Assembly: GCF_949628215.1 (NCBI RefSeq)
Contig: NC_134276.1
Span: 134,292,125-134,356,124, forward strand
Direction of reading: 5' to 3'
Source: Phalacrocorax aristotelis
Lineage: Eukaryota > Chordata > Aves > Suliformes > Phalacrocoracidae
DNA length: 64,000 nucleotides
Shown: in pieces, positions 1 through 64,000 of the stretch
Layout of the letters: every line of letters starts with the position of its first letter
Position numbering within the stretch: the first letter of the stretch is position 1
The notes under the pieces: generated by a model
Database searches by the model: none
What the model was told of the DNA's origin: nothing
Seen by the model: only the letters and a program-made list of their open reading frames with translations
Program-made: the position numbers and the translations under genes

Positions 1-116
1 AAGAAAACAAATGAATATAATGAAGTTTCTAGTCTCTTTGGAAAAACAATGGATAGCCACCGAATTAAAAGAATTAAGAGAATACAAAATCTAGACTTGT
101 GGGAGTTTTTTTGCAG
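1..116 (+). CDS. TIPARP: TIPARP/PARP7-like mono-ADP-ribosyltransferase, third-last coding exon (5' part outside window)
   Basis: The frame starting at base 1 is open and encodes about 38 residues ending ...RIKRIQNLDLWEFFC plus the first two bases of an Arg codon. A GT donor (gtgaga) follows at 117. The RIQN-LW pattern is the usual lead-in to the catalytic ADP-ribosyltransferase domain of PARP7, PARP11 and PARP12. The exon is cut by the window edge, so its acceptor and the N-terminal zinc-finger and WWE regions expected for this family cannot be seen. Phase fits exon 4116-4267: AG plus G gives Arg. TIPARP is preferred over PARP11 because the downstream exons match TIPARP much better. Confidence 0.85.
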
Positions 117-3100
117 GTGAGATTATTTCTAAAACCAACAGTCTTAGGGTTGTTAATGGAGCATATCTTGAAGTCATGCAGCAGAAATATGTTTAATTGC
201 TTTTATTATTAATGAAAATATGTGTTACTTCTAATCTTTAAAAAATTTTCTTATTTGTCATTCCTCTGTATTCAGAATTCCATTTTCAGGACTATGCAGC
301 TTCTACTGGCACTGAAATGTAATACTTGTAGAAATACATTAGATGTAGATGTAGCACAGGTAAGATTGATGCCTTAAAGTTGTTCAGGACGTCCATGTGG
401 TAGATGCCTGTGATACTTACAGTGGAGTAAGGAGAACAAAAATAAGCTTTTTGTAAAATAATTCCATGACAGGCTTGTATTATTTTAATTTTTAGTGAAC
501 AAAGCAAATTAATATTTCTGGCTTTTTTAAATTTCTCAACTTTATGACACCTAGGACAGAATTAGATGTCCAATTAGCACATATTCATGTAATTTCTTTA
601 AGTTTAATGTGCTACAAAAGGTTTTTCTAAGTTCTCTCCTTTTCCTGCTTCATATTGTGCTGGCGTGGAAGAAGTAGGAAGTACCAAGTTGTGTTTTCAC
701 CTGTTTCTTAGTACCCATCTTAAGCAGTTGTATTTGACAAAAGTTAATTGTGTAGCCTCTAAGAAGGAGAACATATCAGATTCAGTTTTAAACATGTGTT
801 ACACTATTAAAACCAACTGAATTAAGTTAAATAATGAGGAAAAAACTAAACAAATGTATATTAAAAACTTTCATAAGTTATACGATTTTTTGAAAGATAT
901 GTAATTTATTGTTAATTTAAAGCTATATCATGAATACACATAAGGAAATGAATTTAAGTTCTTGGTTAAGAGAGCTAGCCTTCTCTTAATTGCAAATTTA
1001 TTTGGTTATATTTAGCTGTTTAAGTATTAAGGCTTATTTGGTTGGCATTGTGTTTCAACACCTAACTTTCTACAAATACGTTTCTGCAGAGGTGTATTTA
1101 TACCATCTTAACACCAATCTTAATTTTTGGGAATAGGAATGGCAACAAACTTCAAAGTAAATGTCCTTTGAGTCTCCAGTGTAGATGGCAGAGAGGGACA
1201 GGGGAAGACCTTTTTTGCTTAGCTTAGAAACTGATGTTGTTTGGAGAGCGTATTCGTTTTCCTGGCTAGTCAGAGAGTAGAATTCATGATTTAAAAACTC
1301 TGAATCTATGGATGCTGTGCTAGAATATTCTCAAGGTATGAAACTGAGAATGAGAATTAGAATTTCATATGTCAGGAGTATTAGACTATCACCATATAAC
1401 TAACTACAAAACAAGGTACTGGTGTACTAAAGTACCTGTATGGTATAAAAGTATATGGAGAAAAGTAATCTCAGTTTTTAAACTGTTTTCCTGGATCAAA
1501 AAAATACAGCTAACCATGAAAATTGCTAGAATAAGTGTATGCAATTGAGGCTTAGCTGCTTTTCTGCTGAGGGTAAAATACAGTCTTGGGAGTAGGTGAG
1601 CTTACACACACTTCTGAAGAAATTATTGCCCGGGAGTATATTACAAAGAAGTAGGAATTGCAGCATTTAAAATTCGCTAGAAGTTCTTCTGGTGTCCGAT
1701 ATGGGAAAGTGAAAGTAACAGACGATGAATCTTAGTCTAGCATATTTTAGTTTATGCATCTCAGTTTGGAGTTGTAGAGAAGTAGAGCAAGTAGAAAATG
1801 GTGTTTGGTCAGTGAGATTGCTGACCATCTTTAGAAACAGCTTGTGTGCTTGCATATGTGCAAAGAGCACATCTCTGGGTATTTAGTTTTGCTTTAGGCT
1901 TCTTTATCGAGTGAAGTGGCTATACGAGAGCCTTCTGAGTGGTGGATCAACTTAATTTTGTTTAACTGGATTAGCTTGTCACTGCTGGTGGAAAGTGCTA
2001 AGATGATGTTTTTTAGGATAGCTGGTCTCCTCAATTTCTGTTCTAAATCAACAAAAAGTCCAGCTGTGGCATTTCTGCATTCTGCAGAACTACCTTCCCA
2101 GTGTGCTCAGTATATTCCACTGCTTAGGAGGAACAATTGCTGCTTAAACTTTTGCAGTTTTGAGAAAGTGTTTTGTTTCATTGATGTTAAGGTCAGTGAT
2201 TAAATTTGAACGTTGCTTGAATGATTATTTACATCATTGTAGTGGTCAAAACACATTTGCCTGTTATAATAGTTCATATTAATGACTATTTTAAATTGGC
2301 TGGTTTTATGAAATCAAATGGTCAGGGATAGTGAAGGACTGTTAGAGAACATTTTTGGACAATTGATCATTCACCTTTTCTATAAATTTGTTCTGCTCCT
2401 GTTTCAAGAGAAGTTACTCTAGGCTACCTTTATACATTTTCAGACAGCAGCAGCCAACATTAGAGGGCTGCTGATTGAAAAATTTCAAATGTTCAGCGTT
2501 ACTAGCTGAACATTTAGCTCAGAGATGTTGCCTCACACAGGTGGTTTTCCCAAGATGCAGGGAATCTTGCTTGGCTCCTGGGTTTTGTTGAAGTGCTAAC
2601 AGAGTGGAACTTGAGTGCCTGGAACCTCTCTGCGTCTGACACAGTGTCACAAATTAGATTATTAGTGAAAGCTCCCAGATGCCCTTGAGATGCTACTGAT
2701 ATTCTTCTGATTTGGAAAGCAGTTGTAGTGGAAAAAAAAAGACACCAAAAGAAATTAAGTTGCCAAGACATAGGTATTTTAGTTTGCACTAAATGGAGGA
2801 GGAAAAAAAAAAGCTGAACAATAAAACAGAATAAATATATCTTTCAAGCTAAGTCCTGCAAGATTTTAACTTCTGTGAATTGTACTTATTTATAAATGCA
2901 TAATTACAATGTAATGCCATTAATATGACGAAGAATCGTTGCTGCCTTTTTCTTTGGACCTGGTTGATAGGACTTCCTCAGACTACATCTAAACTGTAGG
3001 CCCTGAGAATGCTTCCTCAATTCAAGTGTGTGCTCCAGTTCACAAAACTGCAGGGGAAGTAGGATACAATTCTTCTGTTCTTGTATACCAAGTGTTAAAG

Positions 3101-4115
3101 GACTCCTCCAAAATGATGGAAATTTGGTTCAAGTCCTCCATTGCACTGAATTTGAGCAGCAATTTGACTCAAATGCTCCTGCTTTTTATGAGGGTATCCC
3201 AATCACGAGACTTGCAAATCTTCTGATAAACCGAAGTATGTGCCAGATAAACCTAAGTATGTAACACAGTGCCCCATGCACTGTGGCTTTTACAGGAAGA
3301 AAATTCAGGTACGTAGACGAGAACAAAGCTATGATGCACTCTGGCTCGGTTTTGTCTGGGCAGTCAAGGGATCATAACTATGAACAGCTCAGTGATTTAG
3401 ATACAGCTCCAGAGTCAACTTTGTTATGGATCTTAGGAAAAGCCAGCTGACAAAAAGTCACTTTAAAAAGATTGATGGAAAAATACATGTGTTCTTTAAT
3501 TGAAAGTGTGCTATGGCCTTCTGCCCATGAATCTGTAATATAGGTTCACCTGTAGTATAAGTTTTGGTTTTTTTTCCAAAATTCTAGACTGATGTAACCC
3601 TATCAGTGCATGACTTGCCTCTTTTAGAAAGTAGGTGAACCATAATGAAATTATCATGTTGAAGTAATAAAGCTAAAAATTTAGGCAATTTAATTTTAAT
3701 ATTTCTGCTGGTTTACTTGTGTAATTATCATCCTCTAACTTTGTTATCCCTCCCACCATGCTATTTAAGTAGGTAGAAGGAACAAAATGGGAGAAAAATG
3801 CTGTTGTTTTCAATGTAGTAATTTTCTGCAGATACATTTTTAAACTAATGCCAAATGTTGATTAAATGACTATAAAAGACCTTTTTTCCTAATCTTGGAT
3901 AATTTCTGGAAACAGTCCACAGCATCCTGAAGTGTGTTATTTCTAAACATGTACCTTAAGAATTCTGATCTGTTTAAAAACTAGAATCATCTAGGCCCTT
4001 GTGAAAGTCGAATATATGGAGTGTTTTAGGTCTGTCCTCTCTGCAGTGTTTTCAGAGTAGCAACTTAATTTGATTGCACAGGTGTTTGTAATGCTATGTT
4101 GTGTGTTCTCTGTAG
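117..4115 (+). other. TIPARP-like intron, no gene seen
   Basis: AT-rich DNA between a gtgaga donor and a pyrimidine-rich acceptor ending tctctgtag. Only short random reading frames occur on either strand. I see no recognisable repeat family, RNA gene or extra exon. Confidence 0.75.
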
Positions 4116-4267
4116 GAAAAAAGCTCAACTAAAGAAGAAAAGAGGTGTCCCAACTATTAATGAGCAGATGTTATTTCATGGCACCAGTAACGAATTTGTA
4201 GAAGCAATATGTATTCATAACTTTGACTGGAGAATAAATGGGATGCATGCTGCTGTATATGGAAAAG
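4116..4267 (+). CDS. TIPARP: TIPARP/PARP7-like catalytic exon carrying the active-site histidine
   Basis: Bounded by a tctctgtag acceptor and a gtaggt donor. It encodes KKAQLKKKRGV...INEQMLFHGTSNEF...ICIHNFDWRINGMHAAVYGKG. LFHGTS supplies the His of the PARP H-Y-x triad, and the stretch up to YGKG is the first half of the NAD-binding ART fold. The enzyme transfers single ADP-ribose units from NAD+ to proteins; family knowledge places TIPARP in the nucleus as a target and repressor of the aryl hydrocarbon receptor. The exon starts and ends in split codons that match both neighbours (phase 2 in, phase 1 out). The frame running past 4267 is intronic read-through. Confidence 0.92.
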
Positions 4268-4709
4268 GTAGGTATTTTTGTCATATACAAGAGTTTGGTA
4301 AACTTAACAATTCAACAGTCTTAAGTGTTCCCTGTAGTACATTTTTTGTGAGGTACTCCCTGTGTTTATCCAAGAGCTGTTTAATATAGCTCTGCTTTTA
4401 CATCAAGTGTAATTAGGAAAGTTAGGATGCAGTAAGGAATGTAATTGTCACAACTGGCTGGTAGAACCAGGGAGCATGGGGAAGGGAAGCTGAATAAAGC
4501 AGTGTCGATCACAAGACAATCTCCCTATTAAAACATTCCCACTAAAAATATTTGGTCATGTTGCTATAATCTAACAATTTGGGAAAAAAAAAGGATTGCT
4601 AATGAACATAAAAGAATGGGCATCTTTCATCATCCTGATACCTATATCCATGCTCTAATAGTTAAGCTGTCATGGTAAGAATGTCATAAGATTTTTTTTT
4701 ATTTGAAAG

Positions 4710-5023
4710 GGACCTATTTTGCAAGAGATGCATCATATTCCAGTCGTTTCTGCAAAGAGGACATGAAGCATGGAGACACTTTTCAAATTCATGGTGTGAA
4801 CCTGCAGCCTCATCTGCATAGACCAGATAAAGTCATGTTTCTTGCTCGTGTATTGACTGGTGACTATATCAATGGTGATTCAAAATACATGAGGCCTCCT
4901 TCAAAAGATGGAAGTTTTGTGAACTTGTATGACAGCTGTGTGGATAATACCTGGAACCCAAAGATCTTTGTTATCTTTGATGCAAACCAAATCTACCCTG
5001 AGTACTTAATAGAATTTTGTTAA
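4710..5023 (+). CDS. TIPARP: TIPARP/PARP7-like last coding exon with stop codon
   Basis: Acceptor at ...atttgaaag, then codon G|GG and TYFARDASYSSRFC, with the Tyr of the triad in the YFARDASYS segment. Next come FLARVLTGDYINGDSKYMRPP and LYDSCVDNTWNPKIFVIF, ending NQIYPEYLIEFC and TAA at 5021-5023. The position of the polymerising Glu is hydrophobic in NQIYPEYLI, as in mono-ADP-ribosyltransferases. The ending resembles TIPARP, not PARP11 or PARP12, whose C-termini differ. It differs at several sites from the mammalian TIPARP I know, so a TIPARP paralogue is possible. No disruption is visible. Confidence 0.93.
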
Positions 5024-8000
5024 GTTTGAAAGGAGCTGAACTCAATATTGTGTCTTTCTTTGATGCTTTTGTTCTTTTGTAAAGATAACAATATAAAAAC
5101 ATGAGGCATGAAAGGAGAGAGGTGAAAGAAAAGCTAGCATATGTTTATGGAGGAGGGAAGCTATTAAACATTTAAGAGAGATTGCCAAACTGTTTTAAAA
5201 AATCTATAAACTTTACTAATGCATTTTTCAAACGCTTTACTAATGCATTTTTCAAATTTGAAGTTGCTTAGTGAGCCTTAAATACATTGGGCATTGTTAA
5301 GTTTCAAAGGCAAGATTTATGTTCTATTTTTTTTAAATATATGACAAGTATTTATTCCTGTGGTAGAAATATGCCTGTAACATAGTATGCATATGATGAA
5401 ACTAATCTTTTTATACGGATTGTCTGTAGAACACAAAAATAATGAAACCACCACCACCACCAATAGCCCAGGGAACTTGACTACATATGTGTGTATGTCT
5501 CTGTTCTGTAGTACACATTGCTTGTGTTTGGAGGTGTCTTAGTTTGGATTCTAAACCTACAGAAAAAAAATCCATCTGGAGAAAACTGATGAAGGAGCTA
5601 TAAAGTTCAGCGAAGCTGTTATGTGTAACTTTAGGTACATTTTACTGTAAGCTTCAATTATATACTTACAAAGCTTTAATCATATACTTGCAAGATTACA
5701 AAACACTTGCACTAGGATTTGAACTTTGTTTTTGATGGAAATTATGCCCTAAGCTCTTGCGGTTGTTCATTGGTATGTAACTGCTGAGCTCAGTGTTGGG
5801 ATATCAGCAGTGCCATACACCTTACTGAGTTCTTCCTCTATAGAATTTTTGCCGTCTTATTATAGTATGTGTGCGCATGCACTTATATTCAGGCTGCTGT
5901 GATTCTTGCCTGGTCAGGGTTTGAGAAGCATTGAATGCTTGTGTACTTGCTGTTACTGAAGACAACGTGTATATTAACTTATTGGAAATAATACAGTTGA
6001 AATAACAATGAAAATTTCAAAAGGTGCCATCATTTAATTTTTCAACACTTTAGTAGAAAGCTTTCAGTAACACTTGCATGGATCAGGTTTTCATAACTGG
6101 TATAGTTGTAAAGTTAGAGTATTTTTCACATGTAGAAAGAGCAAAAGAGACAGTATTTGGGTAAAGAACAAACTTAAGTACCTAAATACATGAAGAGCCT
6201 GAAGAGGGGGCTGTTACAGTGAAATACACTGAAATGTTAAACAATTTGCTACAAAATTGTGCCCTAGTGTTCTTTATTAAGGGAGCACTAAGGGACAAGG
6301 TCTAAGTGGAAGCCTTTCCAGGCTTCTTTTTTGGCTATGACCAGTAACAAATCCCTATAGAAATAGTATATAACTATGGCAGATATGATCCGTATTGGTC
6401 TGTCATGGAATTGTTACTGGACTTCTTTGGATCAAAAGCTATGTTTAAAATCAGTTGTATTTAAAAGGCATTGCAGCTGGCATGACCGGGTTTGCTCAAA
6501 ATCATATTAAACGTATGGAACTGGATGCAGAATATGACTACATATCTGGCATCGTAACTGAGAATGCAAACATCTCTTCCTTCTCCATAGTGCTGTCATC
6601 TTTGCCTGTCAGTGGATCTTGCACAAGTTGGCTGTATGTTTGTATTTATAATTTCATGGCAGCTTTTCCTTTTGCTTCTGTTCCTAAACCATTTAGGGCT
6701 AAGGTGAATTTTTCCTTTATTTTAGTGCAACAGGAAGTATGATCTCTGATCCCAGTTGGGAACTCTAGGTTCTACTGTTGTAGGCATGGTTTGTGTTTGT
6801 TTCACTACTATGTTAGCTGTGCAAAAGGCACATTGTTCCCCACATCGTATAAAATTTTTTATAGCAAATCATGCAGGGATTTTGTGTATTACTGGCCTCT
6901 TTTTATTTTTATACAGTATTCTACAGAACATAAATTCTCTGACACTAACAAATATATGTGCTGTTGTTTGTTTGATTTGGTCCGTTATTTCTTCTGAGGT
7001 CTGAACTGACTTTTTTAGTTAAGACGACTGAAGTTTCTTTTTTAGTGACTCATGGACGAATGGACCCTAATCTATACCAATCTTAGTGACTTGTCCAGTT
7101 TTTTGCGTGGTGGTATCTTGTTTACTAGTTAACTCACTTAAATTGAATAGCAGAATCTTAATCTTACCAAATCACTGTGTGACTCTAGTTTAAGCTCTTC
7201 TTTTAATGTACTGAACAGTACTCTTCAGTACTGTGCTGATGAATCTTGATACTGAAGGTATCTCTAAGGTAGCCATCATTTTGCTGGCATGGGGAGAGAG
7301 ATTATTATTGCAAGCAAAGTCCAGAACTCCACAAGTAGCCAATACAAGAAATAGTTGGACTTAATAAAAGGAACAGTGAGAGAGGAAGAGAGGAAAATAA
7401 TTTCTTGGACTACAGAGAATTAAAAAAAAGGGATTTGGTCTGATTCTGGGGAAGGAAACTTGCTATTTTCCATTACTATTTTATGTAGCAAAACTTCATG
7501 CTCCATTTTCTTTTTATGTCTGTGCAAGACAGCATGTCCTTCTCATATGTGTCTTGATTTGAGGTAAAGCTTTCTTACTAAATTGTTCTGGTGGCAGAAT
7601 GTTTTCACGTGGGCACAACACACCAGTAAGAGCTGATCTTATTTCTATATCATACTGACTGCCTCTGCCAGCTTGCTTTTTAGAATGGGTGTGTACTCAA
7701 TTATTGCTGAAAAGATCGCATTTCATCCAAAGCAGTTTGGGAGAGGGTCTGTCTTCAGTTTATTTATGGGGGCAGTTTGTACAAACTTCTTTTTTTTAGG
7801 TTAAGATCTGCAGAAACAACAGTTTTATTTTTTAATAGATGTCCCAGTATCTTCACATCCAAGCTAGATGTGAGATATGTAATATACCAGCTGGAGTGGG
7901 TGACTTAAATTCCAGGAGTACATAGGATGCCAGTTCAGCCGGTGATTTGAGGACAGCTCTGAGCCTTTTTAAACTATTATAAGCACACAAAATCATAGCA

Positions 8001-8560
8001 GGAAGGCTAAAGTGAGTTTGTGCAGTCTACATAGATGGAGATTACTTTCAGGAAGAAGACTCATCAGTCTGTACATCTGGTGAGCATGTCAGTCTTAAAA
8101 TTCCTTTAACCTGTATGTCCAGTGTTGTAACTATGATTATTTTTAGGCACTGTGCAAAACAGCAGACTCCAAGAACAGCATAGGTCTGCTCCAGTATAGC
8201 CATCTACTCTTCACAAGTCACTGAAAAATTGGGACTTATGGGTGGAATACTTTGTAATGTGTTTGCTTCTCCTGTGCTTCTGTTGCTTTTCTCAGCTGAC
8301 ACAGCCCTGCAGAGTTAGTGAGGGACTTTAGAGGCATAATCTCTGAGCCGCCAAAATAAGAATGTGGTTGCTTGGCTGCGTGGGCTTTTTTTTTGGGGTT
8401 TGTTTTTGTTTAACAGGGACAGAATCCACTCACATTGCTGATTAATTCACTGACTTGACTTCTGTCATTTACAGAGTAGAAAAGCCTATGTCAGCAAGCC
8501 ACACTAGAGTTCATATGTGGGTTTTTTTGCAAAAAACATATGCAAATGGACTGGGGAAGG
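5024..8560. other. TIPARP-like 3' UTR and AT-rich intergenic DNA
   Basis: The first kilobase after the stop is probably 3' UTR, but no poly(A) signal can be chosen with confidence. A 24-bp near-perfect tandem duplication lies at 5210-5257. Two overlapping + frames at 6455-6742 and 6756-7004 include a hydrophobic stretch but match nothing I know. The rest is unremarkable AT-rich spacer. Confidence 0.6.
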
Positions 8561-9720
8561 CTGGACTGGATCATAGGCCCCCCAGTTGCTGGCTAGTCCG
8601 TCTTAAAGTTTTCTGGTGAATATACGTGCACAGCCCAGGCACCCCAGAATTGGGGAAGACGCAGACTCTCCCCCGTGGTCCCACTCCAGTGGCGCTGAGC
8701 TCCTGGCTTGCCTGACTCACGCTGTCTACCCGACAGCTGGTTTTGGGAACAGACACTATTCCTGACCTAGTGCCTGGGGGTTAAAGAGCCCCACTGGCTT
8801 CAGCTGACATGGAGCCCCTGCTTGCTCCAGTCTCTGGCATCACAGGCCAGGAGTGCCTACTCCCTGGTCTGACCCCAGGAGCAGGCACCAAATTCCCTTC
8901 ACACACACAGAGGTCTCACCAGTAACTGGCACCAAGTCCTTGCAGCACATGTTCACATGGGACAGAGACTAAGCATACGTAGAGAGGTGTTTAAGAAAAG
9001 ATCTAATAAGAAGGTGAAAGCAGCTAGGCTGGACTGCAGTGATCAGGTTACAGGGATCAGCCAGACAAGTGAACTGCCCAGCCCTGTTTTACAGCCAACC
9101 TGTCCCACTTACATCCCTTGGCTGTCTACCCTGCTCTGTTACCCACCGCTTCCTCTTCCCCTGCGCATCCCCCACCCCAGGGGTCTCTATAGCTCTGTTG
9201 ATTCCCATACCCCTCTTAGTCTGGGGCCCCTGGTATGCAATATTACAAGTTGCAAAGTCCAAGCTGATCTTCCTGAAAGTGGCACTTGTGGTTTCTTGAT
9301 GGCCCATCAATCAGTGTGCAGGGTGAGGTTTGTTTCTTGCCATTGTCTCCATGTATTTTGTTCCTGGTTTCCCCCTTTTCGCCATAGTTTCCCAAATGAC
9401 AGGTTCCCCAGGTAGATAACCTTGCTGGAATAAACCTTAGCACGCTTTCATGTGCCCTTATCAATTGATATGACTGACCAGGTTTGGTTCTCATCCCTAC
9501 CTCCCTTATCATGTCAGTCAGGTTTGTGTCCCCATATGTTCTTGTTCATGGCTTCCTCCTTTTCTTCTTGTCCCTATTGCACTGGAAAAGGTCCTTGACC
9601 AAATACCCTTGAAGGAGCAGACACTCTCCTTCCATGTACCCTTACAGCCAATTGTGCCACATAACATGTCCTGCAATTCTGGTCCTACATTTGTCCTAAC
9701 TTGCAGATTTAGTTGGAGAG
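8560..9720. repeat. GC-rich block, probable unclassified old interspersed repeat
   Basis: Composition changes sharply from AT-rich to C/G-rich (many CCCC and CCAGG words) and fades back after about 9700. Frames reach 152 codons but overlap on both strands and show no conserved motif, as expected of open GC-rich DNA. A possible poly(A) signal (aataaa) lies near 9430, so a solo-LTR-like origin is possible, but no matching ends or target duplication were identified. I cannot name the family. Confidence 0.35.
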
Positions 9721-12700
9721 GTCACATTTCATTCCTATGGTAAAGAATGCACATAGTAGGATTGTTTGCAATGAGTTTTCATCCTGATGCCTGGACAAGA
9801 GACAGACAAGGTGAACACAAATACTGGGAGCCTGCAAGTTCTTTTGAGTGGATCTTTTAATTGTAAAGGACCCACTTGAATGTACAGAATTAGGAGAATA
9901 TTTGGGGTGTTGTGGAATAAGCAAGAAAAAGGCAGTGTAATGAAAAGAGGGTGTACAGCATGGGAAAAGGATAAAGAAAATAAACTGCCCATTCAGATGT
10001 TAATCAGCTCCACAGAATACTATAAAATGAATTTATTTTCCTTGTGTGCTTTAAGCTGTTATGAGTTTGATACTGCTGTCTTGTTCAGGATGGCAAACCA
10101 ACTGCTCCTGGCTTTTTGCACAGACATTTAAAGATTAATTTACAGCTACTACTTTTAGAGTCTTCTGCAAAAGAGATTGTGACTCCACTGCTAGAAACAA
10201 TAGTCTTAAGCTATGTTCTTCTCAGCTATTGACTTTGTTAACTAGAAATGTCATTAATTTCTGTATTTATATTTTGCCTGCCTATGGCCTTAGAATGACT
10301 TTGAGGATTTTTTGTTTCAGCATTTTCCTTTTTAGAAAAGCATCTTTTGCAATTAGAGAGGGATGAAAGAAGAATAAGAAAGGATAAACGTATCAGTATT
10401 TGGGGAAGCTGTTTGGCCGATGTGCTGAGAATGTGCCTATCAGGAAGACAGACAGTGGAAATTATATCATGTTTCCTATCTGAAATGAAGAACAGTTAGA
10501 TAAATTTCCTGTTTCAGTCTGCTAGCCAATAAATGCCAAATATTACTTAAAGGGAATGAAATAATATTTACACTGAAAGGCACAACCTTAAATGTTTCTT
10601 CTCTTTACTCAGGTTCCCCACTGATATGGTTTTCTTCCTTTTGACTAATGAAGCAATGTAATACATAACAGGTGGTGAGTATCTGACTTGTGTCCTGGAT
10701 TCATAAACAATATAAGGCAACACAAGGCCTTAGCCTGCTCACTTCCCTCTTTCTGTTCCCGCGCTCTGCTTGCATTCATGTTGTCATGAAGTGAACCAGA
10801 CAAAAGGTCTGCATCTTTGTTAAGAACTAATTTGGAGTGGGAAAAATGGTTCGGCTTAGTTACAGTGCCATTCAGTTTTATTTTCTGGCCTATGGCACTA
10901 CTGCATAAATAATATATGGCTCCAGTGTAGCTATCTACTGTCGACAAGACACAAAGGAAAATGGGAGAGGAATGTCAGGAAAAAATATAACATGAATGAC
11001 AGACGTGTCTTTGGCAGTAGCTTCAATTAGTGGTGGATTGTGCATGAAACAGTGTCAGTGGTAATGAAGATCTGCCACCTCAAACTTTGTCAGAAGGCCA
11101 TCAGGCTAAAGCAGGCAGAAGAGAGTTGAAGGGCAACAGCTGTACTCATCTGTGAGTACATGACTACTGATGTATTCGCAGTAGGGTTTTCTAATTTAAG
11201 GGAAGGATCACCTAATTACCTAAAACACACATAGAGAAAGACCGAGTTAGCTGCAATAGCCTTGTATAGGGCTTAAGACATAGGAATTGGAGTAGTAGTT
11301 ATAAAACGCGCTTGTGCTTCAACCTACTTACCTTTCTGTGCCTCATGTCGTATTTAATCTCTTTTATTTTTACAACACATCTGGAGTGAAGCTTGCAGCT
11401 GAGCTTGACTAGCACCCCAGATGACCTTTGTAATACACTAATGCAGTTTATTGTATCAAGTGATGTGTTTAGGTTACAGACCTGGTGGTGGCCAGGTAGC
11501 TAGTACATGTAATTGTTTTTCCCATCAATATCTTTGAGCTGGTGAAGGTTGTCCAAGAAAGTAATGCCAACTGAGAACAGTTGGTGTAAATTAGTCTTTC
11601 AAAGTATGATCAGCTGTTGGATACACTGTGCTATTATCTATGTATTAACTAGTGGAGTTACTTCTAAAAGGCTTTTTGTCTATAAAAGGGCTGGCTGACA
11701 CAAATACTTTCATCATAAATTTTCTGTTAACACAACTGTTGAGAATACTGTATCCCTGACAAAGCACTCTCAACTACTTACTGGATGTATATGAGAGTGA
11801 CTTAAATAGCAGCTCCAGACTGATTTTTTTTTTAAACTTTTAAAATTAGGTTTTTTTTAGAATAAGATATATGACCCAAAGCAATGGGATGAGACAAGGT
11901 CAAGAGATGGAAAACCTGAGGAAGAAGATAAATGGGACAAAAATGGTTACATAAGTGAAATAGTACATGTGTGTGCGTGTATACTGGGGCTGGGAAGCGG
12001 AAGCAGAGGGAACATAAAAATACTACTGCTTTAAATCTGTCCTTTAAAATTGTTAAACTCAATTTTAATGCGGCTTATCCTCCTGAATGTTCAACAACTT
12101 TATGTATTCCCAGGGGGGCAGAGTATTGGATGGAGAGTGAGGGGACCTGTAGTAAAATTTTAATCTCTTTTGGCACTTTGTGGTGAGGGCAGACTTACAG
12201 AAGTGGTACATAAATGATAGAGAATTGTCAGAAATGAGAGACGTAGCTACAGCACCTCTTCTAAGCACTGTTGTAAGGATTATGGAGGTAGCAAAGTATT
12301 GCTGTCTGCTGTAAGCATAACTGGCTTCTCATGGGGCCAACATGCTTCTGGAATATCCCCACACCAGTGACATTGCATTTGTCCTTTCTTTGCATCTCTT
12401 CCATAAGTGTGTGACAGCAATTTTACTGTACTTAACTGATCACTCTAATGAAAGGACCAAAATGTTCTGGTTTATGTTAATGAATCGGAGGAAACTGTCT
12501 TATTGCTCTATATCTTGCTGCTCTATGGAGCAATTGATTTCTGGACAGGAACTGTCTTCTGTTGTGTGCATACACTAGTTATTGCAATAGATCTCTGTCC
12601 TTCTTGGCCTTTAGCTGCTATGGTGGTAAATATGACTGATGTCCAATTGCACAATATGAACTTTTTCTGTCTCTTTGTAAAAAACATGTTTCTATCATGC

Positions 12701-13800
12701 ATGCTCATAAGGTGGTGAGTTTCTGAAAGGTTTTCTTTGATGCACAAAATCCTTCACTGAATAGTAGTCAACACTATTTATGAGAATTGCATTAGGGAAG
12801 ACAATATAGTTCTCTTTATAACAACTATTCATTTGAAGTGAAAAGCCCTGAGCAGAAGAGATGTGACTAACAGAGCTTATAGCTATCAGTGCGCTTCAGC
12901 TGGTTCTTGGCTGGAATCTATGTAATGCTTCATCACAGATTGCCAAGTTGTGGACAAAAATACAGAGTCTACCCCCTCAGCATAACTGTGGGGGAATTGG
13001 TAAGGCAGTATATAATTAACGTTGGGGTTGATCCAGGATACCTTTCCCTTAGGAGAGTAGATCAAGATTTTTAATGGCAGTATGTTTTTAAGACTGGCTT
13101 ATGGTTCAGCAGACTATATAATATTGAGTGAAATTAGAACTGTATCATGGCACAGACTGAGAGCAGAAGTCCACCTACTGCACAGCTGGCTCCACATCCT
13201 TGCAGTAAAACTTTCCAAAACAGTGTTTTTCTTTTAAAATAAAAATTCAATGCTAATCCTTTCCAGTTTCAGAGAAATATGAAGAGTGTGGCTGTAAAAT
13301 GTGATAGGAAAAAAATCAACATGAAGAACTGATTTGAATGTTCCTCTGGGAATGATGTGGTTTTTAATATTTCAGAAATGGGTTTGCTTAGCCATGAGGG
13401 AAAGGGATTGGAAGAGCATGATAGGCGTGAGCATGCACAAAGACTGTACATTAAGTATTAAAGGGAAAGGAATAGGTCACTGTATGTTTGATAGCAAATT
13501 TGGTTTCCTTTAAATCCACAAGAGGTAGAAAGTGCTGAGCTGCAATTGGGAAGAATGGATGTTGTCTCCTGAGGGCCAGGGCAACTCACCAATGTAGATC
13601 TTAAGTCCTCTTGCTTTGTAAACTCTTGATTTACATAAACACACCTGTTAATTAATGCTTTATTACTGAGCTGATGTATGCTCACATACAAGATGAACAG
13701 ATGCATCATAGCCAGCAGGATCTGAACCAGTGCAAAGGGGAAGTGGTGTGTGACACTGGTTGGTGACCTCCTTCTACAGGGTACAGAGGCACCCATCTAC
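9721..13800. other. Intergenic AT-rich spacer, no gene seen
   Basis: Only short unsupported frames on both strands. No coding exon, RNA gene or familiar repeat is recognised. Confidence 0.6.
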
Positions 13801-14814
13801 TGACCTTACTTGCTACCTCACGTGATCTGTTGCTTGCAGGGAGGCTGGACTGGGGCTGTTGCAGAGACCACTAAGGCATGTCTGGACTTTGGCCTGCTAC
13901 CCCTGGCTTGCTCATCCATATGTGCACCAGTAACACTGTCAAAGGAGACCTTGACAAACCAAGAGTGGCTACAGGGCACTGGGACCCAGGTGCTGTTCTC
14001 CTTGGTCCTGCCAGTGGAGATGAAAGGCTTGGGTAGGAGATCAGCCAACCTATGGGTTAACACCTGATGGCACGGACAGAGCTTTGGCTTTTATGACCAC
14101 TGACCCCCTCTTTGAGGAATAGGGAGTGCTGAGGAGACACAGGATGCCACACAGGGGCAGAGCAGGTGTGCTGATAACAGGCTCCACTGACCTTCCCAGG
14201 CAAGGGAAGGTGATGAATTGGGTCACGGTCCATCCAGAGAGTCCAGTCAGGAGAAGGAGATGGGGTCAGCATGTCAGGACCTGGAGTGCATCCGTGTTCT
14301 AGGAGTTTAGTTGGCTAAGTTAGAGTTTAGGTGGCTGAGTCCAAGTCCAGCTCCTTTGCTGATAAGAGCTGTTGGGAAGAAAGCTAGGAGCAAGGGCCTG
14401 TCCCTCCTTTCCCCTGGGAACTGTTTTTAAGCAGAGGCCTTGCTGCTGGTTCCTGCCTGCGCTCCATCACAGCTATACGTCTATGGCTGATCTTGAACCC
14501 GCACCGTCTGGACCTTGACCCAGACTCACTGGTTCAGGTTCTTGGCTGACCTTGGATCTGTCTCATCAGTATGGACTTGCTGGGGGAATCGCTGGGCTGC
14601 ATGTGACCCGCTGTCTTTGGACCTCACCATGACCTGGACGTGCCGTTCTGCATGCTGGCTCCTTCTTGGTGGGGCCACTGCTTGCACCAGCCCTGTTTAT
14701 TGCGTTCTGCTCCTGACTAGCCTTCCGTGGTGGAGCAGCTAGCCCTCACTGCTGTCTGACTCAGAGGCAGTACTGCTGACAGGCTGCAATGTAGGTCCAA
14801 GGCCCACCCAGAGG
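13801..14814. repeat. GC-rich unclassified repeat block leading into a CR1 fragment
   Basis: GC-rich DNA with recurrent gacc/tgacctt words (for example ggaccttgacc, cttggctgacc). Its last part, 14685-14814, occurs a second time at 17897-18029, each time joined to CR1 sequence, which shows that it is a dispersed or duplicated element. Family unknown; frames inside overlap on both strands and carry no conserved domain. Confidence 0.4.
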
Positions 14815-14870
14815 TGAGTGAGATGCATAGCAAGATTACAGCCCTGAACTTGAGGAAAGCAGGCTTTGGC
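14685..14870 (+). repeat. Direct repeat, copy A (second copy 17897-18069)
   Basis: Begins caccagccctgtttattgcg and ends gaaagcaggctttggc. Copy B starts and ends with the same words with scattered substitutions and small deletions. The last ~55 bp of both copies is CR1-like (cttgaggaaagcaggctttgg against the usual CR1 cttcaggagagcagactttgg). The copies are about 3.2 kb apart in the same orientation. Confidence 0.8.
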
Positions 14871-15022
14871 AGTGGTCACAGCACCAAGCCTGTCAGAGTC
14901 CAAGGAGCATCTAGACGATGCTCACAGTTGTATGGTTTAGTTTTAGGTAGTCCTGCGAGGAGCAGGGAGTTGGACTTGAAGATCGTTATGGGTCCCTTCC
15001 AACTTGAGATATTCCATGTTTC
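14815..15022 (+). mobile_element. CR1 LINE fragment with 3' end
   Basis: After the CR1-like word near 14850 the copy jumps to a CR1 3' terminus (gagcatctagacgatgctc ... ggagttggacttgaagatcg ... cccttccaacttgagatatt). The middle of the LINE is missing, so this is an internally deleted copy. Confidence 0.75.
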
Positions 15023-15044
15023 TTAGGCTATCAAACCTAATGGG

Positions 15045-15440
15045 ATGTATCCCTGAGAAGTGGGGGAGCTGGCCAGTGTCATTGAAGGCAACTTGCAGTC
15101 AGGAGGACTGGTTTTGGCAGGTTTGAGGAAGGTGATCCTTCCCTTAGCACTCGGACCACACCTGGAGTGCTTTGTGCAGTTCTGGGCTTCCCAGACAAGA
15201 GGCACAATGGACACAAATTGAAATACAGGAAAATCCACCCAAATGTTAGAAAAACTAGTTGTTATTGTGTGCATGGTCGAACACTAGAATAGGTTGCCCA
15301 CAGACATTGCATAGTCTCCATCTGTGGAGAATTTCAAAATCCAATTGGACAAGGGCCTGGGCAACCTGCTGTAGCTGATCTGCTAGAGGCAGAGCAAAGG
15401 GTTGGAATAGATGATAGGCAGATTAGTTCCATGATTAAAG
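15045..15440 (+). mobile_element. Second degraded CR1 3' fragment
   Basis: Carries the CR1 order: cacacctggagtgctttgtgc, gttctgggcttcccaga, gcacaatggacacaaattg, aataggttgcccacagac, and a tail at ttggaatagatgatagg. Strongly diverged and without an open frame. It lies head-to-tail behind the previous fragment. Confidence 0.75.
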
Positions 15441-17896
15441 CTTCAGTTTTAGAAAAGTCTTACATATTTTTGTGCAGTATAGCACGATCAGACTTACACT
15501 GCTTGCAGGTGACATGAGCAAGAAGTCAAACGTATTTCCTTTACTCTGGCAAGTGAGATGACTCTAGAGTTGGTCAAGCTGGAAGACCTCCAGTTTCCTA
15601 GCTGCCAGTTAATAGAAGTTCCATTTTATAGCCACTCTGTCAATTTCTTGCACTATGTTTATGACTCTTGTTTCTGTAACTTTTCCTCTGATATCTGACC
15701 ATAAAAAAGGAAAACATGATTTTGAATGTTACTGTCAAGTTCCCTCAGGGCGATGCACTTTCAAAGGCAATTAAAGGCTGCATTAATGGGGAAAACCAAA
15801 ACAGGCCTGTTGCTAATGGCCTAAACGTAGAAGAAAATGATCCCTTGCATCCCAACAGCATGATGGCTCTCCAGACTGAAATAAACACACTTCACCATAA
15901 ATAAACTGTGAAATACAGCCTGTTTTATTTAAAGGGTGGGGTTTTTATTTTTATATTGCACTTGGCGTTTCCTGACTTAAGAGCTGCAAGCTGTCTTCTG
16001 CCTACCACCTGTTTCTGTTTGTAGTTCTGGCATTTGTATAACCCAGTGGTAGAGACTGTCATCCAGTTTCTAACTCATTTTACATTAAACATAGCAGTCA
16101 GAAGGAACCTAGTTCTGGACAATGTGTTTTGCACCCTGGCGTTTTTAAAAATCTCCTGGGTTTAGTCCTTGAAGAAAATCAAGTGAGTTTGTACCTAGGC
16201 TTCATAGAGGCCAGTTCTTGACCCCACATAAAAGGGTGAAACTCTTTAAAGTATTTTGTTTACCACTGTAATTTAAGCCTGTGCTAAGAAGTAGATTAAT
16301 GTAGTCCACCTTTCTTCTTGGGCCCTTTTCTTCTTTGCAGTTAGTGTCAATGTCTCTGACATCACCGTGCATGAGTTTACTGCTTTTCACTCCACGAGGG
16401 AGCTATGGAAACGGATTTGCTTCTGGCTTTTCATGAAGAACAAACCTGTGGCTGCTGAAGCCTGGTCAGGGTCTTTGTCTCTGCCCTCATCAGCATAGGG
16501 AACCGAGTGCATATGAAGGTATATGATCAGAAACCGCTGAAAGAAATCAGCAATACATGAGTGTAATTTTGAAAACATAATTCTATTCTGAAATAGGTTT
16601 TGTCAAGGCCTCGGAGGCTGAATTTCCATGGTAGTAATAGGAATCTGATATTCCAATCCTACCAGATTTCAATGTGATAAATTTACCCTTCAGCTATATA
16701 TCAAGGTAAGTAGTCCATTCCTTGTGTGGTTCTTCTGGGGCTTGATGATTACAGCAAGTGGTTGACAGTCCTCTGAAGGACATAGGTAGTTACTCCTTAC
16801 TCTTGCTACTCCTTCAGCCCACAAATACTTTGATCCAAGTCCAATATTCTTCCCAATTTTGCTAAAAAGAAAAGAAAAAATAGCCATTTTAAAGCAGAGG
16901 ATATAAAATGAATAGGCCTCATGGTGCAGGTTTCACCTGTCAGTTGACACTCACTTAGTTGGGACACTCACAGAGTTAGTTGGAAATAATAAATACTCAG
17001 TTTCTTCTTTTGGCTAATGGGATTAAATCCAACAGCTCCCATGACCACTGCTCACAAAGATTTGTTTGGGAGACCTAGACAAGACTGTTCAATTCAAACC
17101 GCAGATTTGACACAAATTTTCAAACAATACCAGGCTAAATAATTTAAATTGTGAATTCTAAAAGTTACTGTTAAGCCCTGTCTCCTAGTTGGCATCTCTG
17201 TGCATGGGTACTGCAATATAGCAGTGGGTCTTTCACTGGTAAGTGTTGTATGTCTTGCTTCTTACTCCACTGTTTGTTCTTCCTAATGAAGAGCTAGAAT
17301 TCATAATTTTTTGCTATGAGCGAGAATAAAAACAGAGAGTGATATCCCATTTTTAGCTGGCTCTGTAAGGCTCTACTCCAAAGTATTCACAGGTATAGGT
17401 AAAGACAGCATTAGCTGATGATAAGACCTAGACAACCTCAGTGATCAGCTCTTCTATTATTCCTTTGCAGACCCCAAAACTTTCTTACAGAAACCAGGAA
17501 GTCTAAACTGCATCATAGTAAATGATAAGGAAGAAGATGGAGTCATTTGTTGCAACAAGGTGCCTGAGCCATCCCCAGTTTTAAGATATATTCTCTGGGG
17601 CCTTTATACATTCATGTTATCACTAAGTCTGGAAATGCTACTTCAGTGAGTTTTTTTCCCCATGCATGTGACAAATTCTCTTTGCTGTTCTAGAATTTTC
17701 CTCAGTCTTAGCTAATCCTGAATCAGGATGTTTCTTGGAAATATTTCTATGTTGGTTCTCACCCCATCTTCCCTGAATTATTTTAGTATGGAATGCTGTG
17801 GAGTCCTTAAGAACAGTTTTCAATATGGTAAAAGTTAACTTTCTATATGCTGTCTTCAGTTTCTCCACAAATTTCTGAATTATGTCTGGTAACGTT
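15441..17896. other. Intergenic spacer, no gene seen
   Basis: No frame above 76 codons and no coding motif on either strand. No familiar repeat until the duplicated block at 17897. Confidence 0.6.
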
Positions 17897-18069
17897 CACC
17901 AGCCCTGTTTATTGCGTTCCGCTCCTGACTAGCCTTCCATGGTGGAGCAGCTAGCCCTCACTGCTGTCTGACACAGAGGCAGTACTGCTGACAAGGCTGC
18001 AATGTAGGTCCAAGGTCCACCCAGAGGTGAGACGTGTAGCAAGATTACTTGAGGAAAGCAGGCTTTGGC
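17897..18069 (+). repeat. Direct repeat, copy B (first copy 14685-14870)
   Basis: Same start and end words as copy A. Here the CR1 part continues without interruption into the reverse-transcriptase region, whereas copy A jumps to the 3' end. The two therefore share one ancestral junction between an unknown 5' segment and CR1. Confidence 0.8.
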
Positions 18070-19255
18070 TTGTTGAGGGAGTCTGGTAGGCAGTATCCCA
18101 TGGGACTCGCCCTGGAGGGCAAAGGGGTCCAGGAGAGTTAGGCAGACTTCAAATACAACTTCCTCAAAGAACAGGAAGGGTTCATCTGATGTGTGGGAGG
18201 GCTACCAGGCCTGGCAGAAGGCCAGCATGGATGAACAGAGAACTCCTGACTGAATTTGACCATGCAGAGGCAGTGCACAGAAGGCCGAAGTGGGGCTGGT
18301 CTGCTCTGGAGGAATGCAGCCATTGCCCCAGTATGGTGGGGTGGCATCTGGAAAGCCCAAATCGCATCTGGAGTTGAAACTAGTGAGGAACGTGGAAGGC
18401 ACCACGAAGGCCTTCTATGAATATGTTGGCAGTAGACGGGAGCCTAAGAAAAAGTGGACAGTCTGCCAAATAGAGCAGGGGAGCTGATGACAAAGGACAT
18501 ACACAGTGCCTTCCTTGCCTTGGCATTTAATTGTGTAAGGTCTGCTTTTAGGCCTTGGATCTCTGAGCTTAGTGGCAAAATCTGGCAATGATGCGGAGTA
18601 TCACCCACAGCAGAGTAAGACTTCATTGGCAACCAAAAGGCAAGCTGGACATACACAAGTCCATGGGTCTACCTGAAATGCTTCCAAAGGTGCTGAGGGA
18701 GCTGACCAAAGTCACTGCAAAGCTGCTCTCATCTTTGAGCAGTCATAGTGAGCAGGGGAGGCGCCTGATGAGCTGAAGAGGCATATGGCACACACACCCC
18801 CCACCCTGGCCATCTCTCTGAAAGAGGCCCTAGAGAACTACAGGTTTCTCAGCCTGATCTCTGGCCCTGGGAAGATCACAGAGCAAATCCTCACAAAAAC
18901 TACTTCCAGTTGTATGAAGGACGAAAAACTGATTCGGAAAAGATAGCATAGATTTACCAAGGGCAAAGTATGCCCAACCAGTCTGATAGCTTTCTACAGT
19001 GAGACAAGTATTCACTTGAATGAGTGGAGAGCAGTGAGTGTTCACCTGAACTTAAGGTTTAACCCACAATTTCCTGTAGTCACCTTGTAGCCAGATGGTT
19101 GAGGTATGGTTTGGATAAGTGGAAGATAAGGTGGGTGAATAACTGGCTGGACTACAGGCCTTAAAGGGTTGTGATCAGCTCTTCATACTAACTGGCAGCA
19201 AGTTTACTATTTGTGTTTCTTGGGGACTGATACTGGGGCTAATACCGTTTAGCCC
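18030..19255 (+). mobile_element. Old CR1 LINE fragment (endonuclease end to mid reverse transcriptase)
   Basis: Recognisable CR1 landmarks in order: tcccatgggactcgccctgg, gtccaggagagttagg, gccagcatggatgaacag, the reverse-transcriptase lead-in near 18655-18720, and ttggggactgatactggggct near 19220 (equivalent of the RT GSVLGP motif). Many stops and frameshifts. The copy stops where the minisatellite begins, so its 3' half is missing. Confidence 0.8.
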
Positions 19256-19258
19256 TTC

Positions 19259-20870
19259 TTGTTTTTTGAAAGACCACAGGTCAAGCGATACGGTCATGCC
19301 CTGCCACAGGCTCCTTCTGCTCTCCTCTCAACCTGCCTCAAACGCCTCTGCATTGGTCTCTCTCACTCAGAGACATACTCTGCATGCTTTCAGAGGCTGT
19401 TTGAGGCTATCTGCTTTGTCTTCACTGCCCTAAGCGTATCCTGCAACAGTTGGGTTGCTCTAGTCTGTCTCCTACTTTTGTGGCCCTCCAGTTTTACTGT
19501 GTGTTCTCCTTGGAGTCTTTTAACGTCTCTGCTTCTGTCTTGGTCTCTGTGAGGTTACTCTCTGCCCTCTCAGCATTCTTTCAGTCTTCCTGTTATGTTT
19601 TTTCACCTCCCCACAGCTACTGTATGCTCTCTGGGTTTCTTTCTTGTCTACTTTTTTCCACCTTTCTGAAGCTTGTCTTTGTTATTCTTCACATTTGCAG
19701 GCTTTATGCTATCTTCTTACCTTCTCTGAGACTACTCTGTCTTCTCTGAGGTTCTTTCAGGCTCTGTTCTAGTCTCTCAGGCTCTGCAAGGCTTCTCTGT
19801 TCTCTCTCAACCTCTCCGCTTCTTCCCTAGCCTCTCCAAAGCTGCTATGGCTGCCTTTCAGGTTTTCAGTCTGTTCCTTCCTCTCACTTTGGAGCACTTT
19901 CAGTCTTTCTGCTGGTTTCCCCCCTCACACTTTTCTGAAGTTAAACTGGGTTTTCTGGGGCTGTTTCAGTCTCTCTTCAACATTTGCAGCATCTCAGCTA
20001 CTCTTCTTTCACCTGGGACTTTTTCAACCCTCCTGCTTGTTTCTTCCCTTCTCCAAGGCTATTCTCTGTTGCTCTTGTAGCCTCTCTCCTTTCTTAGCAG
20101 CTGCAGGCAGTCTCTCCTAGTGCTCTTTCAGAATCTCTCCTACCTTGTTATTGTCAAGGTCTTTGGTGTGTTCACCATGGTTCTTTCAGGCTTTCTACTG
20201 GTTTCTTTGCCTCTTTGATGCTACTCTGTCTTCTCTTTTACAGATTTTGGCTCATTTTCCCTTCTTTGATGCTATTCTTTGGGGCACTTTCAAGCTTTCT
20301 GCTTTTTTTTTTTTTTTTTTGGTCTTCACTGAGGCCACCCTTGGTATTACTAGGTATTCCTTTAATATCTCTGATACTTCCTTGTTATCGCTGAGCCTCT
20401 TTGGTATTTTCTGGGGGGTACTTTGCCCTGTCTAGTTCTTTCCTGGTCTTTTTCACTCTGCTACATTTTGTTTCCTTGGGCACTTACAGGCTTTCTTCCC
20501 TTCCTTGAGGCTACTTTATGTTCTCTGAATCTCTTTCAGACTCTCTGTTGCTTTGTTGGCTTCTGCTTGGCTCCACTATTTCATCTGGGGATCTTTCAGA
20601 CCATCTTTTACTTTCCTGGCATTTGGAGGGCTATTCTGCGATCTTTCTCTGTCTCAGTGTTTAATCAATTTTCGTGGTTTCTCTGAGATGTCTCAGCATC
20701 ATCTGGATGCCTTTCAAGCTCTCTACTACGCTGTCCTCTCTTTGACTATTCTATATTCTCTGGGACACTTGCAAACTCTTTCCTATGTTACCAGGCTCTC
20801 AAAACCAATTTGCTGTTCTCTGGGGATCTTTCACACCTATTTCTGTTTTATTAGAGTCTTGTTTTGAAGG
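19259..20870 (+). repeat. Pyrimidine-rich degenerate minisatellite, unit about 50-70 bp
   Basis: The words ctttcag/ctttcaa recur every ~50-70 bp (for example near 19895, 19963, 20124, 20185, 20285), each usually followed by gctctctgct-like and gaggctactctg/ttctctgggg-like words. Purines are rare on the + strand, so several overlapping + frames of 77-104 codons stay open. This is a composition effect and not evidence of protein. An uninterrupted T run lies near 20306-20323. Confidence 0.75.
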
Positions 20871-23800
20871 AAGATGAGAGAGGATGGTGGGGGGCGGGTC
20901 TCTTCAGGCACGCAACAGCTTCAGGAGCTCTGGACTTCAACTGCAGTGGAGTTGGAATAGATCTCTGTGAGTCACCTCTTGGAACTTTTTTGTCCCCTTT
21001 TCATTTTGGTGGTAGCTGGAGTTAGGAGAGAAATGAGCTCAAAGAGGCACCTTTTAAAAAATCCTTTATTTTTATATCATCCTAGTAAAAATCTTTTATA
21101 TAAAGGTGAAAGTAGGTATTGCATAGAAGAAACACTGATGCAAACATCACCTGGTGGGAATGGGTATGGTGTTTCTTAGTGTCTAATATCTACTGCACAA
21201 CAGATGGCTAGCCCCTAGGCAAACATCTCCAGGTTTCCCCATGCCAGCTACAGGATGAAGCTGCTCTACTCTACAGAAAGCAGTTACATCAGAATTATGT
21301 GTGCCCTATTCCATGCTGCTCCCAAGAACCATCTGCTGGGAAAACACCCTTTTCCTCTGTGCCATTTCTACGCCTGAACCAATACATTGCCCAAGAAAGG
21401 CCATGAGGATCAGTTTGGCTGCCCTTTGCTTGCACCCTTTCTGTGTGTAAGTTTGTATTTCATGCATACAAATGGGGGGTGGACACAGGATAGGAAAGTT
21501 GGCCTAACATTACCATAGTCCGGGAACACTGTGCGTGACAATTAAAAGGCATCCTCTGTCATCTGTTTTTATCATCTCACATGCTACTTAGCTATGGGCA
21601 CTTCTTTTGAGTGCCTTCCACCTGGGCTTCTTATAACTAACAGCCTTGGTACCACCAGGAGGGAACAGAATTCACTGCTATCACTTCAACAGCTTTCAAG
21701 TAGAGGTTCTTCAAGCAGTTCTATTATGTCTCTGCTTAAGTTCTGCTGCAGCTTCCAAGCATGAAGCACAGTGAGACAGCAGGTATGCTACAGACTGAAG
21801 GGACACTCAGAGAAACAGCACTTTCATACACTTAACTGTGCTTTCATGAATTAGAGATAGAGAGGTATGCATTTATTCTAATCAGTATTTGTGTATATTA
21901 AAGATACTTTTACTTAGTATCAGTTTTTATTTAAAAACATGCTAAAAACTTATACTTAAATAATCAGAGTGACATTTGGGGAAAACACACAGCCACGCAC
22001 CAGCATAAGCAAAAAAAGTGCATACATACATGAGCCAAAGCTCCTTTTGACCAGTCTACAGGAAAGTTAGTGCCTTTTCTGACAAACTGACTGATGCAGC
22101 CTCACACTTTCCAGGGTTGTTTTTTGTTGCCTGGAAAATGCCATTATTTTTCTGCTCCTTTCAGGATGCCTGTCATCACCTCCTACATCAGAAAGTCAGC
22201 TAAAGACACAAATCAGCCCTGCTTTTAACCCCCTTCCTGTAGGTGGCTTCATAGAGATGAATACATGAAGTTTGTGTAACTATGCCACTTAATACTGTGC
22301 TTAAAATGCCAAAAGTAGTCATTAAAAAAAAAAGATTTCAGGATCTATGCTGCTAGATCGTGAAATGGAATGAAGCATTCTAGAAAATAAGTTTGTCTAG
22401 AAAAATACAATGGAAGGCAAAGTAGCTGAGTTTGCAACTACACATTTGATCTTCGAATTACACATAAACATTTTTTATTTCCTTATTACTTTCACTAATA
22501 TATTTTACCCTTTTTTTTGTAAAAAAAACTGACTGCAGATTAAAATTTAAGATGTGGCAGGTACCACTGTGCGACCCAGAAGGACAGAGATGATGCTCCT
22601 GCTCAGCCCTGCACCTCACTCTTTTTCAATGCCAGAGAAAGCTAGAGAAAGCTAAGTGCCTCAGCCCAAAGGGAGAATGTAGTGGAGCCATCAGATGAAA
22701 ATCATCCTGTCTTTTCTTGCAAAAATGGGAATGCATCTTAGCAACCTTGGATACAGTCTTACATGTAGCAGCAAGTACACTGGGCATCAGAGCCCCTTCT
22801 TCAACATGGAACATCCATCTCCAGTGGCCTTAGATGCTCCTGGTCCCAATTTTTGTTAGAAATGGAAGTAAAACTGGATTCAGTTTCTGTGCTTTCCCTC
22901 TGCTTCTTCAAGGCAATCCAAGTGAAATAGCTGAACCCATATGGCATTGTCTGCTTCAGTGGGAAACAAGAGCCCTGTGAAACTTTGAGCATTGTGCTTA
23001 TATGGGCAAGGGCCATGCTCTAAGAATGGTAACCTCCTTCTTCACTGCAACACCCAAATTCATGTCCATCTCCCACACATTCACACTCCTTCCTGTCACA
23101 CTGATTTCACAAGGAACTCAAAAAAGTGACACATAGGCCACACAAACCACTACTGCTGCCAGATGTACAGATGCATGCAGGACCTACTAGGAAGATTAAC
23201 ATGGGACTAAAAACTATTGCTGCCATATGCCAGCTGTACAGATGCATGCAGGACCTACTAGGAAGATAAACAGGGGACTAAAAATTCCCAGATATGAAGT
23301 AGCTCCACAGCTATTTCAGCCCACAAAGAAAAGATAGGCTGAATGATACAATTAAAATTATATCTTTTAAGAGTTTAAAGTATAAATATTCAGAGTGGAC
23401 ATTAAGAGAAACTTGTTTACCAGAGCAGTAGTTTGACATGGTATGGCTCTGAAAGGCACAAAATCTCCATCCTCAGCAGTTTCTGAAACTCAGCCCAATA
23501 ATGTCACAGTAAACCCCTTCATATGTAGATGACAGCACCCATTTGTGAGTGACATTGGATGAGGTAACCTCTGAAGGTCACTTCTGACTGCTGCTAATAC
23601 AAAATGCAGTGTTTCTTTCAGAGCTGTGTTGAGCCCTGACTGGAGTCAAATCAGAACATCCTCCAATGCCTGAGCCTTTTCTTCTTCCTTCACAAAACAG
23701 CAAAAACCTGGAACAAAGGGTAAATGGGGGCTGCTTGCAATGAAGCAGCATTCAAACTAGAGAAGCATACGCTCAAGTTTTCTAACAGGAATGTTGGTAA

Positions 23801-25102
23801 AAATACGCTTTGCAGTGAAATCTGAACTACCCCACTGGATGGACTTGGCAATCTATCAGCAAGAACCAATCCTATACTGAGAGTGTGACAACACATACTC
23901 TCTCTGAGTGCTGTTTTGGAAATCGCCCCTTTCCTGCATCATCTGGTCACCTTTAATCAAACCACCTTTTCCAGCTCAGGAAGACAGCTGTCATCTGCCT
24001 GAGGAAACCCCTTCAAGGAAGGGCATGGCATGACAATGTTGCCATCAAATTGCCATCCCCTTCCCTCATAGGCAGAAGCATGCCATGCTTTGGGCAAACT
24101 TTTTGAAGCAGACAACACAATCTGCTGCCAACTGGCCAGTAGGTCAGACTGAAATCTCTCTCCTTCGTGCCAGGGAGCAGTAACTTGCTTAGTCAGTACT
24201 TTTAGCTTTCAAAGTAGCATGACATCAAAGCAGCCAGACACTGCTTTGGCTGAGTAAAGGCATTGGAACTTTGCCTCATAGGAGTAGGAAAGTCACCACC
24301 ATCTGGTCCAATGGGAAGGCATTGTATTCCATCTGAGTAAAGAGCCTCTGATTTGAAAGGAACCACCTTGGTTACAGTATCAAGGCCCTGATAAAGGTAG
24401 ATGATGCCTCCCCATGGACTTGAGAAAAGTTATGTCTTTATTTGCCCTCACCAACTGTCAACTTTGAAAAACATGTCCTCTGAAGATTGCACAGTGGTTC
24501 CCAAATTAATGTACAATAAATGTGTAAAACCATAAACAGTAAGAAGTTATAAGTCAGGCAACTAAATTTTAAGCTATATCCATCATAATAATAATCATCA
24601 TCATTAACATAATAAAAAAGTATACACCATAAGGTACAAGAAGCTGCAAAGCAGAGCAGCTCCGATTCCTAGGACTCTCAAGAGTGGCTTTTCGGAGTCT
24701 TCCAGTAAACTGGACATGAGGGTTGAAAACTTAATGGAAGACTTTGAAGAATTATCCCTGGAAGTTGAACACACATAATTTTTGCACATATAGCATGTAT
24801 TAGTAGAGCAAAACATTTTCTTAAGTTAAGAAACATTCTTAGAGCAGATCTATGATTTCGTGTAGAAAATCCATTTGTTTGGGGGGTTGCCCCCCTCTTT
24901 GGCAAATAAATGGCAAATGTGAAACAGATTAAAAAATGAGTCAACAATTTGTGATAATAACTGGACAAGTAACAACAATGTAGATCGGTCAATGGGACAG
25001 ATTCCCTCAGCAGGGCTAGGCTTGATACTCTTTGCGGTCATTCCTTTTGTTGATTTTTATGATGAGACAGAGAAGAGTTGATGTGATAATGTTTCAGAGG
25101 CT
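20871..25102 (-). other. Probable long 3' UTR of TSPAN9 and flanking DNA
   Basis: Lies directly downstream of the TSPAN9 stop on the - strand and contains no CR1. Minus-strand AATAAA-type signals occur near 24437 and 21063. The more distal one would give a ~4-kb 3' UTR, comparable to the long UTR of mammalian TSPAN9. Contains a tandem duplication of ~65 bp at 23152-23290. The UTR assignment is inference from position only. Confidence 0.4.
23152..23290. repeat. Two-copy tandem duplication, about 65 bp
   Basis: Both halves carry gtacagatgcatgcaggacc and ctactaggaagat and end gggactaaaaa. They differ by a few substitutions and a small insertion. Confidence 0.85.
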
Positions 25103-25174
25103 TTAGGCATCATATTTTTTGCCAGTCCTGTGAATCTGCTGGAAGAGTGTCATGGAGAAGGCCATGCCAAGAAT
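25103..25174 (-). CDS. TSPAN9: TSPAN9 last coding exon
   Basis: On the - strand, acceptor ttttccttcag is followed by codons for ILGMAFSMTLFQQIHRTGKK, then YDA and TAA (25105-25103). This is the end of the fourth transmembrane helix and the short cytoplasmic tail of TSPAN9. The tail matches mammalian TSPAN9 almost residue for residue. Confidence 0.96.
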   Translation of the reverse strand: MLGMAFSMTLFQQIHRTGKKYDA

Positions 25175-25874
25175 CTGAAGGAAAACAAACAATAAGAGCT
25201 TCAGTATAGGGAGGCTGCCAAAACTACACTGCTGACCTGTGTTCATGTTCCAGCTGTAGTTTTAAAAATCATTCTACACTAGCCATATTTCTCCAGCTTC
25301 AACACTGATCAGTAAATTTGGATGTATGTTGTTCAGGCACACAGCAATGCCTAGAGATGTGCCTGTCATAGCATAGATGGGGGCAAAAAGCTCTCAGGGC
25401 TCTTTGTCATACATGCAACAATTTTTCAGAATCAATACATATGAGCCACTGTTCCTTTTTACGCAACAACTTGTGCTTGTTTAGCCAGATAACTGTGACT
25501 GAAAACATCAGATTCAGGTATTCTCCCCCAAAAGTACAGCAGTGATACAGGAACCCCGAAACCGTAACAGATTATGATGATACTTCTGCATTTCTTTTTT
25601 AAAACACGTTCACCTACTCAGTTCAGTGGCCATGATTTGACTCATTTTGGCAATTTCTAGGACTTGCTTACGAAATTAAAAAAAAACTAGTTCCTTAAGG
25701 GACAGCGTAACAAATGGCTAAACATGGGAACTCCAAAGTGGTGCTCTGAACTCAAAACACAAGTAAGCAAAACCCCACTGTATCATGTCTTATTTGCGGG
25801 ACGGTCTGCTGACCTGCCTCCTTTCTGAGTAGATGACCTTAAATGAACTCATAAAACAAATCTAACATTTTAAA

Positions 25875-26552
25875 ATCATAGAATCATAGAATCGTTAAGG
25901 TCAGAAAAGACCCTTAAGATCATCGAGTCCAACTGCTAACCTATCACTGCCAAGTCCACCACTAAACCATATCCTCAAGCATCACATCTACCCTTCTTTT
26001 AAATACCTCCAGGGATGAAGACTCCACCACCTCCCTGCGCAGCCTGTTCCAATGCTTGACAACCCTTTCAGTGAAGAAGTTTTTCCTAATATCCAACCTA
26101 AACTTCCCCTGGCGCAGCTTGAGGCCATTTCCTCTCGTCCTATCGCTTGTTACTAGGGAGAAGAGACCAACCCCTGCCTCGCTACAACCCCCTTTCAGGC
26201 AGTTGTAGAGAGCGATACGGTCTCCCCTCAGCCTCCTCTTCTCCAGACTAAACTACCCCAGTTCCCTCAGCCACTCCTCATAAGACTTGTTCTCTAGGCC
26301 CTTCACCAACTTTGTTGCCCTTCTCTGGACACAGTCCAGCACCTCAATGTCCTTCTTGTAGTGAGGGGACCAAAACTGACACAGTACTTGAGGTGTGGCC
26401 TCACCAGTGCTGAGTACAGGGGTACTATCACCTCCCTGCTCCTGCTGGCCACACTGTTCCTGATAAAAGCCAGGATGCTGTTGGCCGCCTTGGCCGCCTG
26501 AGCACACTGCCGGCTCATGTTCAGGTGGCTGTCAACCAACACCCCCAGATCA
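25875..26552 (-). mobile_element. CR1 LINE, 5'-truncated, 3' end at the left
   Basis: Read on the + strand it starts with the inverted CR1 tail (atcatagaatcatagaatcg), then the classic avian CR1 3' UTR and the C-terminal end of ORF2. The matching - strand frames are short and stop-interrupted. It sits in the last TSPAN9 intron, about 100 bp from exon 26654-26737. Confidence 0.92.
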
Positions 26553-26653
26553 TGATCAAACTCAAAGTGGTTGAGCACCACTTTTCACACAGCAGAATCA
26601 AGAAAGCTAACAGCAAATCAAAGCCATGTTGACAAACACCATACCAGTATTAC

Positions 26654-26737
26654 CTGCATTATGAGGATGCACATCCCAATTGAACCCAGTACATGTTTAT
26701 TCTCATCGAACCAAGTCATAACTCTCTCATAACATCC
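26654..26737 (-). CDS. TSPAN9: TSPAN9 coding exon, end of large loop and fourth transmembrane helix
   Basis: Acceptor atcatttcag and donor gtaata. It encodes 28 codons, GCYERVMTWF... to ...GMCILIMQ, in phase 0 at both ends. The Cys of GCYE is the last conserved cysteine of the tetraspanin large extracellular loop. GMCILIMQ begins transmembrane helix 4. Confidence 0.96.
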
Positions 26738-26857
26738 CTGAAATGATGAAAGATGAAAATTGAAATCCCAAGATCACATTTTCTTTCACATGCATTCCCT
26801 CTATTTTCTTCCTTCCCACCCCTCCCTAAGCCTTGACCTGGGCAAAGCGAGCCTTAC

Positions 26858-26989
26858 TGTTTTCCACACTAATTCAGTGGAGTTCCGTCCACAGTCTTGG
26901 GAGTTTTCTGTACAACATCGGTCTGGGACAGTGTTTTCTCCCAGCACCGGGTACCAATCCGTAAAGTCATTCACACCACAGCATTTCAT
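26858..26989 (-). CDS. TSPAN9: TSPAN9 coding exon, large extracellular loop with CCG motif
   Basis: 44 codons in phase 0, acceptor ending gtag and donor gtaagg. MKCCGVNDFTDWYPVLGENT carries the tetraspanin-defining CCG, followed by VPDRCCTENSQDCGRNST. Five cysteines here plus GCYE in the next exon give the six-cysteine loop. NST is a possible N-glycosylation site at the place where the mammalian protein has NAT. Confidence 0.97.
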
Positions 26990-27592
26990 CTACGGCAAAA
27001 GTAAATGATTAATAAATTAACCTAACTAGCACAATTTGTGAATCATGCACCACCACAAACTTTTACTTCCACTAAACCATGGTATATTTTCAAAAGGGCT
27101 GCCACAATACTTCTGTATTTTTCAAGTGCTTTGTGCTCAGTGATCACTTAAAGCAAATATTTAACAACATTAAAAAAAAAAAAAAAACACAAAGAAAATA
27201 AATGGTCCCATGCTCGAGGTTATGTTAGTTTTCTTGTCACAGAGACATGAGCCCAAACACGAAAACGTAAGGTAATCTGCCCACAGCTGCTGCATGGCAA
27301 AAGCCTAGCTGCCAAAGCTGCAGTTCTACCTATGCAGGTTTTGCTCTTTCTCCTCTGTTTCAGATCACCTCTGCCTGTGATAAGAACAGAGAATCTCAGA
27401 GAGAGATAAGCATCTTTCACCTTACAGCATACGCTTTGATCCTGGGTTTCATAGTACTTCCTGGTTGTTCAAGAGTGCTAAATCAGACACCAAAGCCTGT
27501 ATCAGCCATCTTTTAGACTTGGCATGGTGCTGCAAACTGAAGCAGCCTTTATGGCCAAATTGCTATTTTTTTCTATTGAGAAAATATGTTAC

Positions 27593-27694
27593 CTCTGCTT
27601 GAATAATATTCCATGCGTTTTTCAGTCCAACATTATTTTCTGAATTGTATAGCTTCATGCCTTCCTTCAAATCCTTCTTTGCACTCTCACTGAC
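27593..27694 (-). CDS. TSPAN9: TSPAN9 coding exon, start of large extracellular loop
   Basis: 34 codons between a catgatgcag acceptor and a gtaaca donor, phase 0: VSESAKKDLKEGMKLYNSEN and NVGLKNAWNIIQAE. This matches the helical base of the TSPAN9 large loop, including the invariant NNVGLKNAWNIIQAE stretch. Confidence 0.96.
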
Positions 27695-29270
27695 CTGCAT
27701 CATGTAAAAAATACAGAAAGTCAATGCACTGGTGCTTACAGGAAAGGACCAAATGGTATAGGCTTGCATATAGAATGTATCTCTCTTACCTTCTCTCACC
27801 ACAAACTTAACATGGGTAGAAAAGCTCCATCATAGCTTCAAGACTCACAAGTCAGTGGGACCTTTCAGCACCTGCCAAGGCCTATTCTCTCCCTCAGATT
27901 GCAAAATACTGGATTAATTCTCATGAGATAGGAGACCAAATGGCTTCCCCTCTACTACGAGTCCTTCCTATAGTCTGCATCTGATCCAAACTAACTGAAG
28001 AGTGATCAGCAGAGATTTGCTGAGCTTTAACTTTGCCAGAAACAGCTGTTGGCTATACCCCACAGCAGCCTCTCCTGCCTGTAACCTATGGCATACTTCA
28101 ATGTGCTAATATAATAAAATCGGAGTCCCAGACTCCCAACATTAACATAGTTATCCCTTGCACCGGTTCAGGCAGGCTATAATAAATGGCCAATACAAAA
28201 TCAATTGAAAAAGGGCATTATTATTGTTCTCCTTGTGGGGACAGGCTTGTAGGATTTATGATTTTCAAATGTGCTCCTCTTTCTTTAGAGGAGGAAGTTG
28301 GAATGGTTAATGGGAGATCTGAGATGTCCAATTTCTTGTATAAATTTCAGTCCAAGGCTGGAGTCCTCGATGCAGGTAGGAATGCACCTTGGCTCTGACA
28401 GCAGTGGGCTGGCAGCAGAGAAAGGATTAACCTATGGGTCCTGGCATAAAGGTCAACTATATTATAATATCTGTTTCATCTCTCTTCGACATCCCATTCA
28501 AAATCAGAGGTTCACGCCACCTCCCTGAAAGTGGCGGGCATCGTAATGACAACCTGGGAAGAGATACAAATCTGGTAGGAGCTCAATTTTAAAATCAGTC
28601 TGGACATGGTCATACTGTAAAGCTCTGTCCTGTGTTTAGCAGAGTTCTTCAGTTCCCCAAGGATTTTTCCAGTCTTACCTATCTGACAGGCCAGCCAGTT
28701 GTGCCTACTTCACTTAGTCTCTATTAGATAGCAGATTCCTACAGGTGGGCTTTAGGAGAAGCTGCCTCTTGATCTGCTCTGCACCCTTGTCAAACTCTCT
28801 GGGAAAAGGCCCAGTCAAATGAGACAGGCATCTGGAATAACCTTTGAATATCCCAGGCCTCTCTCCTCCACTCCTGTCCAAGGACTGGCCCTAAGAAGCT
28901 AACCAGGTCTTAAGTAGGACCTCCCACAACCCAGGTCCACAAGATGATCAGCTTCTTGCAGAGACATCAAACAGATATGTTGAAGGCTATCTTAGCTTTT
29001 AGGAGAAGACTAAAAGGGAGGCCCTGGACCATGGTTTTATTTCAGGGAGGAAACTGTAAAGCTCAGCAGGTTCTTCTCTCCTGTTTGCCCTCCTCATCCC
29101 TTCTTCTTTGCTCTGCAGAAGCAGCTTACAGAAAACAGCCAAGATCTCAAGGTTAAACCTTCACCAAGTGAAGGGCAAGGAGAACCCACATACTTCCATC
29201 AAACAAAAGCAAACTGAACCTGGTTTACATGCTAGTACAGATAATTAATCTATATGGCATATTTGCTTAC
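27695..29270 (-). other. TSPAN9 intron, no gene seen
   Basis: Bounded by a gtaagc donor and the catgatgcag acceptor on the - strand. Short frames only; no known repeat recognised. The next intron, 29346-30925, is likewise without recognised content. Confidence 0.75.
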
Positions 29271-29345
29271 CTTGTCCATAAAAACAAAGAACAAAATGAG
29301 TAATATCAGCTCTGCCAGGAGAATTATCAGCAAAATGATGAAAAA
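29271..29345 (-). CDS. TSPAN9: TSPAN9 coding exon, third transmembrane helix
   Basis: 25 codons in phase 0 between acceptor tttgttctag and donor gtaagc: FFIILLIILLAELILLILFF then VFMDK. It is a hydrophobic helix with the buried AEL typical of tetraspanin helix 3. Too short to stand out as an isolated reading frame, but flanked by consensus splice sites. Confidence 0.96.
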
Positions 29346-30925
29346 CTAGAACAAAGAAAAAACAGACAGTATATATGAACTTGCCAGCTAGAGAGCAAAC
29401 CTGGGGCTGCTAGAAACGCTGGAGACTATAGGCCTTGTCCTCTAAACCTTTCCTCTACTGCCAAAAACATGGAAATTTGATTTCAAACTTCAGGCATATT
29501 GTTCCTGTATTGCCACTAAAGTTCTGTAGGTCTCACCTTCAATGAGGAAGCTCACTGTCTAGCGTCCTCTAAATCTTAGGTTTGAATGACTACCAGTTTG
29601 CTTGCAGGTTTCAGCAGTGCTTTTGTCTTTCTTTTTTTGACTGCTGTCACAGCATGCAGCCCTGGTAGTCTGTTTCCTTCGTACAGACTACAGAACAGAT
29701 GCTAAACCTATTGCCACAAAGATCAACGTGACATGCCTCAGGAGTGATTCCCTAGCAGGTAGGCTTCAACCACGTCTGACTGCCTGTTGGAATAGTCATT
29801 AAATTTCTCAGCACTTCTATTCCCAACTCTCTGTAGCTGAATTCTCTCTCTGCAGGGGCATCTTTTCCTGCCCGTTAGTTGCCTTTATGTACTAGTGGAC
29901 TGCCACATAGGCATGGCACCCCGCACCGAGATACCGGGGGAGATGCCATATGCAGTGCAGCAAGCTCTCCAGTCGGAAACTTATGATAGTCATGATAGTA
30001 TGAAAAGACTTTTGCAGAACCTTGTAAGAATATAAACATGCTTAAAAAAAACCCAAACAAAAATTCAGCTGGTGTTGCAGTTTGTGTGGATGAACAACAC
30101 AGACCTCAATACTATTCTCTGTTTGCTTTCCTAGCTGTACAGCGTACAAAACCAAGCAGCAGACAGCGAATAACAGATGCACATTTGTCCTCCAGTTTAA
30201 TTCTCTGAGGTGGTCTAAGGAATGCTGCCCAGCTGTTCCCCAGCACCATGTAAGGGAGACTTTTACGCAAGGAAAACCCATGTGCTCCTTAATGTCACAG
30301 TATCTGTGATTCATAAGCTGTGACTGAATTGGAAGGTGTCTGCTTTGAAAGCCCCTCTCTCACCTTCTGCCAAAATACCTCTCTCCTTGGGGTGGGGAGA
30401 AGCATGGTGAGGCTTCCTGTGTTTATACAACAGGAGTGACCCACACTGTGTTTTCTGAGAGGGGTTCCCAACCTCTGTGCTTCAGTGCTGGACAAAGACT
30501 GCCAAGGGTCAGATATATATCTATATTTTTAATAACAGCAAAGTAGAAAATAGCCCTGAGAGGCTCTCAGTGGCATCCAAAAGCAGCTGTGCTTAAAATC
30601 CTTCAGTCAATCCTTTTAACAGACATTTCTAGAAGGCCTATACAGGTTGACCCTACAGTTCGTGTTTAACCATTCAGAGGTAACTGATAGTAATTTGCTT
30701 TGCTATCAAATACATTGGGGCACACAGTAACAAGGATACCTTTGTTAATACACCAATGATATCACTGTGACCAAAGCTGTGGGATGTCATACTGCAAGTA
30801 TACAGAAGATTGAAAGACAAGGGCAATGTTACAGTGATCCACAAGACTATTTTGCACTGGTCATTTAAATAAAATAATAAAGCAACAATCACTGGTCTTA
30901 GTGAAAAGAAGTATTGATGTCTTAC

Positions 30926-31117
30926 ACTCAACAGGAGGCACTTGTTTTCCTTGATAGCACCTAGGCAGCCCAGAAAGCCTGTCACCATGATGACTGTGCC
31001 AATGGCAATGACTAGGTTGGCAGCTGAAAGCGACGGAAAGCTAGGAGAAAATGTGGCGAAGTTTCCTTGTGACACTGACAGCCAGATGCCCACACCCAGC
31101 AGCCCACAGCCACATAA
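30926..31117 (-). CDS. TSPAN9: TSPAN9 second coding exon, transmembrane helices 1 (end) and 2
   Basis: 64 codons in phase 0, from LCGCGLLGVGIWLSVSQGNF through the small extracellular loop and helix 2 to CLGAIKENKCLLLS. Acceptor ctctttacag, donor gtaaga. This corresponds to residues 22-85 of the 239-residue family member; with the later exons it gives 218 residues, so only the ~21-residue first coding exon is missing. TSPAN9 is a four-helix membrane scaffold of tetraspanin-enriched microdomains, known from platelets among other cells. No disruption is visible. Confidence 0.97.
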
Positions 31118-34100
31118 CTGTAAAGAGATAAACAAAAGAAAGGTTTCACCATTAAAATAAATGGCATTGTCTCCTTCCCCCACTCTGAAAGGAAAGAATT
31201 TCTCAAGTAAATTCTCAAGTAACTGTTCTTCAGTAATGCTTTCACTGGCTTGGTGCGGAAACAACGTGAAACTAATATTCTTACCTAGACTTGGTCATGT
31301 CACCTATACTTATAAATCTATTCAAAAGCCACTTTATGGCACAATTCTCTTTTTAAAGACTCAGCACATGAAACCAGGGCTACCCATTGATCTCCCAACA
31401 GCACAACCCAATAACATTTTTGCATAGGAAGATAAAAAATATTATTTGAAGGAATGCTCCATTGCACTTATTTCTGCAGTAAACTACAATGTCTCAGTGT
31501 ATCCAGCCCTGTATTTCCTCATCCTAGGGCAGGCAAGGAAGTCCTGGAGATAATTACAAACAATAGTATAATTTCAATAAATATTTGTCATAAAATGCCC
31601 AGTCCCAGTAGCCAGGTTGGGTTTTAGTATGAGTTCTCATAGCTTTACTGTTGTTTGCCAGTGTTCAATGTCACAAAAATCAGATTTCTAGGTTTACTAT
31701 CTACAAGAAGCTCAATTTCTGCTACTCTCTGTCAGTGAGAGAACCTGAAGGAAATGCAAAGCTGCTAATACAACATAAAATTAATTTCACTTTGCTTCTT
31801 ACTCTTAACAATACCATGCCTGGTTAAGGAAATAAGGTTTTCCACCCTAAGTAATGGGGCAGGTCTTCAGAACAATAGCCAACTGTTGTACTACAGAAGG
31901 CCTAAAAGCTGGCTGTCTTATAGTACTTGCTCAAAATGACTGTTATACAACTTCCCATCTGATCTGTGATCATTGTGCAGTGAAATCAGAATCAGGAGTT
32001 AGTTGCACTTTCATTAAATCTGTGAGCCAAATCTATCCTTTGCCAAGGTCAGAGATGAAATTCACATCACCTTCACTGGGAGAGGGCTCAGAGTAGCCCC
32101 CCACTTCAACTCAGAGTCCAATTTACTTGGACCACTGCATGGGAAAAACAAACAGCACCTAATCATTACTCACAGTCATATCCCAAGGCTGCTAGTGCTC
32201 ACCTACCTGACAGCAGTGAGGAATGAGAGGAACAGAAGTTCTTTGCATCAAGCAGGTTCACCACACCCAGTCCACCCCATTGTGCTTGCATAAACTTACA
32301 GCTTTTACTCAAACTGGAAACTCACGGTCAGAGAACAGTACCTCCACTAAAATAGGGTTCAATCCTGCCTTCTGATGAGCACTAATCTGGCATGAGGAAG
32401 AGCTACAGACCTAACTTTTTTGGCAAATATCCCCACCTCTGTCTGAGGTGATTTTACCAGCAGGGCAGATAACTCAGGGTACAACTGGCTTCTACTGGTT
32501 TTGCTGCTTCACAGAACATGAAAAAAAACTAGACTAGTATCTTGCATTCATGTCACCTTATGTATGAGTCAGGCTTATGTTTACATAATCATATGCATGG
32601 TTATTTTCTTTTACTTCACCTGTGGCCCTTCTGTCCCCTCTGAGCCCTCTTCCTAGTTTGCTTGAAGCTTTTGAAACTGCTTTGCATCTAGGGAAATACA
32701 GCGGTTTGGTGAAGAATTGTGACCAGGATTAGGCCTTATGTAAGATGCTCACAGGTATTCCCATGGAAGGCAGAGTAAAGCATCTCCAATGTACCAAGTC
32801 CACAAAAGCTAACATCGTGCAAAGCATAAAAATGTAGGGTTGTGTAGGCAGAGAAAGAATAAGAGATGGAGATTAGCTATATTGCATTGGTGGTTATTTT
32901 CGGGGCCCCTTGCACCTAAGTTTAGAAGCCTGGTAAAAAAACCCCACAACTGTCTAAACCTCACAAGCATGTGCAATTAGGAAATCTTCAGCATTCTTGT
33001 AAGGAGGCTGGGAAGCACCTCTACCCTTGAATTCTCCTACTCTTTCCTTGAATTGCTGCAGTTTTGGTGCCTCAAGCCCTCTCAGGAATCCACTCTGTGG
33101 CACAGCTGCTTTAACCATTAGATGAGAACTGCAGGCAGTTGCTCAGGCTTGATGGTTCAGGAGGTTAGAAGCAGCTCTCACCACACAACATTCATTTAAG
33201 GTTTTAAATGGCATTTCTAAGCTGCCAGCCTGTACATTGCCAATAGCTGAAGGCACTTCAATCAATGACTTCATGACACTCCATGGATGAGACTGTAAAC
33301 GTTTCCAAAGAAGTTTCTACCAAAGACTGATATTGTTCAGTGTAACTTTCTTTCAGAACCTCAATTCAGACTTTAAAGGTTATTCACAAATGTGTTCCTT
33401 GGACTTTCATACTCAGTTAGCCTCAGAAATCACAGCCCTAGCTCAAGTTTTTTGAAAGAGGTCAGTCAACTCTGGAATCACCAGGCCAAAAGCAGATGAT
33501 CATTGCAGATAAACAAGGTGGTGGTAAGAGCAAGAACAGGGCAAAAGGCTTACAGAGGAAGAGCAAGTAACGGACAAAAAGGATACATGCGATCAATAGA
33601 AAGATCAGCCCATGAAGAGTTGCACCTTAGTATCCAACTCCAATTATAAGGATAGTAGTAAAAGAGGTAGAAGAAAGAAGCCCTTACCAGCATCTCTTTA
33701 CCATTTGAAAAAAACGCAGCACAATCCTTGACAGATATTGCACCTACAAAAGAAAGGTGGCTAGGAAATTGCTCAAGGAGGCTCATGTTTATGTTTATTT
33801 AGACAAAGTCAGAAGCAGCTAATTGCTTAGATGAGGGAAGGGAGTGCTACCTTCAAGTGTAGGAAATCACGAAAGTGACAGGCCTGATGGTGCTCCATGT
33901 GATGGACATGAAAAGGATCAAGAGCAGGAGAATCAAAGCTGGAGAGCAGAAAAATGGACAGCCAGCCTCTGTCCCTCTGACAGGGTCTCAGTTCAAGAGA
34001 CACTCTGTATACACTTCCATACAGGAGAGAGAATTTCCTCACTTGCTTGTGGTAGCTACCATAGTATTTTGGTAAATTCAAGAGCAAAACATTTTGCTTT

Positions 34101-37100
34101 TTAGCAGAAGACCGGTTACCTATTGCACCTTCACCTTTCAAGAATGCCTCTAGCAGGGAAGAAGCATTCGATATTTGATGGGAAATGCCATTAGCAACAC
34201 ACCTGTGCTGTTGCTAGGCGGACCACTATGGAGATACAACTTGAATGCCAAGTCCTTTACAATGCAAAATGAAGTGGTATGTCAGCTGAGGCAGCAGACA
34301 TGTCCACATTTGCTCTTTCTTCCTGCAATTCTGTGTCCCGCTGAAGACAACCACGGAATAACTCCTTTCCAACTACTATAGTGATTGGGTTAACATGCCA
34401 AAATGCACAATGTGATTACAGTTCGCTTCAGAGCTTTCTGACAACAAACATTCATGCAGGACTACAATTACACCTACAATTATATACAAGTATCTGCACT
34501 AATCATGCCCTCACCTGCTGATTTCCAGGCCGACTGGGCAAGCCAAGAAAAGTTCTCCTTTTCACAGACTTGTTACCTCCCAAAGTAAGATTTCTCCATC
34601 CCTAAACTACACTGAAATTGCAGATTACATAAAAAATCAAGTGATGGAAGGGCTATTAAAGACCAAGGCTGATCTAGGCAAACAGGATTATCCACAGTGA
34701 CTGAAGAGAGTAAATAGTCAGGAGCATTTTTAAGAGATTTGATAAAAGATATGACATCCTAAAAACTTCCACAAGGTGGCATCCCATACCAAACAGCACT
34801 AACAGTTTAAGTCAAATTTTATTTTTCTCCTCTCCAGAGCTCCTCAAGTTTTGTGCTTTCTTCTCTGTGTTTTTCTCTGTCATTCTACTGAGTAGCAGTA
34901 CTGTTGATGGTACAATTTATGCTTTAAACCTTAGGTCCCAGGCCAAATGTTTGTTTTTCACTCGTGCTTCTTTAAAAAATCAAAAATAATACCACTGACT
35001 TGGGACTTAATTGCATACAGCCATACCAACCAAAGCTAGCTAGAATTTCAGGAGTAAAATAGCTTTCCCTGACACTTTATTCTCTACCAATCTCATTTTT
35101 TATACAACATGAACACTGAAAATAGTGATTTATTCTTACACGATCCACCTCTTTCTGTTTGGTACAGCTGAATCCTGGAGGGTGAAAGGAGCAAAAATAT
35201 GTCACATCATCTTATTAATTCCTTTTTCACTGTATAATTAAATAATATATGATGCTTGGTATTTAATTGCGCGAGAGTAATGGCACTGACGTTCTTTCCC
35301 CAGGAAAATGGTTCAACAGGATAGTAAATTTCACTGGATTTTTCTTTCCATAAAATGTCGGCTCATTTCCCTCTCATGACCAGAAATTATCATCCTCCAG
35401 GCAGCCATCAAATCTCTCCTTCCCCTGGTGTTCATGTCATGAAGGTAACTGCAGAACACTATCATAAAGTTAGTCACATACATGGATACACATATTCATA
35501 CTTATAGGGCAATTCAGTCAAGCTATGCCACACATATTTTGAGCTTGAAAGCTCAAAAAAAGGAACAAATTTCCTCACAGTTTCTCCCTCACTCTGCTAT
35601 TTCACTTTCAAAGCATGAATTCTCTTCAGTACCTCAACATCTGTCATCATCACTGTGCCCAGAAACCAATCATTAAAAAGTGTCAAATGCTTTAAGAGAA
35701 ATTAGAACTCCAGATAAACCCAGAGAGAGAGAAACCCAAAAGCAAGTCTTTCTCTGACAAGTACTATCACCAGAGTGGGAAAGGTCTCTCTTATTTTATT
35801 CTGGATTTTTGAGCATTGTGTGAACTAATACAACAATACAAACTTTGACAATAGAACATCTTATTCAGATTTAGCTGCTTTAACCTAAAGAAATAGTAAG
35901 AGTTTACAAGACCTAGGGAAGGACAACACACATAGTAAGAGGTATGCCAAGACTGACGTACTGTACAGAAGGAGATTGTGCACAGGATTATCTGGCTAGC
36001 CTGGGAGGAACTATTAGACAGGATGAGAATGAAATAGTCACAGTTCTAGAGGTCAGTATGAAAACCAAAAAGCCTGTCTCTTTAATATTTTCCAGTAATA
36101 GGAACAAAGGGAATATTAGCAAGCATTATGTTGTATATTTTGCTTCACATAACTGAGAAGTAATTTGATAAATTATGCCATAGGTGATGACAAGACTCAA
36201 GTATTGTGGCCACAATTGTCAGTAAGAGCTAGATAATTTTATTTATTGGTAACAGCATTTGTAGTTTGTTAGCGTATGCACAAATAATGACATTTCATGC
36301 TTCTCAGAGTAAGATAATGCATGCAGAATCCAGCAAAACTAAGAACCAACAAACAAGTTGGGGTAAAGAAGAGGTAGAATATGCTATTCTGGTAAGGTTT
36401 ATTTATAGAATAATATTGATAGACTTACACTTGAAGTAAGTCATTGAACAGCATCAGGAAACAGGAATCTGATAAGGAAGGCACTACTGAGAGGAAAAGG
36501 GACATATTCTTGTTGACTTTCGCCATCACTCCATCGCATGCATGCAACGTGTGATTGAAAAGCTCCACAACTAGGTGTGTGAGAGGGAAAAAGTGGAGGG
36601 AAGATTTATTATTGACATCAGCCTTTCTACTGCTGGTTAAACATGAGGGGAGCTTTTAACAGACTTGGAATAGAACAGAATCATATAGAAACCAAATAAT
36701 GACAGGCAACCACTAGGGACAAAAGAAGAAGCAACTGTCTGTTTGTACCTCGACTTTGAATAACATGCACTGGGCCATCTGTGGCCCAGTTAGAGAACAG
36801 AAAGCTCCCCACCTTCCTCTCCACTGTATTAAAACAGGCAATCTTCCTTGACGCAGAGATGATACAATGAAAAATACATGGAACAGCTTAAATGTGGCCC
36901 CCATAAAAATGGCCAAAAGCACAGGAGGTTTGTTACAAGGAATTACTAACAGCATTACTGTGAAAATAAGTGGCAGTGCTGCAAACTGATTTTAGGACAA
37001 CTGCAGTGACAAAAAGATACTCTGAATTAGGCTTTGACAGGCCTCTATTTAAACAATAAGTCAACAGAGAGACGACCTGCACTGAAAGGACATGCACGAA

Positions 37101-38305
37101 GAAGCTACATGGACAAGCAGAGTGTACCACCAAAGCCTAGCATAGAAAGGTTTTTCAGTGTCCAGGTGGCTCTTAGAACCCTCCCTTCTGCTGGGGTCAG
37201 TAACACTTCGGAAAAGCTGCCAGCAGTATTTTCCCTCTGTATGGTAAGTCCTACAAGATAAAGGTTACCTATCTTAGCTCTTTTTTTCAAGATGGAGAGA
37301 CTTTCCATCATTTCTCCAAACTGACTCTCAGACCAGTCAGCACGCAGAGGAGAGAATGGCTCTTATGAAGCAGCATGTTCTTCTCACCCACTCTGTCTTT
37401 GTTTGGTTTGGGTTTTTGTTTTTTCATTTTCCCTTCTTCATTTGTGGTCTCTTAATGAGCTCACAGGTGTCCTATGGAATCAAGAAGGAGCACATTTTGG
37501 AAAACAGTTTGAAAGGCTGTTCTTTCCCACCATGCAGGAATTTTAAAAGAGAACTTCTATGAGAAATACAGATGAACATCACCTTCTTTAGCAGCTGGAA
37601 ATCTGATTCAAAGACTCCTCAGATCACCAGGAAGAGTTAATATAATCTGTGCGTTTTGGACCTGGTGCTTCATTTGGAAGAAGTCTGGTGTGGAGATGCA
37701 AAACAGTAAGAGATACTGTTCAAAAAAACACCACGCTGTCTTCCTGTCTCAACAGACAGAGCAGTCCCTGTTCTTGTTTCAATGCACACTAGCCTAAGTT
37801 TTGGAAGATATTAACTTGATTGTCCAGAAAGATTATCTTCACAAATAGCAGGATTTTTCAAGCTATCACAATGCATTAACTGCTCTGTTGAGAGCACAAT
37901 ATTAGTTAAAGTGGGGTCAACTTAAAGGGGAAATGGGACTCAAAGCTCAGCAGTAGATCCCTTCCATTCATTTACCATGAGACAGAGGTGCTAGTCTTTT
38001 GCTTTTGCAGTATTCTTCCCTGAGTTACAGATCAGCTCACTGTTCTGGAAGGAGGCAGGGATGGAAACAACATGGTTTCTACCACTTCAAAACAGAGATG
38101 TACTTTCTGCAAATTAAGTTTTTGGATGCCTCTTTCTATCTCTGGATTTGGGTAGTTCATTCACCTCTGGAAAGAGCTGGTGGTTAAAGGAGATTTTCAG
38201 GTAAGACCAGATACATTTTCCTGCTTTGTCTTGATAATTCACAGGATTAATCAAAACTGGGATTTAACAGCTGAAAATCTCAGAGAAAGTCTCTTGCAAA
38301 GCAAT
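31118..38305 (-). other. Presumed TSPAN9 5' intron, proximal part
   Basis: Unique-looking AT-rich DNA without CR1. I looked for the first coding exon (a - strand frame ending NLIFW before a GT donor) and did not find it. One exon-like segment with good splice signals lies at 33688-33743, but it does not encode tetraspanin sequence. Confidence 0.55.
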
Positions 38306-40690
38306 CACAGAATCACAGGTTGGAAGGGACCTCAGGGATCATCTAGTCCAACCTTTCTGGGAAGAGCACAGTCTAAACAAGATGGCCCAGCACCCTGTCC
38401 AGCCGAATCTTGAAGGTGTCCAACGTGGCCAAGTCAACCACTTCCCTGGGGAGATTATTCCAATGCTCGACTGTCCTCAGTGTGAAAAATTTCCCTCTGG
38501 TGTCCAATCAGAATCTCCCCAAGAGCAATTTGTGTCCGTTCCCCCTTGTCCTCTCCATGTGACTCCGTGTAAAAAGGGAGTCTCCGTCTTCTTTGTAGCT
38601 ACCCCTGAAGTACTGGTACGTGGTAATGAGATCCCCTCTGAGCCTCCTTGATTCTCAAGGCTGAACAAACCCAGTTCTCTCAGCCTATCCTCATATGGCA
38701 GGCTTCCCAATCCTTTGATAGTCTTAGTGGCCCTTCTCTGGACCCCTTCCAGCCTGTCCACATCCTTTTTGTATAGCGGGGACCAGAACTGTACACAGTA
38801 CTCCAGGTGTGGCCTGACAAGCTACTCAGCGCTTGTGGGATAATGACTTCTTTATCTCTGCTGGTGATGCCCTGTGTGATGCAAATCAGCATCCTGTTGG
38901 CCTCTTTGGCTGCATCGGCACACTGTTCGCTCATGTTCAGCTTTCTGTCCACCAGGCACTCCAGGTCCCTTTCCACAGAGCTGCTCTCCATCCCAGTGGA
39001 TCCCAGCCTGTGCTGCACTCCCGCATTATGTTTTCCCAGGTGCATGATCTTACACTTCTCCTTGTTGAACTTCATAAGGTTCTTGCTGGCCCACTCTTCC
39101 AGCCTATCCAGATCTTCCTGCAGAGCAGCTCTCCCTTCCAGGGTGTCTACTTCCCCACTCAATTTGGTGTCATCTGCAAAATTCATCAGGCTGCACTTAA
39201 TTCCATTACCCAAATCACTTATAAAGATGTTGAATAACATTGGGCCCAATATCGATCCCTGGCAGACTCCACTTGTGACAGGTTGCCACTTTGAAAAAGA
39301 GCTATTTACCACCACCTTTTGGGTGTGGCCTGTCAGCCAGTTCCCCACCCACTGCACAGACCACTTGTCTAGGCCATAACACATCAATTTCTCCAGGAGG
39401 AGACTGTGGGGGACCATATCAAAGGCCTTGGAGAAGTCCAGGTAGACAATGTCCACTGCCTGCCCCATGTCAGCCAGGCAAGTCACTTTGTCATAGAAGG
39501 CCACCAGGTTTGTCAAGCACGATCTGCCTTTAGTGAAGCCATGTTGGCTTTTCCCAATCACGTGCTTCAACTGACTTGTAATGGCCCTCAGGAGGATTCA
39601 TTCCATAACTTTCCCAGGGGTTGAAGTAAGGCTGATGGGCCTATAGTTACCCGGATCCTCCCTTGAGCCCTTCTTATAGATAGGGGTAACATTTGCCTTC
39701 CTCCAGTCCTCTGGGACATCCTCCGTTCTCCACGACTTATCGAAGATTATGGAGAGTGGCCTTGAGATGATGTCAGCCAGCTCTCTCAACACCCTCGGGT
39801 GGATGGCGTCAGGGCCCATTGATTTGTGGGGGTCAAGCTCCTGTAGTAATTCATATACTAACTCTTCCTTCACCGATGGCAGGTCGGTGTTTGGTTTAAT
39901 CGGCAATTTTGTTCCCAAAGCCTGGGACCCTACAGTGCTGGTAAAGACAGAGGTGAAGAAGGTGTTGAGGACCTCTGCCTTTTCTGCATCACTGGTGATT
40001 GATTGTCCTTTTCTGTTTAACAGTAGGCCTATGTTTTCCTTCTTTTTCTCCTTATGGTAGACATGTCTGAAGAACCCTTTCTTGTTATTTTTTATGTCTA
40101 CAGCCAGTTTCAATTCAAATTGGGCTTTTGCTTTTCTAACTCTGTCTCTGCACTCTCTGGCTATGCTGTTGTAGTTCTCGGCAGATAATCCTCCACTTCT
40201 CCATTTCTGGTGTGCTTCCCTTTTGGATTTGAGTAGACCCAGGACGTCATGGTTGAGCCATGGGGGCCTCTTGCTCCACTTACTTCCCTTTCCTTTGTAG
40301 GGGATAATTTGACTTTGTACTTCCAATAGAGAGTTCTTGAAGAATTCCCAGCTCTCACTAGCTCCTTTGTATTCCATGGAAGCTTCCCATCGAATCCCTC
40401 CCAACTGAACCCTGAGTGCACTGAAGTTTGCTCTTCTAAAATCCAGAATCCTTGTCTTAGAGCTGACCTTCAGCACACTCAGCAGGATCCCGAACTCCAC
40501 AATATTGTGGTCACTGCAGCCAAGGCTGTCACTAACCGAGATATTACAAAGCAGGCTTTCTCGGTTTGTGAATAGCAAGTCCAGCAGCGCCTCCTTCCTG
40601 GTTGGCACTTCTAACATTTGTATCAGGAAACAGTCCTCTATACATTCCAGGAACTTGGTGGATGACAAAGCAAGATCGTCTTCTAAATAT
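38306..40690 (-). mobile_element. CR1 LINE, 5'-truncated, about 2.4 kb with long ORF2 remnant
   Basis: On the - strand it runs from within the endonuclease domain (40690) through reverse transcriptase to the 3' UTR and tail (aatcacagaatcacagg at 38310). Only the endonuclease end (CSDHNIVEF) remains; the 5' UTR, ORF1 and most of the endonuclease are absent. It is the best-preserved CR1 of the window and lies opposite no coding exon. Confidence 0.95.
38680..40668 (-). pseudogene. CR1 ORF2 remnant (endonuclease C-terminus plus reverse transcriptase)
   Basis: Two long frames in the same phase, 40668-39598 and 39570-38680, are separated by a TGA at 39600-39598 in the segment ...GKVME*ILLRAI..., probably a CGA to TGA change. 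The first carries CSDHNIVEF, NYRPISLTS and GPDAIHPRVLREL. The second carries YLDFSKAFDMVPH, GSILGP and the catalytic FADDTKLSG with both aspartates present. Small indels near 38835-38850 then shift the frame, and the C-terminal end continues in another frame to about 38477. Not functional as it stands. Confidence 0.9.
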
Positions 40691-41364
40691 TGTCCAAATT
40701 AGAGTAAGGACAACAAAATCTGATAAGTTCTTCAGCCATAGACTAGAAAATGAGAATGAAGTATGGAAGTGGGTAAATATACTTAATAATACCTATTTAG
40801 TGCTACTGCCATAACAACATGGCAAAGATTTAAACTCCTCTACAACATTCCTATGAACTGGATATTGATGCAAAACAAAGGAATTATTTTGATATCTCCC
40901 TTTGAGTCTAGTGCTGTAACAGCTGTAATGAGACAGCCTGTGTGTAACAGAAGGTACAGAACTGGAATCTGTGCAAATGCTGAACCTCCTTTATTTATCT
41001 GTGAGAGACAGCAGTTATCCTCTTCCTAGAGTCCTCTCCCCAGAGTCCTCTCCCCAGCAGTACCGCTGGGATAGTCCTGAAAAACTGAAATGAGGTATCA
41101 GAGACTGATCTTTTGTGGGGCTAGCAAACAGAGAGCTACCCTGAGGAGCATTAAATTCTGAAAATTTCACCAGTCTGTGTTTTTGGAATGTGTAAATTTG
41201 CAGCCAGAATTCTTAAGCATTGGCTTGGATGCCCTCACCTGGTCACATTGGAGTCTTCAATAAAGGACCTGTTTTGCCAAAGGAAGTTTTAACAGCTGGG
41301 TTTGCTTTGTTTGTCAAGGACAGCTTAATCTCCTCTTTACTTAGCTGAGGGGCAGCTTGGGTAG

Positions 41365-41575
41365 TTTATGTTGCACATTAGGAGAAACTTTCACTGAGAA
41401 ATTAGTAGAGCACTGGAGGAAGTTACCAAGAAAGATGGTGTCAAAATCTCAAGTCTTAGAGGTTTTCAGTGCTTTGCTAGAGACAATCAGAGCTGAACTG
41501 ACCTAGCACTAGCAACAGTACCACTTCGGTATGACTTGCAGAGATTCCTGCTAAGCAACAATTCTATGATTTTGT
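41365..41575 (+). mobile_element. CR1 LINE 3' end fragment
   Basis: Contains the CR1 words tttcactgagaaattagtag, gcactggaggaagttacc, ggttttcagtgctttgct, ctagcactagcaacagtac and a tail caattctatgatttt. It lies directly upstream of, and in the same orientation as, the next CR1. Confidence 0.8.
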
Positions 41576-41594
41576 AATTTCCTCAGCTACCATG

Positions 41595-42437
41595 TTGATC
41601 CTAATTTGTGAAAAATCCATCAACCACGCCATTTATAATGAACACAACAAATCCGTTACTTTTGGAAGCCTTAAGGGGAAAGCTCTCATGCCTATTCTGG
41701 GGAATCAGTACACTTGGGTATCTCTCTCCAATGCCTGTACACCAGTGCATGCAAGGCAGGGAACAAACAGGAGGAACTGTACGTCTAAGTGCAGTTACAG
41801 GGTTGTGGCATCACTGCAATCACAGAGGTAGCAGGATAACTCACATACTGGAGTGTTGTGATGGACGGGTACAGGCTCCTTAGGAAGATTAGGAAGACAA
41901 GGAGGGGATGTTGCACCTTGTATGAGAGAACAGTGGAAATGCATACAGCTCTGCCCTGGGATGGGTGAGGAGCCAGTCAAGAGTTGAGAGTCATATTAGT
42001 AGGCAGACCAATCTGTTGCAGTACGTGATGTTGTAGTAGGAATATGCTATAAACCTCCAGAATTAGACAAGGCCTTCTTCATACAACTGGAAGAAGCTTC
42101 ATGCTCACAGGCCCTGGTCCTCATGAAGGATTTCAACCACCACAATGTTTTCTGGAAGGGCAACAAAGCAGGGCACAAGCAATCTGAGATTTCTGGAATG
42201 CACTGATAACAATTTCCTGACACAGGCGATTGAGGAATCAACAAGAATAGGAGCTCTGTTGGCCCTGCTGCTTACAGACAAGGAAGAACTGGTTGGGGAT
42301 GTGAAAATCAGGGACAGCCTTGACTGTAGTGACCATGAGGTACTAGAATTCAGGATCCCATGAGGAGGGAGCAGGGCAAAATGCAGGACCACAATCCTGG
42401 AATTCAGGAGAGCAGGTTTTAATCTCTCAGAGATCTG
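41595..42437 (+). mobile_element. CR1 LINE, left half (endonuclease region), interrupted by the Polinton-type element
   Basis: CR1 endonuclease landmarks in order: gggtacaggctcc near 41868, gccctggtcctcatgaagg near 42110, and a frame at 42199-42363 with FLECTDNNFLTQAIEE and CSDHEVLEF. It ends ggaattcaggagagcagg ... agagatctg at 42437. The CR1 resumes at 48556 with aatctgcttggaagactccc. Left and right halves join into one + strand LINE of about 2.9 kb. Confidence 0.88.
42432..42437 (+). repeat. Left target-site duplication of the Polinton-type element (GATCTG)
   Basis: Six bases directly before the AGTAGTAC terminus. The other copy (AATCTG) follows the right terminus at 48556-48561, with one mismatch. 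The undisturbed CR1 reads gggatctgcttgg here, so one GATCTG belongs to the target. Polintons are known to make 6-bp duplications. Confidence 0.85.
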
Positions 42438-42760
42438 AGTAGTACTGTTTTCAGTGATAGGCAAGATAAGAAGTGACAAGTGCCCCCCCGCCCAGCTTCT
42501 GGCAGGAGTCCCACCCCCCTACCAGCAGCTTCAGGGTCCACTTGCCCCAGACATCACTCCCCTCTTTTGGTCATGTTTTGCCAATTGGCTGGCAGGACTG
42601 GCCACCCTGACAGCTTTACTCAGAAGTACATCAGTCCTGGACAGCCCTTACGCATATATACGCAGGGAAAGTTATTTTGGTTTGGCCACCATTTTCACAG
42701 GGCACCACCAGTTTATGACAGGGAGCCGCTATTTTGTTAAATGTCACTGCTCTAATATTG
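42438..42760 (+). repeat. Left terminal inverted repeat of the Polinton-type element
   Basis: Starts AGTAGTACTG. It aligns, with indels, to the reverse complement of 48231-48555. Clear shared words include cttgccccaga, ctcccctctt, attggctggcagga, attttggtttggccaccatt and, near the inner edge, gacagggagccgctattttg. The outer ~40 bp align more loosely. Confidence 0.88.
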
Positions 42761-42859
42761 GCTGATGGCCTTTTCTTGACACCATCATCGCCATGTGTTC
42801 TCGGGCAAACCCTGTAATTGGGTGCCTTCTTCATCTGCACCAGGAAGCCCTCAGATACA

Positions 42860-43080
42860 AAAATGTATACATCTATGTACAATATATACATGCATATGCA
42901 ACATACAAAAATACATATACATATATTCTTTATATAATATTTAAAAGTAATATGTATATATACATATATATTAATATCTAAAGGAGTGTGCAAATATGTA
43001 TAAATCTATATTTTATCTATTTTATGTATAATACTTCTATATATGTATATATATTTTATCAAATATATATAGCCATAGAA
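42860..43080. repeat. AT-rich (ATATAC)-type microsatellite inside the Polinton-type element
   Basis: Long run of ata/tac/tat words (for example atatgtatatatacatatat) on both strands, locally self-complementary. It lies just inside the left TIR; the right TIR has no counterpart. It keeps a 120-codon - strand frame open by composition only. Confidence 0.8.
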
Positions 43081-43499
43081 ACAGGTATAAAATGGATAAA
43101 ACATTTTTAATAAGAGTTAATGGAATGAATAATTACAGTTTAAATATGAACAAAAGTAAAAGGCTGGGGTCCCTTTAGCAGACTGCAGAACAAGCCCTGA
43201 TATGTCTGAGATGGACTTCAAGAAGGTGGAGGGGTGCCAAAAGGATGATGAGCATAGACAAGTTGAAACATGCCCGAGGGTTATCAGACCCCTCCTAGGA
43301 GGCCACTAAGGGGCCCCCAGCACACAGCCTGTTGTGTGCAAAGAGAAGACAGGCAAAGAGGGACTGAGAGGCCCCTGCATCTTCCCACAAAACACGAGCT
43401 TGAACTTTAGTTCAAGTTTAGTTCGACATGGCAGAATAATTTGCAGAAAGGCTATTATCTGTCCTTCTCCATGATGATGGAACATATGAACCACCTCAT

Positions 43500-43959
43500 T
43501 AACCCCCAAAACAAAGCTTCAGCTGTCGACTCTCCAGCAGTGAGCCTGGTCTGTGACTATCATAAGGAAAACAAAGCTCAAAATTGATGAAAAGCCCTGC
43601 ATTTTTTCTACAACTGAGATCTGGCACATATTTTGGGGGCTTCTCCAGGAGTTGCTGCTAAGAAATTTCCTTTTATGGCTGACATTACGGGAGAGTTTAA
43701 CTCGCTCTACCTCCACACAGATCTTGTAGAGCACCAGCTCGTCAGGGACTTTGCAGCTCCTTTATTGCTCTGTGTTCCAACTGGCGGTAATAAGATGATT
43801 GAGACAGTGATGTATGATAAGCCACACTACATGCCTGTAAACCATCAGCGTGCAATCAGCATTGAAATAAAGACTGACCAGATTAAGCATGTCTCATTTT
43901 GCTTTGGGAAGGTGATGGTGAGCCTGCCTCTTCAGTCCCAGAAGGCTCTGACATTTTAA
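43500..43959 (+). pseudogene. Polinton-type minor capsid (penton-like, PY) protein, C-terminal remnant
   Basis: An open frame from about 43620 to TAA at 43957-43959 shows the C-terminal signature of the single-jelly-roll minor capsid protein: LAHILG with PGVA, then NSLYLHTDLVEHQLV, APLLLCVP, PHYMPV and a final GKVMVSLPL. In the family this protein forms the icosahedral vertices. An in-frame TGA lies just upstream of the LAHILG codons, and more stops interrupt 43500-43615. The N-terminal half, expected to be a few hundred codons, is not recognisable. The next gene starts about 50 bp downstream, consistent with a capsid gene cluster. Confidence 0.8.
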
Positions 43960-44011
43960 GAAACCATGCCAAAATGGTAGTTGTGAAAAATTACAGGGAC
44001 CCATCTTGTAC

Positions 44012-44269
44012 ATGAATTATTACAGAGCTCAGGCTGGCAATGGTCTTCCTGTTTTCAAGGCATTCCTGTTGAGTATGGTGCAGGTGTTGGAAGTATATTC
44101 CATAGCCTGTTTAGAAGGGCTTTTGCAAAGGAGTTCAGACATCGATAAGCCCCATGTTAAAAGTGCTGCTGAAGATACTGCAAAAAATGTGTTTGGACAT
44201 GTTTGCAAGGTTGTCATGGGCAAGTTGGAAACTCCTTCAAATCAGGAGGGCTTGGACTTGCTTATATAA
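44012..44269 (+). CDS. Polinton-type small virion protein (PW-like), open but probably relic
   Basis: ATG at 44012 opens an 85-codon frame to a stop at 44267-44269, with no disruption. It begins MNYYRAQAGNGLPVFKA, matching the YY-x-x-QAG-x-G start of the small Polinton protein placed between minor and major capsid genes. The weaker SAAEDTAKNVFG segment matches the family's middle. It resembles adenovirus core-associated small proteins in position and size; function in Polintons is not proven. Surrounding genes are broken, so intactness may be chance for a short frame. Confidence 0.65.
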   Translation: MNYYRAQAGNGLPVFKAFLLSMVQVLEVYSIACLEGLLQRSSDIDKPHVKSAAEDTAKNVFGHVCKVVMGKLETPSNQEGLDLLI

Positions 44270-44481
44270 AGAGAAAAACCTTTAAAAGACACAAAGCCGT
44301 GTCATGTCCCCAGAGGGAAGATCGACCCCAGCCTTTTAAAAGAAAAAGGAAGGGGTGCTAGGCAACAATCTGACCAGGAGAAGACAAAGAACAACCCAGG
44401 CTGAATGGTGCAAAAGAAACAGAAAACCCAGAGGAAGACATCCTGATCTACTGCTAGAAAAGGAAATCTATCTTAAAATGA

Positions 44482-45800
44482 ATGGCTTTCATTCATGGTT
44501 GCCAAAGAATGTACCAAATCCAAGCTGGATTTGTCTGAAGTGTCCCAAACACAGACCAGCATTGAGAAAAGTCTGTTTATTGAGGTGCCTCCGCTTCTCA
44601 CTATTGTGGAGTCTGCAATTCTGGACTTTTTCATAGCTGGGAATGAGGAAGATTACATAGATCTGAAGAACATCCTACTGTATCTTTGCTGCAAGACTGT
44701 AAAAGCTGATAGGTTCAGCCTCAGAGCTGGTGAGACCATGGTTCTCGTGAATAACCCACTGGCCTCTATTTTCAGCCAGCTGGACATTACACCAGGGATC
44801 AACTGATAACCCAGAGCAACAACTGCTACGCCTACTGTGCTTTCATTGAGTTGCTTCTCAATTACAGCTGATTTACTGTCCAAGCACTTCTCCACGGGGC
44901 TGTTCTGCAAAGACACAGCCAGGCAGAACCAAGCAGTCAGCCTGCATGACATCAATAATCAGGGGTTCAGGCAATGCTCAGCTCTGATGGCCCAGAGTAT
45001 GAACTATTGGGACCCCTCCACAGTGATCTGTTCTTTCAAGAAAAACTTTTGATGAATGGTGAGGATGTAAAAATTAAGCTGACATGCAGCAAAGACAGCT
45101 TTTGTTTGACGAAATCCCTGGCAGCAGGATTCTGCAAGCTGGTTATTACGTGTGCCTCGCTGTTTGTGAAGAAGGTGCAGGTAGCACCCAGAGCACATTT
45201 GGTGCATGCCGAGGCCAACACTAAATAGCCAGTGGACCGGGTGTGTTGTCATGTGTTTGTCATGTATGCATGAAAGTGTTCAGCACAATGGCCAGCAATC
45301 GTGCCAGCAACGAGGGAAGTTTGTTTCTAAGACAGCTTCCCAAGCTTGTTAGTGGCTTCATTATCTAATGATGCTTTTAGAAGCAATTATGCTAAGAACC
45401 CTTTCACCTTTAAACTTTATGATAAATTTTGTGCCCCTGTATGTGGGTGGTGAACAAATGCCAGTGAAACCACTGCAGCCTGATTTTGAGAACAGCTGCT
45501 GTGTGAGAGAATACATGCAGCTTGTTCACATGATCGGCAGCCATATGAAAGACCATTCCATACTGGTTGACAGGAAAGAGTTCGCCTATGGCTATACACT
45601 GTTTGCCTTTGACCTGTCTCCAGACCAAAGTTGTGCTGAGCACTATTCCCTGATTAAAACAGGAAACCTGACAGCAGAAATACACTTTATAGGGCCTTGA
45701 TCACAACCATTAATATGATTGTGTACAGTATATTTGACAATGTGATAGAAATAAGCCAGCAGAAATATGTGCTTTTCAACTATGTGCAAAGATGGACATT
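44482..45800 (+). pseudogene. Polinton-type major capsid protein (double jelly roll), disrupted
   Basis: Conserved pieces appear in the correct order over ~1.3 kb but in different frames: KSKLDLSEVSQTQTSIEK and EEDYIDLKNILLYL (44495-44806), AFIELLLNY (near 44850), GPLHSDLFF and LMNGEDVKIKL (near 45010-45090), VAPRAHLVHAEA (near 45200), then PLQPDFENSC, EFAYGYTLFAFDLSPDQ and LIKTGNLTAEIHF (45440-45690). This is the family often labelled F54H12.2-like in animal genomes and recognised as the Polinton hexon-like capsid. Stops after 44803, near 44870 and near 45225 and 45355, and at least three frameshifts, abolish it. The likely start is the ATG at 44482, with a frameshift soon after. Confidence 0.88.
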
Positions 45801-46649
45801 GAGCAGCTCTCTTGGGTTTTTTCCCCCCACAATTCGCTACAACACAGAAACATTTATAGGCATTTACCCTCATTAATGGCTCCCTAGAGCCCATGTTGCA
45901 CTAAGACCAGCAAGCGTGCTTGTAGATATGCCTCCATAAAAGTATGGGAAGCAATGGCTAGCAATTCTCCTGGCAGACCAGAACCATGTAGAATTTTTTT
46001 TACTTGCATGGGTATCCTCCAAACAGTGCTCTTTTTCCTGAAATCATCATGTTCTTTTTAAAACACAACACTAGAGATACTGCTTCCCAGAGGAAGCCAC
46101 TGCAGCAGCCCCTCTCTATGGCCTGCAGATACCACTGTGTTGTTTTCTGACATCACTGTAACAAGAGATTACCTTCTGAACAGCTTTTAAAACTGTATTC
46201 TAGCAATCTAATACAAAATAGCAAGATGGTGATGTGCTTTGTAAAATATGAATATGCAGCTTTCCCCATGACCAGAGCTACTCCAAATATTTTTCAGAAG
46301 ATAGATCTGCATTTCTTGTAATGATTTTCATAAATATATTCTGTAAATCAAACTTACAACCCAACCACAAGGCTATGTGTGTTCTTGAACTGCACCCCAA
46401 CATGTTTTTTAAATGGATGCTATAGACAGCAAAGGCTAAAGATTTTCTGAATATTTTATTTTCAACAGTAAGCTTAACAGGGTGAATCACTGGACTTCAG
46501 GTATCTTTCTCTTCTTAAGTCATGTGCATCTTGCTTATTGGTCCTCCTCAGTCACTTTTAATTGGTCCAAAAGATCCCAGTTTGCTGTATGACCCATGAC
46601 AGAAGATGGGACATTCCACCAGAGTCATGGATTCATGAAAACATTCCAG
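45801..46649. other. Polinton-type interior without recognised gene
   Basis: Lies between the converging capsid and ATPase-side genes. Short frames only. An adenain-type protease gene might be expected near here in a complete element, but I cannot recognise its His/Cys motifs. Confidence 0.5.
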
Positions 46650-47154
46650 GTGTTCTTCAGGCTAGAAGGTGCACAAGTCTGAAGGATGCATCAAATTCAA
46701 GAACGCTCAATCTGTTGATGACATCTCCTTTCTATATAAAAATTCCCTGGTTGTCCCAAGAAGAAATATTGCTTGTGTTGCCCTAGTTTACCTAGGAGCG
46801 CATATACGTTCTTTTAATACAGTGGATGCACATTATCCAGTGCTTCCTGAACAACAGGGTTGGGGTCCTCAGGGGATTTTCCACTTCTGCCTTATTTTCT
46901 TCCAGAAAACCAAGAGTCATTTTCCCACTCTCCTGATTGCTCTGGTTCACATGTGCCAGGTACTTGTGAAGAGCTGCCCTACAAACCTTAGCTTTCTTGT
47001 AGGCTGCCAAGCCTTGTTTCTGGAAAATGTCCCTCATTTCAGCATCCAAAGAGTGGACTTTATCAGTCCTCATGTTTTCCTGGGGCAATGGTGGCAGCCT
47101 TAGCTGCTTCAGCTGATCTGCAGGCACCAGATATATTTTTCCCATACATTCCAT
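46650..47154 (-). pseudogene. Conserved Polinton-type protein of unknown function, frameshifted near its end
   Basis: On the - strand an ATG at 47154 (or 47145, preferred) opens a frame to 46792. It begins MGKIYLVPADQLKQL, followed by LDAEMRDIF, YKKAKVCRAAL and KYLAHVNQ. The KIYLVP-x-x-QL start and AEM-RDI / Y-KAK / RYL pattern recur in a protein found beside Polinton capsid genes. After 46792 the frame closes, and the family's C-terminal part seems to continue in another frame to about 46650. Function not established; a virion role is suggested only by neighbourhood. Confidence 0.65.
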
Positions 47155-47274
47155 CACTGCTTTGCCAAAAGCCCCATACGAGCAGAAGAACAGAACTTAG
47201 AAGAGGATCTATAAAGCTGCCGGTTTGCTTTGCCAGTAGTTTCTTTCTTTTGAAGGACAAACTTTTAACTTTTA

Positions 47275-47475
47275 CTACTCAGCTTTTAATGATTTGCAGC
47301 CCTTCTTCAGCACACATATTTTGTGGGATGTTAATGGAGTGTCCCCCTTCAAGGTACTCAGGGCAGTTTCAGAAATGGCCTTTATCAGGCCATCAGAAGC
47401 TGCACTGAGTACTGCTTTTCTCTGCCAGGGGAGGTGGGGATGTATCAACAGTGCCAGGAGGGACAGATTACTTTT
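47275..47475 (-). pseudogene. Small basic Polinton-type protein
   Basis: The - strand frame ending at 47275 contains QRKAVLSAASDGLIKAISE then TALSTLKGDTPLT and a lysine-rich end. This pattern (RKALL-x-x-AS, IKA-SE-ALN-LKG--PLT) belongs to a short protein regularly found next to Polinton capsid genes. It lies between the ATPase and the conserved protein on the same strand. The upstream part of the frame, to 47523, shows no family match and the true start is unclear. Confidence 0.6.
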
Positions 47476-47591
47476 CAGACACTGGAACGTCACGTTCCCA
47501 AGCCTGCACCAATAGCAACACATGGCAACAGTCTAATTCTTCTCTATTTATTGCCAAACACCAGTCTTCCTCCCCATCCCCAATATGTAAA

Positions 47592-48200
47592 TCACAGCCG
47601 TTCTAGTGGGAAAAGACCAGTTCCTAGCATAAAAGCCTCTGGCTTAGAAGCATTTAAATCAACAACCAGGAACCCATATGGTGCCTATGTGTGCCTTTGT
47701 AGCATCTTCAAACACCTCTAAAAAGAACAGGGCCTTGCCAGGACACATCTGCTTAGGTAGGAACGCAACCTTGAGCTTAACTTAGGGATTCTTAAATAGC
47801 ACCATAGATTGTCTTTTGAGAGTGATGGTGTGGCTCTTTTTACCCTGGCAAAAAATGTGCTGGACAATGTACAGGATGCTAACATTCCTGTGATGCACAT
47901 ATTTAGTAAAAGCTTTCTCATTTCTTTTGCTCTCACAAGCAGAGTTCATCAAATCATCAATCACAACCATATTTACTTCATTAGGGGGAAATAAGTGGTT
48001 ATCACTAGGACTTTTTCAGGTATGTCTTCCACAAATTTGATAAAAGGATAGTTAGAGAGCAGTTCCTGATACAGAAGTTGCCAACAACTATAATACCATA
48101 CAATATTCTCAGTCAAAAGAGACAGCAAATAGCTGGCATTCTTTGAAAGGCTTTTACGAAATAACTTTTCCCATAATTTCTAGGCCCTGCCAGAATGGCT
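47592..48200 (-). pseudogene. Polinton-type DNA-packaging ATPase (FtsK/HerA superfamily), frameshifted
   Basis: On the - strand a Walker A loop AGPRNYGKS is encoded at about 48160-48190. Walker B VVIDDLMN lies near 47955-47970, followed by a YVHHRNVSILYIVQHIF segment and LFKNP, then KVAFLPKQM, FLEVFEDATK and PYGFLVVDL, and TGA at 47594-47592. The GxxxxGKS and hydrophobic-DD motifs are intact, but at least two frameshifts and a stop separate the pieces. The family pumps DNA into the preformed capsid. About 190-200 codons are recognisable; the start would fall within ~30 bp of the inner edge of the right TIR. Confidence 0.82.
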
Positions 48201-48230
48201 GCAAGTCAATCACAGAGCAGTATGATGTTT

Positions 48231-48555
48231 AACAAAGTAGCAGCTCCCTGCCATAAAATGGTGTCACCCTGTTATAAAATGGTGGCCAAACCAAAATGGT
48301 AGCCCCTGTGTGTATATGGGGGAGGGCCTTCTGGGTCAGATATACCTCCAGGTAAACCAGTAGGGTGTGGCTGGTCCTGCCAGCCAATCACAACAGACCA
48401 CATGACTAGAAGAGGGGAGCGACTTCTGGGGCAAATGGCCCCTGAGGCTTCTGGGAGGGGGGTGGGGGGGTGGGGGGGGCATCACACCGCACATGTCACG
48501 TGTCACATGTCACATGTCAGCTCTTGTGCTGGATATCAGTGGTACCTGTACTACC
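48231..48555 (-). repeat. Right terminal inverted repeat of the Polinton-type element
   Basis: Reverse complement of the left TIR, ending gtactacc at 48555 (one base off the perfect complement of AGTAGTAC). It contains a poly-G stretch at 48457-48479 and a short repeat of cacatgt/gtcac words at 48491-48520, both longer than the matching C-rich part of the left TIR. Confidence 0.88.
48457..48479 (+). repeat. G-rich tract with G-quadruplex potential
   Basis: Runs of six to eight G separated by single T (ggtggggggg, tggggggggc). It lies within the right TIR; the left TIR has a shorter C-rich version near 42483 and 42511. Confidence 0.8.
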
Positions 48556-50600
48556 AATCTGCTTGGAAGACTCCCATGGGATACAGCCCTGGAGAGAAGA
48601 GGAGGCAAAAAAACCTGTTGATATTCAAGAATCACCTTCTCCATAATCCAGAATGGTCCATCCTGACAAGTAGGGAACTGAGCAAAGGCAGCAGGAGGTA
48701 TGCATGGATGAACAAGGAACTCCTGACAAAACTAAAACATAAAAAGGAAGTGTACAAGAAGTAGAAGCAGGGGACATGAGTCAGAAGGAATATAGAGACA
48801 GTCCAGTCATGCAGGAATGAGGTTAGAAAAGCAAAAGCCCATCTAGCATTGAATCTAGCAAGAGATGTGAAGGGCAACAAGAAAAGATTCTACAATTACA
48901 TAAGCAGCAAAAGGGAGCCTAGGGAAAATACAGACTCATTGCTAGAAAATGTGACAGGGCACTGGTGAGAAAGAGCACTGAAAAGGCCAAGGTACTTGAT
49001 GCCTTCTTTGCCTCAGTCTTTCTTTGTACAACGAGGCCCCTGTGGCCAGAGAGAAAGTCTTGAGAAGGATCAGGCTATGGAGCACTTAAACAAACCAGAC
49101 ATTCATACATCCATAGGGCCTGAGAGGATGTACCCAGGCGTGCTGAGTGAGACAGCTGATGTAATCGCAAGGTCACTTTTGACTACTTTTGAAATGTCAT
49201 GGCAATTCGGAGAGGCTACTGTAGGAAAACAAATGTCACTCCTATCTTCAAGAAGGAAGTTCTAGGGAACCACACACCAGTCAACCTCACCTCAATCCCT
49301 GGGAAAGTGATGGAGCAACTAAACCTGGAAACCATTTCCAAACACATGAAGGACAAGAAGGTGACTGGAAGTAGTCCCCATGGCTTTACAAACGGGAAAT
49401 TATGCCTAAGGAACCTGACAGCCTTCTACAAAGAGGTGACTAGCTTGGTGGGTGAGGGGAGAACACTGATGTTGTTTAACTCAACTTTAGAAGGCTTTTG
49501 ACACCCTCTCCCAGAATATCCTCATTGACAAGCTGGCAAAGTATGGATTAGATAAGTGGACAGTGAGGTGGACTGAAAACTGGCTGAACAGCCAGGTCCA
49601 GAGGGTTGTGATCGGTGGCACAAAGTCCAGTTGGAGACTAGTCATTACTGATGTACTCCAGGGTCAATACTGGGGCCAGTGCTGCTTAACCTCTTCATTA
49701 ATGATGTGGATGATGGGACAGAGTATACCCTCAGCAAGTTTGCAGATAAACTAGGAGTGGCTAGTACACCAGATGGCAGAGTCACTATTCATCGAGACCT
49801 GGACTGGTTGAAGAATTGGGCAGAGGGGAAACTGATGAAGTTCAGCAAAGTGGAATGCAAAGTCCTGCACCTGGGGAGGAATAACCTTGTGTATCAGGAC
49901 ACACTGGGGGCTGACAGGCTGGAAAGCAGCTGTACAGTGCAGGGCCTGGAGTTCTGGTGGACAAAAAGCTGACCACAAGCCAGCAATACAGCCTCAAAGC
50001 AAAGAAGGCCAACTGCATCCAGGGCTGCATTAGGAAGAGTGTTTCTGGCATCCTTTCCCCCTACTCAGCACTGGTGAGGCCACAACTAGAGTGCTCTGTC
50101 CAGTTCTGAGTTCCCCAGTACAAGACAGACATGGGTGAATATGAATAAGGGAATGGAGCATCTTTCATACGACAAGAGGCTTAGAGAGCTGGGACTGTTT
50201 ATCCTCAAGAAGAGAAGGCTCAGAGGGATCTTATTGATCTGTATATAGAGCTGAGGAAAGGCACTGAAGAGGAGGAAGTCAGACTCTTCTCAGAAGTGCC
50301 TAGTGACAGGACAAGAGGCAATGGGTACAAATTGAAACACAAATTCTATGCAAGAAAAGCTGCCTTTGTTTTTTGTGTTTTTTGTGTTTGTTTGGTTTTT
50401 TTTAACCTTTGAGGGTGGTCACACACTAGAGTAGTGTCCCCAGAGAGGTTGTGGAGTCTCTATCTGTGGAAATATTCAAAACCTGACTAGACACTGTCCA
50501 GGGTAACCTCTTCTGGCTGACCCTGCTTGAGCAGGGTGGGCTGGACTAGATGATCTCAACAGGTCCCTTCCTACCACACCTGTTCAGTGATTCTATTAAG
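48556..50600 (+). mobile_element. CR1 LINE, right half (reverse transcriptase to 3' end)
   Basis: Continues the CR1 broken at 42437: gcttggaagactcccatggg, catggatgaacaaggaactc, then reverse-transcriptase frames at 49199-49501, 49563-49754 and 49679-49972. It ends ggctggactagatgatctc and gtgattctatt near 50600. The catalytic FADD is altered to FADK and the frame is broken several times, so this copy is older than the one at 38.3-40.7 kb. Confidence 0.93.
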
Positions 50601-53600
50601 AAGCTAGGCTCTCAGATCTCAATCAATAACTATATTCCAGCTGTATTCTCTACTTGCACACACACAATCTCCTCTTTTCCCAGTAGCCAGTGTCTGCCTG
50701 AAGAGGTAAAGAATAAGCTCCCTCCATTATTCACAGCTTGTGTCCAACACAAGCACAGCCCTGATCTGCTAATGATTGTCAGTAATTATTAGGTAGTATA
50801 CATCTTGTTCATTAAATTCCTAGGCAATAAATTGTCAGTAGTTAAAACATTATTGTAGAAAAAAAGTAGCAATAGAAAGGGACTTGGAGAGTCTGGAAAC
50901 AAAGGATAAACTTAAATGAAACGTACACCTGCAGAATGATATTCCCAAACACAGACTTTCTACAGGATGATTTGGGAAAAGTTGATATAAAAAAGCAAAG
51001 TGTCAAAGCAAATGAGAGAGTACATTGGACAGCAGTAATTCTTCCCCCAAAACTTCACAGCTATTTTGAGTGGCATGCTAAAAAGCAACAAAGGGAAACA
51101 CAACAAAACTGTCCCAGCCTGCAGCTGTGAAAGGACAAATTTAGTTGTGCCAATCATTATGATCATTTTGCAATTTTGTAAACAAACAATGCCCAAAGTG
51201 GAGACAGAAAGAAGACTGAACATCGGAAGGGGACTCAGAGATGATGTACAAAGAAAGATTAAAATGTGTACAACATAATTAAGTGATAGTTAAACTCAGA
51301 GGGCAGGGAGAATGGGGGCAGAAATTGGAATTCTGAAGTATTGGGTCTCTAAGAAAAAAAATTATTAAAAGTTATAGATTAATTACAGAGACTCCTGAAA
51401 TCAGGACTGGCAGGATCCTAATCATTCATCTGCTGGATGAAAAAACATACAAACACCAAACAGAGTTTGAGATATCTCAGATAACATATATAAAAATCAA
51501 GAGAATAACTAATACAGAAGAAGGAATTATGTAGTCACTCCACAGAGGAGACCTGATTGGATGGATGTTTACCATATAATTCATAAAGCCTATATAATTC
51601 ATAAAACCCATAAAGGACTTGTGATTCCTACAGAAACACTAAACTAACCATATGCATATATTAGAATGTGCAGTTGTGCTGTCCTTGATAACAGACTTGA
51701 CAACAATAGTTCATTTAAAATAGAGTAAATAAGCAATATACATAATCTTCATATGAAACCATTTTCTCATTGGTAACCAAGGGGGTAGGAGTAGAACAAT
51801 TCTCTAAGCAATTCACCATAATGAATGAAAATCCATCAGCCTAACAAAGCAGTTCTGAGCGTTAAGCCCTATTTCCTAAACACACATAACTGTAAAAGAT
51901 ATCTTTCTGAAATGCAAAGTTTGGGGAATAAATTCAGTCTCTTTAATTCTTGCAGACTAGCAATCTATCCAGGCTTTAAACTGAAAACAAGCAGCAAATT
52001 GCAATGCTGTCTTTCAGTCCACCACTTTTTGAAGCTACTTGTCAGGAGACCCAAGCTTAGGGCTTTCCCCTATATATCATTAATTCAAAAATGGAAATCT
52101 GCCATGATTTTAAAATGCTTTTATTTTATTATTATAATTATTTCCATATAGCTAATTTCACTTGAAATGAGAATCCAATCTGAAAACCAGCTGGAGAGAA
52201 AGATCTCCTGAATTCACCTGCTCCATAGAAACATTCAGATCTGAGTTTGATAGCAAAAGCAAATACATGTTGCTTATTCCCATTAGACCTGCAGACCAGA
52301 AAGAGAACTGAATTTTGTTCTTCCAGTTCTTGGAATAATTACAATAATATGATTTGGCTAATAAAAATATTTTGATTCATCACATTATTAGAACCTCTTT
52401 CCAAAAACATTTGATTTACAGACTCAGAACCAGCACTCAAGTCTTTGGAAACTGGAAAGAGACTTCTCAACTACATTTGTAGATATCAGCAGAGAGACAG
52501 TTTTACCAAGACAGTTTTCAGAGTAACAGTGTATCTGCAAGAGCAAACAGCACATCTAAATCACAGTCCAAATTCCAGTACACGAAAGCCCCAAGAGAGA
52601 TGTATCAGACAAGGCAGGAAATCCTGTTTTATTCCATTGATAGCAGACAGAAAAACAAATGGAGTCATGATCTGTTGAGTTCTCCCAGTGCTCCAGTTTT
52701 AGAGCAGTCTTTTGAAAACAGAATTGTATGGCTGTTTAAAACTATATGCTAAATTCATATGGTATGTGCACAAATGCAGACCCTGTATCTGCAGTACTTT
52801 CTTCTGAGATGTATGTCCGTGCCTATTTATTCATGGATACTTTCTGCCCCGCAAGGAGCACAGTCAGATTCTGGTCAGTCCACTGTCAAACATATATTTA
52901 CAATGTTTAGCATTCACTGGCATAACTTCATGAAATCTAGGCTCCTCTGTTGGTCACGTGTTATTAATCTGTCTCTCTTTTCCTCATTCAATTCTCCTGA
53001 AGCCTCTTTATCCTCTGTTTATTTTAATCACAACTGCTTAATTCTGCTCTCTCTTAATACCAAATAAAAGCAGTAGTAACAAAAAAACAAAAAAACAACC
53101 AAACAAAATCAGATGTTTCAAGGACTTTGGGGGGAGTGGGGGAGAACAGTCAGCAAAGTCAGCAACACTCATCCAAATTTGTCAAGAAGGACTGAAGACC
53201 TTTCCAGGCCCAAAGAAGCTACCATGACTTATGATACTCCCATGAAGATGTACTACAGGGCACAACCAGGAACACAGTGTCTCACTTAGCGTCCTCCATC
53301 AGCTCAAAAGGTGCTAACGGGTTAAACTACGTTCTGCAAATCCGCTTGTATCCTTCTCTTCCAGCTGTTGGAGGCACTTCTGAGAAAAGATGCAAGGAAT
53401 CAGGGTGAGAAAACTGACCACAGGAGTTATTTGTAAATCAATCACTCTACATGTGTCAAGTAAATCTTGTGCTGAGCAAGTTGGACCACCATGAGCACTT
53501 TTCTCTTGGTCAATTTGTATGTTAAAACAGCACAAAACTCTAGGAGATTCACTCCCTTCTCTAATTCATCACATCTTCTGGCACCACTGATACTTGACTA

Positions 53601-56600
53601 AGGAGTAAAACTGACTTCCAGTTTTACTTATTCCACGTCAGATAGTGGCATGGCTTCCAGTTCCCAATGACCTTGTATTGTTTAAGCTTTCAATAGAACA
53701 AGCACGTCAATACTAAAATAGAACAGGCAACAGGAACAAAGGCAGGAAAACAATTTGTTTGCCCTCAGCACTATCTGCTCTTCTTGGTATTGAAGTACAA
53801 TTCTGTGATAAAAAAATAATAATGATAATAAAAGGATGAATGGTTTTGCTCAGCATTCATTAGGAAAAAAAATCAGTAACTATGTTAGATCTATCAGAGA
53901 AAAAAATGTATTACAGCTGACTAAGTCAGCACAAATTTAAAATTTCTTTCGTAGCTTTCAAAGCTATTCTACCTCCTTCCGTTAGTATGTTCTATTTTGA
54001 AGCTACTACCTGGTAAATAACATCTCCTGGTGGACTGGGAACACCTCCTAACACATTATCAAATACTCTGGCAAGGAGTCTTCAATTAAAAAGATGTTAT
54101 GTGTTATCCATCCATTGCATGGATCATCTGTATCCTGTTACTTTCAGAGACTTAAAAAAGCTGAGGCAAGTGAAACCTTCCAATTGCAGCATGCTGGAAA
54201 CACTACAAGGCTGAACTTGATTCTCTTCAGAAAGACTGCTAACAAGGACTGACATATAAAGGGGCCAGATAGATAAAAAGGGGTAAGAGAGCAGCTATGT
54301 GCTACAGTGAAGAGAGTTATAGGCATCAGAGAATAGGCAGATGACTTGTCACTTAACTGAATCTCAGTTTTCCCTTCTGTCCAGAACTCTGTGTTAGGGA
54401 AATGGAAAACAGCAAATCACACTCGCTCAGGAAGAAACATGAAAATTCAGTAAGAAAATTAAGCCAGTTACAGGTGGACAAATACCTCTGCTATCCCAAA
54501 ACAAACACAGGACAGTGGCATTAGAACACTTAACAAATACAGATGCATACTGCAAACCATCTTTGAGTCCTGAAGTGCTTCCAAGAAAAAAACATTTCAA
54601 AAGCTTTCATTGACTTGCTTGAAAGGAGACTGAGGACTACTTATTATGGAAGCAAGAAAAAAAGGAAACACTCCAATTCTTACGTAGAATGCTTTACCAA
54701 TACGTTCCTGCCAAACCCACTACAAGAAGAAGGAACCTACAGAGAAACAGGTGCCAGAATGGTTCAGTTAAGGGAGTACTGAAGTCAGATCTGATCCTGC
54801 TCAGTGCTGATTAACTTCCATGGTCCAGCTACCGTCAGAGCAAATCCAGCTTCCCATTATATCTGCCTGTATATTTAAAGATACTCCTTAGTATTCCTGA
54901 AGCTTTAATTCACAGATCCTTCATATGGAAGGAAGGATCAGCAAAGGCCAAGCTTAAAACATTTAGGAATTAGCTCATAAAAGAGAACTGTGTCATGGGA
55001 CTTCTTCAGATTCCAATTCTGCCACATTAAAATAGGCAGAACTGAAGTAAAGAACAGAGTATTGCAAAAAGGATGAGACATGGGGCTGCTTCATCACCAT
55101 TATGCTATTTTTTTCATATAGCATGATGAAACAATCTTCATATCAGAAAAGCTAGGCATGAAGTCACTGTTGCCAGATAAGAGCTGTAATGCTACCTTGG
55201 TATCTGAAATGTTGGAAAAAGAGACTGGGAGAAAAGAATATCTAGAAACCAACCTTAAATCTCAGCAATGATTAACAACTCTTGAAATTATTGTAACAAG
55301 TGAGTATTCATGATGTGTATACATTTAGTTTTCAGAAAGGTATTGCTAATAAAACAGCACAGTTTGTGATGCAGTGATTTCAGAAGAATAGAATGAGGTA
55401 AACCTAAAAAGAGCAGCTCTAGAAAAGGTTAGAGAAAGCTACTGGAACAGAAGGACAAACAAGACCATATGAGAAGTAGAAGATTAGCTCATGTAGCTCT
55501 CTTTTCCACAAGCCAGACTGAGGAGGAATTGGGTCAGCAAAGAACAATCCAAGGCCTTAAGGATTCACAACTGATAAAACAACTTCAAATGCTAACATGA
55601 AGGGACTCTGCAAGCAGTACATATGACAATGACACCTGATGTCCTTGATACCTAGGGAAAAGTGCAAGGAGTGGCTGGCTTATCTGTGTTTTAGATTGTC
55701 CTTTCCATTCTACATGTTCAGTCTACTAACATGACCAACAGATTAAATATTTCAGGTGGTGCTCATTCTGTTTTCCGCACCTTTAACAATCTAACAACCT
55801 AGTGTGGAGAAAAGTGTTTCCCGTTGGAGTCCAATTGCACTTTAGTCTTCCCAAAGACAAATGCAATAGATATAAATGTACAGGAAAACACTAGCCTCTA
55901 ACAGAAATTTACATTCTCAGAAATATCTTAAATAAAAATAACTTGCTGTACAATCTGTAAGGTAAAGTTAAAGGTCTTGATTCCCACTGTAACACAAAGA
56001 AGCGTTTGATTTCTGCAAGTTCTCCACAGACTTCCCATACATTCTCGTTTCTGGGGCTGGATTAGGTACACGTAAGATATTACCAGACGTAAGGAAGACT
56101 AAGTGAGACTGGTGTTGGCTCACCCTTCCCTTTCTTTCAGTGAGCTTCTCTGTCCACCACACAAGCTCAATAAAGACAAAAGCTGCTGTTTTGACATTAT
56201 ATTTGAACATGCTGACAAGACTGCTGCAGTCACAGCTGGGAAGTACTGGGACTGCAGAAGACAGTTGCATCCCACTGCACATTCTCTGACAGATTTCTTT
56301 GTATCCATTTCTGCACAGATCAGAACAGTGAGGGAGCTTTTACTCCAGCCAGGCTGAGAGGAGTGTTTTATTTTGCAACTCAGAATTCAACAGTCAACAG
56401 AGAGGTGATTGTCAAATGAGAGGTAGTAGCATAAAACCATTTCCCATAACTCTTTTGTTGACAAGAGTTACAAAGTGTTCTGAATGTTTTTTTGTTACCA
56501 GAAAGAGTGATAAATAAATAAACTAGTGATAACTATGTTGAGGGAAATATATCCTCAACAACTCATACTCAGCTGACTACAGCTTTGCGCTCAAAATTAT

Positions 56601-59600
56601 GTTGGTTTATTTTGTGCTTTTACCTAAAACCAGTTTCATAATGTGATTGCAGTTAAAAATATCCTACCAACAATCAATGAAGATTACAAAAAGCACACTT
56701 CACTATAAAATGATCCAGAATAAGATAAAAAAAGCTTTCATCCAAAGCATCATGTAGGACATCTCCCAATCTCTTATTTCTGCTCTGCCACTTTCACACG
56801 TGTGAAAGCCAAAATGTTCCAAATACCAGAAACAAAAGGTAAAATGCAAAGCTCTGTCTCATGGGCACGTTTTATGGCTTGATTTTATGTTTTATGGCAA
56901 CAACACACTGATACTAGCAGCAGCATCACTATTTGAGAAAATCACTATCATCCTACATCATATGCACACAGCAAAACAAAATCAGTATTCAAATTCTGTA
57001 AGGAACAGAAATCTGTGCCCAAGGGATTCATCTGGGTATGATGCAGTGAGACTACTCTTAAGGGCTCAAGTGTTCCATGCCAACACTGAATCAATGTAAT
57101 ATTTCTTATGTTTGAGTCTTTCCACATTCCAAAAAACCCAGCAGTTTTTCAGGTTGATTTATTTATTTTAGCTTACAGGAGGGAAATACATGCTCAACAA
57201 CTCATACTCACTTGGCTGTGGCCTAAAAAAGGCAAATCACTCTGCCACAGAAGACATAATGAAACCTGGATTCTTATAGATTTGTGACTCATGATCGTAT
57301 TCTTGGCTTTCTGATCCATTGTGAACTAACATCTGTTAATGCTTGCCCTCTTAGAGGGCATATAGAACAACTTGCTCATGTGGATACTCTGGCATCTAAT
57401 AAAGTTGGAGCTCATTCTGCAGACTTCCTCTAGGGGAAGCGGGGTCTGTGTCACATCTCCAGTTTTATTTCTGTCCCTGCAGAATTCGTTAAAATGTAAA
57501 TTATGTTCTACTGAAAAAACCACAAAACTGTTAATGGAATTTCATCCATTGGGCTATGCAGATATCCTAAATAAACAACCACTTTGAGCTAGTCATGATA
57601 TACAGTGAAAGTTAGCCTCAAAGGTCATATCAAAAAGTAAGCACATTAGGTTTGATTTTTTTCTTATCCCAGGTGCTATTTGTTTTGTTTATGGACACGT
57701 GCTTGACTCAAAAACTTAACAGATGGAAGGAATGAAATCCTTCAAATACAGCCTAACAATACCTCCCATTTCCTTACCTCTGAGTTTTTACTCACGATTT
57801 AACTGCCTCCTGAGCAGTTTTTTCCTCCCATTTCTGCAGATCACCTGTAAGTAATTTATCAAGAAACTAAACATCCTACGTGCAGAGTAGGCTGCTTTTT
57901 TAGTTAAGTCCAGACCGTACTCTCCAGTAATCTTTGGCTCACCTGTTACTAAGTCCAAGCTACCTAATGCACTTATCCTGGTGTCAGAAATAGTTAATGG
58001 TTAACCACTGAGAAGAAAACTAATTAATTATGGTCATAGACAATGCCTTATGAACTCCTACTTTATATATATTTATTCCAAACAAAGGATTCATCACACT
58101 TCTTGGTATCTCATCCAACTTCATTATGAAAAAAATTAACTGATAAGAACCTAACAGAAGACTACCCAGTAGCTACTCTTTACATCTACAAGCACAACTG
58201 CAATGTTACATTACCTCAGTTTTTACCAAAGTCAACAGCCTTAGCTGTCAAGCTATGAATATATTCTGTAGCTATGGAATTGACTAGACTCACACCTGCT
58301 AACGGCAAATGTGACTTCATATTTTCATCTCTCGTAATAAGACTCAAATGGAACTACTTGGTTACAAAAATTGTAACCATGATGAAGAGAAACACAGATA
58401 TTTTCAAGCTATTCCTCAGCAAAAAGCCTCACTACCCTGAAGCTAATCCTGTAAATTTAGGGCAGTATTACCTTCAAGAGGGAGCTGAGTCAAGAACCAA
58501 AACCAAAGAAATAAACAAATCTCTTACAGAAGTCTCACTCCACTGCATGGAATGAGTTCAGCAACTTACACAGGAGACCTCAGTTCAAATCCCTACTGTT
58601 GGCAAAACTGTTAGAATTTCTCTGTCCTATAATTTTATGTATTTCCTAAGGCACTGTAGTTAAAAGTCTCATCATCCTGGGTTGCCTGTATAGAGAAACA
58701 TGCACACCTTCAGAAAAAGACTTATGCCACCAAGAAGTAGTGTTCATTTTGGATATGCAGAAAGTGGATAACGGCATCCTACATAGCCCACAGCAGAGAC
58801 AGAGGTGATTCACATATATAAGTTTTGTTGCCTTTAAATTAAAGTTGTGGCATAAAACTGCAAAGCTATATTGCAAAACGTGTATCAGATGGAACTAGAA
58901 TTGGAACACACCTCACTTCAGACTACATGCTGATCTAGACTGCTGAAGGTAATCTGTATTCCACCTCTACAAGTAACATGACTCATGCAGATAGATGGGT
59001 AGATATAAAACAATATAGTACAGTTCTAATGGGATGAGACTCTGTGCAAAACAAACTGGTATGAATTGTATTTGGACTCTCCCATCCATCTTTTAATTCT
59101 TCCCATCAATCTGGATACTATATACAAATAGCCATTAATGGGAGCAAAGTCATTATTGTACTGTGACTTAAGGGAGTCACGAGCCTTCTGTTATTTCTAA
59201 AATACATCATTCCCCATCTGGATAGATAATAAGACTTCTCTACCCTACAGAGGTATTTTCTTTCTCTAATTACAATATCCTTATGAGGAAAACCAAACAA
59301 TTAAAGCACCAGAATAAACCAGGAAAAGCTTAAAAACAAAAATAGAATACACAGAGTATGAAATAAGTAAAAACCCCTCCATCTTATCAGCCCACACATT
59401 ACACTTTTTTGTGTGCATTTTTTGTGACTTTTTTCTACTTGCATGGCACTTTTGTAGTGTCTACAAACTTTGAGCATAGAATCCCTCATGAGGTAAGCTG
59501 CACCTTTATTTTCATTTATGCTAGTTACTTTCATGAGCCTTACACTGGGAATCATCTCAAAGGACCACTCCTCAGTGAGAACAATTTCTGAGTGGCAGTT

Positions 59601-60639
59601 TTTCACTTCCTGGATTTTCTTGATGCTTCTCTTCTCAGTGCCATTTTGTGTTTCTGTATTTTGGCCCATTGTTTCCATGGCTTAAACTGATGTTCAACAC
59701 TAGCTATCAAGAGTCAATCTAGCAACGTAGTTCCTTGATACCAGCGATGGTTTCACTGGCTTTACACAAGGACAGATACATGCCAGCCATCTGCACGGCT
59801 GAGGCCTGTGGAGCCATGAAAAGTCTCTAAAATGAAGTAAAACATAACTATAGGCTCCTAAATCCATATTTGGATATCTTTGTGAGTTTAAAACACAAAT
59901 GAAAGAACACTCTTCATCAAAATGAAGTTTTTCATTTTTCTTGAGAAAACCCCAAACCATTTCAGGCTAAACTCATTCTAAGCCTGGAGCCACCAACAAC
60001 ATTTTTCCTCTGATGTGTATTTTTGCACAGAATGATGTTTTTCCCTTAGGAAGTCAGTGGGAATGCACGGCTGTACACAGCCTCCAAAACCAGCTAGTCT
60101 TTTACAAAACATAGCAAAGTTTACTGCTGTGAAGGAAATATGCTTACTTGTCTTTATTGGCTGCCACAACATACTTCAGTGTTCATGTAACAGGACTAGT
60201 GGATTCTCTGGAAGGTGACAACTCGCAACACCCACTATGTGGAAATGTATTTGTTTATACAGCTCTACATGATAACAGACGATGGAGCTGTCAACATCAG
60301 GTTTTGAACAGTCGATGTCTTAAGATATATATCCTTCTGTGCTTTTAGTGATCAACTTGCATAGCACAAAATCAGCTGTCCAGAAATGGCAGTTTTCAGA
60401 GTGAGAGGTTTATTGATCTTCAACTTCTCACAATTTTGTCTCTGGGTTTCCTTTCTAGTCTTCCTTCAAAGCCTGGTACACTTGGAATGTCCTTTCTCAC
60501 ATGAGTTTGCCAAGTCATCAGCATTTATGCATTACAGCTCACATGGCAGGACCTTGGGTTGTGCCAATCCTGCTAATATATAGACCTGAAAATTATCTAT
60601 GAATATGCACAGATGCATACTCAACAGGGCATGAAGATG
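50601..60639. other. Presumed TSPAN9 5' intron or upstream DNA, no gene seen
   Basis: AT-rich, mostly unique-looking sequence. The longest frames (125 codons on - at 59301-59678) show no family motif. Simple A-rich tract at 53080-53107. A ~45-bp motif (gagggaaata ... ctcaacaactcatactca) occurs twice, near 56540 and 57180. No first TSPAN9 coding exon recognised. Confidence 0.55.
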
Positions 60640-61385
60640 AATCACAGAATCATAGACTAGTTGAGGTTGGAAGGGACCTCTGGAAGTGATCTGGTGCAAG
60701 CCCACTGCTCAAACAGAGCTACCCGGAATCAGTTGCCGAGGATCATATCCAGGCAGCTTTTGAATATCTCCAAGGACAGAGACTCCAAAACCTCTCTGGG
60801 CCGCTTGTTCCAGTGCTAGGCCTCCCCCACAGTAAAAATGTGTTTCCTGATATTCAGTTTTTGCCCACTGCCTCTTGTACTATCACAGGGCACCAATGAA
60901 AAGAGATTGGCTTCTTCTTTGCATGCTCCATTCAGGTGTTTATATACATTGATTAAATTCCTGAGCCTTCTCTTCTTTAAGCTAGTCCTGGCTCTCACAG
61001 TCTTTCCTCACATGAGAGATGCTTCATCATCTTAGTGGCCCTTCATTTGACTCTCTCCACTATGTCCACATTTCTCTTGTACTGGGAAGCCCAGAACTCC
61101 AGGTGTGGCCTCACCAGTGCTGAATAAAGGGGAAGGGTCACCTTCCCCCGACCTGTTGGCAGCACTCCTCCTAATGCAGCACAGGATCCAATTAGCCTTC
61201 TATGCAGTAAGAGCACATTGCTGGCTCCTGTTCAACCTGGTGTCCAGCAGGATTCCCAGGTCCTTTCCTGCCAAGCTACTTTTAAGCCAGGTGGCCCTCA
61301 GCATGTACTGGTGCATGGGGTTGTTCCTCCCCATGTGCACTTCCCACTGTTGAAGTTCATGAGGTTCCTATCAGCCCACGAAAAT
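60640..61385 (-). mobile_element. CR1 LINE 3' fragment, older subfamily
   Basis: The + strand shows the inverted tail (gaatcacagaatcatagac), then gaggttggaagggacctc, ggcttgttccagtgctagg, ccaggtgtggcctcaccagt and cagcaggattcccaggtcc. It is 5'-truncated within the ORF2 C-terminal region. Frames are short on both strands. Confidence 0.92.
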
Positions 61386-64000
61386 CATCTCTACATCATA
61401 ATTATATTTTGGCTGAATCAGAAGGAACTCACCTGAATCTAAACTGGAACTCTCTGTAGCTAAAAGCATGAACTGGTGTATTTTGAGCTAGGCAGTAAAG
61501 GCTACCAAATGGGCCCTAAACAACTTGTTCTTCCTGCAAAGACACACAGAGGCAGGTCCGTCACTCATATGCAATCACTCTAACGGCTTATGCAGCCCAT
61601 GAAGAGTTCATAATCTGGCAAGGATAAGAAGGCAGAAGACAGAATGAAGTGCTGCCACAAGCCACATCTGAAAGCTTAAGCAATACATAAACAAAATCTC
61701 CAAATCTGTAAGCATGGCAGTGTTTAAACAAACTGAGAAAAGCAGTTCTACCTATATCAAAGGCATGTGCCACTCAACCCGTATGCTGGGACTGGTTACT
61801 TTCTTATACAGTTAGGATATCCTGTTATCACATAGGAATCTCGAGTTTCCTTTACTAGTTCTGAATTTATTAATTTAGAATTTGTAATAATGCTCCAGTT
61901 GCTGACTTTAAGTCTGTGCAGTGTAATCTGCCTGCATTAGACTGCTTGTCGTGATAAAATCCTTCTGGGGACATTTTCTTACATGACATCTCAGCACTGA
62001 CTTGCCTCACACAAAATATCTGACTGGAAAATATAGCTAATCCTAAACTGCAAGCTGTGCTATAGATTTTAATACAAACATCGATTATATGAATACATTG
62101 ACTAAAATGATCTTCCAGCAGAGAGGCAGCCATGGGATTTTGACCTTTCCAGTCTCTATCCAGACAGCTTTCCAAAAATTCTTCCCATTCCACAAGTTAA
62201 ACTAGCTTTCACTTCAGCTGGAACACCCAAAACCACAGCCCTTGCTCACCCACTTTCCTATATGCTTCCATCTCTCCTGCCACATACATCAAAGAGAAGC
62301 TACAGTGGCCTTCAGTTACTGTTGCCAAGTGTGAAATCCATCCAGCAAGACCTTAAAGTCAGGAAAGACTTATCTAATTCCCTGTTTGACTTTATATGTG
62401 CTGACATGTTTCTACAATTATCCTCTGACCTCATACATATTACAAAAATACAGAAACCTAAGCAGTCATTACTTTGCCATTCACAATGCATGTCTGACTG
62501 GGGCTTGAGCCAGGTGCCTTGCCCCCATGAACTCGTAGCTCATGCTTTTCTGTACAAATTAGAATACAACTGAACACATCTCTCAGCTATAAAATGGAAG
62601 GCAATAAAAAAAAAAGTTAGTGCTAGGTTGTGAATAGCCCTCTACTCCTGCATAGAGTCAGAGTGTTTAGCTCAAACCAAGTGTTATTTAAGTTTACTGT
62701 TTGCATTTGCAGCAGGCCTGATCTGAGAAAAAGCAAGTAAACTCTACAACAGCAACTCACATCCTACAGAGGTGTACAGCTGGTATTCTGGCATGGCTTC
62801 ATATCTATGCTATGTTTAAAAGGCAGTTCAGCCACCTGAAAGAGGCACAAGTTGTCTGTCCATCTGTTTTAGGAGAGAGGTGAGTGGGGACCAGAGTCCT
62901 CAACAGTTTGAATGAGTCTGTAAACTGAGTATTAAATAAAAACAAGAGCACAGAACAATATATTTTAAAAAGACTCACATATCTGCACTCTAGACACAAA
63001 ACCTAGCTTTACTCACTCTGAATATAAGACTACGAATGGCACATGGATTGCAGTAATGACAATTGGAGAGAGATCTCATCGCTCTCCCCAGATGTGGAAA
63101 AGGAAGACTGTGGTATTTCTACTAGGAACTTCTGAAGTGACCCCTGCTCTCAGAAGTGCTTTTCTAATGGGTCAGGGTCAATGCAGATTGATTTAAGTCA
63201 CAGCTATTTAAATCACCAACTTCAATCAAAAGCAAAAGCAAGAAGCTTTGAATAAGTCATGGATTTTAACCCTGCATTGCTTTTGTATCCTTCACTCAGC
63301 TCAGCTTCCTTCAGTAGATATTTAATGAATCTTTTAGTCAGGCCAGAAGAGAACCTATGTTTATACACTTAGTCATCTTTTGTTGTTGTTACTCTGTTAG
63401 AAAGCAGTGAATGACATGCTTTTACTTCCTTTATTTCCTCTTTTTCCTTTTTTTTTAATTAATGGTAACTGAATTTTGGTAGAAATTGGAATTAAATCAA
63501 AAGCCACAATACAACATTTCAAAAATATACCCTATTAGTTACACAGTACTATGTCTAGGATGCTGTATGGAAAAAAAAACAGGAGAACTGCCAAACCATA
63601 GTTTTAATTTTAAATTGATCTATTTATTACCTGTAGTTAATGAGCCGAACATTTCTGGTAACCAAACTCTTTAAAGATGTAGAAACTGTAGCTCTCATAT
63701 GTTAATACCTCATTCTCTTTATGTGTTCAAAAATAGAAAGCAAGTTTGTCTGCTTTTTCAGCTACCAGTTTTTTAGTACTGAATGAACTAAATGTTGAGA
63801 AGAACTAAATGAATAAATGAAAGCTACTGCTTTAGGCTTTCAGTCAGCTTTGCTTCCAGCTACTAAGACTTCTACCAGTTTTTCTTGCCTTTTTTTTCAG
63901 AAATTGACTCCTTGAATATTTCTAACTTGCATTTTTAGAGATTATAGTCATAAAATGGGTTGTCAAGATTTCAAACAGGCTTAGTTTTTCAAAAGGAGTT
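61386..64000. other. AT-rich DNA to window end, no gene seen
   Basis: No coding motif, known repeat or RNA gene recognised on either strand. Confidence 0.6.

Follow-up and report, generated by a model that had tools for sequence, protein, structure and literature searches.

What is the 6,118 bp sequence that breaks a CR1 LINE in two within the 64,000-nucleotide stretch of DNA analysed here (the window), and did it arrive with the machinery for its own movement? The span, 42438-48555, carries terminal inverted repeats (TIRs) at both edges and had been described in a first-pass annotation as a nearly complete-ended Polinton/Maverick fossil in a bird-like genome. With high confidence we read it as a Polinton/Maverick that inserted into a CR1 LINE in the germ line of a bird and is now a dead fossil.

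The ends of the element and the LINE they interrupt

The features at the two borders are as follows.

42003..42437, + strand: left part (endonuclease) of the CR1 LINE hit by the insertion; 42003-42203 from Pfam, below cut-off, 42190-42437 from blastn
42432..42437: target duplication (6 bp), left-hand copy, GATCTG; 5/6 match to the right-hand one
42438..42763, + strand: left TIR, beginning AGTAGTAC; inner boundary at 42753-42773, depending on how the alignment is scored
48204..48555, - strand: right TIR, ending GTACTACC; inner boundary at 48194-48214, depending on how the alignment is scored
48556..48561: target duplication, right-hand copy, AATCTG
48562..49021, + strand: right part of the same interrupted CR1 LINE, from alignment of the flank to another CR1

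The TIRs start on the outside at 42438 and 48555 and, depending on which of three scoring schemes is applied, end inside at 42753/48214, 42763/48204 or 42773/48194; their lengths of about 326 bp (left) and 352 bp (right) fall inside the published range of 46-1,447 bp for Polinton/Maverick. When aligned they are 80.8% identical over 317 sites, with 34 transitions and 27 transversions, and the local alignment score of 198 between left and right ends is to be set against maxima of 32 in 300 shuffles and 58 in 500 random pairs from the window, on which chance resemblance is rejected. The earlier claim that both inverted termini are readable, and that the element can be bounded by them, is thereby upheld.

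At the tips, 7 of 8 positions are complementary, and the termini, AGTAGT on the left and ACTACC on the right, conform to the Polinton/Maverick end motif with one mismatch at the right tip. This motif, (AGT)2//(ACT)2, and a target duplication of 6 bp are the hallmarks given for vertebrate Mavericks in PMC8097293. The duplication that had been reported is present at both borders (GATCTG at 42432-42437, AATCTG at 48556-48561), although it is imperfect, with 5 of 6 bases matching.

Once the element is removed the flanks rejoin as one CR1 LINE, so that a CR1 elsewhere in the window shows what the empty site looked like. Against the CR1 at 40653-39943 the joined flanks align with no gap at the junction and score 173 bits, compared with 85 and 94 bits for the flanks taken separately. 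A second CR1, at 18049-18495, covers no more than 33 bases of the left flank; its alignment has small gaps and scores 123 bits versus 116 for the right flank alone.

Remnant genes and missing ones

The interior (42767-48203) holds nine stop-to-stop frames of at least 100 aa, where 200 shuffles gave a mean of 1.9 and a maximum of 6; the longest, at 145 aa, is not unusual in itself, being equalled in 20 of the 200. From left to right it can be divided thus.

42767..43617: 0.85 kb at the expected integrase place; about 42850-43115 is AT-rich
43618..43956, + strand: open piece at the minor capsid (penton) place, by order only
43952..44358, + strand: open pieces at the PW place, by order only
44477..45135, + strand: probable first half of the major capsid, in several frames, adjoining the matched part and outside homologue coverage
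45136..45786, + strand: major capsid-like remnant in several frames, with stops inside; matches turtle 'F54H12.2-like' proteins
45787..46794: central 1 kb, at the protease place
46795..47196, - strand: 134-aa open piece at the PZ place, by order only
47278..47532, - strand: open piece at the PM place, by order only
47721..48190, - strand: ATPase-like remnant over three frames, with one homologue, a P-loop and a Walker-B-like motif

A protein database search covered the capsid-like piece, the ATPase-like piece and the CR1. For the capsid-like piece all five candidates of suitable length match (best E 1.1e-36), four of them from turtles, with identities to the turtle 'F54H12.2-like' proteins of 45-72% per tblastn piece and 74% for the best BLASTP match. 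We take 'F54H12.2-like' to denote the Polinton major capsid; a search of the literature found nothing linking that name to 'capsid'. The homologues are themselves short fragments, those from turtles matched no Pfam model, and the predicted structure of a turtle fragment, made from a six-row alignment that included the window piece, has a mean pLDDT of 29.3. Kinship with a double jelly-roll major capsid would thus be carried by the turtle homologues, with nothing from PDB, Pfam or structure prediction, and on that footing the + strand remnant is putatively the major capsid gene.

On the - strand the single ATPase-like candidate matches one unnamed protein (E 4.8e-17, 59%). Just upstream of the matched piece is a P-loop, GPRNYGKS (48187-48164), one of four among the 127,996 residues of the window's six-frame translation, and within the piece at 47785-48015 is a Walker-B-like VVIDDLM; the motifs are in the right order and in different frames. 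No curated Pfam family named this piece and PDB returned nothing relevant to it, but homologue and motifs together point to what may be the packaging ATPase gene. Capsid-like on the + strand and ATPase-like on the - strand, at the published positions, the two reproduce the convergent two-module layout with one gene per module.

Six Polinton-type gene remnants had been proposed. Two of them, the capsid-like and the ATPase-like, have homologues, whereas the other four, presumably minor capsid (43618..43956), PW (43952..44358), PZ (46795..47196) and PM (47278..47532), are placed by order and orientation. None of these four has a fitting Pfam or PHROG family, and the penton-place and PZ-place pieces have no match among viral contigs. 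Profile support for the remnants did not materialize for any piece. Pfam, run on 10 pieces and then on 123 stop-to-stop pieces of at least 33 aa, returned for the latter 26 families at E <=0.5, of which none of the best 25 fits (best E 0.0048; an ISL3 transposase at E 0.046 is a chance row); for the same 123 pieces PHROGs gave six families (best E 0.0086) and NCBIfam two (best E 0.027), none fitting. PDB searches likewise gave nothing relevant and a scan of phage records no relative; viral contigs, queried with four pieces of the window, two alignments and one homologue, yielded no confirmed relative.

What of the enzymes by which Mavericks are usually recognized? PolB, an RVE-type integrase and an adenovirus-like protease are all missing from the best 25 of the 26 Pfam families for the 123 pieces, a scan with little power for decayed pieces, with 0.85 kb remaining at the integrase place and 1 kb at that of the protease. 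As a control, only one of four CR1 flank pieces matched a fitting Pfam model, and then below cut-off (E 0.0022), so that missing PolB and integrase matches are by themselves weak evidence. The tight space next to the ATPase weighs more: its P-loop, at 48187, lies 7 to 27 bp inside the inner end of the right TIR, there is no room for PolB between them, and PolB is therefore gone from its place. Since it is, and since no integrase was found, the element is an internally deleted Maverick. At 6,118 bp it falls short of the full length of about 15-20 kb; published Mavericks have a mean length of 16,862 bp and an intact minimum of 12,723 (PMC8097293). The nearly complete ends first described are borne out, but the whole is far from complete, at 6.1 kb against the published mean of 16.9 kb.

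Loss before or after integration

An integrase-type reaction would have set the element, with complete (AGT)2-type ends, into a CR1 LINE of the bird germ line and left the 6-bp target duplication. PolB and integrase would once have lain between the TIRs and the two gene remnants, and some 10 kb may have been lost from the interior, presumably after integration and as ordinary decay. That their loss came later than integration is the order of events we favour, with fair though far from complete confidence.

The reverse order deserves to be taken seriously, though we hold it to be doubtful: a non-autonomous Maverick, having lost PolB and integrase before integrating and kept capsid and packaging genes, could have been a satellite that a full-length relative copied and inserted in trans. 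The right-hand loss does run from the TIR nearly straight to the ATPase, and the completeness of both ends shows that the integration reaction ran to its end. However, only one copy was seen, the rest of the window holding no other copy of TIRs or interior, and ordinary deletions would leave the same picture, given tens of millions of years; nor is a clean loss seen at the left, where 0.85 kb still stands at the integrase place.

For the age of the insertion, which on the favoured order precedes the losses, the TIRs give a K2P divergence of 0.225 (s.e. 0.031). With substitution rates, per site and year, of 1.2 to 3.3e-9, and the TIRs assumed identical at integration, the central age is 34 to 94 My, or 25 to 119 with sampling error, which suggests an insertion tens of millions of years old.

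The host, known relatives and the reach of screens

The host is probably a bird, judged from CR1. Among the best 120 of 363 homologues of the CR1 at 39601-40698, birds supply 99 and turtles 4, a further 17 are unnamed, and no crocodilian is named; the closest are from ibis (76%) and stork (75%), the top four all being birds at 63-76%, with the turtle matches among these 120 at 51-55%. Since most bird matches in this set likewise lie close to 50%, and a single crane species accounts for many of them, it is the best rows that carry the weight, and they bear out the bird-like genome first proposed. The CR1 tail motifs (2 and 4 matches) do not help to place the host.

Could it instead be a crocodilian or turtle, and the element one of the better-known reptile Mavericks? 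Turtle proteins make up four of the five capsid-like matches, Repbase names in PMC9004415 read as alligator and crocodile Polintons, and crocodilian-like CR1s are reported in ratites also (PMC8665684), so CR1 type alone is not decisive and cannot sort every case. Yet the predominance of birds among those 120 homologues, and the gap between the best four and the turtles, make a reptile host improbable, and a turtle in particular is rejected on the CR1 homologues together with the absence of a turtle SINE core. Also slight is the chance of a different TIR-bearing DNA transposon or an integrated virus, for although no piece is named by any curated family and the usual markers PolB and integrase were not found, the element agrees with vertebrate Mavericks in its end motif, its 6-bp duplication, the order of its strands, and its capsid-like and ATPase-like homologues.

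For a Maverick in a bird there is precedent: PMC8097293 reports them in many avian groups, PMC4992247 in chicken and turkey. The present copy can be bounded at both ends and is without the usual marker PolB. The avian Mavericks of Barreat and Katzourakis 2021 (PMC8097293) share with it degradation, the (AGT)2 end motif, the 6-bp duplication and two convergent modules, but, as the survey of 533 vertebrates is described there, hits to both integrase and PolB were demanded, separated by 4-40 kb, so that copies like the present one, without PolB and with integrase not found, lie outside that screen and would be missed by design. The chicken and turkey remnants of Guizard et al. 2016 (PMC4992247) likewise have broken Polinton genes and a capsid-like frame; their description proceeds from integrase, capsid and PolB frames, whereas the present element is clearest in its TIRs and target duplication. 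The box turtle Terrapene carolina, from the closest host group of the protein matches, has a published Maverick with the same expected gene order that is intact (PMC8097293, PMC9683012), unlike this broken 6.1 kb. Partial gene loss is on record too: in some Polintons MCP, protease and ATPase have all gone (Krupovic et al. 2014, PMC4028283). Our case is the mirror image, keeping capsid-like and ATPase-like remnants but lacking PolB and, as far as seen, integrase.

The element thus exposes a concrete gap in the search strategy for Maverick fossils, and, were insertion in trans the true history, birds may hold a class of PolB-less Mavericks unseen by screens for integrase and PolB. With its ends known to the base, the insertion can be dated both from its TIRs and from which related birds carry or lack it, and it becomes testable whether the last avian Mavericks moved by their own enzymes.

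Termini, target site and empty site

The element at 42438-48555 is a real, well-bounded, internally deleted Maverick (Polinton) fossil. The inverted termini claimed in the first-pass annotation are borne out: gapped local alignment of its left end with its right end scored 198, versus at most 32 in 300 shuffles and 58 in 500 random window pairs, a repeat finder returned three long inverted arms in the register correct for element ends, and the proposed boundaries, 42438 and 48555, agree with the aligned ends to the base. Repeat identity is 80.8% across 317 aligned sites (K2P 0.225, s.e. 0.031). The tips, AGTAGTAC and GTACTACC, are complementary at 7 of 8 positions, and directly outside them lie GATCTG and AATCTG, so the 6-bp target duplication also claimed does adjoin both tips but is imperfect, with five of six bases equal. 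The right repeat contains a (CACATGT)n tandem at 48490-48519 and a nearby G-run; that the left repeat is shorter at this site suggests later local expansion in the right one. An AT-rich low-complexity stretch (42850-43115) adjoins the left repeat inside the element.

In the left flank Pfam recognises a piece of CR1 endonuclease (Exo_endo_phos_2), at an E of 0.0022 that falls short of its curated cut-off. To reconstruct the empty site the flanks were joined at one copy of the 6-bp duplication and aligned to the other CR1s in the window. Against the CR1 at 40653-39943 (minus strand) the joined flanks gave 173 bits with no gap at the junction, versus only 85 and 94 bits for the flanks separately; the alignment to the CR1 at 18049-18495 (plus strand) contains small gaps, crosses the junction by only 33 bases and gains little over the right flank alone (123 versus 116 bits). 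The element is one insertion into a CR1, between two copies of the 6-bp target.

Gene remnants

Six gene remnants had been proposed, of which the capsid-like and ATPase-like pieces have homologues and the other four are placed by order only. On the plus strand a 115-aa open piece (45353-45697) matches all five length-appropriate candidates, at best with E 1.1e-36 and 74% identity. One of the five is unnamed and the others come from turtles; three of the turtle proteins bear the name 'uncharacterized protein F54H12.2-like', which we take to denote the Polinton major capsid protein, although a literature search with that name and 'capsid' found no paper. Matched protein fragments cover 45136-45786 in several frames with stops, at 45-72% per piece.

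On the minus strand a 77-aa open piece (47785-48015) with a Walker-B-like stretch matches its sole candidate (59%, E 4.8e-17), which is an unnamed protein of 103 aa. Upstream, in a different frame, is a P-loop, GPRNYGKS, at 48187, one of 4 matches to the pattern when the whole window is translated in six frames (127,996 residues). No curated model searched names the piece; judged by these motifs, it would look like a packaging ATPase.

Places assigned by position in the published gene order
43618-43956, plus strand, minor capsid place
43952-44358, plus strand, PW place
46795-47196, minus strand, PZ place
47278-47532, minus strand, PM place

Pfam and PHROG searches gave no fitting family for the pieces at these four places. 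The interior has an excess of frames of at least 100 aa (nine; shuffle mean 1.9, with none of 200 shuffles reaching nine), eleven other window stretches having 1 to 7 each, and its longest frame is unexceptional, being matched or exceeded in 20 of the 200.

Missing genes, age and history

Passages of the 2021 survey by Barreat and Katzourakis (PMC8097293) give intact vertebrate Mavericks as 12.7 to 24.6 kb, with one module of PolB, ATPase, PM and PZ and another of integrase, minor capsid, PW, major capsid and protease, both pointing towards the centre. In the present element only 7 to 27 bp separate the start of the P-loop, on the interior side, from where the right repeat ends, and thus PolB is gone from its place. 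A Pfam scan of 123 pieces gave 26 families at E ≤0.5, with no PolB or integrase among the 25 listed, a scan that is weak for fossils since control pieces from CR1 matched in only one of four; an integrase remnant may lie within the unassigned stretch 42767-43617.

Mavericks in birds are already published (PMC8097293; PMC4992247). The 2021 screen (PMC8097293) was confined to regions where hits to integrase and to PolB lay 4 to 40 kb apart, a filter that this element would have failed. No published report of PolB-less bird Mavericks was noticed among the titles, abstract openings and cited passages covered, drawn from a literature set that takes in a minority of subscription journals.

If the repeats were identical at integration and substitution rates lie between 1.2 and 3.3e-9 per site and year, their divergence corresponds to a central age of 34 to 94 My, widening to 25 to 119 My once sampling error is included. 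The outcome, a duplication beside complete tips, shows that the element integrated at a 6-bp target. What passages on the family describe (PMC8097293) would lead one to expect that it was copied from its (AGT)2 tips by protein priming and packaged in a capsid. We favour, with reasonable confidence, loss of PolB and integrase after integration; that both were lost beforehand, with a helper element supplying the enzymes, has a lesser though appreciable chance.

Neighbouring CR1s and exons

The window's CR1 copies are apparently members of distinct old families, that at 18049-18495 being only ~63% like the element-holding one. A long CR1 remnant at 38477-40698 (minus strand) has two adjoining open frames, one of 366 aa and one of 305 aa; Pfam recognises the 305-aa frame as a reverse transcriptase (E 3e-27). 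For its portion at 39601-40698, 363 homologues reach E 1e-60 or better, and the 120 of them that were listed comprise 99 bird, 4 turtle and 17 unnamed. Closest among these 120 are wood stork and plumbeous ibis (75-76%), godwit (66%) and crane (63%); because the remaining listed bird rows are mostly near 50%, as in turtles, and crane occupies many rows, it is the best rows that carry the weight in placing the host among birds.

A tetraspanin exon at ~30926-31138 (minus strand; Pfam PF00335, E 1.1e-13) is presumably TSPAN9-like, in which case the element is 5' of that exon and probably inside an intron. The exon at 4679-5020 (plus strand) covers the final part of a PARP catalytic domain (PF00644 in Pfam, E 9.8e-16) and is taken to be PARP11-like. 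The pyrimidine-rich stretch at 19300-22000 (plus strand), with long overlapping open frames and weak 10-bp periodicity (0.328 versus 0.27 expected), is perhaps an old decayed minisatellite.
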